64,000 bases of DNA from Polytrichum commune (taxonomy: Eukaryota; Streptophyta; Polytrichopsida; Polytrichales; Polytrichaceae). A model generated the notes under the pieces. It saw nothing but the letters and a program-made list of their open reading frames with translations, did no database searches and was not told the DNA's origin. Of the stretch, positions 1 to 64,000 are shown in pieces (within the stretch, counting starts at the first letter, position 1; each line of letters begins with the position of its first letter). The translations under genes and the position numbers were made by a program. Where the stretch lies: positions 7,378,501 through 7,442,500 of the forward strand of contig OX485805.1 of NCBI GenBank assembly GCA_950295325.1. The letters are read 5' to 3'.

Positions 1-332
1 TCGGAGTTGGCGAGGAAGGGCAAGGCGTCCCGCAAAGGAATAGGAAGGGTTCCACTCTTCGTTGGCCGAGCGTCCATCCGCAGCCGCCGTTGAGGTGTAA
101 TACTGCCGCCGGGCCGAGAGGGGGATGTCCGGACGCATTTGCGATTTATGCCCTTGAGCGGCGACGGGGACGGAGATCGCCGGAAGATTTGCTTGGGTGG
201 GGGGCTATCGACGACACCGGCGTCAATAGGCTCCTTGGAGTAGTCGATGGTGGACGCGGCATCGTAGACGGTCTCGTAGAAGAAGCTCCCCAAGTTTGAT
301 TCGCTGACGATCTCAATCGAGGGCTCCAAACG
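1..332 (-). pseudogene. Tail exon of the ParB-like/DNA methyltransferase gene (runs off the window)
   Basis: On the minus strand an open frame begins just after a splice acceptor (CCATCAG, next to position 332) and runs to the window edge. It encodes a Ser/Pro/Arg-rich stretch with motifs such as SPPPKQIFRRSPSPSPLKG, typical of a disordered, basic C-terminal tail. It carries no recognisable domain. I assign it to the methyltransferase gene at 1622-4737 because it is on the same strand, lies downstream of it, starts at a good acceptor, and has matching base composition. That link is inference, since the intron between them is about 1.3 kb. Antisense and plus-strand frames here (90-299, 146-415) look like shadows. 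Confidence 0.45.
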
Positions 333-1621
333 CTGATGGCAAAATTAAAACAAACAAAACCCAAGGGGAGGGGGGGAGGGGGAAACATGTGAAAATCGAT
401 ATACATTTGAGGCATAATATATCACACAAATGGCACACCATATACTATCTCAAATGAGTTTATTATATTTTGCGTGAGAGTACAACTCTCTGTACATATA
501 GTCCCTCGGATCCATGTATCTTTCGCCTATCGGATTACAACTAAGGAACCGGGGCACGGGTAGTCCGCTCCCCACGAGCGTTTGAAGGTACTTAAGTAGG
601 GGGAAAGTTAGTATGCGAGCAGAGAGCAGAGAGCAGAGAGCGGAGAGCAAAAAATGGAGAGCGGAGAACTCAATTTGAGACATGAATTAAGAGGAAAAGT
701 GCACCTATAACCGCGGGATTTACTGAAAATATCAAACTATTTTTAGAAAAGTTTAAGGTTTAGGTACTCTATTACCGTGGAAATAGGCCAACATTTCCTG
801 ATTCATAACGTTTATAGATTTTTGAAACATAGAAATATTTTAATAAAATACAAAATTAGGGCTTACATCAGCATGACATCACCAAGACAATATCCAAACA
901 CGTGTACTATAGCAAATATTATTGTAAATTAAAAACATTTACTATTTGAAGTAAACACAAAGGAGGTCTGTTAAAATATTTTCTCCACATAATTTGAGAG
1001 AATTATTATGTATAACTGCAGGAACATTTGTTTAATATTCTATTTTCTGATGTCATAATATTATCCTCAATTTCTCATTTATAATTTAATAAACATGGAG
1101 ATTTTTTATTTTTGCATGATTTAATTGTTGAGCATTGTTTTCCCATTCCACCACTATAATTTCAATTTTATATTATGATTATCTTCAAATTTGATTTTTT
1201 AGAATTTTTTTTGCTTCGTATTTAATAATCCTATGTCATCATCTTCAAACTACTAGATTCAAGTGTAAAGGAGTCCAGTTCATAGAATAATACAATCCAA
1301 AGCATAGAATAACTCATCCTCACTCTTCGAAGCACTCTGATCTATGAATATGAGTACTCTTGGATCGTATCTTTGACGTGGACTAGAAGAGACACTACAA
1401 CTATGGAAGGAGTCTTTGGCATAAGCTACTGCCATATCCTCTGCATAACAAGGAAATTTCGCATGTTATAACTAGAAGGTGAGCCGTAGTCTACGCAGCA
1501 TAGGCCTGGAACCATCAGACTGTAGCAACAAAGACCAAATTACGATTGTTAGAATCCTTCCAATTAAATGCAACATATTCAAAATACAATTTTCAGATGA
1601 CAAAAGACTTACTCACATAGA
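333..1621. other. AT-rich intron-like stretch without a gene
   Basis: No supported coding sequence. It holds a short GAGAGCAGAGAGC-type repeat (about 620-665), a segment at about 701-780 with ACCTATAACCGCGG and CTATTACCGTGG that has a faint inverted counterpart at 49591-49655, and otherwise AT-rich DNA. It most likely separates the last two exons of the minus-strand methyltransferase gene. Confidence 0.4.
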
Positions 1622-4600
1622 TTAACTACACCCTGTTGAGGAGGGGTATCTTCGTTGTCGTCAAGGTCTACAATGTGGGTTGGATCGACCCCCTGACACT
1701 CCGACGCTGCGACCTGAAGTGGCTGCAGGAGTTTTTCAATTCGTACATTTCCTTGTCTCCCTCAAGTACCACTATTGCCCTGTTAGTAGAGTGTGCTGCA
1801 AGAACCAAGGCACCTACAAAGACCCAAACAAAGGAATTAGTCGCATGTGATTGAATTGGCTAAGTCTAAAGACATGGTAATTTTGAACAAATTACTCATA
1901 CCAGTTCTAGCAGTGAGTTCACATATAATCCCCCCTGGAGGGCTAAGGCCACTAATCAGAAGTTGGAGCAGGGATACTGCCTTCTCCTTTGGGCCCCTCC
2001 AAAATTTGTGACCGTCCTTGCGCTTGAGTGCAGTATCAGCGGTGACCATGTTGAAAAACACGTCATCATTTGCACATCATCAATGGCGGTATTCTTTGCT
2101 CTGCCCTTTCACTTTGGTGCCTTGGGCGGAGGAGGAGGAGCTCAACGATGTCGGGCTCCTCAAAGGGGATAATGTTCTCCTCGGGAGCACTACTCACAAG
2201 GCTGGCAAAAAGAGGTTTCTCTTCCCCAGGCACAAATCCTCCGGAACAATCCAAGTATCATCCCCCAGCCTGCAAGTGAGACTTAGGAAACTTAGTTGTT
2301 TGCATGGTCGTGTACACGCAGAGGCTAGAAAGCACGTTCACTCAGTCCGAGATGTAGGTAGGCAAGGAAGATGATGCCAATGCATTCTTTGCAACCAACT
2401 CTCTCATAATATAACTACAAAACAAAAAAATAAGATAATCATGGGAAAGAGCAGGAAATGCAGTGCAAGAATGCAAAAAATGAAGTGCACAAGAGCAAGA
2501 AATGAAGAGCAAAAATGGAAGATAAGTGCATTACTGATAGGCAATGCGCTTGATAGCCAGAGCACCCTTCTCGAACTCCAAGAAGTTATTACTTTTGGCA
2601 AAGGGGATGTGAGGTTTATCGCCGAGGTAAGGCTTGAAGGCTTTGTTCCAAAGGAGAATCCTCCAGTGATCAATATACTCACGAGGGCGCAAGATAGTCT
2701 CCGATGCGTTCCAATCGATATCGACGGTGAGGTTATCTTGAAATATTTCAATCTGGACCAAAACTTCTTTCTCCTACTGAAATGAGGAAGAGAGAGAAAG
2801 TGAAATTAGATATGAAACATGAGGAATAAAAACAAAATTAAGAAGGCCAAGGAATGGATATACCTGAGCCCAGAATGACGCCTTATGAAGCCAGTCGTCC
2901 AAAATCTTCTGCATCATAGGCTTGTCGATGGGGAACTTGTTCTCCAACCTCTCACGAATGAAAGCGTTCCACCAATGAAGCCACTTGGCTTTGAATAAAA
3001 CTTCGACCAGACATGTGATTTCCTTCCCACATGAAAAACATTTTCTCATAGAGATGTGCAAGATCCGGATCCTCCTTCAGCTTGACATCGAACTCCGAAG
3101 AGGTCTCTTGCCAGAGAGGGCTCCATGAGGCCATAATGACAGGGGAAACCAGGAGGTCAACGGGAATGTCGTTGAAAACGTACATTACCCAATCTCCCTC
3201 TCGGTATCCCATAACTGTCGCGCACCTCTCCATGAGGAGTGCCCGAAACACCATGGGCACAAGGGGGACCCCGGAGTGACACCCGGGACTTGTGGCGCCG
3301 TTGGTGAGAGGGCCCAAGTGATCCTAGTGTGGGTGAGGTCCCCGGGCGTTGGGAACGCCTCCCACCCACGGAGACTAGGATGCACAAGGGTAAGGCCATA
3401 AGCTATGCGTAGCTCATGGCGTGGTGATTCTAGAATGCTCAAGAACACCTTAATCGGAGGTGTGAGCTAGGAGTTATGGCCATTTGAGTGGGGCGCTGTC
3501 CCGGGACAGCGCCCTGGTACAGCAGTGCCGGGAGTGATTCCCGGGACTGCAAAGGTTCAAACAGGCATAACTTCCTCACCACTTGCCCGAATGGGGCAAG
3601 TGAGGAGTCCATCGGCATCTACGTGAAGCGTAGATGAAGATGGAGTGGTTGGTTGTTATGATCAGACATCATACAAGGAAGTTATGATGGTCTGAAGCTG
3701 TGGGGGCTTCTAGGCCCAGCGGCTAAGGGAAAATGTCCACTTGGCCCCAACTCTTGGTAGAGAGACAAGAGGTTGGTTGACGGTGGGGTAGGGGCCCCGT
3801 GTAGAGTCCTAGAGGCTTATATGGGTGAGGTGGTGTGGCCTCACCCACCCGAGGCCGAACGGCAAGGCCTCCATGGGCTTTGGCCTATTGTGAGGCCATA
3901 GTTGCCTAGTATGGTTCGGGTTGTTGTAGTGTTGCTCCGGCAACGCGATGATCAACATAGGATTGGACTTCCATGGATGGAAGTCCACATTGGGGAAATG
4001 GGTTACCGATTAAGGGGTGAGTCCCGAAAGCAAAGTAGGAGGGTTGGTTCCCTCCTATGAACTATTGGTCCGGGGTTAGAGGAGCTAACCATTAGCATGG
4101 CGGTATGCGAAGGGTTAGCCACTCGTAACCTTTGCTAGAATTGAAAATTGGCAAGATGGTCAAGGGGGGGGTTAGCAAGGGTTGCGACAATAACAAACTC
4201 ACATTCCAAACGCTGCACCTCTACCTCGCTGATTGGACGGACAAGAGGGAGGACTCGCAAGCGGCACAAGGGAATGGAGAAGCGGGACTTACTGGTGGGC
4301 TTAATACGGAGGCGTTGGATAATGCCATTCGAGTCATCCTTTTTTGATTTGCGGAGCTCAAGCTCATACACAACATGATCCGTGTCGGTAACAACAACGA
4401 CGGTATCATGGCCAATAGACATCACCTCTCCCTGCATATGGCCTTGTAAATTGGCACTCTCAACCTGGGCGGCTTCAACTTCTACCGCGGGGGCAGCAAT
4501 AACAACGTCCTCTGCAGATTGATGTTGCTCCTCCGCAACCTCAAAAGATTGAGAACCCTAAGAACATGAAACCATATTACAACTTCCCAACGAACAATCA

Positions 4601-4737
4601 AATGAGAACACGTACAAGTTACCAATATCTTACTAACTATCAAAAAACTAACTCCCAATTTAGTTTGAACCCAAAGTAATATAATTATCAAATATGAGAC
4701 AAACAAGAACCAACCACATTAAAAGCCGCCATCATGA
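1622..4737 (-). pseudogene. ParB/Srx-like plus N4/N6-type DNA methyltransferase gene, broken
   Basis: Several minus-strand exons can be read. One at about 4557-4190 follows a TTCTTAG acceptor. After the inserted LTR, the segment at 3215-2864 has NDIPVDLLVSP and later FMWEGNH, resembling the start and the conserved Gly-Asn-His region of ParB/sulfiredoxin-like folds. It ends at a CAG/GTATAT donor. An exon at about 2780-2535 contains RPREYIDHWRILLWNKAF. The block at 2061-1902 has FWRGPKEKAVSLLQLLISGL followed by GGIICELTARTG, and joins through a GTATGAG donor and TTTGTAG acceptor to 1813 with ALVLAAHSTNRAIVVLEGDK. This matches the C-terminal motif I region of N4/N6 DNA methylases (Asp/Glu-x-x-Ala-x-Thr-Gly, then a Glu in the next strand). 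At least two frame shifts plus the LTR insertion make it a pseudogene. The substrate is unknown. The ParB call is weaker than the methyltransferase call. Confidence 0.6.
3216..4189 (+). mobile_element. Solo LTR, Ty3/gypsy, same family as the element at 33851-40903
   Basis: It begins TGTCGCGCACCTCTCC and ends GGTTGCGACA, with a perfect 5-bp target duplication ATAAC at 3211-3215 and 4190-4194. It is the reverse complement, with modest divergence, of the 973-bp repeats at 33851-34823 and 39931-40903. No internal region is present, so it is a solo LTR left by recombination. It lies inside coding sequence of the methyltransferase gene. It appears older than the pair further right because more differences are visible. 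Confidence 0.92.
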
Positions 4738-4835
4738 TGAGATACAAGTGTCAAACAGGTCCTCGCGATTGTAAATAAAATAAACTCCTGAAAGAAAAAC
4801 AAGGCCGAGCCAAAGTCATGTAGGCTCTCAAAGAA

Positions 4836-5510
4836 GAGGCCTCAGATCCGAGGCTTCCTCCATTACCTCAAACATATGCACTTAGCAAAATAAGACAAGG
4901 CGGAGAATAAAGTCAAGTAGCAAACTCATGTACACCTAACATGTAGATTTCCAAAGCAAGAACTTTCACACAAAGAGGCCTCGGATCCCAGGCCTCCTCC
5001 CCTAACTCCTACATATGCACTAAACAAAAGAAGACAAGGCCGAAAGCAAAGTCAAGTAGCCAACCATTCCATGTAAATTTCCAAACCAAGAACCTACACT
5101 AATAGGAGGCCTCGGATCCGAGGCCTCCTATGCTAGCTCCTACATATGCACTTAGCAAAACAAGACAAGGCCGAGAGCAAACTAATGTACACATCACATT
5201 TTTATTTTTCAAGCACAAACCTACACACTAAAGAGGCCTTGGATCCGAGGCCTCTTCTCATAGCTCCTACATATGCACTTAGCAAAACAAGACAAGGCCG
5301 AGAGCAAACTAATGTGCACATAACATTTTGATTTTTCAAGCACAAACCTACACTTAAAAGAGGCCTCGGATCCGAGGCCTCTTCTTCTAGCTCCTACATA
5401 TGTACTTAGCAAAACAAGAAATGGCCGAGAACAAACTACTGTACACATCACATCTTGATTTTTCAAGCACAAACCTACACACACTAAAGAGGCCTCGGAT
5501 CCGAGGCCTC
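4836..5510. repeat. Satellite-like tandem array with a perfect palindrome per unit (left part)
   Basis: Six units of about 127-139 bp. Each carries a palindrome whose 20-base core is AGGCCTCGGATCCGAGGCCT, at 4836, 4975, 5106, 5233, 5360 and 5489; the first two copies and the fourth have a base or two changed. Between palindromes the units share CTCCTACATATGCACTTAGC, AAGACAAGGCCGAGAGCAAA and TTTTTCAAGCACAAACCTAC. The array lies upstream of the minus-strand methyltransferase exons and is interrupted by the retroelement block starting at 5604. It continues at 15088. An antisense open frame through it is a by-product of the repeat. Confidence 0.93.
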
Positions 5511-5603
5511 GTCCCCTAGCTCCTGCATATGCACTTAACAAAACAAGACAAGGCCGAGAGCAAACTAATGTACACATCACATTTTTATTTTTCAAGCACA
5601 AAC

Positions 5604-8443
5604 TGTGAACCCTTTGAGTGGTCCACCACTCTGCGGGATCACTTTTAGTTAGAATGTTAGCATTAAAAGTTAGAATTGATAGGGAATTTAGGAAAAATTA
5701 GTTCATTTAGCATTTAGCCTAGAAGAAGGAAGGTCAAAATGAAACTAAGTAGTGCTAGAAGATAGCAAAGTAGAAAAAATGTGCTAGCTAGTAAAAACAA
5801 CTAGCTAAGCAAATATTAGTAGATGCTAGTTATTAAGCAAATGTTAGTAGATGCTAGCTAAGCAAGTGTTAGTTTATTAGTTAGTGTGAGGCACACAAGA
5901 CTATTAGAGGTGGTTTAGGTAAGAAGATAAAATCGGCTTGAAGATTTTTGAAGACAAAAAAAGAAAGAGAGCAAGGGGGATACTTGCCCACTTGCCCCCT
6001 TGCCAACTCGATGGCGGAAAAATTAGAAAGATTTCTAAAGGTTTTTTGTCGGAGCCACCTCGGCGAGAGGGTGGCAACCTCAACCGGGAAAACCCCCGAG
6101 CCAAAATTTCGGGAAAGGGTTTGAAAAATGGATCCGGTGGAGGAGGGGTCCAACCCTTTTGTGAGAGGGTTTAAAAACCCCTCCTTCCACCTTGTACCTC
6201 TCTCTCTTTCTCTAGTTTTTGGGCGAAGCCCTGCTTCAATGTAGTTAGGAAAAAATCCTTTAGCATGTATTCTCAATGGTCTAAAAGAAAGGCTTGAGAA
6301 CCTCCTCTACTCTCTCTCTCCTAGTTAGGTTGTGTGTTTATTAACACACCAACAAAATTATTCCTTCTTTTATAGAGGTAGGTTGGATGGTAGAGTTTTG
6401 AATAGAGGCATTATAGACCTCATCTGCCAATGCCCTGAAGGCTTAGTTCAAAAGCTAGAACAAGATACTTATCATTTTTCTCTTAGAGAGATTTCATATA
6501 GCTATCCATAGCCGTTTCCCATTTGTGATTTGGTTGAGATGACAATTAGTTATGGATTTTCAAAGATGGAGTAGAAAAACTGGGTGGTCTTGTGGGTAGC
6601 GGCTGCTGGATCAGACCTGCGAGCCCAATAGGAATTTTAATTCCAAGAAATTATATTTTTCCCAAGTAGAACTTTTGTGTAGCTTTCCAAAATGGCTTAG
6701 AACATTTGATTTGAGCATGATTTGAATTAGATATGAATTGTGCAAGATGGGACACATAATTTGAGAACTTTTGGTTGACTGCTGCATTACAGAGGACCTG
6801 CTGGGTTCACTTCGGCTTACCTTTCTAATCACATATTTTTATCAAATACATATTTTTAATATCTCTCCAGGGTCATATAGAACGTTTGATTTGACTAAGA
6901 TTTGAATTAGATATGAATTGTTGAAGGCGAGATACATAGTTTAAGCCTTCTTGATTGACTGCTGTGTTACAAGGAGTCCGCTGAATTTCTATTAGCTTAA
7001 CCTGCTGATGTCATAATTTTTCTAGTTAGAGCTTGTTCATAGCTTTCCAATGGTATAAGGAAAGCCTAGATCCAAGTAGTAAGGAATGTGCTATGAATTT
7101 TTGAAGTTAGAAGGTAGATAGGTGGGTTGGAAGGGTCGGTTGAATCGACCTCACACTTCCAACCCTCATAACTTTTGCATTTCTTATCCGATTAGAGTGA
7201 TTTTTAGATCATTGGAAAGATAATTTGGTGCACTAAGTATAAATATTATGCTTAGGATTAAATTACAGGGCAGAATAACACTTTATATTTTAATTGTTAA
7301 CTAAGGTACGCTTACTACCAAACTAGTTACAAAGAAGGAGGCAAGGTCGACGCTCGGAAAGTGGAGCAAGGAAGGAGGTAGCGGCTCGGCCTACATCAAG
7401 CCCAAATCAACCGAGGAAAATTGAGGTAAATTAACTAACCTTAAGCCTTCCATTTAGGATTGGAGGGAGCACGGCTAAGGTACGCATCTCTAAACCCACT
7501 CACCTATCTCGTAAGGTCAAGTGGCTTGACCACTTGACCGCCAAGGGAGTACCCAATTCCATTGTTTTCGGGGCCCTTGGTATGTTTTGTGGTAGTAGCT
7601 TCATTTATTAGCAAGTTTCGTGTGTGGTAAGTCGGATTAATCACCGACACGACCACTCTGAATGTTGTTGGTGGAAAGGTGGGGTTAATGACCCGCGAAT
7701 CCACTATTATGTTGTTGGCCCCATAGATTGGGAGTAATGGCCCCAATTTATGAAGATTGCGCAACAGGTTGAACCTACAGGTCGCCCGTCACCCTGGTCC
7801 CATTGAGTTGCATTTCGTGGTCTATCCAGTGTAAACACATTTAACAATCAAAACATACCAAATAAATCGTAAACCCTTGTTGGCAAGAGACCCGAGGTAA
7901 GGGGTGATGCCTAATATGTTAATGTAGTAAGTTAGGACGTGCAAACAAAAGTAAGTAATTAATAAGGAATTTGTGTGAAGGGTGGGACTTAGGCCAAGTT
8001 CCCCCGCTTAGAAAACTAAATAGAAATAAATAAAGAAATAGGAAGAATTGAATGGTCCATCAAATTGTCGTTATTCCGTTCGTTGAGTTGGGGTGGTATG
8101 AGTCACACCCGGTTGGGTGTATCAGAACCATCCCAATTCACAAATTAGGATTGCCTTGGTTTCAAGGCTGGTGCGTCTGCGCGTAGAATAGGTTGTAGGT
8201 TAAGGTTAGAACTAGATATGAAATTGGTTAGTGGAGTTTAAAGCCACACTAGTAAAAAACTAAGGCCTAACCTCCGGAGGTACTACGACGCATATTTAAT
8301 CTCCCTTAAAAATCTAACTACTCACGTTATACACCTATCATCCGGGTTCGGCTTGGGCGCCTGCAAATGCAGGCCACCTTCACCGAAGGGCTTGTGTGAT
8401 ACTTTTAGGCTCCCTCGAAAGGGGGTGGCCCAAAAGTACCACA
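5604..8443 (+). mobile_element. Long 5' LTR-like region of a Ty3/gypsy-type element
   Basis: Starts TGTGAACC directly at the array junction and ends CCACA, four bases before a primer-binding-like sequence TGGTGCGTCTGCCGGGA (8448-8464) that resembles the tRNA-complementary sites used by Tat/Athila-type elements. A TATA-like TTTAAAAACC lies near 6168, followed by a pyrimidine-rich stretch. At about 2.8 kb it is long for an LTR, and no second copy was found to prove the ends, so the 3' boundary is inferred from the primer site. The element looks old. Confidence 0.5.
6690..6985 (+). repeat. Imperfect tandem duplication inside the LTR-like region
   Basis: Two diverged copies about 178 bp apart share GATTTGAATTAGATATGAAT, then ATACATAGTTT-like text, then GATTGACTGCTG. 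The copies start near 6697 and 6875. No coding sense. Probably a duplicated regulatory segment of the LTR. Confidence 0.7.
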
Positions 8444-8446
8444 TAA

Positions 8447-10126
8447 TTGGTGCGTCTGCCGGGAGGGTGGATGCCCCTGCCATGCTCGAATGATATTTCT
8501 TTGAGTACTTATACGTTTAGACTAAGAGAAGAAGAGTTTAGTCCAATAGAAATTAGTCATACATCATGGGCCACTTGTGCTATGGTTAGTACTAGGGGAC
8601 GATCGTACGACACCCCAACAACAACAATCGTATCTGCATCGGAAGCAACACCAGGTAAGAGGTCGAAGAACGAACCACCAAAACCCGAAAAAACTAAGGA
8701 AAATAAAAATCAAGGTCTAGGTCCAGAGTCCGAGCGCGAGAGGGAGAAATCCCCCACCCCACAAAGTCCGGTTAGGGTGGCACGACCCCAACTCATGGCG
8801 AATCCTTTGGATGCAATGATGGCTCCTAGAGGGCCTCCCATTGTAATGCCACAAGCATTAGCGCCAAGGGCAATGCCGAGTTATTTTCCGAAGTTCGGTG
8901 GCCTCCCGCATGAGGATCCTTCAACCCACATTGAACGATATATTGAGGTAATGTTGGCCAACGTGATAGCCGAAGACACGTACAAACTTGTTTGGTTTTC
9001 TACTACACTAGAGGGTATAGCGTATGAGTGGTACCGATCCCACGATGAGGGGACATTTAGGGACTGGCGGGCATTGCAGACGGCATTCCTTAGACAATTT
9101 AGACCGGAAATGGGCCAACAAAGCGCACTCGTGGCGTTAACGAACATGCGGCAAGGCCCATCCGAGGGTATTACGTCATACATCCGACGGTTCGAGACGG
9201 TGGTAACTCGTTATGTAGGAACCCTTCTCACAAATGACACGATTAAATTCTACTTCATACAAGGGTTCAACAAACAAGGTACAATCCGAGAAATTCTTAA
9301 CTCCAACCCTCAGGATTTGGAAGAAGCTAAAGACGAGGCTAGGAGGATCGAAGGTGTAGACAAACAAAATGAGCGGATGTGGAATTGCACTATTGCACCT
9401 GTGCCAGCCTTCCTACCCACAACCTACATTCCTCCCGAGCAGAGTAAGCCTTCTCAGCTGGAGCCATCCCGACCGGATGCATACGCAGTCCACCGAGCGG
9501 CCCCGGTTCCTTTGGCTACGAGGCCACCCCTTGAGCTCTTAGCACTCCCTAGCCCTCCGAGCCACACCACGATCGAGGAGCTAGAACTTAGAGTTAAGAA
9601 GGCCAACGACGAGTTGAGGAGCGATGTCATGCAGTCGCTCAAGACCCTCACAGAGCAGCTAACAATGGCAATCACGTCTAGGCCCTTAGCACAACCAGTT
9701 CCGCCGGCCTCGGAGGCAGGTAATTATGGCACCAACATTTGGTGTCGTAATTGCAACAAACCTGGCCACAGTAATCAATTTTGCACAGAGCCTAGGTTCA
9801 CAGGTAACCTAGTAGCCCCACCCCCCCGTCCACAACAAGGCCACTCCCAGACTCAAGCCCGGAACAACGGTAAAGGAGTTTGTCCCACTTGCGGCAAGGT
9901 TCACATTTTGGGGCCAGGTAAGTGTTGGATCGAGACGGGGGTGGTCTGCAACCATTGTGGGGGTAATCACCCGGTCGATAATTGTCGTAGGATTCTCGCG
10001 GAGCGACCCTCCCATTACTCTCAGCTGAATCAACAACTTCCGGCATTCTTCTATGATAGGAATCAACAGAACCAAGGAGGAATGTCGGTTAATTATCACC
10101 AAGGTAACCCACAAAGCAATGGCTAA
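8447..10126 (+). mobile_element. Gypsy-type gag frame (fossil)
   Basis: A 559-codon frame. Residues about 145-310 match the retrotransposon gag fold (PSYFPKFGGLPHEDPSTHIE, then TSYIRRFETVVTRY). Two zinc-knuckle-like Cys/His groups follow at about 430-500 (CRNCNKPGHSNQFC and CNHCGGNHPVDNC). The start given overlaps the presumed primer-binding site, so real translation probably begins at a later methionine. The element as a whole is incomplete. Antisense frames of up to 246 codons across it are shadows. Confidence 0.85.
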
Positions 10127-10195
10127 CAAAACTACGGTCCACCCAACCACCAAAACCAAGGTAATAGGGGGAACAACTATCAAGGTCCACAAAAT

Positions 10196-12529
10196 TTGTA
10201 CCCTCAAAACCCCCCAGCCGGTGGTAGGCAAGCCGACTCGAACTTGGTAGGAATGGTAAGCCAACAGTATGTCCCTCAGATGGGCCGGAACCAACCAAAT
10301 AGGTTCAACAATGGACCCCAAGTTGCACAACAAGGTAATACCTTCAATAACTCCCCTAATGAAGGCAACCCATTCTATGGGTACCAAATGAACCAAGGTC
10401 AGGCTTATGGTCTTAACGGTCAGTATACCGACAACCCTCCTCAACATCTTATGGGGAGTGGACAGGATACTAACCAACAATGGGCGCAAAACATGAATGG
10501 GCCTCCAACATCCCAAGGTCCCCTTAACCTTGGTCATGCACAAACCCAAGACGCGAGGTTCATTGATAACAATAGGGCGAGCACAAGTTGTTCAGCTCCA
10601 TTCCTTCCTATCCCAAATGATAGTCATAGCAACTTCATCTCTCACGAGCTAGCCGATTCTTCTTTACGGGCTATCCTGGTTCCCCCTAAAAAACTAAAGC
10701 AGAAAATAGACGTGGCAGTGGTCACTAGGGCTCAGAAGAGGGCACAAACCGTGATGGGTGAAGGTTCCGAGAAGTCGAATGAGTCTGAAAAGTCACCAAA
10801 ATTCGCAGAACTTCCAGAGTTCTTGCAGAACGCAGCCCTTAAGGCTAAGGTTCCCACAACTTCCCTAGAGCCTAACCCTGATGACGAACCGGTAGAGGAA
10901 CCATTACTGGAGGAAGAGGAAGACCTCTTCCGATTTGTGGATAGACGAGACACATGGGGCAATGGCCTGCCCGCTAACTTCCCACCGAAACCCCGGCCTA
11001 GTCGCGTCTTTAACCCGGCCGAGGACTACGACCTTTGGTCAGACCTTTGTAGCCTACGAGCCAACATTTCTTTGGCACAACTAATTCAAGTAGCTCCCGC
11101 CTTAAGAAAGGAATTCAAGGAAGGAGCCACCCAGGTTAGGAAGGCTAAAATCCCAACGATGGCAGTTGAGGTCCGAAGAACCCCCCTAGGGGACGAAGGA
11201 CCAATCGAGGTGGAGGTTGAGATTATGGACAAAATAATCCCGCACACCCTGGTTGATGGGGGTAGTGGGATCAATATTATGCCACTCTCAACGTTGGAAA
11301 AACTTGGCCTCGAGCTCACTGGCCCTTCACCCTTTGTTATCAATGTCGCGGACCAAAGACAAGTCACCCCCCTTGGACAGGTAAAGGATTGCTTGATGAA
11401 AGTCGGGGGAGAAGTCTATACGATCACGTTTCAAGTTTTGAGGCTCCCTGTAACATCCAAAAGTTATCCGATACTTTTAGGTAGAGACTGGCTTCGGAGA
11501 GCAAATGCCACAACCGAGTGGTCTACGGGTACCTCCCAAATAACATTTGGGCCCCCTCACAACAGAACAACGACAAGAATTGCACTCCGTAAGCCTTCGA
11601 CAGAATTCACGGAATCCGACCTACCCAAGTCGAAGCCAGAACCCAACATAGTTTCGGTAGACTTAGCCAACCAAACATTGGGCACTAAGACCCATCTAGG
11701 CCCAGTAAAGGACATGGGTCCTGGCCTCTATGGCTGGGAGGACACAGGTGAGTTCACAGCATGGATGGAACTCAACCCGGAAGAAATTCCCAACCACACC
11801 CAGGTATATGCGATCACCGCCACCGAGGACACGTCACGTGGACACACCGGATTCGTGCTCATAGCCGATGACCTACCGCTTGAGTCAATTTATTCCTTTG
11901 AGATTGATGGCACGCAACCTATAGTCCTAGAGGACCTCGTGCTCGAAGAAGATATTGTTCCATCCTTGCATTTCAAGAACACCTCTACCGGAATTCAGGT
12001 AGGCCATGATTTCGCGTCATATCCTTCGGTGCCAAACGATTGGTATAAAGGTCCAACCAACCAAATGCCGTTTGCCCTTGTATACAGGATTGAAGCAGTG
12101 CTCCCAATCGAGTTGGAGATCCCCTCTTTGCGAATTGCAGTTGATTCACGACTTACGGTAGCCGAGTCACTATCAGATAGGTTGCTAATGTTAGAGAGTC
12201 TTAGCGAGCGACGACGAGCTAGTGTGCAACATCTCGAGGCGATGAAACGGAGGCGCAAGGCCGTCTTCAACAAACGACACAAGGTAAGAACTTTGCAACC
12301 CGGGACGTCGGTAATGCTCCAAGATGCGAGGAAACTGGAGTTCCCAGGTAAGTCTCACGCCTTGTGGTTGGGCCCTTTTTGGGTCACGAACGTGTATGAC
12401 AATAATTCGGTTCAATTGGCTACACTTGATGGCACATATTTCCCTACGCGAACTAACGGGGGTCGGTGTAAGTTGTATAATGTGTGTGTGAGCCCAAAAG
12501 GGTGCCCACAATTAGTCTTAGACCCTTGA
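10196..12529 (+). mobile_element. Gypsy-type protease frame with integrase-tail-like end (fossil)
   Basis: A 777-codon frame. Its first part is a Gln/Asn/Gly-rich linker. Residues about 340-450 form an aspartic protease with LVDGGSGINIM and later PILLGRDWL. The last 150 residues resemble the region after a gypsy integrase core (PFALVYRIEAVLPIELEIPS, then GPFWVTNV). I see no reverse transcriptase or RNase H between them, so this copy is not autonomous. It follows the gag frame closely and clearly belongs to the same element. Confidence 0.82.
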
Positions 12530-14400
12530 AACGTTAGTTGATGCACTTTGAAGTAGCATGTTACTTCACAAAAATATAAAAAGAGTGAAATGTTAGTCTT
12601 AGAAGTACCATGTTGTAAGAGGCTAGGATGTGAGTTGTTATTGTGTTTTTACCTTCGGAAGGATTTGAGTGAATGAGGATAGGTAAGGAGAACTTGGATT
12701 GAGTAGTTAGTGAGTAGGCTAGTACAAATGGATGGAGACAACCAAAGTGACTCAAGAGGCAAGTGCATTCGAATTGGGATGAATGGAGGATCACATGGAG
12801 CGCACAAGTGGACCACCTCATCATGGCCACTTAATGGGGAAGGCCCAAGGAAGAATGCAAGGTGGAGGATAAGCAAATTCTCAAAGCACCAATCAAATCA
12901 CGAGTTAAGCATCGTGGTTTGAATTAAGTGGTGAGCGACGATTTGGGAAAGTAAGGGGAGAAAGTTATGGCGGCGGAAAGCGAAGGAGGCTAAGTTTGGG
13001 TTGAAGCATCCCAAGTTTGGTAAAGTGTGGTAGGTAGAAAGCCAAGGCTAGTTAAATGTTCGAATTAGGATCCTTGTTGATCATTTGAGGGAGGAAGGCT
13101 TAGAAGATAGGATTGGCGCCTACTAAGTAGGAGGAAATCTCAAGGGCTTATCGTGAGCCTTGAGGGTGCTCACCCCCTCAAGCTTACTATATAATCCCTC
13201 ATTCTTCCCTCACTCATCCTCTCTTTCCTTTGTGCTCCAAGGCACCCCACGAGTTATAAGTGTGGGTGTGGGAAGCCATATTGGAGCACATGTGTGTGCT
13301 TAGTTTTTAGTTTGAGAGCCAAGGCTTGTTAGCCTTGAAGAGGGCTTGACCTCTTGGTAGAATTAGTGTTGACGTGAAGGATTTTAAAGTTAATTCATGA
13401 TTCCAATTTGTGGTACTTAAAGTTCATGTTTTGAATACACGTGGTTGCAAGTTCCATGTTTAAGAGTTGAGCACTTGATGTTGTGATGAGTGCAAAAATA
13501 TACTTGTGTGGATTAGTTAGTCTTAGTGAAGTTAGGAAATTCTCTCTCCCCCTCTCCTCTCTAGGATTTTAGGATTTTAGGATTAGAGAAGAATTGTGTG
13601 ATTAGAAAGGGGTTGTTAGTAGAATTAGGGAAATTAGGTAGGAAGATTAGTTAAGGGCTTGAATAATTAGTGAGGTAGTTGGGGATTACAACTACAAAGT
13701 TGTGGGTTCATGAAGGAGCTGGGTTTATGAAGGAGCTGGGTTTGTTTAGTTAGAAGCTAAGAAGCTGGGTTTATGAAGGAGCTGGGTTTATGTAATTAGA
13801 AAGTAAAGAGATGGGTTCATGAAGGAGCTTAGTAGATAGCCTACCTAATTAGCTCATAGACAAGTAGTTAGTTACATTATGCTAGTTAGTGTTATGTGTG
13901 GCTTTCACAAGTAAATGTATTTGAGATTGACTATAGAGAATAGTGTTTTTTTTTACACTTGCATCCTCTCTTTAAAAATAAACCACGTGCACAACTTAAT
14001 GGAGAATGTGGAGCACTCTCGCGATGGCAAGACAAAGGAAGCAAAGACCAAAGGTGCGAGGGAGAGATTGACATAAGTCACATAAGTATTTCTTAATACT
14101 TAAAGGCTTATGTACGGTATGGAGACACCAAGTGAGACCTCTTATAGTAGCGATACGGAATACACAAGTGATAGTTCAAGTGGTAGTATAGAGTCAACGG
14201 CACGGACTCCATTTAGGAGAGGGATATCCTTAAGGGCTTGTGTAGCTAAAGCAGCCGGATGGACGTTAGAAGCAAACAAAGACAAAATAGCACCCGAGCA
14301 TAAGGAGGTTAAAATAACATAGTTAACTTGTGCATTCTCCACATACGTATTGAAATCGTACATTGAGTTGTTAAAAGTGAAATTCCAGTTAAATCCAAGA
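12530..14400. other. 3' flank of the gypsy-type element, no gene recognised
   Basis: Contains a purine-rich run near 12950 that could be a polypurine tract, a TATA-like CTATATAATCCC near 13190 followed by pyrimidine-rich sequence, and repeated short motifs at 13700-13830. This looks like LTR or untranslated retroelement sequence, but no copy of the 5604-8443 region is found here. A 70-codon frame at 14110-14322 is Ser/Thr-rich and unrecognised. Confidence 0.35.
13700..13830 (+). repeat. Short tandem motif GAAGGAGCTGGGTT
   Basis: The motif ATGAAGGAGCTGGGTTTATG and close variants recur about five times in 130 bases, broken by TTAGTTAGAAGCTAAGAAGC-like text. Simple local duplication; no coding sense seen. 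Confidence 0.8.
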
Positions 14401-14409
14401 CCACTTGAA

Positions 14410-15079
14410 GGGTGAACCTTGCACTATGGACTCATCCAAGTCCAAATCCAATACCGCGGAGGAATGTGAGCCCAAACCCACTACTCGGACTACGGACGCT
14501 TAAGGGTGGGGGGTTTGGCCTCACAGACCCCTTCTCCCTTCCGTTCACCGAGGGGTCCCGTTGCTTGAACGGTGGCAACCAAGCCCTCGGAGGTGAATGG
14601 GGGTGAGGGGTGCCACCTCGCATCCCATTTGCTCAAGCTCTTAGAAAGGCTTTTCCATTTCCATTTGGAATTCATTTTTGGTTGGCAAGGGTGGCAACAT
14701 GGCCCCCTTGCCTTAGTTGGCAAAATTCCTTACGCTCGTAGTTGTCACTTTCTTTTCTTTCTTGGCCGCTTTCGGAATTACCCTTGTTTTGCCGCCACTT
14801 GACTTTTGCTTGCTTGATTTGGTTGTTCCTAACTTAACCTACCTAGTAACTAGCCCACTATTTCACGCTTCCGATTCGGGTAAAGGGCATTTCCCTTTTA
14901 CCCTTTCGGTTTCTAATTTTTGTTTGCCCAAGAGTTTAACCCAAGGGTAAAGCTCCTTTAGCCAACCTACCTTAATCTAAACGGTTTGTGCTAAATTTCC
15001 CTATTATTCATCTAAGGGTTTTGCTAAAACACCTCAATTGTGAGCCAAATTGCCTTTGGGGGCAATTTTGACGCTCACA
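14410..15079 (-). mobile_element. LTR-like end in opposite orientation
   Basis: Read on the minus strand this segment starts TGTGAGCGTC at 15079. It runs through purine-rich text and a CTTGCCAACC/GGTGGCAACC-like stretch that resembles, at low identity, the same part of the plus-strand LTR-like region at 5900-6100. It therefore looks like the start of a related LTR facing the other way. Its inner boundary is not defined. It abuts the resumed palindrome array at 15088. Confidence 0.35.
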
Positions 15080-15087
15080 GCCAACAA

Positions 15088-15239
15088 GAGGCCTCGGATC
15101 CGAGGCCTCTTCCTTTACCTCACCTGATTCACTTACCCTAAACATACCATGGCCGATAGCCATAGTCATGTAGACTAGTCATTTACCTTTACAAAAACAA
15201 TAACCCTTGGCCAAATGGAGGCCTCGGATCCGAGGCCTC
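15088..15239. repeat. Satellite-like palindrome array (right part)
   Basis: Two more units with intact palindromes at 15088-15109 and 15218-15239, 130 bp apart, matching the array at 4836-5510. The two halves were one array before the block at 5604-15079 inserted. Text between palindromes is more diverged here (ATGGCCGATAGCCATAGTC in place of the AAGGCCGAGAGC motif). Confidence 0.9.
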
Positions 15240-15302
15240 TTTCCCCCAACCTCTCATTATGCACACTTCTAAACCAACATAGCATGGTCGAGAGCCTGAC
15301 AC

Positions 15303-15840
15303 CTTACCAGAATTTGGAGTATGCCATCCACTGAAGCCCCAATATCCGCGCCACTATCTTCCGAGCTCCCGTCCTCTGTCCGCGTTATTGGAGTGCTCCT
15401 CGAGTCACCGAGGTTTACCTGTGCCTTTCCTCTCCCGCGGCCACGCCCTCACCTCGATGTTTGTTGCCGGCACCTCCTCCGTGGCAGTCCATAAATCTTG
15501 TCTGCCCTACTCAAATGATCATTCTCACGAAGCTGTTGAAGCACTGCGGCACCTAGTCTGAGGCAAACACAAGAATCAAGTACAGGTTTTAGAAACCCAC
15601 CTTCCGGTTCCATCAACCTCGTCCTCCGCACTGTGCTCCTCCGATGCGGGATTGGACTGTGTCCCCACATCTTTCGATGCTCCTCGAGAGTGAGATCATG
15701 GTCCCCGGGACGTTGACGGACCTTCAGATTCATCTACCGTCGACAATGTTGCGTTCTCCCCTGTGTCTTCAAAATAAAAAAACTTTGTTAATTCCATTTG
15801 TCTCGTATCTTTTAGGCGCCACCTTCTTCCTCCCCATTCT
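15303..15840 (-). pseudogene. Probable 5' exons of the ParB-like/methyltransferase gene
   Basis: On the minus strand an ATG near 15837 opens MGRKKVAPKRYETNGINK, a basic start. Further down, frames such as NATLSTVDESEGPSTSRG and RTEDGSSEDSGADIGASVDG are acidic and Ser-rich, with donor-like GTGAGG and GTAAGG and an acceptor-like CACAG between them. This is the look of a disordered N-terminal region. I connect it to the gene at 1622-4737 because it is on the same strand and directly upstream once the inserted block is set aside. At least one in-frame stop is present. Assignment is tentative. Confidence 0.35.
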
Positions 15841-16344
15841 ACTTGTCTTCAATGCCTTAGTGCTACTGAAATACAACTTCCCTCTTTTTTTCCTTCTCTT
15901 GATATGGTTATGCATGTCATGTATCACCCTTCCAGAGCATGTCTACTCCAACACTCCCAAAACCCTCCCTTGAACCGAACACATCTTACGGCACTCGAGA
16001 GTCCATAACTTATGATTCTAAAACAAAGGAGATGAGTATCACAAGATCTTATACAAGTGTTCGCACGAGGGACAGTCCTATATTTAATGCCCAATTGGGT
16101 CTTTGTCATTTGTTTTATTCATGTCTTAAAACGTCAAGTCTATTTCTAGACCTAGTTATGAATCATGCTTTAAGTCGGCGCCAAATAATCATATTTAATT
16201 GCTTGTCGAGTAGAATGTCTACCATGACTTGTACGCTATACTTATATATATCGTGACAGCGTTACCCATCACTTTTAGACTCAAGGGCGGTTGTTTCCAT
16301 ATTGAAAATATTAGTGAAGCTTTCGTTCAGAGTTCATCCATCAT
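15841..16344. other. Spacer between two divergent transposon or host genes
   Basis: No gene seen. It separates the minus-strand 5' exons at 15.3-15.84 kb from the plus-strand MULE frame at 16345, so it may hold the promoters of both. I looked for MULE terminal inverted repeats here against 48.6-49.4 kb and did not find a convincing pair. Confidence 0.3.
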
Positions 16345-17606
16345 GTGGATCATGTCGTTGTCGTTGGCAGTCCATTTGTAATATATAAATGGCCCACAAT
16401 GTTTAGAATCCTCTTTCATATTTTCTTCTTTGTGCAAGTCCTCACTCCCCTCATCATGGCTCATAGTCCTGCTAAAGCAGAGTTCGGGATGGCTGTCCTC
16501 TATGCACATGGAGTGAGAGTCCCACTTACCTTTCGGATGGAAGAGGACGGACTAGCTTACGTGACGTCACAACGTCTGAGTCTTCGGTTTGGCTTCAGAG
16601 AGGACACTATTAGTGTTGAGGATATTTTTGACGATTTGACGTCAAAGCTTATACACACGCTTGGTCGGTTATCGCAGCGAGATGAGAGCAATAATTTGTT
16701 TTGGAGTATTTATCCAGGTAGTTACCGAGTGTATGGCCTCACTGATTCTCAGATGGCTGCATCTACTGAGATCCTCACTCCTCGTTGTTCCTCTACCTGC
16801 ACCATTCAAACTCTTCTGCCACGTGATGTGAAGGTCAAGCTCAAGCCCGGTCTTGACACGCCAATTGTAGAAAACGTTAGAGTTCAATCTGTAATTACAC
16901 TTTCTTCAGATGAAGAGGGCAGTCCCACCAAGCCCCCGCCTCAGGTTATAGTTAGTGGGAATGCTCCTAAAGTATATCCATTGTCGCAAGAGACTGTTAG
17001 CATATTTCCATTGCTAAAACAACTTGCAGGAAGGCCGGGAAAAAAAAATATTCTAAAAAAATTAGATTACTCAGTGATTAGACACGATAGAGTAGAGTAC
17101 CTTCGTGCTGTGTTCGATGGTGTCGTCATATTTGAGTTGCCACCCGCTGGTGACATGGCCGCACGGTCACAAGCCAAGTCAATGCAGGGAATGGACAAGC
17201 GTTACGACGGCCATGTGTGGACGAAGACCATCACCACCAACATCACAAACGACGTTGGTTTGTCCTTCCGTTATTCCACCTGCGTTGGACACCTGCGTTG
17301 CAACAACAAGGAGTGCGAATATCTGAACCGCCGACCTCGCATCTTCCAAGTCAACGAGACAAAGTTTGAAGGTTGTACCCTCCAAGCCTTTGTAGTGGAT
17401 CAATCACCCCCAACTGACTCTACGCTTGTTTGCAAGGTATGTAAAGAACCTCCGGCATGTATTGCCAAATGTGGAGCTAAGATTTATTATGTGGCCGGCA
17501 AAAGCAACTAAACCAGAGCGTGTGTCCACCTAGGAACTCATGATCACCCAGTCAAGGTGGGCGACTACAGAGATACTAAGGCTGAGATCAGTGGCCTAAT
17601 TGAAGA
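16345..17606 (+). pseudogene. MULE transposase, N-terminal part (split by insertion)
   Basis: The open frame 16345-17511 is followed in the same frame, after one stop, by HLGTHDHPVKVGDYRDTKAE. The likely start is the methionine at 16456 (MAHSPAKAEFGMAVLYAHGV). The last 120 residues hold Cys/His pairs (STCVGHLRCNNKECEYLN, CKVCKEPPACIAKCGAKIYY and LGTHDHPV), the FLYWCH/WRKY-like DNA-binding finger that precedes the catalytic core in many Mutator-like transposases. The gene breaks off at 17606, where the CCGGA-rich element begins, and resumes at 46060. Function in the intact family: cut-and-paste transposition in the nucleus. This copy is dead. Confidence 0.8.
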
Positions 17607-18245
17607 TGTGGAAGCCCAATATTCTACGGAAATACGGAAATACGGAAATACGGATCCATTTTCCGTATTTTACCCTGCTCGTATGAGGACAATAGGGTCT
17701 CTTAGGGTAAATTAATTGTACTAGGAAATAGGGCGTTCTAAATCCGCCTCGCACGATAAAAATGATAAAAAGGGGTACTATTCCCGGTCCGACAAATTGG
17801 ACTAGGAGGACCGTTTGATTATGGTCCGGACCGCTGGTCCGGACCAAGTATCGGTTACGCCACGATTACCCAACGGTCCGGAAGTGGAGAGCCGGCTGGT
17901 AACGACGGTTACAACGGACTTGTGGCGGTTGGGGGAAACCGTCGGAAGACGGTTGGCAACCGTTTTCCGTTAAAACGAACGGTAACAGGGGAAGGAAGAG
18001 GGAGGAAGGATATTTAAGGGTCCCTTCCTTCTCCTCCCCACTTTTTCGCAAGAGGAAAATTTGTTGAGAGAACGAGTGGTGAGGTTGTTTTTTCGAGCGG
18101 CCAGTAGTTGGATTGCTAGGACTCCGCAATTTCTAGTTACCGGTAGTTGGCTTGCCGGGACTCCGTAGCAATTAAGCGGAAGAGAGGGAACCCGGAGGGG
18201 AGAGAATTTCCGTAGTTGTGACAGAGGTTGAGAGAAGAAAGGAAA

Positions 18246-19663
18246 ATGCCGGAAGCACGGGAAGAGGATCGGAGGGAACCCATCCCGATTCCGCTCAAAG
18301 CCCTCATCCCTGCAATTCCTAGGGAGGACGGGGAGCTGCAGGAGCTAGCGGAGGATCTCCAGGTTATGGGTTGCGAGGGGTTGCTCGCCAAACCCCGGAA
18401 CCTCTGAGCGGAAGACACCCTCCGGGAATTCAAGTTCGAGAGAGGGAATCAGTGGTTGGGAACTAAAAGGAGGGATCCGGATAGTTGGACTCCGGAAGTC
18501 TGGAATAGGGTTATGGGTTTCCGAGAGGAATTGCAGAGGGATGGGCCGGCCGCCGCGATGGCGTGTTCGCCGGAAAGCTTAGAGGAGACGCGGACCCGAA
18601 GGACGGCTTCCACCCCGGGAACTGCCGGAACCTTAGAGAGCGGAGGGTATTAGAGTTCCTCATGCCCATCCTTAACCCGGACAAGCCTAAGCGGATCAGC
18701 CTTACCATGGCTAACACCCTGTTCGGTGCTATGTCCGGAGTCCGGCCCGTGAATTGGGGGTTGATAATTCACGAGGTAGTATGGCGGGCCCTCCCCAATG
18801 TAAGCCGGAAACCCTCCTTCCTCTCCCCCTTCATTCTGCACCTCTATTAGCACTTTGACTGCATCACGGCCGAGGAGGAGGACATGCTGACTATAGCGGC
18901 AGACGAAGTCACCTACAAGCTCCATCCGGAAGTCGGAGACATGGAGACGGAAACCTCAAGCGACCCCATCATTCCGGAAGCGCCTCCCTCTTCACCCGGA
19001 AGTCCGCCGCCGACCCTCTAGAGACCAACCTCTCCTCCCCTTCATTATCATCCGGAAGCCGGACCCAGCCGGGAGACCACTTGGCGGAACGTGGATCTCG
19101 CCGCTTGGGACTTTCCGGAAAATCCCTTCAAGCAGGTCCAGGAGGGGCTGGAGGATCTGCAGAACCAGTACTTCCGACTGGAACACATCGCCCGGGGAGC
19201 GAACCAAGCCCTGGACGACTGCGGACCCGGAAATATTCTCCGGGAGTTGGCGAAGAGGGCGGACAGGAAGGAGCTCGAGCAAGCCAAGACGGAAAACGCT
19301 CACCGCACCGCGTAGGTACCGGCCATGACTCAGGAGCTTAGTCAGAAGAGCGAGGAAATCCGGAATGACCACGCGGAGCAGGCAGTGGTCTTCAGCCGGA
19401 TCCGGGAGCTGGTGGGGCATCCGGCAGAGATTGTCAACAAGGCGCATCTCTACGACCGGATGATGGAGTCCGGAGAACCGGCTTCCGCTAGGCAGGCCCT
19501 CCCCATCCTTGTGAAATACTCACAGACGATGAAGGATCTCCTGGCGGAGATCCAGAAGGTGGTTCCGCCAAGCGGAACACCCCGGCGGGTACTCTATCCG
19601 GGTCCGCCTGGGTCACTAACCGGAACCCTCTACGAGGTAGTTGGTGAAGTCGCCCTGGTCTAG
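18246..19663 (+). mobile_element. Coding-like region of the CCGGA-rich element
   Basis: Open stretches in plus-strand frames encode charged, helix-prone protein. Recognisable blocks include DGELQELAEDLQVMGCEGLL, PILNPDKPKRISLTMANTLF with SGVRPVNWGLIIHEVVWRAL after it, and a coiled-coil-like section with ENPFKQVQEGLEDLQNQYFR. A low-complexity Ser/Pro/Arg region follows at 21129-21300 and 27362-27802. I do not recognise the family. The layout (structured head, coiled coil, basic disordered tail) would suit a gag-like or other nucleic-acid-packaging protein, but that is a guess. The frame is broken in several places. Confidence 0.4.
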
Positions 19664-19683
19664 AATCCGCCAACGGCTGCAGG

Positions 19684-21123
19684 TGTGAGGTAAAGTAGGC
19701 AACCCCCTTGGTTTCCAAGCCAAAGGGTTGAGTCGTGCTTACTTTTCGTTCACAAATACATTTTATAAGATTCGAAAGTCTTTTTGAGAGAAAAGATAAT
19801 AGTTAGCCTCTTAAGTATCCGATTAGTCCAACTTAAGCTTAGTTACCTTGGAATAGGCAACCTAGACCCTTTTAATGTAGCTAAACTACTAAAAATCAAT
19901 GCAAAGAATACCAAATGCTAATAAAACTTCTAACTAATCAAAAAGGAATATGAAGAAAGAAGAAATACATGAGCTGCCTCACGGAAACCCTCATAACTTT
20001 TGGACAGAGTTTTAGTTTTACGCAAGATTAGGATGCAAGGATAGATAACTTCAAGTCCTACCTAGAAATATAAAACTTGTAGAAAATGGCCCAACCAGCT
20101 AACCGGGGTGAAGCTTCAAAGTCAGCAGTGCTACATCAGGAGCTGTCTCACGGAAACACTTATAACTTCTAGACAGAATTTTAGATGTGCATGAAACTAA
20201 TTTTGTTGGAAAGACAATTTTATTATCTATCTATGCATATAAAATAAATTGAAATCAGATTTATTGGTAAGACGTGGCAATCCTCTAAAGTACGCTGTCC
20301 TATATGATTCAAGTTGCTAACTAATTTTCATTCTATATAAACTAAGGTTGCTTCACTAACAAGTAAAGAAGAGGTGAGGAATGTGAATGTCATACAAAGA
20401 GGAAAATACTAATAAAACTATAAGAGAATATTTTATTTGAAAGATAGAAACACTTACTCCTTCTCAAGGAGTACAACCACTCCCCCTACTAACTACTAAC
20501 TACTAACTACTAATAGAAGTCGGGGACACCTAAGTTGGCGAGATAGATACTAAGCGTCGAGAAGGTTGAGGCTCGAAGGGCCCGAGACCGATGAAGTGGA
20601 ATAGTGGTAATGCTTGATGGAGTTTCGATGCCTCTTAAATAGGTGGTCGAGGTAGACACTCCGTGGTATTCCGTCTTGCCACGTCTACCCTCGCATTGGA
20701 TCCGTTTAGGCTTTGTTGATCTTTCGCATTGGATCCGCTTAGATCCATTTTGACTTAGTAGTGCCCAAAGACACTTGTCAACTTGGATCTTCTCTCGTCG
20801 AAGCGAATCGGCTTGGTCAAACGTGCATCCATCTAGTCCACGTTGTTTTGCTCCACTCCTTTAACCCGTTGTCGCGTAGTCACTTTGGATTTAGCCCTTA
20901 GCTAAGTCAATCTTAGCCTTACCAACCACTTAAATCTTGCCCTAGCTAAGTCAATCCTCACATAGTCCTATAATATTCCGTTAATGCTTGTCCTATTAGG
21001 ATTTACTTACTAGGCTAGTTTCTAACTCCCAACTTACCTAACCGACCTCATATTTACTATCTAAAGTCTATTTACCACTTATATTAGGTTAATTCGATAA
21101 AGGAATCAAAATAAACCTTCACA
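19684..21123 (-). mobile_element. Solo LTR, second gypsy-type family
   Basis: Starts TGTGAGGTAAAG, ends CCTTCACA, 1440 bp, with a perfect 5-bp target duplication GCAGG at 19679-19683 and 21124-21128. No coding content and no internal region, so it is a solo LTR. A TATA-like TATTTAAGAGG is found on the minus strand near 20640, which is why minus is preferred. It contains CTACTAACTACTAACTACTA microrepeats near 20495. It interrupts the CCGGA-rich element. Confidence 0.9.
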
Positions 21124-21720
21124 GCAGGACCCAGCCAGCAAGGAGGCGGCTCTCGGCCTGCCGGTTCCGGAAGAGCTCCGGAAAGGATCCGCTCTCCCTA
21201 AGTGAGGCGGAAGAGCACCGGGTCTGTTAGATCCGGACGAGGCCGGACCCCTGTTCCGCGGACCTCGGATCGGTCCCGGACTCCGGACAGAGCTCGGACC
21301 CAGTGTTCAAGATTGAAGTCTTCAATGCCCTTCAAACGCGATTTGGCCCTTCAAAATATACCTCTCTCAAAACAGCCCTTCAAAATGCAACCCCAAACTC
21401 AAAATGAAAACTTCACTTGACGTCCTCAAAATTTTTACACCCGTCAACACTGTAGCGCTACAGTGACGAGGAGGTCGCTACAGTGACAACCTCAACACCT
21501 AGCAAATGATTCATTCAACATCGATCTGACTTGGAATTCAACTTTTTAGGTCTTGCAAAAGATTGGAATCCAACCCTTTCTTTGGTAAGCATTGAGTCAG
21601 TGTTGTAGTGTGATGTGATTCAATCAATGTGAAATCAGTGCTGATTTGGGTCTACAAATTTAAAGGTTTGTGATGTAATTCACAGGCTAATCACGAATGA
21701 ATGTTTTTTGTGGGGTGAAG

Positions 21721-21847
21721 GCCAGCACACTGGTAGTGGTGGAGCATGATGGTGGGGTTCTGAAAGGATCATCAATTAGTGCAATTGCAGCTGCGAGTGC
21801 ATTAGGGGAAGGAAGCACAGTCCAAGCTCCATCCAGCTATTGATAAG
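21721..21847 (+). pseudogene. Captured exon resembling electron-transfer-flavoprotein alpha
   Basis: The frame starting at 21721 reads ASTLVVVEHDGGVLKGSSIS and then AIAAASALGEGSTV before a stop. The pattern STLV-x-x-EH-x-x-G-x-LK-x-SS-x-SA with Ala-rich helix is that of the first strand and helix of ETF-alpha, the mitochondrial electron-transfer flavoprotein subunit. A GTACTG follows soon after. Only one exon-sized piece is visible, so no function is expected. The match is from memory of the family; other flavoproteins of the same fold are possible. Confidence 0.5.
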
Positions 21848-22804
21848 GTACTGATTCAGGCTTTGAAATGTTGTTGTTTACAATTATAGCTCTGGCTCCT
21901 TAAGGATTTACACCACTTTTGAGGTTGAGCTTCTTAGGTTATACACTACTTTTAAGGGTGAGAGTGAAATCTGTTGCATCTTTTAAGCATGAGCTTCTTA
22001 GGTTAAACACCACTTCTAAGGGTGAGAGTAAAGTCTGTTGCATTCTTGTGCCAGAGACCGGTTTCGTCATCTTATTGTGAATGCAACCGATCAAATTGAT
22101 GAATTAGGTTATTATTTAGATATCTAATATAGCATGTCCTTCATAGGTCGGCTATGCATCTCTTGTGTGGATGGACTAGTGAAGTATATGCATGCATGTC
22201 ATTTTGTGGTTGGATGCATGTGAATTTTAGCCAGTCATGGAGATGTATAAGTTAGGGTTGCAAACTCAGTTTGAGTGGCTCTTGGCAGTGATGAGGAGGT
22301 GGTCCGATCAGACCAGAGGTAGGTGAGATATTACAGTGGATGTGGACTAGAAAAAGCTCGGCAGTTCATGATGTTGCTTTGCCCACTAAATGTGCCTCGT
22401 GAAGAAGATTCAGGGGGTTGTGTTATGTGTGTTAGGGTTTTGGGTAATATATTCAAGAAAATTTTGGACTTATGTTGAACTCAAGAAAATGGGTGTCAAA
22501 AAGGAAACATGACGTTGTCATTGTTTGAGATGGTAGGAAAACTTGAGTGAAGTTACGAGTGATATTTCTGTAGTTTGTGTTTTGTTCTGACATGAAACCG
22601 CTTTGCCATGTACTTTGCTATGTTACTTCAGATGAAAAATTATTCCAAATTTGTGTCTGTTAATGCTCTTTGACAGGAAGAGTTTCAGCTTGCCCTCTTC
22701 AAATGTCCCTCAAGTGTCTTGTTTTTGGCCCTTTAAATGTTTTCCTATGCTCGGGTTTATTCCACCTTTGACCCAAAAACAAATATGTATCGTTGGCTTG
22801 GCAG

Positions 22805-23113
22805 GTTTTTGATTTGTTTGATGTGAAGCAAAATGGAGTGATTGAGTTTGGAGAATTTGTGCGTTCTCTCAGTGTCTTTCATCCTCATGTTGATTTGGAA
22901 GACAAGATACAATGTAAGCCTCTTCACATTCTTTCTAAAGTTTCTATGGTTTACAATGCAATCCTCTGGTTGTAAAGAGTCACGTGATGATAGTATGCAA
23001 GTTAGACCAAACTTGTACTCACTAGCACTGAATAATGAATTTTTCTTCTGATGGATACAATCGCATTTCACCTCTACAACCTGCGAAAAACTGGCTACAT
23101 TGAACGAGATGAG
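22805..23113 (+). pseudogene. CBL: Captured exons of a calcineurin B-like (CBL) calcium sensor
   Basis: Exon one (22805-22913) follows GGCAG and ends at GTAAGC. It encodes [20 protein letters not shown] and then [16 protein letters not shown], which includes the EF-hand loop [12 protein letters not shown]. Exon two (about 23058-23113) encodes IAFHLYNLRKTGYIERDE and ends at GTACCT. Both match the central EF-hand region of plant CBL proteins (FAFRLYDLR, TGYIERE), which bind calcium and CIPK kinases. The acceptor of the second piece looks worn. Flanking CBL exons are absent, so this is a transposon-carried fragment and not a gene. It does show that the host is a plant. Confidence 0.85.
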
Positions 23114-23341
23114 GTACCTTCACTACCCTACAAAATTGATCTCACAATGGATCGTTACCTGTTAGACCACCATCTTTCTTTCTCCAAGTTATTTCCTGCA
23201 CTTTATTTTTGCTTTTGTGTGGGTGGAACTTTTCATGTGAACTTTGCAGAGTGGGGGAGTGACTTACATCAGAAGCAATTACAGTTGTAACTTGCCGATC
23301 AACATCAATGCTTCTGATGAAAAACACACGGTTCTTATCAG

Positions 23342-23429
23342 GTACACGTTGGCATGGGGGGTGCAGAGCACATTCTGAAAGAGATTTTACCTTGTGGCTG
23401 CGAGGTGCCATCTTCATTTGAGACGATTG
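23342..23429 (+). pseudogene. TRM5: Captured exon of TRM5 (tRNA m1G37 methyltransferase)
   Basis: Between a TATCAG acceptor and a GTAAGT donor the frame reads [18 protein letters not shown] and then FETIG. This is the hallmark ILP[19 protein letters not shown] segment of eukaryotic TRM5, which methylates guanine 37 of tRNAs. The exon stops exactly at the donor after FETIG. A single exon, so no activity is expected. Its origin differs from the CBL and ETF-like pieces on either side. Confidence 0.75.
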
Positions 23430-24001
23430 GTAAGTCATGTGGAGTGAATACATTACTCACTTGAAGTCCACTCTTGGATACGTATCTGAGACTACATGTT
23501 TATTATACAAAGGTTGTTTACTGTAGGATGTGCTCACATATTTGCTCTTAGAGATCCATAGTACATACTTGAGACTTGAGGTTATGGTTATAAAAAAGAA
23601 AGAGATTCTTGGGTGTTTTTGGGTATCTGTCTTTATAATGAATAGATTGAGGATCAATTATGTGGGCCAAAATGACCTCAGGACTCTATATTTTGTAGTG
23701 TTAACAGGCTTTCTCTTGTGTCATTCGAAGAGGACAAGTAAAGGATGTTTGGAACATGAACTTTCTGCATGCCTCCCCTTTTTGAATGAGCAGAAATATT
23801 ATTATTGTCCATTTTCTTTGAAGCCAATTGTGTTCATTGTTTGTTGCAATGCCAATGTTTGCAGAAGAATCCAAAACTGAAGACGGTGGTGAGCAATCAA
23901 TGATATTGTGTGTCACTACAGCTTAGAGTTAGATTATTGATTGACTAGAGGCAGTAGGTAGTCTTGAAAGCTTAGGTTTCACTGATGAGGGGAGATTTTG
24001 G

Positions 24002-24411
24002 CACGGGGAGGTCACTTCATTGTCAAGTTGACACCACGTGCGGACAAAGTTTGCTACCCCTATATTACATGCCATATATAATTTTAAAATTTATGATATT
24101 TTTTCTACATATACATAACCATTGATAGTATCTTTTGTATACTCTTTTGAAATTTTTAGTCATCTTAAATTTTTTTAGTAATTTTTTTAGTTCAATTATG
24201 TGTCATTCTAGTTAGAAATGGTATGTTTTATGAAAAAAACAAATCATCAAATTTAGTTACCACTTTTAACTATGTCATAGGTACTGTGTATATCTACTCA
24301 TGAAAAAAATTTGATAACATTTTGACCCATTTTGGTGGTGCAACTTACCAAAAGAAGATTTTTTTTGGTCGCACGTGGTGTTCAACTTGACAATGGAGTG
24401 ATCTACCCGTG
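24002..24411. mobile_element. MITE with 50-bp inverted repeats inside the hAT
   Basis: Left end CACGGGGAGGTCACTTCATT and right end (reverse complement) CACGGGTAGATCACTCCATT. The repeats continue through a shared CAAGTTGA and CACCACGTGCG for about 50 bp. It is flanked by an 8-bp duplication GATTTTGG (23994-24001 and 24412-24419). The 410-bp interior is AT-rich and non-coding. The 8-bp duplication points to mobilisation by a hAT-type transposase. Part of it recurs at 53370-53604. Confidence 0.9.
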
Positions 24412-25039
24412 GATTTTGGCTTGGTGTTCTTCTCCCTTGAGTGCTGCATTTTATTAAATCGTTTGGAGTCACAGCTGTAGGTTGTGGAGAGATGAAAATT
24501 GAAAAACCTTCAAGGTTGAGAGGTTGTACAGTCAGTGAAGTGCTTCAGTTGTGGGGTGCAGTTTGTAATATAATTCATCTTTTTTCTCTTGTTTTTTCTT
24601 TTACCGTTTCCAGGCTTGAGATCAGCTACACCGTCACCACTGAGGTGGCATGTTTGAGGACAATACCTATATAGAGGTTGGATTAGCAAGGTACTAATTG
24701 ACTTTGACAATAATCTCATGTTACTTCTTTGGTTAACTACGGACATTTAAGTTTGGCTACCTTTATTGAACAAATTGATGTGCATTTGTAAACTGATTTA
24801 CTAGGATCTATAGGTCATAAATGTTTATGAATACACTACAAAAACTAATGTGATCTACAATGAGATAAAAAATGCAATGATTATGTTGTTTGGTTGGTGT
24901 GTCCAAAATTCGATGGCCTCAAGTTCACGAAGAGGGGGGGGGTCGTCCATCGCGGGATGCACGTCAACTGGATCTCAACTTTTGTTTTGCTAGATCCGAC
25001 TCTAGAGAGTCCACGGCGATCAACGAAGAAGACTGTAAT

Positions 25040-27160
25040 ATGGACGTGGAGGTTGATATCGAAAACACACCAGATGCAACTGAAGTGACTTTGTTGCCAA
25101 ATCCATCTAGAGCTTTGATACGAAAATTCAACAATAAATGGAAGATTGGCCGCCGTTGGTTGTATTGGTCCAAACCTCCTCATGGTCCAGTTACTGGAGT
25201 GATGAAGTGCGAAGCTTGTGAGGAATTCAAGCTTGGTGGAAGGGGATCTAAATCATGGGGTGGGAGTGGATGTTCAACTATTCAACTCTCTGCAATTAAA
25301 CAACATGAGAAATCTGATGATCACAAATGGAGCTACACACGATGGATGGCAAGGCATTATCCTAGGACTGGAGGACCAGTTACGCCAATTGAACCAGGTC
25401 TTCAGAATATGGTGGATCGTGAAAAGGGCAGAATTCTCATTGTCATGAAACTCTTGTATTTTGTTGTTTATAATGATCTACCATTGTTACATTATGTTGA
25501 ACAATGCAAGATTCATATGCTCCTCTCTACTCCGGATATGCCTACCAATACAGAGTATTCGTCTTATACAAATGTCACTGCAGCAATGGGCTTTTTGGAT
25601 GCCATATCTCAACATTTAAGTTCCAACCTTGTTCATGAAGTGAAACGCAGCTCTATGTACTCAACATTGATTGATGAATCAACTGATCGTACATGTGAAC
25701 CTCATCTAATAGTATACATTTGCTATTTGACGGGAGGAGGTTTTCATTCGCCATGTGTACAGTTTGTGGAGCTCATGCCTCTCTCACGCGGAACTGGGGA
25801 GGTTATGTTTGAATGCATCAAAAGTTTGTTGGTCAGACTTGGATTGGATTTACAGAAACTAGTGGCTATAGCTACTGATGGTGCATCTTGTATGACTGGA
25901 GTGCACCAAGGTGTGGTGGCTCGACTTCGTGTATTGGTACCTCATCTTGTTGGAACACATTGTATTGCTCATCGTGAGGCGCTAGCTGTAAAGGATGCGA
26001 ACGATGAATTTCCGTGCTTGGGATTTATTGATCGGGTGGCCAATAAGGTGTACGAGTGGTTGGGTAAATCAGTAATTCGTCGTGGAGTTTTGGAGAAATT
26101 ATTGCTTGCATTCCGTGAAGAGTCCCGTGCAGCTTTACAGATCCATTCGGTGAGATGGTTATCCCGTGGCTTGGTCATGGAGAGATTGGTATTTTGTATG
26201 CCTGCAATTTTAGAAATTTGGGAGGTTGAAGAACCCACATGGTACAAGGATCTAACTTCTCTTCAGTTCCAATTTTTCATTCACATGCTAGCTGATATAT
26301 TATCAGAGTTGAATAAGGTCAATCGCAAGTTTCAGTTTGATCTTGTAGATATCACTAGCATAGCTTCTACGATTGATGTAACAATCAGCTTGTTTCGTAG
26401 ACACTATCTGGGTGTAAGTTTTGGCCTGACAACCAAACACCTAGGAAAGTTTCTCCGCGAGGTGGTACCCAATGGGCAGATATTGTATGTTGATAGTTTT
26501 GGGTGTGAAAAAATGCATATCTTGCATTATGATTCCATGCCCGAGTGTGACGTAGGAGGCTCATTGGAGGCATGCATCATGTTGGGGAGGCAGTATGTGC
26601 AGAAGATCATCGATTCACTCAATGATCGATTTCCTGACTTGTCCATTTTCAATGCGGCCCGGCTTTTTAGCCCGAAGCACTATCCCGTAGATGAATTGGA
26701 CAGAGGGACATTAACGGAACAATGGTTGAACCGGTTGGTGACACATTTCCGTTGGAGCGATGACCTTGTTAATCAATGCAATGCGGAATTGCTAGAATTC
26801 GTGGAGATGTTATGTTCCGTTTGTGAACGCCGAAGTATGCAAGAAGCTTGGGTTTTTTGTGGCAATGACCGGGAGTTCATGATTAATTGGCCAACTATGA
26901 TGTCGCTATGGCAAGCCATACTTGTGATCCCAACTAGCACTGTTGTTTGTGAGCGTGGTTTTTCAAAGCAAAATTGGGTTAAGAGTGAAAGGAGAACTAG
27001 ACTCAACCTTGACACACTAGATGCTTTAATGAGGGTTAGTCTAAATGGGTTAGGAGTTGAATTCATGGATTGGGATAGTGTTTTTGAATCTTGGAAAATT
27101 GGCACAAGAACCAACAAGCGTAGGGCATTATCACTAGAAGAGGTGGAGTTAGATGGTTGA
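25040..27160 (+). CDS. hAT transposase
   Basis: The frame is open from 24890; the first in-frame ATG is at 25040, giving 706 residues (MDVEVDIENTPDATE). An upstream exon is possible. The N-terminal zinc finger uses CEACEEF and QHEKSDDHKW (Cys-x2-Cys then His-x5-His). A ribonuclease-H-like core follows, with TLIDESTD (probable first catalytic Asp), VAIATDGASCMTG and GTHCIAHREAL, all typical of hAT proteins related to zinc-finger-protein-862-like genes. The C-terminal dimerisation region has VIPTSTVVCERGFSKQNWVK and TRLNLDTLDALMRV. No frame break is seen. With intact ends around it, the protein could act on its own element: nuclear cut-and-paste transposition with 8-bp duplications. Confidence 0.92.
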   Translation: MDVEVDIENTPDATEVTLLPNPSRALIRKFNNKWKIGRRWLYWSKPPHGPVTGVMKCEACEEFKLGGRGSKSWGGSGCSTIQLSAIKQHEKSDDHKWSYTRWMARHYPRTGGPVTPIEPGLQNMVDREKGRILIVMKLLYFVVYNDLPLLHYVEQCKIHMLLSTPDMPTNTEYSSYTNVTAAMGFLDAISQHLSSNLVHEVKRSSMYSTLIDESTDRTCEPHLIVYICYLTGGGFHSPCVQFVELMPLSRGTGEVMFECIKSLLVRLGLDLQKLVAIATDGASCMTGVHQGVVARLRVLVPHLVGTHCIAHREALAVKDANDEFPCLGFIDRVANKVYEWLGKSVIRRGVLEKLLLAFREESRAALQIHSVRWLSRGLVMERLVFCMPAILEIWEVEEPTWYKDLTSLQFQFFIHMLADILSELNKVNRKFQFDLVDITSIASTIDVTISLFRRHYLGVSFGLTTKHLGKFLREVVPNGQILYVDSFGCEKMHILHYDSMPECDVGGSLEACIMLGRQYVQKIIDSLNDRFPDLSIFNAARLFSPKHYPVDELDRGTLTEQWLNRLVTHFRWSDDLVNQCNAELLEFVEMLCSVCERRSMQEAWVFCGNDREFMINWPTMMSLWQAILVIPTSTVVCERGFSKQNWVKSERRTRLNLDTLDALMRVSLNGLGVEFMDWDSVFESWKIGTRTNKRRALSLEEVELDG

Positions 27161-28260
27161 TTCTTAATTCTTCACATTGTATTGGAAGCATGCACCATAT
27201 AAATCATCCATAAGTTTAATATGAGTTTTTTATATTTTATTTCTATATTACTGAATTGACGTCTTGAATTTGAACTAGCCCTTCAACCGAAGGGCTCAAA
27301 TTTTAGAGCCCTTCAAAATGAAACTCATATGAGGGCTTCAATCTTGAACACTGCTCGGACCCCTATAAGGCACCGAACTCCGGATCAAGAGGCGATTCCG
27401 AATAGGGGTAAGGCCCCTATGACCCAAGCCTCGCCGTCGTCTCCTCCGGACTGCCAAATGGTAAACACATTTCCTCCGCCACCCTCAAGGGCGGCCTCCA
27501 CCAGGGATCCGCGGACTACCTCGATTTCGGGCGGACAGAATCCGGAACAGCGCACCGAAAGCGATCCTTCCCCGATCCGGAGCGTCCGGAAGGGAAGTAC
27601 AGTTTCCAGAACACCAGGTTCCGGGACACCACGGGCAGAAGGAGGAGGGGACTCGGAGGATGAGATTGCCCCTTCTCCAAATATGAGGAGGATGCTTACG
27701 GGACTACAGAAGGCATCGCCGGGAGGGGGCTCATCCGCCGTCAGCGGCCTCGGCAGCCATTCGAAGGAGGGAGCAACTCAGAAGAAGCACCGCTCTTCTT
27801 AGCTTAGGACGGTAGTTAGATTAATTAGGTAGAATAGACATAGGAAGATAGGACTTAGGAGTTTTTGAAGTTGAGGAATAAAATTCTCCCTTGGGTTTTG
27901 TCAGAGGAAAATCCGGATCTTGATCCGGGAAATCCGGGAGGACGGAAGCAGTTAGGGGTTTTTTTTAGGGGCGGCCGCCTGGGCCGCCGCCTTCAGATTA
28001 GGGATTTTGGGCCTTTACTTAAGGCTGAATAAGGAGCTGGAGAGGGGTTCCTTCTCCATTGTTGTATTCTGATTGCTCCTACTCTAATAAACTCCTTGAT
28101 TTCTCACTCCTTGACTTTCCTTGATTGATTTTTGTGTACGAATGATTCGGAGATCGTTAGCGGAGGAGAGAGAGAGAGCATGAGGGGATAGGAGTTCCGG
28201 ATAGGACATGGGAGAAGAGACCCGGATCAAATCTAGTTATTGTCTTGCGGATCCTCTCTG

Positions 28261-28450
28261 TGTGTAGTGGGAGGGAAACCTCACTATTTCGGATGGTTGA
28301 GTAACGTCTAGGTGGGATAGCCGCTGGGAGGATTGGGTGAGATCCGGAAGGGATCCGGACTTGCACCGTCCGAGCTTCTGAAGAGGTCCCACCGCCCTTA
28401 GACGAACCAATCCGGAAAGTGGTATGGATCGCCCAGTTAGCTCAGATTGA
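28261..28450 (+). repeat. Tandem-repeat unit in the 3' region of the CCGGA-rich element (copy 1)
   Basis: Matches 45395-45590 at roughly 80 percent: GTGTAGTGGGA, TAACGTCTAGGT, GATCCGGAAGGGATCCGGAC, TTCTGAAGAGGTC and AATCCGGAAAGTGGTA occur in the same order in both. Without the intervening gypsy insertion the copies would lie about 280 bp apart, so this is a tandem duplication in the element's 3' part. Confidence 0.85.
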
Positions 28451-28532
28451 GTAGAGTCCAAGGTAGTGGTAGCCAGATCGATCCGTCAGAAGGAGGAGGG
28501 AAGGACCGGAACAGTTAGGATTCCGGGTCGGA

Positions 28533-28972
28533 TGTCACGTGAGTTGACATCGGGGGCAAAGTCACGTCGAATTAGGAGTAAATGGACTCCATTAGGAGTC
28601 CATGTGTGTTTGGATGAGTGATGGACTCCATTGGGAGTCCTAGTTAGTTGTTCATCCACTCCATGGATGAAATCCACATAGGATTGGGGTTATGTGGAGA
28701 GGAAGGCATCTTGACTTGCCATTGTTGTCAAGTCAAGTCTTGTGAGTGTGTTTTGAGAGAGAGAGAGCTTGTTGTTGCTATCTTATGGCTATGGTGTAGT
28801 AGATCATGAGTAAAGCCTTTGCATTCTTTCTCCATCACTTGCACTCTTGGATTCCCCCTTTGTGGAGTGAGAGATAGCTTGACTCTTGTGTGCGAATTTC
28901 AGAGTTTCTTAAGCTTTGTAAGGAGACTTCTTAGATTCTTGAGCTTGGAGAGAGAAACCCTCATACTTGACA
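28533..28972 (+). repeat. Left LTR of the methyltransferase gypsy element
   Basis: Aligns with 44838-45269 almost without difference, then departs near CCCTCAT. It is about 100 bp shorter than the right copy. It contains a 9-bp stem with a 4-base loop (ATGGACTCC, ATTA, GGAGTCCAT at 28582-28603) and a second, similar inverted repeat close behind. No clear tRNA primer site is seen just after it. Confidence 0.8.
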
Positions 28973-29585
28973 ACAATGGCTTATTTTTGCATTTTTGGTT
29001 GTATTTCTAAGCTAGAATGGCCCAGTAATAAGAGCAAATGAGTGATACAAGTGTATGAAAGCTTAGTTTGCAATTCCTTGCAACCCTCAAGAAGATTTTG
29101 AGAGAAATCTCCGCATTTCTCTTTTGGTGTCTCTTTATGTTTTCTTCAATTGTTGATGGTTGAATCTTGAGACCCAATGGAATCTCAAGTCACATCTTTC
29201 TTGCTTGCAAATTGTGGAAGCAAAGTTTAATTTAATTTTTAAAAAAACACAAAAAAAAAATCCGACTTGTTTTTAATTTTTTATTGAGCTCCGGACGGAT
29301 CCGGAGCTCACCGGACCCTCTGGGAGCTTCTGGAGCTCCTGGAGCTCCTGCTCTGCATCGTGTGTGGGCCGGGGGCGGGCGGCGTCAGCCGGGCCCACGG
29401 GGGCGGGCGGCGCCAGCCTGGCCCCAGGTAAGCCCCTTCCCCTTCCCTTTTTTTTATTTTTTTAGTTTTAGTTTTAGTTTTAGTTTTTTAGTTTTAGTTT
29501 TATTTTTTTTTCAATAAAAACAATTATTTTTATTTTCACATTTTTACTTTCACCTTTCAAATTTGGCATTTGACTCTCACAAACT

Positions 29586-29960
29586 TTGAGGTTCAAATTT
29601 GGGGGCATACTAGCTCCGATTGGAGTGAAATTTGAGCCTATCTTGTGTGAAATTTGCCAAGGAATCCAATGGTGTAATTGGATTGTTGATTGGAATTCAA
29701 AATCATTGCTGAAATTATTAATTTCAACACTGATTTTTGTTTTTGGGAGCAAATTAACTCCGAACGGAGTGAATTTGAGCCTATCTTGTGTGAAATTTGC
29801 CAAGGAATCCAATGGTGTAATTGGATTGTTGATTGGAATTCTAAATCATTGCTGAAATCTTCCTAGGAGTCCATTGGTGCAATTAGTTTGTTGATTGGAA
29901 TCCATAATCACCTTGGAAATTCACATTTTCAACGCTGATTTTTTAATTTTAATTACCATT
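29586..29960 (+). repeat. Tandem repeats in the leader of the methyltransferase element
   Basis: A unit of about 165 bp containing GAATTTGAGCCTATCTTGTG, AATCCAATGGTGTAATTGGA and GATTGGAATTC is present twice almost perfectly, with a third partial copy from about 29870. Upstream lie a GC-rich patch (29330-29430, with two copies of a GGGCGGGCGGCG motif) and TTTTAG microrepeats (29460-29510). Untranslated leader; no coding sense. Confidence 0.85.
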
Positions 29961-30103
29961 CTCAAACCTTTGCACAATTTTGGAATTCTGGGGGCCTAAA
30001 TAAATACTTGGCATTTGGCAAGGGATTGCCATTTAGATAGCCCGCAACAGGTGCAGGTTGCCATTACCTTGTAGATAGTTGCAGGTACTCAAGTGATTAT
30101 TTT

Positions 30104-33100
30104 ATGGTGCAAACTAGGAGCCGATATTATCGATCTCCATCACCAGATTACTTGGAGGACGTGCATACCACAAATCTTGAGCCAGAGGTAGATACCAACG
30201 AGGCTTTTGAGCCTATTTCGGCGTTGGACACTACTAGTAGGCTTCGGATTTGGAGTGTCGGCACGTTCGACGAAATGGAGGACGATCGCCACAATTCAGT
30301 GCGTGATCGGTTTTCAGGTCGAGCTGGGGGCATTTCCTTGCCCGATTGGAAACTCCGGTTTCGTACCTGGATTAAGGAGAAACGTCAAAGGTCTTCCAAT
30401 TTCAATGATTGGTATGCCTTTGAATTTCTGCCTCAGCATTTGGAGTATGAGGCACTCCAAACTTATGAACGCTGGACAGAGGGTCATCAGCGACAACTTC
30501 GGGAGGTGGAGCAGTATTGGGAGGCTCGGGTTGAGCTTATTTCAGCCCTTAAAGATGGGGCTATTGCCACCTTAGCTCCACCCACCTTAAAGGAGGAGGA
30601 TCCAGCGGAGGAGTCTAAGGACCAAGAACTGGCACTTGGGCCAATAGTGGCTGGCAGTAGCACGGCTACCCTTTCACGGATGGCATGTGCTACACAGGCA
30701 GCATTGACGGTTGTTGATCCACCACCTCCATTTAATCCCCTTGCTGAATTTGTCGCACATTTGGAGGTGGAGTATGGTGGGTTTCGGCGAGACCAGATGC
30801 AGCGCATTCAGGATTTCCGCCGAGAGAAGGATGACACTCCACGGACCATGTATACGCGACTCACACGCTTTGCTGTTGAGTCGGGAGGTGTTTTTGCTGA
30901 GAGTCAGCTTGTCAAAATCTTTTTGTCTAAGATTGACAAGCGGCTACTTGAGTTGGCATCACCTCGGATTATCCTCGACTATGAAGGCAGAGCTACGCTT
31001 GCACAAGCGTTTGCCGTGGTTGAGAGATGTGATCGGGCTCTCTGTCAACACGATGCCATAGACATGGTATCTTGGATGACAGAGAGTACGAAATCAAGAA
31101 GAATTGTCACAGCTACTAGTAGTTTAGCTGAGACTCAACCCGTTAAGGAGCAAAAGATTTTGCATTGTTGGGGTTGTGGAGAAGCTGGTCATTCGAAGAA
31201 TGATCCCAATTGTCCTAAGAAGAAGAAAACTCAGCCTTTGGGAAAATTAAAACAAAAGATAGAATCAGTAAAGGCAGGGGACAATTCTAAGAAGAGACAA
31301 TTGAAATGTAACCATTGTGGTGGCACTAATCACGATGTGGATCATTGTTTCCAACTTCATCCTGAGATGCGGCCTGCCAGTTATGTCACTGGAAAGTCTC
31401 CAAGGGAGCAGAGTCTTGAGGCTAAGGTGGCAGAGCTTGAGCAAAAGCTCAAATCTTCTGCATCTTTTGCTCAAATTTCTGAGCCGCATGCGGGTGGTGG
31501 CACCTCGGGTTCGGACATGTATATGTTTGGGGCATTTGGAGAGGTGGTGGCTGCGGCTTCTACTCGATCACAAACATTGGCAAATGCGGTGGCTTCTACA
31601 AGTGGTGGTAGTAACGAGGTGTCACATCCTCGCCATGCCGGACCAGCGGATCAAGTTGGTCAAGCACGTTTACCTCTCTCATTTGGATTGGTAGACACCA
31701 CTGTTGTTGGGGCTAAAAACCATGTACCTTTGAGAGATGGGGATTCCATCTCGAAGGATGTTACGCAGGCATTGGCATATAAAATTCTCCATATGCCAAT
31801 TTTCTCGGGTTCGGAGTTGATGGCTCCGGATTTCAAGCCTGCTGGAGTTTTCCATTTAGCTGGGAAAATGTTGGAAAGTAAGGTGGATTTGCCATCCCTT
31901 CAAGTATCCCAAGCTGTTGTTGACGTACCTGTGGCTGAGGAGGTGGAGGACTTAGCCAATTTACGAGCGAGCCTTGCGGATGCAGCGATCATTGTTTTTG
32001 GTAAGCAAACTAATATTCCTCCATCAACAATTTCAGCAGTGGACACGTCATTTTCGCATTATGCAGCGGGAGCGGCATATCTTGCAGATATTTCTGCAAG
32101 GCCTGCTCGCGAGCGGCATAATTTGCAACCTGGAGTTGTACGGCTGATGAACGACAAATCTTTGTTTGTCGTTTCACGCGCGGATATGCCTACTATTCGT
32201 GCTACACCACTGAGAGTTATGATGGATTTCGGTGCTCAACCGGTTATGATTGGCAAAGGACTTGCTGACAGTCTTGGATTGACGCCAACAAACTTAGATC
32301 CTTGTCCATTCACAATTGTGACTTCAGTAGGGGACACTGAACGTGCAACAGGCTACACCAAGGCACCTCTACGTTTGATTTTTAATGTGGGGGCAGGACC
32401 TACCTACACTCATTTGTCAATGAAATGTGTTGTTACTAATGCTAACAACTATGATATACTTGTTGGTCAGCAAGCTCTTTATCCACTTGGCTTTGGTTTG
32501 GATAATTGGACTGAAGAGACATGGATTAGATCGGGATGGTCTTCTGGAGATGGCAGGAAGGTATTTATTCCTGTAGCATTTGCAGCTACTTCTATGACTA
32601 TGGTTGCGGAGGCAATATTTGTTTGCAGCGGTTCAGTTGCGGATTTGCCTTGTGCTCCAGTTTTGTTGGAGGAAACATTTGACTACGCTTGTAATGCAGC
32701 AGAACAACAAATTTTGCCATCTTTACAAATTTCTGCTCGACATTTCAAGGATCCACCTCCACCATGGCGTACTCCTAAGGAGTTATCCGACCATTGTCGA
32801 CACATTGTAGCGGATTTGGGGCTTGGAGAGACACCTCCAACGTCATCCTCATTTTATTTTGCTCAACCCATTCGTTGGCAACCACCACCTGAAGGTATTG
32901 TCATTGTAGAAATCTTTGGGGGCATCGGCACAGGTTTGGCGGTAGTGTTGGAGGCTGGGATTACAGTTAAGCGATATATTCATGTGGATAATGGATATGC
33001 AGCCAACAGAGCCGTCCGACACCACATTCAACAATTGTTGTTGAGGTACCCCGCACAATTGTCAGCCACTGCCATTCTTGGATGTTGTGGTCAACTTCCT

Positions 33101-33868
33101 CAAGATGCCACTATGATTAGTGATGAGGATTTGAGAAGATTGGGCCACGTGGATTTAATTATTGCAGGATGGCCTTGTCAAGGCCATTCACGGGCAAGCA
33201 CTGGCCAGGGTTTGGATGATCCTAGGTCTAGTTTGTTCGCGGATTTAATGCGATTGACACAATGGTGGTTTACCCACCAATCAACTCCGCCAGGGTACAT
33301 TTTCGAAAATGTGCCATTATTGGGTAATACACGGCACAAAGTGGTGAAGGATGGTGAGTACATTAACCAAATTCTGGGTACTCCAACATTTCTAGATGCT
33401 GCATCCTTGGGATCCTTTGCTCATCGGCCTCGTTGGTTTTGGACCAATTTGGTATCACCTCAGGTGCTTTCAGCGGCGATCGCCCGCATTCCCCGCCTTA
33501 TGAATCGCAAGGTGGATGACATTTTGGATGATCATCGTGTTTCCGTGGCAGTTTCAAAGGATGACACCTTGCCATTTGCATTAATTAACAAGGTGGGAAT
33601 TCCGAGAGATGCACTACCTACTTTTGTGACATATCCAAGCTCTTTCGCATTTCGATCTCGTGGACCAGGCATGATTTGGGATTCAAAATCCCAAACTTAT
33701 GATGAGCCTACAACAGATGAGCGGGAACGCGCCATGGGTTTTCTTACAGGCACCACGGCTGCTTATGGGCTTCAGGAAGGTCAGAGACGTTTCCTATTGG
33801 GACAAGCTATGGATCTCAATAGCATTGTGTGGATAATTGGAATTTGTCTTTGTCGCAACCCTTGCTAG
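30104..33868 (+). CDS. gag-protease-cytosine-5 DNA methyltransferase polyprotein
   Basis: A 1254-codon frame. Residues about 100-320 are gag-like. Zinc knuckles follow at about 350-420 (CWGCGEAGH; CNHCGGTNHDVDHC). A retroviral-type aspartic protease with MMDFGAQPVMI lies near 705. Residues about 931-1254 are a cytosine-5 DNA methyltransferase in canonical motif order: motif I VEIFGGIGTG (S-adenosylmethionine binding), motif IV GWPCQG with the catalytic Cys at 1025, motif VI FENV at about 1067-1070, motif VIII AHRPRWFWTNL, and C-terminal RERAMGF and LLGQAMDLN. AHRPRWFW and the end pattern are closest to DNMT3; PCQ is more like DNMT1/CMT. Motif order excludes DRM. The domain could methylate element DNA or nearby chromatin. 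A nested element has inserted at the extreme 3' end of this frame. Confidence 0.92.
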   Translation: MVQTRSRYYRSPSPDYLEDVHTTNLEPEVDTNEAFEPISALDTTSRLRIWSVGTFDEMEDDRHNSVRDRFSGRAGGISLPDWKLRFRTWIKEKRQRSSNFNDWYAFEFLPQHLEYEALQTYERWTEGHQRQLREVEQYWEARVELISALKDGAIATLAPPTLKEEDPAEESKDQELALGPIVAGSSTATLSRMACATQAALTVVDPPPPFNPLAEFVAHLEVEYGGFRRDQMQRIQDFRREKDDTPRTMYTRLTRFAVESGGVFAESQLVKIFLSKIDKRLLELASPRIILDYEGRATLAQAFAVVERCDRALCQHDAIDMVSWMTESTKSRRIVTATSSLAETQPVKEQKILHCWGCGEAGHSKNDPNCPKKKKTQPLGKLKQKIESVKAGDNSKKRQLKCNHCGGTNHDVDHCFQLHPEMRPASYVTGKSPREQSLEAKVAELEQKLKSSASFAQISEPHAGGGTSGSDMYMFGAFGEVVAAASTRSQTLANAVASTSGGSNEVSHPRHAGPADQVGQARLPLSFGLVDTTVVGAKNHVPLRDGDSISKDVTQALAYKILHMPIFSGSELMAPDFKPAGVFHLAGKMLESKVDLPSLQVSQAVVDVPVAEEVEDLANLRASLADAAIIVFGKQTNIPPSTISAVDTSFSHYAAGAAYLADISARPARERHNLQPGVVRLMNDKSLFVVSRADMPTIRATPLRVMMDFGAQPVMIGKGLADSLGLTPTNLDPCPFTIVTSVGDTERATGYTKAPLRLIFNVGAGPTYTHLSMKCVVTNANNYDILVGQQALYPLGFGLDNWTEETWIRSGWSSGDGRKVFIPVAFAATSMTMVAEAIFVCSGSVADLPCAPVLLEETFDYACNAAEQQILPSLQISARHFKDPPPPWRTPKELSDHCRHIVADLGLGETPPTSSSFYFAQPIRWQPPPEGIVIVEIFGGIGTGLAVVLEAGITVKRYIHVDNGYAANRAVRHHIQQLLLRYPAQLSATAILGCCGQLPQDATMISDEDLRRLGHVDLIIAGWPCQGHSRASTGQGLDDPRSSLFADLMRLTQWWFTHQSTPPGYIFENVPLLGNTRHKVVKDGEYINQILGTPTFLDAASLGSFAHRPRWFWTNLVSPQVLSAAIARIPRLMNRKVDDILDDHRVSVAVSKDDTLPFALINKVGIPRDALPTFVTYPSSFAFRSRGPGMIWDSKSQTYDEPTTDERERAMGFLTGTTAAYGLQEGQRRFLLGQAMDLNSIVWIIGICLCRNPC

Positions 33869-34823
33869 GTCCCTTAACAATCTTGCCAATTTTCGTTTCT
33901 AGCAAAGGTTACGAGCGCTAACCATTCGCATTCCGCCATGCTAATGGTTAGCTCCTCTTACCCCGGACCAATAGTTCATAGGAGGGAACCAACCCTCCTA
34001 CTTTGCTTTCGGGACTCACCCCTTAATTGGTAACCCATTTCCCCAATGTGGACTTCCATCCATGGAAGTCCAATCCTATGTTGATCATCGCATTGCCGGA
34101 GCAACACTACAACAACCCGAAGCATACTAGGCAACTATGGCCTCACAATAGGCCAAAGCCCATGGAGGCCTTGCCGTTTGGCCTCGGGTGGGTGAGGCCA
34201 CACCACCTCACCCATATAAGCCTCTAGGACTCTACACGGAGCCCCTACCCCACCGCCAACCAACCTCTTGTCTCTCTACCAAGAGTTGGGGCCAAGTGGA
34301 CATTTTCCTTTAGCTGCTGGGCCTAGAACCCCCCCAGCAGCTTCAGACCATCATAACTTCCTTGTATGATGTCTGATCATAACAACCAACCACTCCATCC
34401 TCATCTACGCTTCACGTAGATGCCGATGGACTCCTCACTTGCCCCATTCGGGCAAGTCTTGAGGCAGTTATGCGTGTTTGAACCTTGGCAGTCCCGGGAA
34501 TCACTCCCAGGCACTGCTGTACCAGGGCGCTGTCCCGGGACAGCGCCCCACTCAAATGGCCATAACTCCTAGCTCACACCTCCGATTGAGGTGTTCTTGA
34601 GCTTTCTAGAATCACCACGCCATGAGCTACGCATAGCTCATGGCCTTACCCTTGTGCCTCCTAGTCTTCGTGGGTGGGAGGCGTTCCCAACGCCCGGGGC
34701 CCTCACCCACACTAGGATCACTTGGGCCCTCTCACCAACGGCGCCACAAGTCCCGGGTGTCACTCCGGGGTCCCCCTTGTGCCCATGGTGTTTCGGGCAC
34801 TCCTCATGGAGAGGTGCGCGACA
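33851..34823 (-). repeat. 3' LTR of the nested gypsy element
   Basis: TG...CA bounded, 973 bp, nearly identical to 39931-40903. It contains a CATAACTT-rich section and inverted motifs such as GGGCGCTGTCCC/GGGACAGCGCCC. Open frames in it, on either strand, are repeat shadows. Confidence 0.95.
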
Positions 34824-36102
34824 CTCACCCCCACCAAACGGAGTCGATGCCCTCATCGACTATACTCGTAGTCGGCACACCAATTCTCAAGTTGCCATCC
34901 TCTATGGTGCGGCATTGTGTTTACCTTAGGGCGCGACCCCCACAATGCATCTTCAAATTTGGCATAGTCCCAAAGGTGTCGTTACTAGGTGGTCCGTTAG
35001 CGACCTTGGAACTCCTCCAAGGACCTAACCTATACTAGACCCACCTACTTCGGGACTCACATGGGTTGCCCCTCTTTTGGGGCCTCCCCCCCCCCGTTAG
35101 GCTCCACTAGCCTAACGTGACACATCTAGGCGAGACCTCAACGCTTCCACTAAGTTGTCTCGGTTGCAACTCCGAGATGGCTTTCCATTGTTAAGCCACG
35201 CCTCGATCGCACGGGGGTGATGCCAAGTCCCGCCCGACTCGGTTCCCACTTTGCTCTTTCGAGACATGGGTTCATGACTCCCATGCGCCAACTCTCGTTA
35301 GCTCGCGGGTAGCACTTTTATGAGCACGCGCCATCACCTTGCCCCCGCCCGGACAAGCCCACAACTAAGAAGTTTCTTGGTTTTATCCAAGGCCCCTCCA
35401 AGCCATGGCCCCCAATTACTCGGCTTACCCAACCTAGTTTGGCATATCTATTCCCCCTCTTCCATTAACCAAGCACAAGTACAAGACTAGGACCTCATCT
35501 CATACTTTTCTCTTTGCACCACTAAAGTTTGGACTTTATTCCCTCAAGCCAAAGAACAAGTTCATGTTGTGGAGTAATTAACCTCGAAGCTAAGTGTGCT
35601 ACTAGCGTCTCTCCCCCACTAAAGGAGATTGATGTCCTCATCAATGCCTACGCTTCTTTTTATTGGAATCCTTAGCCTTAGTTTCTTCAAAGTGCTTCAC
35701 CTATTCATTGGTGTTCACCATGTCTCTTGCCGCCACCCAAGCGGTTTCTTTTTCATGGTATCCTCACCATTTCACCAAGTACTCTTTTGTACATTTTTTT
35801 TCATTTTCACTTGGGCTTCCTACACTTGAGGGTGCCCTCCTACCTCATGTTCCAAATGACCTCCATAAGGTCGGGAGGTGGCCTAATCACTTGCTTGTGA
35901 TCGGGCCACAAGGTGTCGTCCTAAAATGACTTTCGTATTGAGACATGAAATTTCGGATGCACTTTGATCTCCGGCGGTAATTCCAACTTATACATGTCCT
36001 TGAACACTTGTTCCACAATGGAAAACGAAGCTCCAATTTTGGACATGAACTTTTGAAGTAAGGCCTTTGGGCAAGGTGAAGTTGTCCACATTCAACAACA
36101 CC

Positions 36103-37088
36103 TTATTGGCCCACCTCATACTCCACTTCGCGTCTTCCGGCATTGATTTGCACTCCGTAGCACCTTCGGGCTTTCTCCACCAACAACTTGGTCATCTCCA
36201 AGACTTGTTTACCATCCTTGGCCAAGTCCTCACCATCTTGGTTGAACTCTAGTGTTGAATGTGCCCCCTCGAGAGCTAGGTTAATAGGTTGGAGCGCATC
36301 CACTCCATAAGCCACCACGAAAGACCACCCCTTGGTAGCCAAGTGCGTGGCTACATTGCAATTACACTCCGCTCGACCCACATAGACCGCCCAATCTCCT
36401 TGGTCCGCCCCCACCAAGTTCCTCAAGTATTGCTTCAAGACTACATTCACATGCTCCGCTTTCCCATTCATTTGGGAATGCAAGGCCGTGGTAAACCTTA
36501 GTTTCATCCGACCTCCTTAGAGAATTGCATTGAAAATGCACTTGTGAACTTTGGATCTTGATCCCACACAATCACTCTTGGCAACCCGTGGTGCCTCAAC
36601 CATCCTTTGAGAAAAGGCTATGCGGTCTCCAACGCGGTGGCGGTTCCCACAATTGGCACCATGTGTGCCAACTTGGCAAACCGCTCTACCATCAACAAGA
36701 TGGCATCATACCCATGTGACTCCGACAAACTTGTGATCAAGTCCATGCACATACTATGCCATGGCCCCGACGGGATAGGCAACGGTTGCAAGAAACCGCC
36801 TTGCTTTTGGTAAGAGGGTCAGTTCACTTGGCACTTCATCCAAGCCTTCACAAAGTGGGTTATATCCTTCTTTATGCACCGCCAATGGTACCCCCATGAC
36901 ACCATTCTATGGCGGCTTTTTCTTTCTCCTCTATGGCCGGCAATAGGACTATCACATTCTTCCTTCAAAACCGATAGCCTCAACTTGCCTTGTGGCACAT
37001 ACACCTGACTTTGTTTACACTTGAACAATCCGTCCACCAACTTAACTTCTTTGAGCACCTTGCTCTTGCGAAGCTCACCTAAAAACAT
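36103..37088 (-). mobile_element. Integrase remnants of the nested element
   Basis: Minus-strand pieces include a zinc-binding-like segment (LSVLKEECDSPIAGHRG and ITHFVKAWMKCQ) at about 36819-37088, and a catalytic-core-like segment (TALHSQMNGKAEHVNVVLKQ) with a gypsy post-core region at 36103-36507. Enough to place the family as Ty3/gypsy. Fossil; broken. Confidence 0.75.
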
Positions 37089-37489
37089 TTGTGCTTTGGG
37101 GTAGTAAATTTACCCCTCCCGTATCTTGCATCACAAGTTTCCTTCGCCGGCACACATTAGCCACAAGGTTTGGATGGTTCTCATTGCTTGGAACTCTTCC
37201 CGTCTACTTAGCGCATCCGGCACCACATTTCCACGGTCCGGTTTGTGGACCAAATCCACCTTCATAAGCGCCAAGCTATCATGCCAACGCAATGACTTGG
37301 CGCTCACTTGCGCTTGTATGTCAAAATACTTTTAGGACACATTGTCCTTGTAGACCTTTGCTTTGTGCGACCCCAACTAGTGTCGCCACATCTTCAAGCA
37401 ATGCACTACGGCAAAGAAGTTCTTTGTCATGAGTTGGTTGTCTTCTTTGACAACCATCGAGCCTCAAGCCCCCATATGCAAAGGCCATC

Positions 37490-38110
37490 CATCTTACATT
37501 AACAATCCATCATTGGCAAAGTTACTCGCCCCCGTATGCACCTCAAAAGGTTTGTCAAACTCCATGAACTTGAGCACGGGCGGTGAAGAGAACTTGCTCT
37601 TAAGCTTCCCAAAGACTTGGTGACAAGGCTAGTCCCACTCTTGGGATAGCCATTTCTTTCACAAGTCGGACAACCATCGAGCTTCATGCTCTCATATGCA
37701 ATGGCCATCCATCTTGCATTAGCATCCGCCAATGGTAAAGTCACTCGCCCCCCGTATGCACCTCAAAAGGTTTTTTCAAGCTCCGCGAACTTGAACACGG
37801 GTGGTAAAGAGGAACTTGGTCTTAAGCTCCTCAAAGACTTGGTGGCAAGGCTCATCCCACTCTTGGGATAGCCATTTCTTGCACAAGTTGGACAAGCTTC
37901 TACAACCATGGAGTTTAATGCTCCTATAAGCAATGGTTATCCATCTTGGATCAACATCCGCCAATGGTGAAGTCCTTCGCCTTCATGTGCACCTCAACAT
38001 GCTCATGAAAACCCGGAAACTTAACCACATGTTGTGAAGAGAAGTTACTCTTGAGCTCCCCAAAGGCTTGGTGACAAGGCTCATCCCACTCTTGGGATAG
38101 CCATTTTTTC
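37490..38110 (-). repeat. Tandem repeats in the RNase H-side region of the nested element
   Basis: About three copies of a 190- to 240-bp unit containing CAAGGCTCATCCCACTCTTG, GATAGCCATTTCTT and CGTATGCACCTCAAAAGGTT. The unit seems to derive from pol coding sequence that was duplicated in place. Confidence 0.75.
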
Positions 38111-38474
38111 CAACATGTTGACTAAGGTTCTAGCAACCTTAGAAAAACCATGAATGAAGTGGTGGTAGTAGTTGGCTAGGCCAACAAATGACCTAAGCCC
38201 TTGTCTTGAGTCAAGGGCCAATTCTCTTCTTGGATTGCCTTGACATTTTTCATGTTCGTCCACCAACTTCCTTTGTCACCACATACCTCAAGAACTCAAT
38301 CTCTCGTTGAGCAAAGTTATTTTTCACTTCTTGGCGGTAATTGTTTTTGGGCAACACATTGGTGAATACATCCTTGTATCTCACCAACATCCCACCAATG
38401 TGGTTTGGAGGAGGCCCATCTTTCCTAGCCTCCCCATACATTCCTTGGAGTTGCTCCAATTGAACCAGGACCAT
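38081..38474 (-). mobile_element. Reverse transcriptase remnants of the nested element
   Basis: Minus-strand fragments show VRYKDVFTNVLP, typical just ahead of a gypsy reverse transcriptase, and LRSFVGLANYYHHFIHGFSK, the connection to RNase H. The polymerase core between them was not recognised. Fossil. Confidence 0.7.
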
Positions 38475-38949
38475 TATGTTTTCTATTTTTCATTTGGTTC
38501 ATTAAGACCAAATTCAACTTGGGTCCTCCTACCATAGGAGTCCTTGTCAATTTGAACTTCAATTCTTTGCCATTATGACCCATCATAATGCACCGCAAGC
38601 TCACCGGCTTGCACCTCATATATATCATGTGAGTTTCAAAGTAGGCGGCCTTCACAATGACATGCATTTCATCTATTTCACATGGTGTGAAATTTTGACA
38701 AAAATCCAATGTCCCACATTGAAAGGTTACATGCATCGCGGCCTCCTTTGTCTCATGCGGTTCATCCTTTCCAAACCGCACCTTGGTGGGCTTGCTTTCT
38801 CTATCAATCGGCAAGCCCCAACTTCCTTGTGAATTTTGGGCTCAAGAAGGAGTGGTAGCCTCTTTGTCAACACATGAGACATTTCTTCCATTCATTGAGC
38901 CTCAAGGTACAAAAGATTTGGCCTTGGCTTAAGGCTTCTAGCCTTGCCC

Positions 38950-39270
38950 ACAATGCCATCGTCTTACATTCGGTCCTCGGCAACTTGGCTTGGCTTGGTC
39001 CGCAAAGCCAACTTTAAACATTTTGTCCGCGGGACAAATTGGTTTGGTGCCACAAAACCAATTTCTAATAGTTTGTCCGCAAAACAAACATGTTTTGCCT
39101 TGGTAGCACAAAGCCACCTTCCCACACTCCGTCCGCGGCACGAACATGAATTGCCTTGGTAGGACAAACCCACCTCCCAACATTCCGTCCGCGGCACAAG
39201 TATGATTTGCTTTGGAAGCATAAATCCACCTTTCAACATTCCGTCCGCGGCACCAACATGTTTTCCCTAA
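38950..39270 (-). repeat. 60-bp tandem repeats with cysteine-rich reading
   Basis: About five units built on CCGTCCGCGGCACGAACATG, TTGCCTTGGTAGCACAAAGC and CCACCTTCCCACACT. In one minus-strand frame each unit supplies one or two Cys within a basic context (for example CRGRNVERW, CFADKLLE). It lies in the gag-to-pol interval of the nested element. Whether the peptide was ever made is unknown. Confidence 0.75.
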
Positions 39271-39908
39271 GTAAATTGGACCAAACAATTTGCACTCATT
39301 TCTTTGGGACCTACTTTGGCTAAAGCCACTTGTGGTGATGCGCCGCCAAACTTCTCTTTGGGACCATCGGCTTCAATGCTCTTGCAAACTTGATGGTCCC
39401 CACCATGTCCTCAAGAAGCCTTAGGGACTTAAACAAGGCATCCACCACCCACTTTTAAAACCCCACCTAAAGGATGCATTTCTTAGAAAGCTCGTCCGTT
39501 TTAGGTGTATCCTTCATTTGTGCGTTTGAATAGCGCACATAGGCCTTAAGAGGCCCCGGGTGCCTCATTAGCACCAAATTCATTCCAACATCAATACCTT
39601 CCAAGCATTTCGAATTGGAATTTCAATCCAACATTAATGCCCTCCAAGGTTTTGGGTGCATTCGGTATTCTAGCCCCCGAATACTTTTCGAGATTTGCGG
39701 GAGCCTTTTCAAAGCATTCCTCCATTTTCCTCACCGAATCCACCCTCGTGCCCACCATTGTCATTAGAATCAATGGTATGGTCAAAATCCACTTGCACAT
39801 GATCCTTGTTCCAATTTGAGCCTCACAACCTTTTGGAAACCCCGGGCTCACCATCATAACCCGCATTTTTGATAGCCATGTCTCCCTCAAAGTGCTAGCT
39901 CAAATATT

Positions 39909-39928
39909 GGAACCCTGCTCTGATACCA
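39909..39928 (-). promoter_or_regulatory. Primer-binding site (initiator Met-tRNA) of the nested element
   Basis: The minus strand reads TGGTATCAGAGCAGGGTTCC, complementary to the 3' end of plant initiator methionine tRNA, two bases inside the LTR. This is the usual primer for Ty3/gypsy reverse transcription and sets the orientation. Confidence 0.93.
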
Positions 39929-39930
39929 AG

Positions 39931-40903
39931 TGTCGCAACCCTTGCTAGGTCCCTTAACAATCTTGCCAATTTTCGTTTCTAGCAAAGGTTACGAGCGCTA
40001 ACCATTCGCATTCCGCCATGCTAATGGTTAGCTCCTCTTACCCCGGACCAATAGTTCATAGGAGGGAACCAACCCTCCTACTTTGCTTTCGGGACTCACC
40101 CCTTAATTGGTAACCCATTTCCCCAATGTGGACTTCCATCCATGGAAGTCCAATCCTATGTTGATCATCGCATTGCCGGAGCAACACTACAACAACCCGA
40201 AGCATACTAGGCAACTATGGCCTCACAATAGGCCAAAGCCCATGGAGGCCTTGCCGTTTGGCCTCGGGTGGGTGAGGCCACACCACCTCACCCATATAAG
40301 CCTCTAGGACTCTACACGGAGCCCCTACCCCACCGCCAACCAACCTCTTGTCTCTCTACCAAGAGTTGGGGCCAAGTGGACATTTTCCTTTAGCTGCTGG
40401 GCCTAGAACCCCCCCAGCAGCTTCAGACCATCATAACTTCCTTGTATGATGTCTGATCATAACAACCAACCACTCCATCCTCATCTACGCTTCACGTAGA
40501 TGCCGATGGACTCCTCACTTGCCCCATTCGGGCAAGTCTTGAGGAAGTTATGCGTGTTTGAACCTTGGCAGTCCCGGGAATCACTCCCAGGCACTGCTGT
40601 ACCAGGGCGCTGTCCCGGGACAGCGCCCCACTCAAATGGCCATAACTCCTAGCTCACACCTCCGATTGAGGTGTTCTTGAGCTTTCTAGAATCACCACGC
40701 CATGAGCTACGCATAGCTCATGGCCTTACCCTTGTGCCTCCTAGTCTTCGTGGGTGGGAGGCGTTCCCAACGCCCGGGGCCCTCACCCACACTAGGATCA
40801 CTTGGGCCCTCTCACCAACGGCGCCACAAGTCCCGGGTGTCACTCCGGGGTCCCCCTTGTGCCCATGGTGTTTCGGGCACTCCTCATGGAGAGGTGCGCG
40901 ACA
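39931..40903 (-). repeat. 5' LTR of the nested gypsy element
   Basis: 973 bp, near-identical partner of 33851-34823. On the minus strand it is followed two bases later by the methionine-tRNA primer site, marking it as the 5' LTR. Confidence 0.95.
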
Positions 40904-40974
40904 GTCTTGCTGCTCAACAACGTATGGATGACCAATTGCTTCCTCTGAGGGCATAGTACAATGGTCAGGGGGCA

Positions 40975-41259
40975 ATGGAGCCGCAATCCAAGGATCACAT
41001 GGAGGTCAATGACACTGAGGGATTATTTCCTTTGAAACTTCATGTTGCGGAAGAGCTTCGAGCCCAACGTGTTTTTCCGGCTTTGGCCCAAGATTTTGGA
41101 AAGTTGGAGGCCCACAAAATGTTTCCACTTCTATTTCTTGGTGACACTTCATATGTGGGTAGCTATTTAGCTACACAAACTGATTGTAGTGGAGAGGATA
41201 CGCATTTGGATTCAAGTACAGATGATGGGGGCAAAGGTGTTGCCCTCTCCACGGACTAG
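40975..41259 (+). mobile_element. Short linker frame between the methyltransferase and pol frames
   Basis: 94 codons beginning MEPQSKDHMEVNDTEGLF, acidic, with no domain I recognise. It belongs to the outer gypsy element and lies between the nested insertion and the reverse transcriptase frame. Confidence 0.5.
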
Positions 41260-41271
41260 CAATCACAGGCT

Positions 41272-44253
41272 ATGCTGGCACCAAGTGGCAATCCTTCTAT
41301 GAAGAAGGAAACCACGGAGTTTGACGATTGGCCAATTGAAGTGGGGCCAAAACTTACTGGTGTCGAAGCACGAAAGGTACGGGCATTTATTCGCTCTTAC
41401 CGTAATTGTTTTGCCTTTAGTCTTCATGATCTTGAAGGATATAAAGGTAAACCTGTTCGTATTCAACTCGAGGACGACCATCCTATTTTCAGTCGGCCGT
41501 ACAGACTTAGTACATCTGACAGGTTGGGTGTTCAAACTCGATGTCAAGAATTATTGGCAGCTGAATTGATTGAACTCTCCAATGGAGAGTATGCTTGTGC
41601 CACGGTTATGCCTTCAAAGAAAGATATCTTTGGCAACTGGACGGAAAAACGGATGTGTGGTGATTATCGTCCAGTCAACCGCAAGACCAAATCGGATCGA
41701 TATCCAATGCCGATGCCAGAGGAGTTGTTTGATGCACTGGGATTTTCTAGAATCTTCAGCACTCTGGATTTGAGGTCTGGTTATCATCAATTACCTTTGT
41801 TGTTGGGTGATCGGGTGAAGACGGCATTTTGGGGAATTGATAAAGATGGCAATGATCAACTTTATCATTGGAAATTTTTGCCATTTGGTCTCAAGAATGC
41901 ACCAGCTGAATTTCAGCGGGTGATGGACCAATTATTGGCTGGTTTGTCGTTTGCTAGATGTTACATTGATGATGTTATCATCTTTAGTAATAGTCCACAA
42001 GATCATGTGAGACATTTGCAAGCGGTATTTGAACGACTTCAACGGTGGGGATTCCGTTTACATCATGGAAAATGTAAGTTTTTCCATGATCAATTGCCCT
42101 ATTTAGGCCACATGATTGTTCATGGCGGTCTTGGTGTGCAACAGGCGAAGGTGGATGCTTTGCACAAAATTCCCGCACCTAGTGATGTACCACGGCTTCG
42201 TGCATTTCTAGGATTGGCAAATTATTATAGGAGGTTTGTCAAAAACTTTAGTTTGATTGCCAAACCTCTTACCATTCTCACGGGGAAAGACCAACCATGG
42301 ATTTGGAGTCGGGAACAACAACATGCATTTGATACATTGAAGCAGAGGCTCGGTTCAGCGCCAGTGCTTCGACGCCCGGATGTGTCTAGAGCTTTTCAAT
42401 TGCACACGGATTGGAGTGCAGTGGGATTGGGAGCGGTATTGACACAGAAAGATGAAGAAGGAAAGGAATATGTGGTGGCTTATGCATCTAGAAGCAATAA
42501 TAGTGCTGAATCTAATTATTCTTCTTATGAAGGCGAGGCCTTGGCGGCCGTTTGGGCCATTGCACATTTTCGACCTTATTTGTATGGGCAAAAGTTTACT
42601 TTGGTGACTGATCATCAGCCTTTAAAATGGCTTATGGAATCAGATAAGCTCACCGGGAAACTTGCTAGGTGGGCATTGTTACTTCAGGAATATGATTTTG
42701 AAGTTGTTCACCGAGCAAGAATTGCCAACTTGGATGCAGACGGATTGTCTCGCAATCCAAGTCTTTCAGATGAGGATTTAACTGGAGCCAGGTGGCATGG
42801 AGATTGTGATCGTGAGGCAGTGCCGGGTTGGCATGCTGCCACATATCTCACAATGATGTCGGGATTGGCTGCTGAGATCCTTGTGGAAGAACAAGATGAG
42901 GAGGTTGATAAATCTCTCGTTGTTAGTGATGTGATGGAAGACCAGGCGATCTTGCACAAACTTCAACAAGGGATATTTCCTCTTGGACTATCTGCTATGG
43001 AGCGAGATAGAGTTAGTCACCGGATAACAAGGTTTCGTTGGGCAAACAGCTTGTTATTTCGTGTGTGGCCAAACGGAACGAGGCGCATCGTTCCAAGGCC
43101 AGATCAAAGAGCTTCTTTGGTGCGGCAAGTGCACGAGGAGCTTGGACATTTTGGAGTGCGAAGGACGCACTCTATGTTGCGCAACCAATATTGGTGGACT
43201 GGTATGTATCAACAGGTTGCCACTTATATTTCTAGGTGTGAAGTATGTGACCGGGTCAGGTCAAGTTTTAATACTTTATCACCTCAACTTCAGTCTTTAC
43301 CTATTATGGGCTTGGGATATCGTTGGTCTTTGGATTTTGCCGGACCGCTTACTATCACTCCACGAGGGGCAAAGTATGTACTTGTGATGGTGGAGCATTT
43401 TAGTAAGTGGATTGAACTCGTGGCTCTTCCGCAAAATTCCTCAGAATTGGCGGCTATGGCATTTCTTGATCGAGTTTTGGCACGGTTTGGAGCACCTGCA
43501 GAGGTGTTGACGGATCAAGGGAGAGAATTTTTTGGATCTTTCGAAGCTTTGTGTACCAAGGCTTTGATTGATCATCGGACAACTTCCAGAGATCACCCTG
43601 AGGCAGATGGCTTAGCTGAACGAGTTGTTCAGACGGTTAAGCGCGGTTTGCAGAAGTATGGATTGCTTCATGGCAACCATCGCGATTGGGACTTGATGTT
43701 ACCATGGATAGCAATGGGTTATCGTTTCAACAGGCAAGCATCTTTGGCATCCTATAGTCCTTACCAACTCTTGTATGGACGGGAACCAATTTTATCTAGC
43801 TCGGTGCGAGAGAAATTGGCTCCCGTGGTAAACTTGGATGATCCAGATGTTTGGGCTCAATGTCTTCATGACCGAGCAGCGTTCTTCCAAAAGGCCATGC
43901 CTATGGCTATGGATAACTTAAATATTGCTCAACATCGTGATACATTACGGTATGCCCGGATCCGCAGTGGAGCTTATCGACCTCAGGTTCGTAGATTTTC
44001 CAAAGGGAATTATGTTTACTTGCAACGGGAGGCGCCTACGACATTGGATGTCAAGGCTGGGCGCACGATTTTGCGAGTAAAAGATGTCTTGCCAAGTGGT
44101 ATATTATTGCTTGAAGGCAAGGATGGACGGGAATGTTGTGAGCATTCAAAGAATTGTGCTCCATGTCACCTTCCCATCGACGGCTCTGTGCATCCCGAGT
44201 TGGCGGTTGTACCACAGGGTCTGCCTTGTTATGTTTGTGGAGAGAAGAAATGA
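41272..44253 (+). CDS. Reverse transcriptase-RNase H-integrase (pol) of the methyltransferase gypsy element
   Basis: A 993-codon frame. The reverse transcriptase spans about residues 85-330, with MCGDYRPVNRKT, LPFGLKNAPAEFQRVMDQLL and the YIDD catalytic box at 231, then FLGLANYYRRFVKNFS. RNase H, about 375-490, has LHTDWSAVGLGAVLTQ, YEGEALAAVWA and VTDHQPLKWLM. The integrase zinc-binding domain near 620-680 has HEELGHFGVRRTH and SRCEVCDRV. The integrase core, about 690-860, has LDFAGPL, VLTDQGREFFGSF and DHPEADGLAERVVQTVKRG. After the core come a Gly/Pro-containing tail and then Cys-rich sequence leading to the PHD-like finger. Gene order RT-RNase H-integrase marks Ty3/gypsy. Activity would copy the element RNA in particles and insert the DNA in the nucleus. 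Confidence 0.95.
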   Translation: MLAPSGNPSMKKETTEFDDWPIEVGPKLTGVEARKVRAFIRSYRNCFAFSLHDLEGYKGKPVRIQLEDDHPIFSRPYRLSTSDRLGVQTRCQELLAAELIELSNGEYACATVMPSKKDIFGNWTEKRMCGDYRPVNRKTKSDRYPMPMPEELFDALGFSRIFSTLDLRSGYHQLPLLLGDRVKTAFWGIDKDGNDQLYHWKFLPFGLKNAPAEFQRVMDQLLAGLSFARCYIDDVIIFSNSPQDHVRHLQAVFERLQRWGFRLHHGKCKFFHDQLPYLGHMIVHGGLGVQQAKVDALHKIPAPSDVPRLRAFLGLANYYRRFVKNFSLIAKPLTILTGKDQPWIWSREQQHAFDTLKQRLGSAPVLRRPDVSRAFQLHTDWSAVGLGAVLTQKDEEGKEYVVAYASRSNNSAESNYSSYEGEALAAVWAIAHFRPYLYGQKFTLVTDHQPLKWLMESDKLTGKLARWALLLQEYDFEVVHRARIANLDADGLSRNPSLSDEDLTGARWHGDCDREAVPGWHAATYLTMMSGLAAEILVEEQDEEVDKSLVVSDVMEDQAILHKLQQGIFPLGLSAMERDRVSHRITRFRWANSLLFRVWPNGTRRIVPRPDQRASLVRQVHEELGHFGVRRTHSMLRNQYWWTGMYQQVATYISRCEVCDRVRSSFNTLSPQLQSLPIMGLGYRWSLDFAGPLTITPRGAKYVLVMVEHFSKWIELVALPQNSSELAAMAFLDRVLARFGAPAEVLTDQGREFFGSFEALCTKALIDHRTTSRDHPEADGLAERVVQTVKRGLQKYGLLHGNHRDWDLMLPWIAMGYRFNRQASLASYSPYQLLYGREPILSSSVREKLAPVVNLDDPDVWAQCLHDRAAFFQKAMPMAMDNLNIAQHRDTLRYARIRSGAYRPQVRRFSKGNYVYLQREAPTTLDVKAGRTILRVKDVLPSGILLLEGKDGRECCEHSKNCAPCHLPIDGSVHPELAVVPQGLPCYVCGEKK

Positions 44254-44403
44254 GCTGCAACAATGTTATTGTGCGACCATTGTCAACGTGGATGGCACAT
44301 GGCATGTTTGACACCTCCCCTTTTGACTCTTCCTTCTGGCAATTGGGTTTGTCCTCGTTGTCGGAAAGCCTCCCACGCCATGGCCGTTAATGGTGATGAT
44401 TGA
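44205..44403 (+). mobile_element. PHD-type zinc finger at the end of the pol region
   Basis: The spacing of Cys and His follows a PHD finger: CYVCGEK, then LLCDHCQRGWHMACLTPP, then GNWVCPRCRK. The Trp two residues before the last Cys pair and the CD-x-C-x4-WH-x2-C core are diagnostic. PHD fingers bind histone H3 tails. The position after integrase is where other gypsy lineages carry a chromodomain, so a targeting role is a reasonable inference. Confidence 0.8.
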
Positions 44404-44727
44404 GGACTTTGTGGATGTTTGCCATATGTTTTAGTGGTGAAGTTGTTATCTAGTTGGTCGGAAGTTTTATGGGATTGAAAATCACATTGGAAGAATTATC
44501 AAGAATTCAACATAAATTGTTGAAGGCGATTAAGGATGGGGCTCACATTGCACTCAGTCCTACAGTTCTTGGGTTACTTCCTCAACCATGAATTTAATTC
44601 CTTAGATTACCACTACCCAATTGGATATGTACAGATGTAGCAACAACTTCATCATGTTCAACAACTCTACCGATGAGTGTGTTTGTTCCTAGCCGATTGG
44701 AGGGGCTCCTTATCTGCTAGGGGGGCA

Positions 44728-44835
44728 CTTGAAGAGGTAGTTGTTTAGCATATTAGTTTGCTATGTTTATTTTGCTAATTGATGTTGATGACGACACTCG
44801 ATCTGTTGTGTTTAACGATCTTAGTTTACATGACA
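44728..44835 (+). repeat. 108-bp repeat ahead of the right LTR (copy 1)
   Basis: Near-identical to 45270-45377. It begins CTTGAAGAGGTAGTTG directly after a G-rich polypurine tract (44720-44726) and ends TTTACATGACA. The two copies flank the 44836-45269 segment. The junction reads CATGACA-GA-TGTCACG, like two LTR ends meeting. Confidence 0.85.
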
Positions 44836-44837
44836 GA

Positions 44838-45377
44838 TGTCACGTGAGTTGACATCGGGGGCTAAGTCACGTCGAATTAGGAGTAAATGGACTCCATTAG
44901 GAGTCCATGTGTGTTTGGATGAGTGATGGACTCCATTGGGAGTCCTAGTTAGTTGTTCATCCACTCCATGGATGAAATCCACATAGGATTGGGGTTATGT
45001 GGAGAGGAAGGCATCTTGACTTGCCATTGTTGTCAAGTCAAGTCTTGTGAGTGTGTTTTGAGAGAGAGAGAGCTTGTTGTTGCTATCTTATGGCTATGGT
45101 GTAGTAGATCATGAGTAAAGCCTTTGCATTCTTTCTCCATCACTTGCACTCTTGGATTCCCCCTTTGTGGAGTGAGAGATAGCTTGACTCTTGTGTGCGA
45201 ATTTCAGAGTTTCTTAAGCTTTGTAAGGAGACTTCTTAGATTCTTGAGCTTGGAGAGAGAAACCCTCATCTTGAAGATGTAGTTGTTTAGCATATTAGTT
45301 TGCTATGTTTATTTTGCTAATTGATGTTGATGACGACACTCGATCTGTTGTGTTTAACGATCTTAGTTTACATGACA
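44838..45377 (+). repeat. Right LTR of the methyltransferase gypsy element
   Basis: 540 bp from TGTCACGTGAG to TTACATGACA, followed by the CGGA duplication. Its first 432 bp match the left LTR with about one difference; its last 108 bp are absent from the left LTR but repeat the sequence just upstream. Confidence 0.8.
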
Positions 45378-45394
45378 CGGAGGCCATCTCCGGA

Positions 45395-45590
45395 GTGTAG
45401 TGGGAAGGGGACCTCATTGTTCCGGATGTCTGGGTAACGTCTAGGTAAGATAGCCGTGGGGAAGACTGGGTAAAGATCCGGAAGGGATCCGGACTTGCGC
45501 CAATCTGATCTTCTGAAGAGGTCTCACCGCTTTTGGACGGGATAATCCGGAAAGTGGTACGAATCACCCACTTATCCCGTTGAGTCATAT
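45395..45590 (+). repeat. Tandem-repeat unit of the CCGGA-rich element (copy 2)
   Basis: Counterpart of 28261-28450 at about 80 percent identity. The remaining 45590-46059 is CCGGA-rich, without a readable gene, ending GTGTTCCCACA at the MULE junction. Confidence 0.85.
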
Positions 45591-46059
45591 CTCCGGGTGG
45601 AATCCAGAATACTCCGGTCGTTGTAGTCCTAAGATATAATCCGGATATCCCTGTGTGACCTACCAAGACGGATTTGGCCAATCCGGATTGGTTGTGAGGG
45701 AATAACCAGATCCCAATCTTATAAGGGACGTCTTCACCGGAAGAAACCAACTATTCTAGAGGGTAGAACGTAGAGGGGTAAATCTGGACCATAGGGGTGA
45801 GTAAGTATTATAATTAAGACCTAAAGATACAATCCGGAAAGGCAAACTCCGGAGGAGGAAGAGTTTCCAAAAGACCGGAAGGCCGGAAACCGGGGTTTTT
45901 GGAAATTCGGCTAAGGAGTGGAAGATAAGCGGGTACGGGGAGTTCTTGACCTCCTACACTTCACAGAATCCCTGGACGATACTAGGGTCATCCGGACAAA
46001 ACCGGATTAGGCACTTAAAAACACCAATCCGGATGATTTGGTGTTCGTGTGTTCCCACA

Positions 46060-48616
46060 GAATAGTAGATCGAGAAGACTCCACAAGCTACCAAGAGTGC
46101 AATGGTGTTGGAGGCTAGTAAAGTTCTAATTGGAAACTATCTTCTTCAACCCGAGGACGCGCCACCAAAGAAGCTGACTCTAGAGGAACTTGTTCCTCTA
46201 TTTGACCGATGCAAGGACATGGTTTCCCCAAACATCCGCAACAAGGTCATGAGCTTCCGTTTCCTGAGAAGGTATGGTGTCATGGACTCTATCACCAAAC
46301 TCCGTGGAATCAATTTATGGGCCTTTGTTCAGGAGAACAAATTTCCAAGTCAAGGGGCTGATCTTGACAAGGTTTTTGTCTTCAAGATGTCGGAAGTCGG
46401 GCCTGGTAGTGGGGTAGACTTGGTGAAGCGTATGCAGCCCGGTGAAGATTTGGAGAATGCCTGGATGATGTTTGACCATGTCAAACGGGTAAGACAATGG
46501 ACCACAATGGCATGCCACGTGTATGACTCCACGTATTGCCGTGTCATGACCATTGCAAGCTGTGACATGCAATCCGAGGACTCTGAGGCCTAGATCGTTT
46601 TCTGGAAGAATCTCAATGTTGTCATGGAGAGGAATGGCGTTGTCGAGCCCAACTTCAAGGGTTTCATGGCCGACAACGCCCAGGCCAACTGGAATGCAGT
46701 TCGGGTCATATATGGCAACGGGAAGAAGGAGGACCGCATGGACGACCGGGAGAGAACCTGTCAGTTTCACTGGACCCAGTCTATGGTTAAGTATACCGAG
46801 AAGTACATTCCCGAAGAACTCTGGGAGCAGCATAAGAAGATGTGCCACCAATATAGGACCGCGAGGATCATGGACGAAGCGGAGAGTCTGTACCATGGGC
46901 TACGTGCATGGTGGGTATCCGCCGGGGCAGTGACAGAGAAGGCACTAAACAAACTATAGCTATGGCTTGCATTCTGGCACTACCGTTATCGCCAATGGGG
47001 AGGCTTCATGACCGGGGTATGTTTTCCCAAAACATTTCATTTTTTTCTTCATTTTTTTCACATTATCCTAATATGAAACAACTCTTCTCTAATCTCTAAC
47101 TATTTCCACTATGTACTCGCAGAAATTTTTAGAAGAAGAACTAGCAGAAATGCCTTCATGTAATCTCGCCGAAACAATACACAACAAGTGGCTTCAAGCT
47201 TCTGGAAATAGCGGCGGCGACCTCTACGTGGCTACAGTGGACGACTTCGTTCGAGGCTTCCTACAGGTTGTCAATTACTACCAGTTCCTTAAAGGTGACG
47301 TCGGCGGAACATGCCCTACAAAGAAAGAGCTCAAATTAAGGATGGCAGAACGCAGGGCGAAACAAACAGGTAATCCCTTAGTGCTTGAAGACCCCATGTT
47401 GGACATGCCTAGAGCAGAAGAGTTTTGTACCTGTGAGCCTCGCATGGCTGGAGAAGAGGTATTCGGGTCCATGAAGCGGAAAGCAGATCTACCTCTTGGA
47501 GCTGAAGAGGAGTCTCATCGGCCTGACAAGGTAAATTTCTCACATCCAAGAGGTTCAGGACGTGTTGTGAGGTCTCGTCCTGTGCAGATGCCCATCATTA
47601 TAGAAGAAGATACTGAAGATGATACGCACGTCCAAGAAGATCACCCCCCTACGCCTGAGCCTGAGAGCATCCCTCCGTCCCCACCGAACGAGGGGAGGAT
47701 CCGTCATGTCAATGCTGTTGAAGAGACAAATGTTAACGTCAAGGAGTGGCACATATCAAGACTTCCCAAGACCTCGGCGAAGTGTTGTTGGGCCCAGAGA
47801 GTTGTCACAAAGAAGAAGTGTACCGAGAGAATTGTGAGGGGCGTCAATTTGACCGCCACGCCTACCTACACTGGAGTTTGGACTAATATACGCAGGAATG
47901 TTTCAGAGAGGACAAAATTCTTCTTCTGCTCCGACGACATTGACAGGTGCGTGAAGGGCACAAGGCGCAAATGGGTTGCTAAGCACTCTGCAGACCAGGA
48001 AATGCCCCTGATTCCAGACGTTTGGCCGGTGAAGCTAGGCACAAACCTCAAGCTCACTGAAATTCTTGCCCTTGAAGCGGATAGATTCCAACTCCCGCAT
48101 AAGAAACCGGTCTCTCCAAGACGCCTCTTCTCTTCTGCCCCGCCGCCTGCAAATCTCAACGCGGTGCCCGTTCCTGCAGAAGCAGACCACTACCCTGGCA
48201 AGAAAGACGGCAAGATGGTCAAACGCACTGCCACTCGCCCAAATCCGGCGCATCGACTCTCCATGGCCTCCTCCGACTCCCTCAAAGCTCGCCTCCGTTT
48301 CATCACTATGATACCTCATCCAGGCCATGGTTGCATCATCGGGCTGGATTCAGGTGTTCCTCCTGCCATCACACAGTACCAAGTCACCATCAGCTTTTTC
48401 CTGGGTTGCACTTGCCCTGCATTCAGGAAGACGATGACTAAGTTCCGAGGGAGGACCCAATTTTCTTATTGCAAGCATGTATACTTCATCCTTTTGAAGG
48501 TTTGCCACCGTGATCCCGAGACCGACCTTTTCATTCACGCGCCTACCTTTAGCTTCAACGAGGTCAAACTAGTCCTAGAAAGCGGACTCTTGACTCACCC
48601 TTTGGCTAAAAAGTAG
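46060..48616 (+). pseudogene. MULE transposase, catalytic and C-terminal part (split by insertion)
   Basis: The frame resumes after the inserted element with EKTPQATKSAMVLEASKVLI, and the first ATG is at 46102. MULE-core motifs follow: NAWMMFDHVKRVRQWTTMAC, HVYDSTYCRVMTIASCDMQS, KGFMADNAQANWNAVR (second catalytic Asp) and IMDEAESLYHGLRAWW (candidate Glu). Two in-frame stops interrupt it, at about 46593 and 46957. A normal intron lies at 47017-47122 (GTATGT...CGCAG). The last exon (47123-48616) has an acidic spacer and a SWIM-type zinc finger (CTCPAFRKTMTK, then FSYCKHVYFILL) near 48410-48490. With 16345-17606 this was one Mutator-like transposase gene. The stops and the 28-kb insertion make it inactive. 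Confidence 0.88.
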
Positions 48617-48907
48617 GAGGCAATCTACAAACAGCCTAGACTCTTGTCAATGGACGGTGGCCACTCAAAATTCCGTCGTCATTACATGAACTGAGTCAAC
48701 AATATAAGATTCATATTGTCTTTTTCAATATAAAGGGTCTTGTCATTCACATTGATTGCATTGTGTATCTATATCTTTAACCACTAATGTCTTGCCACCT
48801 AGCACAAGTACACTATGCACGACTACTTCGTAAGCACCCACCAATGCACTCTTGGTACTAACTATGTATCGGTTTATAATTGCCAATCAATGGTTGTTCA
48901 CTTGGTT
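48617..48907. other. 3' flank of the MULE gene
   Basis: AT-rich, with TTCAATATAAAGGG near 48720 that could serve as a polyadenylation region. No gene or convincing terminal inverted repeat found. Confidence 0.3.
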
Positions 48908-49405
48908 TCATTGATTGAATTTAATGCGTTTTGGTTTGCCCCTTGCCATTTCGGCATAACTACGAACCTCCGGCTCCACTACAGGACAAACTACATTCAC
49001 GTCCATTTTCGGCACCACACTTGGCATTTGTCCTAGGTGGGAACGTTTCAACAATGGACCTCGTCCCCTCAACCCACTAAGTGTTTCCCAGGAATAAGTT
49101 CCCGGGGGGATTTTTCCAACCTTCGAGTATGCATGAGGTGGCAAGGGCACCTCCACCTTCTCCTCAAAAACCAAGGTGTCACTAGTTTCTTGTGCTGGTG
49201 AAGGGTCTCCTCTCGGAACTAATCGGACCTCGAGATCCCCCATCACTTTAAGCCCCTGGCTACAAACCTGCACCTGCTCTTCTTCCCCACCCTCCACATA
49301 TGGTTGAAACGGGCCTACGCAGTCACCAAGTGAAACAGCAACAGCTCCGTCCTCATCCATAACCCTAGCAGTAGATAGCCCAACCCTATAGTGACCAGGT
49401 AGCAA
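48908..49405 (-). CDS. Unrecognised 165-codon frame
   Basis: Open frame on the minus strand starting MLPGHYRVGLSTARVMDEDG, acidic and Pro/Val-rich in the middle (VFEEKVEVPLPPHAYSKVGK) and basic at the end (YAEMARGKPKRIKFNQ). I recognise no domain. Codon composition looks coding-like, but no splice sites or partner genes support it. It could be a piece of a retroelement ORF or a chance frame. Confidence 0.25.
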   Translation of the reverse strand: MLPGHYRVGLSTARVMDEDGAVAVSLGDCVGPFQPYVEGGEEEQVQVCSQGLKVMGDLEVRLVPRGDPSPAQETSDTLVFEEKVEVPLPPHAYSKVGKIPPGTYSWETLSGLRGRGPLLKRSHLGQMPSVVPKMDVNVVCPVVEPEVRSYAEMARGKPKRIKFNQ

Positions 49406-51393
49406 AAAATCAATCGAAAAAAGAGAAAGAGTTGACCATAGCCCAAGGTTATATATCCCTGAGAAAGGTGCTTGGTGCCCTTGAGAAACGACCTTCGTAG
49501 AAATAGATGATACTCATCCTGTAGAAGACAACGAAAACAAACCCGTTAAAAAAATTGTTTAAATCAACCAATATTACTGGAAAGTGAGAGCACGGTAATA
49601 GGAAAAAAATAGGAATTTCTCAATCTTTAAACCCCCTGGGTCCACGGTTAAAGGTCTCAAAAATTGGCCAAAAAAAGAAATATTATTGGAATATTTCTGA
49701 AATATATTCCAAACAACTAAATGTTGCGAGCTAAATTTAGCCAAAATTATATATTTGGATTCTGGTCTCCATTTTCTACTCTCTGCCCATCGCTCGCATA
49801 CAAGTCTCGTCCGCTATAACCCTGGGCTCCTTGAGGATTCATCCCAGAATCTTCTCCCCTGTCCGATCTCAACCCCCTCATTGTGTGCTTCAAATTCCTT
49901 GCCCCTCATAACAGTCACAAAAATAATGAGGTGCAAGTCCTCCTTGCACCTGGAGTCACAACCTTAGGGGCGCCTCGCAAGATTCCATCGGATCCTGTTC
50001 TCGAAATCTATCTTCGAAGCCCCACCAGCTAGGCAGGGCCTGGACCTTCCTCCGCAACCTGTGTGCAACTCGGTAGAAGAAAAAAAAAATGACTTCGAGG
50101 TGCTGGCCTGCCCAACTGCCGTCTCAGTCCCGATCCTGGGAATTCTAGGTTACAGTAGCTTCCCCCTTTAAGCAGTTAACACTCCTGCCTAATTCGGTTA
50201 CTCCAACCCAGCTTCTGAGGTTTAATTAATAACCCACGAGCCTCGCGATTACACCTGATTAATCTCAATCAAAACTACCCATGTTAATCAACTCAAGTGA
50301 CTAATCCTAAGCCTTAAGTCTAACATTGCAACCGAATTCAAAGCCCACTCTTTTCATGTTTTTGTTAAATCAACTAAAATTCAAATCCGAAGTCTTAATG
50401 ACTTTTAATCCTAACACACATGTGGGCACACCAATTTGGGCTCACAGGGTGATAGGGTAGAAGTTGGTAGTGTGGTAGTTGTGAATGTTGAAGTGATCAC
50501 AAGGCTCCAAAGTGTTTTTGAACACTGATGCCTTGTGCTCTTTAAAATAAAAGTCATGAGATTTATGAATAACCACATTCTAGGGAAGGTGTGAAACAAG
50601 TACATTGGGTTTGACATATGGATCGGGGCATGTTGGCCTTGGCTCTCACTCGGACTAGGACGCAACTAAGAGTGGGAGTTTAGGGTTGACAGGCGGTCAC
50701 TATCATTGGCTCCACTTGAACTCTCAAAATACCGAGCACCAAGACCTTCAACTTGTCACTTGACATATGAAATTTCATAATGCATGTCAACATCTTGTCA
50801 CCAAGATTTGTCAGTGTAGTCACTTGGAGCTCCACGCATCCACCTTTGCAATTGTTTTTGGAGGATATACTTTACTGAACTCGCATTTCACATGTCTTTA
50901 CTTGCTATTCGGCGGCAAGTGGGTTAACTCTCCAATCACTGTTGATTTATTGACATTGCTATGTATTTGAAAACTTGAGAGATTTTATTGTCAATTTTTA
51001 GGAAGCACTTAGCAATAGAGGAGTTTTTTTTTTTTTTTTCACTCCCTACATTTTTCCAAATTCCATGGGGTAATGATTATAGAGGTCATTGACAACTACA
51101 TAATGAAAGTGATTTGATTGCATATTTTTAAAATTTGTACTACTTCTATATGTTGTTGTGATTAAAAAGAAATTATAAATCCATTAATTTGAAAATTTAG
51201 GTGTCAAAAGACATGTTGAAATTTGACCAACCCGTCAAACAACCGATGTAAAAATTGGTTACTAGATGAAAGACATGACCCTTTGTCAAAAATCAACAAT
51301 GAACACACATTCCAAACATGTACTTTGTAAGCCTAACTCTCGTTTTTAAAAATCCCTTTGTAAAGATGTGGTACTAGATGGCCTACATTGAGT
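49406..51393. other. AT-rich intergenic DNA, no gene seen
   Basis: No supported gene. It contains short frames only, a poly-T run near 51025-51042, and the ACCTTTAACCGTGGA/CTATTACCGTG segment (minus strand, 49591-49655) discussed as a faint counterpart of 701-780. Confidence 0.4.
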
Positions 51394-51421
51394 GCCCCCC
51401 TCCCCCCCCCCCCCACCCCCC
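51394..51421 (+). repeat. C-rich homopolymer tract
   Basis: Almost uninterrupted C over 28 bases with one T and one A. On the complementary strand it is a G-run able in principle to form a G-quadruplex. Confidence 0.95.
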
Positions 51422-53369
51422 GGCGCGTGCGCCTTCGCTTCGGAAGTGTTTCTCAATGTTCACAATGAACTTCTAGTCTCAATGTACAACGTGTTGCCTA
51501 ATTTGAGCTATGGAAAATACACTCCTACCTCAATAGAGCAACAAAACTTTCACAAATCTATATTTTTTGGCTCAAATTATGTATGACAATTACTCTTGTT
51601 ACCAGATTACATTATGCAAGATCTACAAAATCTTAAGTAGAAGCTTTCTTTTAGATTTTTCTTTTCACTCATTTAAGGATTGTTCCTTGAAACCTAAAAG
51701 TATAAATGGAGACCTCAACAATGAGTTCCCAACTTTCATATTGATTAAATTGTGACTTCTTGACAAACCGGTGTTTTCCCCAAATTTTGCTGAATGTGCC
51801 CTATTTACCACGACTCTATTGAGAGTGAAATCATTACCCATGCTAAAAACCTTAGCAAAAGACACAAATAAAATTTATAAAATAAACCCACATCATGAAA
51901 AAACCAAGTTAAACTTGGCCATATCGCTCAAATGCAACTTGCAATTCCATTGAGGTTGGCGAGTTTCATTTGGTAAGTTATCTTAGGTGGACGTGTTGAA
52001 GGTAGAGCATTAGATTGCTCGTAGTTATAGGATGGTGATTGTTAAAGCATAAGAATGAATAAGGTTTTAATAGACCCTTATGGTTTGTGGGAAGTGGGAG
52101 TTGAGAGATCCTATATGCATTGTATGAACCAGGTAAATAAAGTGTAATAAAGAGCAAGGCAAGGGGTGGAGGTGACCATTTCACTCCAATCATTGTTCAT
52201 ATGCCTTTTTGTGCGTGTATTTGCTTGATCAATTTGATCTCTAGTTCTATGTGCTTCAATAGATTATGGGCCCATTCATGCATGAATTGCTTTTGTCAAC
52301 GATTTAGGCAATAATCCACTCCATGTACCTTTCCTCCTACGCATGCACACGTTTCATGATGCGAGGTGGCACTAGCTAATGTTCACATCAAACTTGAAAT
52401 CCCTAACCATGAAGAAAGGATCATTACACAAGTCGTAACTATCTTATGGATTTCAGCCGCATCCATTATTTTTTGTCTTGGTTTCAAAATGTGCAGCTCT
52501 AGAGAGACATTTTCAGCAGGCATCCCCGAATTTTTCCTTGTCCTCTTTAAAGGTGTATTTTGCCTACTATTGGAAGGCATGGCCATGTCGTTTTTAGCAA
52601 AGTCCTTTGTTCCCTCCATTGCCGATGTTCTTCTAGACTCAACAAGGATAACTTTTGGTTTTTGTTGACTTAGACTGGACAATATATACTTTAATAACAA
52701 AGGTATACTTGTTGTTTTAGTTGATCAATTGCAACTATGGTTAATTGTTGGGATTTGTGGGCTTAATTTCTAGTTATATGGTGTGTAGTTTCGAGCACTC
52801 CACCAAATTTTTTTTGTTTTTAATTGCATTGGGACGGTTTCGTCAATAGTTTTGGTCAACCGCCCAAGAGTATTGATGGTTTTGGGTTTGTTAGTTTTGG
52901 ATGGTCGATTGAAACTAGTGTTTTTATGGCATTTTTGACTAGATTCATTAGTAGTTTCGGTTGACCACCCGGAACGCATTAATTCTAAGGCATTTTTGCA
53001 TGATTTTACAAAGTTTTGTACCCGATTTACCATGTTTTTTCTCTCAAAGTTTTGATTCTACTCCAGTGAGAAAATCATCTCGTAATTTTGTTCGACTCTC
53101 TGAAACCAAGTTTGAGTTTCTGTCAACAACCGAAACTTATGGGTTTTCTTCTTCTCAACAATATGTCTACATGCACACTATGAAAAACACAAATGCCCTA
53201 CATTGGAAAACACAATAGCATTGCATTGCATACACACAACATCCATTGCAAAAAAAACCATGCACACTAAAAAAACCATCAAGAAATTAACACTATTGAA
53301 TGTTAAATTACGTACTTTGAAATGCTTGGCTATCTCAATGCTTTGAAGCTTTAAATTTTCTCTAATCCT
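51422..53369. other. Intergenic DNA, no gene supported
   Basis: Short frames only. The region 52366-52700 is open on both strands (100 and 105 codons); neither product is recognised and no splice context supports it. Confidence 0.35.
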
Positions 53370-53604
53370 CACGGGCAGGTCACTTCATTATCAAGTTGAA
53401 AACCATGTGCAAACAAAAAAATCAATTTTTTCTAAGTTGCATCACCAAAATGGGTCAAAATTTTATCAATTTTTTTTCATGAGTAGATATACACGGTATC
53501 TATTACATAGTAAAAAGTGATAACCAAATTTGATGATTCTTTCTTTTAGAAAAAAACATACCATTATTAACTAGAATGACACACAATTGAACTTAAACAA
53601 TTAC
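53370..53604 (-). mobile_element. Truncated MITE related to 24002-24411
   Basis: Starts CACGGGCAGGTCACTTCATT and follows the reverse complement of 24180-24411 (shared CACCAAAATGGGTCAAAATTTT-like and CATGAGTAGATATACAC motifs). It breaks off where a second terminal-repeat-like sequence begins at 53606. Confidence 0.85.
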
Positions 53605-53605
53605 T

Positions 53606-53660
53606 CACGGGGAGGTGACTATTGAAATTTTAGAAACCACGTGAGATAAAAAATAAGGTC
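53606..53660. mobile_element. Second MITE terminal repeat fragment
   Basis: CACGGGGAGGTGACTATTGA with a following CACGTGAGATAA resembles the same terminal repeat. No matching right end found, so this is a fragment or a diverged family member. Confidence 0.55.
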
Positions 53661-56600
53661 AATTTAATTCATCGAGGATAAATTTTACAAATTCGTTAGA
53701 TCTACCATAGCATTGGAAATATGTCCTCTACATGATTATTTGTAAAATAGGGTGGTGAATAATTCCTCCATTTTAGTAATCAGTAGAAAAAAAATAGGGT
53801 ATTAGATATTGGATCCCCCCAAATGTGTGTAGTAAGATCAATAGAATAATTATGGGTTTGACTACTTGGATGAAGAATTATGTAAATTTTGTCCAAATTT
53901 GAATGAAACGCGTTAGTATGGAGGGAAATGTTGTGAATTTTTTTGGGGGAAGGAATGTTGTGACTTCTCAGTGGCCCTTGGCTTGCTTAGGGTTGGGCAA
54001 GCACAGTGGCGTAAAGGCGGTGAAGCGTTCGGGTAGGAGGTCTTTCGTTGGTGAAGTGTGGCGCATAAGCGGTAGGTAAGATACATTTTTTGGAGTTTTC
54101 TTATTTGCTTCATAACGTTCACACAAGGTGTTTCATGAGCGCCAAAAATTTAGCTTGCTCCGTTTGCATGTGATAAGAATTGATTTCAAACTCCAACTCC
54201 TTTATTTTTTCCTTCCAATGTCCGTTTTTTTACGACATGCTATTGATTTCCGACGCCCTCCTAAATGTGAGATGTAGAATAATGAAGAGTTACAAAACCT
54301 GAATGTGAGCGTAGAAAGATGAGATGTTTTTCAGGTTATTATGTATTTGTATCTTGTTCTTTGAGACATCTACCTCAAGTGGGATGTTCTGATGTCGCTA
54401 CCAATAGTTGTAAAAATGTGTACGTTTTGATGAGATGTGTCATTCGGATTTTGTGTAACAGGTGGTTTCGGAGTCAGAAGACAAGGTCCTACTGGAGATT
54501 GCAGTGTCATTCCATGAGACGCCAATTTTATCATAGAACTGGAACTAATGTCTTGGAAACTAGGAGATTACTCATATGAAAAAGAAATTAAGAAAGTTTG
54601 TGAGGTTGGAATTGGGTTCTAGAAAGGCCGATATTGGGATCATCTCGGAAATGTGAGCCAATTTTTCTCATATGACCCTTTTCAACCCTAGAATTATAGG
54701 TTTCTTTCGAAAGATTTCAAACATAAAATTTCAAACTCCATTATGTAATTCTAGTAATGCTAGTAGTGTCCAATATGCCAACATTCTATTGATTGTATTT
54801 TTGCTACAACAATCTTTTGTAAATGATCGATGATGTGCTACAACATTTGGCAACGTCACCGTGGTAGACGTAGAGGATTGTGCTTTGCCTTGCACTATGC
54901 CTTGGAGGAAGACTTGGTGGAGTGGTTGGAGACTTCAAAGGTTGCTCGCCTCATGCCATCAATTAGTTTTAGTTATTCGTCATCATTGGTGTTAAGCAAA
55001 TCTCTCCAATTTTTTTAGTCTTATCATGACATTGTAGAGGATATTGACATGTATTGGAGGGTGCATAGTTATATCCTAACCCTTCACATTGTAAATATTT
55101 GGTACAAGGTTGAATGTGTTTGTAAACACAATTGAAGTAAATGTTTTCAATTTGTATATTTAGCTTTCTTTCATTTGAATGCAATCTTTTGTTTTTGGAG
55201 TACATGGTTGTGCAAAAAATCATATTTTGTGATAATTGATTGTGTTTCTTGTTTTATTCTATCCGTGTTTACAACTTGTCTATATTAGATTGTACATTTT
55301 ATTATCTCCATGTTTATTGATAACCTTTTAAATAATATCCAAGTGTTATTGATTGTGTTTTGAACGGCATTTTGAACAGTTTAGCATTGGTAAAACTAAT
55401 TAAAACCGATTGAATGACAAGATGGATGCTATGAAACGTTTGTTGCTCACATAGTCAATTTTGCAATGCTATAGTATTCCGTCTACTATTTGGTACTTGT
55501 ACGATTTATAAAAAAAATGATGCCAAAAATTAGCCTTTCTAAAAAATTACAAATAAATATAGGGTGTTAAAAAATACGTCAAAGTAGCTTTATATCTACA
55601 TATAGGGAGGGAAAAAATATTGAAAGGTGCATAAATATCCCCCCATTAAATACCCCATTATCGCACGTGGTTACAAAATGTAAGGGGGTGTGATCCCCCC
55701 ATGTTTCAATGGGAACTTCTAATATCATTAAGGTTCAAGTTCTAGATTATCAAGCTATACGATCGACACCATTTATCAATTTGATATTTTATTCGTTATA
55801 GGCATCTCTTGCCTAATCTTGTTCACCCTAAGGTACGCCTCATGTATGCGGCTTTACTTTAGTTATTTCATCTAATATTACATCTTATTTGAGTGATGTG
55901 TGGTTAGAAAATAGCAGATCTAGACTAAGTACGGAATCCAAGAAGGAAAGTGTTTAAAAGAGATTGGTCTACATGCTCAAGATTTTGCGAACCATTCTAG
56001 ACTCAATAGTCAACACAATTGAGGGAGGGGGGTTCTAAGTATTCATTTGAGGATCAATATGTGACGCGGTTCATGTAATTATAACTACATCAAAGGAGGT
56101 TCAATTTTCATTATGATTTTGCTTATTATGCTTCGTCATAGATTCGCAAGTACAAAACACGTTTTGTTGCGTAAATCTAATTGATGGAAATTGGAGAACA
56201 TGAAAAATTAAGCAAATAACACCCACATGATACTTTAGATGCCCACCAACCACCGGCAACATAAGTTGCAAAAAATATTTCTTACCGTCTTGGGGGGTGG
56301 ACTCTTCATACCGCATACGAACTAACAGGAGTGTAAGAAGGGGAATTATTTGAGGCATTTGTGTTCATATTATATATAAGGGAGAAGATGGTAGTATTTT
56401 TCTCTAGTGTGTTCAGGTAAAAAGGCTATGAAGAGTTTTGAAGTAAAGGTAGATGTGAAAAAGAGGGCCCTAATGTTTAGAGAAAAAATTGACGATAGAT
56501 GTGGTAGTTTCATCCAATTCATGGTTTCATCCATTGTTGTCATATGACTACCTTGTATGTTCTTGTTAGGGTTGCATTTGGGTTCTAGGTGTTTGCAAAT

Positions 56601-56900
56601 TGGAAACTCTTGGAGCGCTCTTGAGATTTGCTCTCTAAATTGTGGCTAAGTTATCATGCTCTTTGTTTGTTTGATGCACATTGCAATTGTTGAGTTACAT
56701 GTTATGAATGAAAATATGTTCAAAGGCTTCAGTCATGAATTAAATAGGTCTTTATTACATGGAAATTGAAAGTGGATTTATATATATAAGAAACCTATTT
56801 AATTCATGATTTCATTTTGTATATGGAGTGGACACATTTATCGCATTAGATTAAAGAACTTAGTATAAATACGTGAGTCCATTTTCTAGCATGCCGTTAA
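53661..56900. other. AT-rich intergenic DNA, no gene seen
   Basis: No supported gene, RNA or mobile element on either strand. Frames stay below 90 codons and none is recognised. Confidence 0.45.
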
Positions 56901-56901
56901 T

Positions 56902-56934
<33 letters not shown>

Positions 56935-56935
56935 A
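56901..56935 (+). repeat. Dinucleotide microsatellite (AC)n(AT)n
   Basis: About 13 AC units followed by a short run of AT units. Simple sequence repeat. Confidence 0.95.
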
Positions 56936-58020
56936 GTCAACGAAATTTTTGTATATATAATCACATCATTTAGGTTTTCAATGAAGAGTCCACGCCAGAC
57001 CTATTGCCTAGTAGCAAGTTGCGCACATAAACACCATGCTTTGTAGAATAATTTAATTGATTACTCATCTCAAGAGCGATATAATTATGAAAACTTGTCA
57101 TAATGTTTCATCCTCAGAGGGCGCAATATCGTCCTTAATTTTAATATATTTTTCAAGAGCTGATCAATTATGACTAATAACCAACTCAAGTAAGTAGACG
57201 ACTTGCCGCTCATGTGGCTCATCATCCACTCTCCTCTCATTAGTTATCTAGTCCTAAAGTTCTTCCTTTCCTATTTTAAAGTTTCTAAGTTTATGATAAT
57301 TCCAAGCTTTAGGGTCCTCAAGTATATCATGTGCCACATCAAGTTTGACAATCAAAAACACCCCCAATGTACATCCACCATGGAATTACAAACTCATCCA
57401 TATTCAACAGAGTTCATTCAAAACAACAGATTCATTCAACAGGTGCCTGGAAGCCCCTCAAAGAAATTCGGGGACGGCACTCGATAGCGTGCACGCTCGG
57501 GATAAGGCAATCGATCGATCATTCACCTGCCGCGCATTTATCATGCGCTTGTAATATCTCACTTTACTTACAAATCTCAACAGTTGCAACAGAATTTTCA
57601 GTTTTCTGTAACCACAGAACTCTGATAATGCAGGAAACAACAACGATACACGCATACTTACAAACGAACGAAACAAACGAATCCAAGTTGCATAACTCAA
57701 CTTAAGCTTAGTTCGCCTCCTCGGAGCTTTCGTAGCTGATCGATTCTTCATTGGATCCCGCGAACAGAGAGTCGGAACGGATGTAGTTTCCAGTTGCATT
57801 TGCTTGGTGGGTTGGGTTGAATTTCGTGAAATCTCAGGTTTGAACCTTTTTTTAGGTACCAAAGGGTAGCACTGGATGCTCCTTCGATGATGATGATGAG
57901 AAGGAGATCCAATTGATTGCAGATTGGTTTTTGGTATGAATTTGAGCTGCAATTCGATGGAAACAGTCACATCGCCTTGATTGCCAGAGAAGTGCCATAG
58001 CCATACCCATAGCCGTGGCC
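56936..58020. other. Upstream region of the amino-acid transporter gene
   Basis: Probable promoter and 5' untranslated region. A 170-codon antisense frame (57458-57970) overlaps it, and a different minus-strand frame at about 57707-57830 ends with an acidic, C-terminus-like stretch (DSLFAGSNEESISYESSEEA) after an acceptor-like CTGAG. I do not call a gene on this evidence. Confidence 0.3.
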
Positions 58021-61000
58021 ATGGCTAACCGGAGACCCGAGATATCTGAGTGTCTGCTTCCGCCAGAGATTCGCAATAAAACCACCGAAGAATCTTTGGG
58101 AGAGCTTGAGGATGGTGCAGATGTGGAGAAGATGCAGTTTTCCAATCCCGAACTTGGGCTTCGCCGGAGACTGAGCCTCCTCGATGGCATCAGGTAACTC
58201 AAAAATCATCTCAACTTGGACCACATTTGTTCTTGTCAACCCTGTTCGAATTCGAGTGCCAATAGAGTTATCCTTAATCTAAATAGGGGTTGGTCCCCTA
58301 CGATTTTATTGTAATTTTATTTTGTTCTATTGGTTGTTTTGCATGAAATATTAATATTTCTTTCTTTCATTCTACTTGTGGTGCATTTGAATTTTGATGA
58401 AGAGCAGCTTATTTCAGTTCATTGAGGGCCAGACTCATTTTGAGCACCCCTTGGCATGCATAAATGAGTTTGACCCTGAATGAATCCATATAGGATGTGC
58501 TTCATTCAATCCTCCACACTACTTACCTGCAAGCATGCACCGCAAACTTACCGGACATGGAAGGTGTTGTACGCAAATAAACCAACTCCCGACCAAAAGT
58601 CATGTTCAGTTGGAGGATAACTCTAATGTCCTAATTGTGTGGAAGGGTCAGAAATTGGTGATGAGGCAATGCCAGAATCGATGAGTGATGATGAGGAATT
58701 GTGTGGACATGTGAGATTGTGCAGTTTGCTGGTGGGGATTATTATTGGAAGTGGCATCTTCACATCGCCGGGTGTGGTGCTTTTGGATGCCGGCAGTGTA
58801 GGATTAGGTCTCACTGCATGGGTTGCTGCAGCCTTCATGGCCATGTGCTCTGCTCTGGTCTATGCAGAACTGGGCGCTGCCTTGCCCCAAGCTGGTGGAA
58901 ATGCTGAATTCTTCAGGGTAATGCTCTTACTATGCTTCCTGAAACTCTTCTTCTTCTTCTTCTTCTTCTCCCCCTCCCTCCCCAATGTGGCCAATCAGTT
59001 CCATGCCCCAAGGAGGTGGAAATGCCGAATTCTTGAGGGAATACTCTTACTATGATTCCTGGACTTCTTCCCTTGTGGCTAATCAGTTTCATGTCCCAAA
59101 TGATGGAAATGCCGAATTCTTACCATGCTTCTTCTTCTTCTTCTTCTTCTTCTTCTTCCCATGTGTGTGTTTAGAGCAAGCGCACTGGTGGCTGGATCCG
59201 TAGACATAAATATTTAAAATGGATGATTTCTCCCATGTGGCTAATCAGTTCCATCTGTTTAGAGCAAGCACACTGGTGGCTGTATCTGTATCCATAAACA
59301 TTTAATACGGATGAAACGTGGATGTTATGTTGGAAAAAGTGGGTGGCCTTATCCACCTTCTGCATTTAAATGTGGGTATGGGCGATGGGTGGGAGCAATC
59401 TCAACAATTTTGCCACCAGAAACTCTCAATGAACATAATGAGACAAGCAATCAATGACCTTATATCCTTTCGGATTTTGACCTATGGGTGATTGATTTAC
59501 CTAAAACAATGTAGGGTACTTGAATTGATGAGCTCTTTATCATGTCTATTTACAAGACAAAGTGAAATCAAAAGAGGTTTCCTCAAATGCGGATATGGAT
59601 ACGGCAACCAGGGTTGGAGAAATGCGGCTGCATTCCACATCCGGAAAGCAGAAAGTGGATGGATGCAGGGGGATTCATGGATAAGGATATGGCAGCCGGT
59701 GGGCTTGCTCTTTGGTCATGTTGCTCATCTGAAATGGGAGGGCATCACTATGCAGGTTGCGTTTGGGGATGCATGTGCATTCTCATTTATCTGGACCATG
59801 TTCTTCGTTCTCACGAATGCAAGTCTGGCGATTGGTGCAGTCACATTCTCTCGCTATATTGTTGCTGGTGTAAGTACACAAAATTTGCCACCTCTTCCCA
59901 CCTCAATTACCCTCATTGAGATATGGTATGAAGCTGAAACCTTCCTTAGGATGCCCTTATTTCTAGTTTCTAGAAGTGCAAGCAGAGTCTGTGAGCATTC
60001 CATACACCATTTGAGAATGATTAATTAAATCTAACTCAACCTAGAAAATTGTGCTCTGCTAGATTCTGCTGAAATCTGGAGACAATGGAGCAATAAAAAA
60101 CAGTTTGGTTTAATTTCAGTGCTTTGTTCCAGTGCAAGCTTCACTATGTCTTATGAAGCAAACCCCTTATTCTTGCCCCTTAGTTTTACACAACCATATG
60201 ACTGAGTTGAATTACATGAAATTCTTGTGCAGTTCACAGGGATCCAGACCCTGGATGTTAATATAGATTCTGATCCTCTTATAAAAGCAGTGGCTATTGG
60301 GGCCATCGCATTTCTTACTATCTGGAACTGCTTTGGTAAGTTTATAGAAGTTCGCCTTGAATCATGGACATAATTCATCAGAAGTTAATCTCACCAAAAG
60401 ACATCGCAATGACCAATTCAGGACCAAAAACAAGCTTGTGGTTCTGTTAAGCCTGTCCTATCTTTACACAATGGTGCAGTCATTGGCTGTTTTTATGCTT
60501 GCGTTCACATTATTTTTATTATCATCTTGATGTCACCTCACTATGTATAGCTATTGCACAGAATGTTATAGCACCTTTGTTGTTCTCTTTGGACGATTCT
60601 ACAGTTGATGGTTGCCATAAGATACTTCTCACGAAATCAGTCTACAGGGGTGCATTTGGGAGCTGGTCTTCAGAACGGCATCAACATGATGAAATTCGTG
60701 CTCCTGTTGCTTCTTTCAGTAGCTGCATTGATCTCTTTATGGGACAACCCGTCTGTAGCACAACACAATCTGTCCAAACCTTTTGCTGGAAGTACTCTCT
60801 CAAGCTTTGGCATGAGTTGTGTTGCTGCTCTTTGGGCTTTCACTGGTTGGTAAGTTTCTTTTGAATTGCATGTTTAGTGATGTGAGATGTAGTGTATTTG
60901 ATGGTCCTAGAATCCAATGAGAATCAAAAAATTTATGTTACACTTTCAGACATGTTCATTCTGGGTAAGAAAAAGAAAGAAAAAGAAGATGACTCTGATG

Positions 61001-63978
61001 TTGCCATCAGCGGGAATTATGGTGTTGCTTTGTCTTTGAATTGGTCTATGTCTATATATAATCTCGAAACAGGCATCATGAGAATTAGAGGGCCTTCAAT
61101 GACTACTGCCTCCTTTCAAAGGTGAACACCTTGAATGGGCACAGACAAGCCAACCTGCACCTATTATCTCCCCCCAATGGCAAGCCTCTAGGTTTCCACA
61201 TGGTTGGTGGAAAATATCCAATTCACCCAGATATCCCCACTCTGATTGGGTGGACCATAGGTGGTAGGGTGCACTAGATATTAAGTGCTAGGAAGGTCAC
61301 CCATCTGAGCAGTACTCTGGCCTTAGGCAGCTTTACCTCGGAGTTCCCATGGGATCCAGGGTAAGGCCCTAGGTTGAAGAAACCCTTCTGGGTAAGAACA
61401 GTCTTTTACAGTATTTGACAGGAAACATGCAATGCACGTGGTAAAGTTTACAGAAGAGTTGTATATTCTAATAGTGTTGCCATTAAACATAGGGAAGTAA
61501 AGGGAACCATTTTTCGATATCCAAACTACAACAGGTGATGAAACAATTGTCTTCCTCAAGAGTGACTTGTCCATAATTCTGGTGACACTTGAGGCAGTCT
61601 TGTCATGCTTTGGATGTAGGGGCGACCTTGTGTTTTTAACAGAAGAGCTGAAGGATCCGGCAAGAGACATACCACGTGGTACAATTGGCGGCATGTCACT
61701 GGTGGCAATTGTTTATGTGCGTCCTACTTAAACTTTACAAGTTTCTTCATGGTTAGTTATTAGACCTTCAATGCGAGTATTGTTTGCTATTTTAGAGCAT
61801 GTTGAACATGATGAAGGTCCAAGGGTTTATTTAATCCTTCACAAATTTGGTTGAGGTTAGTGGAAACAAAGAATTTGATTTATTGAATTTGTCTTCTGTC
61901 AATTGTTGCAGCTAATCATCAACGTGGCTTACCTCTGCATTCTCCCTGCTGCAGGCATCCTCTGAACCTCCTGCCAACTTCTTATAGACTAGTGTCGTCT
62001 TATACACCCCATTTCGTATCTTGTTTTTGACTGATTAGTTCTTCACCTATTGGTTGATTTGAAACTTGATAATTTCTATGCTAAACCTTTTGTGAGACTC
62101 CTATTACATACTTATGACATCAATAGCATCTGGTTGAAATATATGACATACGTACTGGAAATTGATTCTATTCTTTTCCAATAATCTTTATCCTTTGTAT
62201 CAGATGGTCTTCTATCACATTAGTTCACTCGAAGGCAGATGCAAGAGTTAGTATCCATGTCAGGATAGAGAGAGAGCCAAAGAATAGTGTGATTTGGGAT
62301 ACGATTATCTTTTCACTTTAATTATCTCTTCCGAGGTATGGATAAGATGAAATGAAATGCAGTACTGGGTGTAAAGTATAAGCCTTCTCTGAAGTTCTGT
62401 ACTCCTGTAGAGTTGTATCCAGGCGTTGTAGTTCTTGATTGCCCAAACTTGCCTCTCCTCAAGTTTTTCTTTGAGAACTTTAGGTTCCTGGCAAGACAAA
62501 AAGGCAACTCGAATCATTTTGGAAGACTTTTAATTGACCGTCACATGAATGAATTATGCACTGTGGTTGCAGTTATAAAGCTCTCTGGAGTTGTGGCCAT
62601 TGATGCAACAAGAGCGGCTTTGGGGAATTGGGCAGGGTCTGTTACATCCATACTTGTTGGCTTATCTGTTTTTGGCTCTATGAACGGCTCAATCATTTGT
62701 GGTGCTCGATATCTGGTAAAAAATCATTATTCTTTCAGTCAAGCACTACTGTGGCCATTGCTTGACAATGTTAAACAAAGAAGCTACGAAGTTCAGCATG
62801 ATTCTTATATCAGGATGTCCTTGTCTCCATTTCTTATCCCCTTGACTAGTACAACACATGATCCATGTGAGCGATTTTCAAATTGGAACATGCAATGCAC
62901 TTGATAGAGGAAAGTTCTAGAACGATTACCTTACCTTCACCTTTCTGACGTCCGCAAATTCGCATTTTTCACTGAGATCCTTGAAATTCACTAGTCTCTA
63001 TTGCAATACAGTACTCTGCAGCAAGAGAGGGCCAGATCCCCAAGTACTTGGGATTCTTGACCTCGGAAAGTCGTTCGCCATATATTGCACATCTTGTTCA
63101 GGTACATTTTCAATGATTCTTCCAAGTTATCATCCCTGATTCACCACTTTGCTAATTCGGAAAATTTAGAAGTACAAAGCAGTCACGGAGCCCCTGGTCA
63201 TTGGGTCCTGGAGTTGAAATTTAACATATTTAAGTGAAACAGGAATTGCTGTAATGCTTTCCTTCTAGCTCTGACAAGTGCCTATTCCTTGTCCTTTCTG
63301 TGCTGCAATTTCATTAAAATGATTAGGAAGAAACAGGAGTGATACTTTGTATAGGCTATTGAAGAAGTGAAGAAGATTCATCGTCTTTGTTGAACTTATG
63401 TTGTTTTCTGAGGCATACTATGCAGGCCCTCGTGTGCATTCTCCTACTGATGCAGTCTGGCAGCTTTGTTGAGGCAAGAATCTGTGGATGTCTTCATACG
63501 ATGAGAGCATTGCTGTTAATCTACAAATTCATGAGTTTGCTCAACCTTTGTGATTTTTCCCTTGATAATCGTGAACAAGGTCGATTACGTTTCACGTCGT
63601 GGGAGTTACGTGATACGTTAGTTTGGGATGGCTATGTTGTGAATATGAATAGTTATTATTTCAGCTCCTGCAAATAGTGGTTGATACTTTAATGTTTTAT
63701 CTTGCGTTGCTATGGCGACAAACAAAATTTGCAACAGGAGGAATGAGTGAGGTTGGCTAGCAGGCTGAAGCATCTGCCCGAAGAAACTTCTAACTGAGAC
63801 TCCCTTTGTGGCTCCAATGGGAACAGCTATTGAGCTACTTTGGAGTATCATCTTTCCTGTTCTATGGTCTCACTGCCACAGCACACATGAAGATCCGTCG
63901 TGATTTTCCTGACCTGCACCGTCCGTATACTGTGACCTTTTATCCATATGCACCACTTATTGTCATATGTTTTTCACT
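58021..63978 (+). CDS. LAT-type (SLC7-like) amino-acid transporter, partial at the window end
   Basis: Eleven exons: 58021-58193, 58725-58917, 59756-59869, 60233-60335, 60648-60849, 61620-61716, 61912-61954, 62573-62715, 63012-63101, 63426-63473, 63827-63978. Phases agree at every junction, giving about 452 codons with the last exon(s) beyond the window. The start is the ATG at 58021 (MANRRPEISECLLPPEIRNK); a GTG six bases earlier is in frame but unlikely. TM1 has LLVGIIIGSGIFTSPGVVLL, the unwound GSGIF substrate site of APC-superfamily carriers. Later helices include FSFIWTMFFVLTNASLAIGA, AIGAIAFLTIWNCFG and SFLFYGLTATAHMKIRRDFP. TEELKDPARDIPRG after TM6 is typical of LAT/CAT carriers. Expected role: membrane uptake or exchange of amino acids. 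Introns after 61954 and 63473 begin with GC. No frame break is seen. Confidence 0.9.
58880..59165 (+). repeat. Copies of the end of exon 2 and TTC microsatellites inside intron 2
   Basis: The exon 2 end (GGTGGAAATGCTGAATTCTT plus the donor region CTCTTACTATGCTTCCTG) recurs at about 59015-59066 and again, shorter, at about 59100-59130. The copies are separated by TTC/CTTCTT tracts (58948-58970 and 59128-59157) and by CCAATCAGTTCCATG motifs. The copies lack a proper donor, so they are unlikely to be alternative exons. A further duplicated GAGCAAGC(G/A)CACTGGTGGCTG motif lies at about 59175 and 59263. Confidence 0.8.
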
Positions 63979-64000
63979 GTAAGTCACACCATTCCTCTGA

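Follow-up and report, generated by a model that had tools for sequence, protein, structure and literature searches.

A probable green-lineage Ty3/Gypsy family with a predicted DNMT3-like cytosine methyltransferase, represented by a broken copy in Polytrichum commune

Introduction

Does a cytosine methyltransferase domain that shares a reading frame with Gag and protease belong to a retrotransposon family, or is it a piece of a host gene? The question is raised by an ORF at 30104-33868 (1254 aa; zinc knuckles, then protease, then C5-cytosine methyltransferase) in a 64,000-nt stretch of the Polytrichum commune genome, hereafter the window. We conclude, with a probability of about 0.6, that the locus is a broken copy of an old green-lineage Ty3/Gypsy family encoding a predicted DNMT3-like cytosine methyltransferase.

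Results

Organization of the element

The element spans 28533-45377, with about 9.8 kb of its own sequence divided by a nested LTR element. Its coding order is Gag-protease-methyltransferase, an in-frame UAG and then RT-RNase H-integrase(-PHD). The RT-RNase H-integrase (rve) order, a trait of Ty3/Gypsy elements (Metaviridae), was found by Pfam both in the second ORF of the window and in L007, a genome-contig locus with a whole related element and the only one used of five genome-contig loci. A target site duplication, CGGA, agrees at this single locus with the 4 or 5 bp of the class. In place of two plain LTRs at the ends, a repeat A1 was found at the left and B1-A2-B2 at the right. Pfam gave no match for a chromodomain after the integrase, the chromovirus trait, and a PHD finger lies there instead. 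No tRNA genes were found within the 64-kb window. The features of ORF1 and of the insertion that interrupts it are as follows.

30104..33850, + strand: ORF1, Gag-protease-methyltransferase, the element's own part (ORF listing, Pfam, repeat boundaries)
31166..31348, + strand: two CCHC-type zinc knuckles (residues 355-370 and 402-415)
32219..32254, + strand: protease active-site region, DFGAQP (D-S/T-G in relatives)
32876..33850, + strand: C5-cytosine methyltransferase domain (Pfam, family alignment, structure-profile ranking)
33851..40903, - strand: nested younger LTR element, cutting ORF1 just past the methyltransferase (repeats and 5-bp duplication GTCTT)
40909..41256, + strand: ORF1 C-terminal tail with one TAG at 40954 (read beyond the nested element)

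A sequence-only reading of this DNA had proposed gag, zinc knuckles, protease and a methyltransferase with ordered motifs in one frame. All were present, the protease being weak in Pfam, where the retropepsin-like stretch gave matches (E 0.006 and 0.014) that were both below the cut-off. The knuckle at residues 402-415 is canonical and that at 355-370 has a longer final spacing. Residues beyond 1249 belong to the nested LTR element, and because this starts at 33851 the stop at 33868 is foreign to the Gypsy element. The LTRs of the nested element (33851-34823 and 39931-40903) show 1 difference in 973, and its orientation was taken from what is presumably a tRNA-Met-type primer site motif adjoining 39931. 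As compared by eye, a similar Ser/Thr-rich tail follows at about equal distance past the methyltransferase in 12 of 13 related ORF1 proteins (P0008 was left out).

The window copy is broken. Its protease site is altered, one nonsense codon lies in the ORF1 tail and another in the PHD finger, and the nested element is inserted. The copy had also been described as young, and its A and B repeat copies indeed differ at only 2 of 540 positions. The CpG observed/expected ratio is 0.25 in A1 and 0.63 in the window, figures that do not discriminate methylation by the element from methylation by the host.

Methyltransferase domain

Motifs I, IV (PCQ), VI (ENV), VIII (HRPR) and IX/X follow in order in the window domain. 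The match of ORF1 to PF00145, a search proposed beforehand, was significant (E 3.6e-10; 40.2 bits, cut-off 22) and covered residues 1001-1080 only; the family alignment spans the whole domain, beyond that part. Ranked by profile, the closest solved structures were DNMT3A/B/C (best 6e-20), then DRM (2e-10), HaeIII (1e-7) and Dnmt2 (about 5e-4). The DNMT3-like character read from the letters was thus upheld by the structure ranking, the margin over phage enzymes in family-profile scores being small, and PCQ does replace the PCN of DNMT3 in motif IV. In the 80 domains with 290 or more profile positions covered, motif IV was PCQ in 57, ECQ in 13, ECN in 2 and different in 8, and its Cys was kept in 76 (profile-aligned count). 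ECQ stood in place of PCQ in 13 of 32 algal-type rows.

Between the window and L007, identity is 69% in the methyltransferase domain and 45-47% in two linkers. For motifs I-VIII, dN is 0.18 and dS 3.1, rough figures because synonymous sites are saturated. The predicted structure model has a mean pLDDT of 77. The claim that the domain is fused between protease and RT stood as to its position; as to fusion it did not, as the in-frame UAG and, in this copy, the 7-kb nested element separate methyltransferase from RT.

Relatives and origin of the methyltransferase

A protein search with ORF1 returned 28 homologues at 33-73% identity. The nearest named relatives are from liverworts and Sphagnum, and Marchantia polymorpha accounts for 10 of the 28 rows. 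Zinc knuckle and methyltransferase share a polypeptide in 20 other database proteins among the matches listed. A one-off host gene fragment beside unrelated retrotransposon pieces would agree with the single copy in the window, but it is refuted by these 20 proteins and by L007, an entire element, and we give it practically no credence. The expected Gypsy element with many relatives was found.

Algal-type Gypsy elements carry a homologous methyltransferase elsewhere in Pol (RT-RH-MT-INT-PHD), with an integrase-PHD end as in the window. Among 120 matches listed, 20 had this full order, 4 were without RT and 27 had MT-INT-PHD only, and one of these 27 is a Marchantia gene model that is broken. 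In the two named volvocine proteins the domain is degenerate: P0195 is without the catalytic Cys and ENV, and P0179 is without ENV and without the part bearing motifs I-IV. K. nitens did not appear as a row name among the ORF1 homologues, in the best 120 of 158 matches or in the best 120 of 214. The family appears to be large and little described, with relatives in bryophytes and green algae.

When viral contigs were searched with the methyltransferase alignment, six loci matched at 35-53% over short stretches. L001, L002, L004 and L005 were translated, and L002 and L005 entered a quick tree of 71 rows, which placed them, on a very long branch, within the elements. Viral contigs held no relative of the window ORF, of L007 Pol or of the algal-type alignment. 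A second tree had 37 rows, 31 element domains and 6 outside, and excluded these two viral-contig enzymes, the M.HhaI fragment and 32 element rows of the quick tree; 29 of the 31 domains have 290 or more profile positions covered, the exceptions being P0179 and P0221. All 31 grouped together, to the exclusion of a DNMT3A fragment and five phage enzymes (100/100), which favours a single old capture.

Separate uptake by bryophyte-type and algal-type elements is rather unlikely. The domain precedes RT in the former, whereas RNase H and integrase flank it in the latter, the inner branches are long, and the published view is one of independent capture in the K. nitens lineage (PMC5890265). The single clade, from a tree in which a DNMT3A fragment was the one DNMT3, speaks against separate uptake, as do the integrase-PHD end common to both types and the rejection of a grouping of bryophyte-type domains with DNMT3A (AU p 0.003; the group was picked after an earlier tree). 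Descent of the captured enzyme from bacteria or phages, and not from a host DNMT3, is possible but doubtful. PCQ is the motif of bacterial and phage enzymes, six phage enzymes scored 47-62 bits with the family profile against 67 bits for the DNMT3A fragment, and ph_Vib049 was placed closer to the elements than DNMT3A, weakly (85/35). Yet DNMT3 structures top the profile ranking, and DNMT3A is closer than four of the five phage enzymes (95/86), though long branches meet there.

Expression and priming

The junction of ORF1 with Pol, and the segments related to priming, are listed below.

41257..41265, + strand: UAG-CAA-UCA, in frame, between ORF1 and Pol (the corresponding stop in L007 has the identical 9 nt)
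41272..44253, + strand: Pol ORF with RT, RNase H and integrase (Pfam; same frame as ORF1)
44227..44361, + strand: PHD finger at the integrase C terminus (TGA at 44251 breaks the window copy; L007 copy intact)
28718..28733, + strand: self-primer segment, likely the RNA 5' end (complementary to the primer binding site at all 16 nt)
28965..28980, + strand: primer binding site, from the first base past A1 (predicted RNA fold, z -4.1, in which it is paired to 28718-28733)

We take UAG-CAA-UCA between ORF1 and Pol to be a readthrough-type context. Neither UAG-CAR-YYA (2 found in the window, 3.45 expected) nor GACA-NN-TGTC, the form of the repeat junction described below (2 found, 1.16 expected), is enriched; the case for the UAG and for the inverted-repeat junction is position and conservation, not motif enrichment. 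Of 13 segments compared between window and L007, the integrase core is conserved best (95% identity).

In L007 the two segments keep this order and are complementary over 13 nt, and two of the pairs are compensatory. For the RNA fold, z was -4.1 in the window (equalled by 0 of 200 shuffles) and -3.5 in L007 (by 2 of 200). The RNA would start near 28718, fold onto its own primer binding site and prime reverse transcription as in Tf1, and the Tf1-like trait of a primer site complementary to the RNA's own 5' end is present with that putative start.

Split repeats and target duplication

28529..28532, unstranded: target site duplication CGGA, left copy (read directly)
28533..28964, + strand: A1, left split repeat, 432 bp, starting TGTCA (1 substitution against A2)
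44718..44727, + strand: polypurine tract TAGGGGGGCA (similar tract in L007)
44728..44835, + strand: B1, 108 bp, ending TGACA (repeat comparison)
44836..44837, unstranded: 2-nt spacer in the inverted-repeat junction TGACA-GA-TGTCA (L007: CGACA-GC-TGTCA)
44838..45269, + strand: A2, 432 bp (repeat comparison)
45270..45377, + strand: B2, 108 bp, right end of the element (1 substitution against B1)
45378..45381, unstranded: target site duplication CGGA, right copy (read directly)

The order A1-coding-B1-A2-B2, with its odd ends, suggests a two-LTR circle opened at the internal inverted-repeat junction. The cDNA would carry LTRs of the form B-A, and its ends would be joined without a scar to give a two-LTR circle. 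The A2|B2 seam coincides exactly with the limits of primer site and polypurine tract, and would be exactly the end of U5 against the start of U3. Integrase would then open the circle at the B|A junction and insert it with a 4-bp duplication, giving the order seen. From this duplication, a DDE integrase is probably the inserting enzyme. With a single integrated copy and its flanks at hand, the evidence for the duplication, which would match by chance once in 256, and for the circle model comes from this locus and from the junction in L007. As A occurs just once in L007, the end of that A depends on the primer site. Cutting at the other B|A junction would yield A-B-A-coding-B, a form that the model allows and that was not seen.

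It is improbable that the split repeats are made by the DIRS/PAT route, in which the ends are bridged on the internal B1-A2 and the circle enters by recombination, through an enzyme other than the rve integrase. The repeat order does match DIRS elements, as the K. nitens paper states for its own element (PMC5890265). Against this route, ORF1, Pol and L007 gave no Pfam match for the tyrosine recombinase of DIRS elements, the integrase core is the best-conserved segment, and the position of the A2|B2 seam agrees exactly with primer site and polypurine tract. Nor does CGGA on both sides, at this one locus, fit DIRS insertion, which reportedly leaves no target duplication (PMC3266345).

Discussion

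In a bolder reading of the opened circle, the DDE integrase would bypass the ends made by reverse transcription, like IS-circle transposases acting on abutted ends. The methyltransferase, perhaps acting on the circle, would have been carried since before the bryophyte-chlorophyte split, or have crossed between the two, and would be decaying in some algal hosts. We offer this combined account tentatively, as a conjecture that may well fail.

Because it is encoded ahead of the UAG, the methyltransferase would be made with every Gag. Its predicted activity would most likely be directed to the cDNA or circle of the element itself ahead of insertion, a new copy would thus enter chromatin already marked, and the PHD finger may help choose the target chromatin. 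A passive or RNA-directed role of the domain within Gag-Pol, as RNA chaperone or in RNA methylation, is unlikely. Its production together with Gag, the retention of the domain in volvocine copies that lost catalytic motifs, and a nearest published element enzyme without demonstrated DNA methylation (that of K. nitens, inactive in yeast, which its authors call inconclusive; PMC5890265) would agree with such a role. The widely kept catalytic Cys argues against it, as does the DNMT3 of a dinoflagellate DIRS element, which methylates CG in yeast (PMC5890265).

Liverwort, Sphagnum and algal-type members mean that a parasite may have long kept a host-type silencing enzyme, or passed it between hosts. 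With relatives in Marchantia polymorpha, a laboratory plant is at hand for asking what the enzyme does, and split repeats, unusual beside a DDE integrase, gain a simple, testable account.

De novo methyltransferase retrotransposons were previously reported from dinoflagellates and one charophyte, and the Gypsy case was ascribed to capture in that lineage (PMC5890265). DNMT-bearing Gypsy elements with DIRS-like repeats are thus already published, as KnitGypsy-Dnmt3 of Klebsormidium nitens, which shares with our element the Gypsy domains, a Dnmt3-like methyltransferase in the polyprotein, DIRS-like repeats and purifying selection (PMC5890265). The hosts differ, and the two were compared by description, not by sequence; our description adds self-primer, UAG, PHD finger and insertion seams. 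The homologous domain in algal-type Gypsy elements speaks against a capture that was confined to the lineage of K. nitens. Cytosine methyltransferases are likewise carried by the retrotransposons SymbioDIRS-Dnmt3 and SymbioLINE-Dnmt, and the former also has two reported domain orders (PMC5890265); they are a DIRS element with tyrosine recombinase and a LINE, whereas ours is a Gypsy element with an rve integrase.

Tf1/Sushi and Tcn1 are chromoviruses with plain LTRs, whereas in our element a PHD finger is present and Pfam found no chromodomain. Self-primed reverse transcription, predicted for our element, is shared with Tf1/Sushi and plant Tcn1 (PMC6317226). DIRS/PAT elements share terminal repeats that imply a circular intermediate and differ in their tyrosine recombinase and in leaving no target duplication, according to PMC3266345. 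Compared with these systems, what is new is the presence of relatives in named liverworts and Sphagnum together with the homologous domain in algal-type elements, a Tf1-like, self-complementary primer site in which compensatory changes are seen, and split repeats that can be read as an opened two-LTR circle flanked by a 4-bp target duplication.

Structure and state of the element

The methyltransferase ORF belongs to a split-repeat Ty3/Gypsy element (28533-45377), in which ORF1 precedes Pol and a further LTR element is nested.

Features of the Gypsy element and its nested insertion (repeats located by self-comparison)
28533-28964, repeat A1
30104-33868, ORF1: two CCHC-type knuckles, retropepsin-like stretch, full cytosine-5 methyltransferase
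33851-40903, nested LTR element in opposite orientation to its host element, GTCTT on either side
41272-44253, Pol: RT, RNase H, integrase
44728-44835, repeat B1
44838-45269, repeat A2
45270-45377, repeat B2

The sequence-only reading had placed knuckles, a protease and a full cytosine-5 methyltransferase in one frame, and all three, the protease as a retropepsin-like stretch, are encoded by the ORF at 30104-33868. The repeats are ordered A1-coding-B1-A2-B2, and CGGA was found on both outer flanks. A1 and A2 differed at 1 of 432 positions and B1 and B2 at 1 of 108, which agrees with the young copy proposed earlier. The nested element, with LTRs differing at 1 of 973 positions, interrupts ORF1 directly after the methyltransferase, and the frame therefore closes at 33868 on a stop that is foreign to the Gypsy element. 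Other lesions are a TAG at 40954 and a TGA at 44251, the latter interrupting the PHD finger. The element is young by its repeats, yet non-functional in its present form. Its protease site reads DFGAQP; the pattern D-[STF]-GA-[QE]P gave 28 motifs in 270 sequences, and the other 27 were D-S/T-G. The element flanks 28262-28439 and 45395-45574 were 81% alike in self-comparison, as if the element had inserted into a tandem repeat.

Elsewhere in the window, the LTR of the nested element recurs at 3214-4189 (96%), inverted and solo-LTR-like. Degenerate tandem repeats lie at 4834-5603 and, within the nested element, at 37449-38138. Another Gypsy element's Gag ORF and a protease-like ORF, the latter below the Pfam cut-off, occupy 8447-12529. 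The ORF at 24890-27160 encodes a hAT-type transposase with a C17orf113-like zinc finger, and that at 47111-48616 is perhaps MULE-like, its match to a SWIM zinc finger being weak and below cut-off.

Split repeats and priming

Standard reverse transcription from the primer site and polypurine tract would give LTRs of the form B-A. At the A2|B2 seam, the base before the primer site is joined exactly to the one that follows the polypurine tract, a seam resembling that of a two-LTR circle. The two ends of the element read TGTCA and TGACA; inside it, the B1|A2 junction is TGACA-GA-TGTCA here and CGACA-GC-TGTCA in L007, a contig with a related whole element. GACA-NN-TGTC was not enriched in the window (2 observed, 1.16 expected). 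A two-LTR circle cut at one B|A junction would yield A1-coding-B1-A2-B2, as seen. The 4-bp duplication and conserved integrase point to probable DDE integration of the single integrated copy on which this account is based.

The 16 bases that directly follow A1 are perfectly complementary to 28718-28733 within A1. The L007 counterpart is a 13-base complement 358 bases after the start of A, with two compensatory differences from the Polytrichum copy; A is present once in L007, where its end is placed from the primer site. In predicted folds of RNA from the primer segment, its 5' end paired with the primer site in both elements (z -4.1 for the Polytrichum copy, -3.5 for L007); 0 of 200 and 2 of 200 shuffles, respectively, folded as well. 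We infer that the RNA of the element starts at the primer segment.

The L007 relative and the ORF1-Pol boundary

L007 is a single contig of 9285 bases assigned to a cyanobacterial bin. Its ends share a 127-base overlap, as expected if a repeated element closed on itself in assembly; alternatively, the overlap may reflect a real circle. A related database protein, P0030 (74% identical), is likewise named from a bacterial bin. Mis-binning is the likely explanation for both this protein and the plant-like retrotransposon contig. Identity between the Polytrichum copy and L007 was 69% in the methyltransferase, 45-47% in linkers, 88% in RT and 95% in integrase.

In L007, ORF1 and Pol share one frame, separated by one TAG that is followed by CAATCA. 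The identical nine bases occur at 41257 in the window, in frame with ORF1 and Pol. UAG-CAR-YYA, the tobacco-mosaic-type readthrough context, is not rare in the window as a motif (2 observed, 3.45 expected); the point is the position of UAG-CAA-UCA, not motif frequency. By eye, 12 of the 13 related ORF1 proteins with ends inspected terminated in a similar tail about equally far behind the methyltransferase, judged from protein alone, where a stop codon and a contig end look the same. The C terminus of L007 Pol carries an intact PHD finger (PF00628, 4e-10).

Distribution and layouts

One search gave 28 homologues, among them ten from Marchantia polymorpha and one from Sphagnum fallax. Among the 120 matches listed of 158 in another search, Calypogeia fissa, Sphagnum troendelagicum, Marchantia paleacea, Riccia sorocarpa and M. 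polymorpha were named. A search seeded with the L007 integrase end and PHD gave 214 matches, 120 of them listed, and the methyltransferase family profile matched 53 of these 120 (33 of them over 290 positions or more, 13 over 100-289 and 7 over fewer).

The sequence-only reading had also put the methyltransferase between protease and RT. This holds for the Polytrichum copy and for a layout that we call the bryophyte type, in which it precedes RT, but not for the algal type, in which it follows RNase H and precedes integrase. The 53 profile matches include two named volvocine proteins, from Tetrabaena socialis (P0195, 113 bits) and Volvox reticuliferus (P0179, 85 bits). Both keep the domain in degenerate form, its catalytic motifs lost (neither PCQ nor ENV), and PF00145 at 0.001 matched neither protein. 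In Marchantia P0154 the domain is present only in pieces, and the gene model continues directly into integrase. The profile matched Pleodorina P0258 weakly, and the listed proteins of Haematococcus (P0161) and Volvox africanus (P0269) gave no match.

Phylogeny and constraint of the methyltransferase

A profile of ten family members ranked DNMT3A/B/C top among solved structures, followed by DRM, HaeIII, HhaI and Dnmt2. The proposed likeness to DNMT3 stands in this ranking, but six phage enzymes scored close under this profile (47-62 bits, against 67 for a DNMT3A fragment). For this reason 'DNMT3-like' is a fair label that says nothing firm on origin. The predicted structure of the domain had a mean pLDDT of 77.

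The careful tree set 31 element domains, 29 drawn from the 80 long domains plus two of lesser length, against five phage enzymes and the DNMT3A fragment. Relative to these six outside sequences, all 31 element domains formed one clade (100/100), nearest to which was one phage enzyme (85/35) and after that DNMT3A (95/86). The algal-type sequences clustered (17 sequences, 100/93). Those of bryophyte type did not group in this tree but did so in a larger quick tree (27 sequences, 94). Rooting between the algal-type and remaining sequences was not rejected (p 0.41).

The catalytic Cys was present in 76 of 80 domains. Motif IV was PCQ in 44 of 48 bryophyte-type and mixed sequences; among the 32 of algal type (P0150 and up), it was PCQ in 13, ECQ in 13 and other in 6, and motif VI was ENT in place of ENV in 11.

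Comparison with known elements

In the literature searched, whose coverage leaves out most subscription journals, no report was found of members of the bryophyte or algal type, nor of the PHD finger, the self-primer or the seams. KnitGypsy-Dnmt3 of Klebsormidium nitens was reported to combine Gypsy domains with DIRS-like repeats and to be under constraint, and is interpreted as an independent capture (PMC5890265). A 2025 survey restates that retrotransposons of streptophytes and dinoflagellates carry DNMT3 (PMC12344493).
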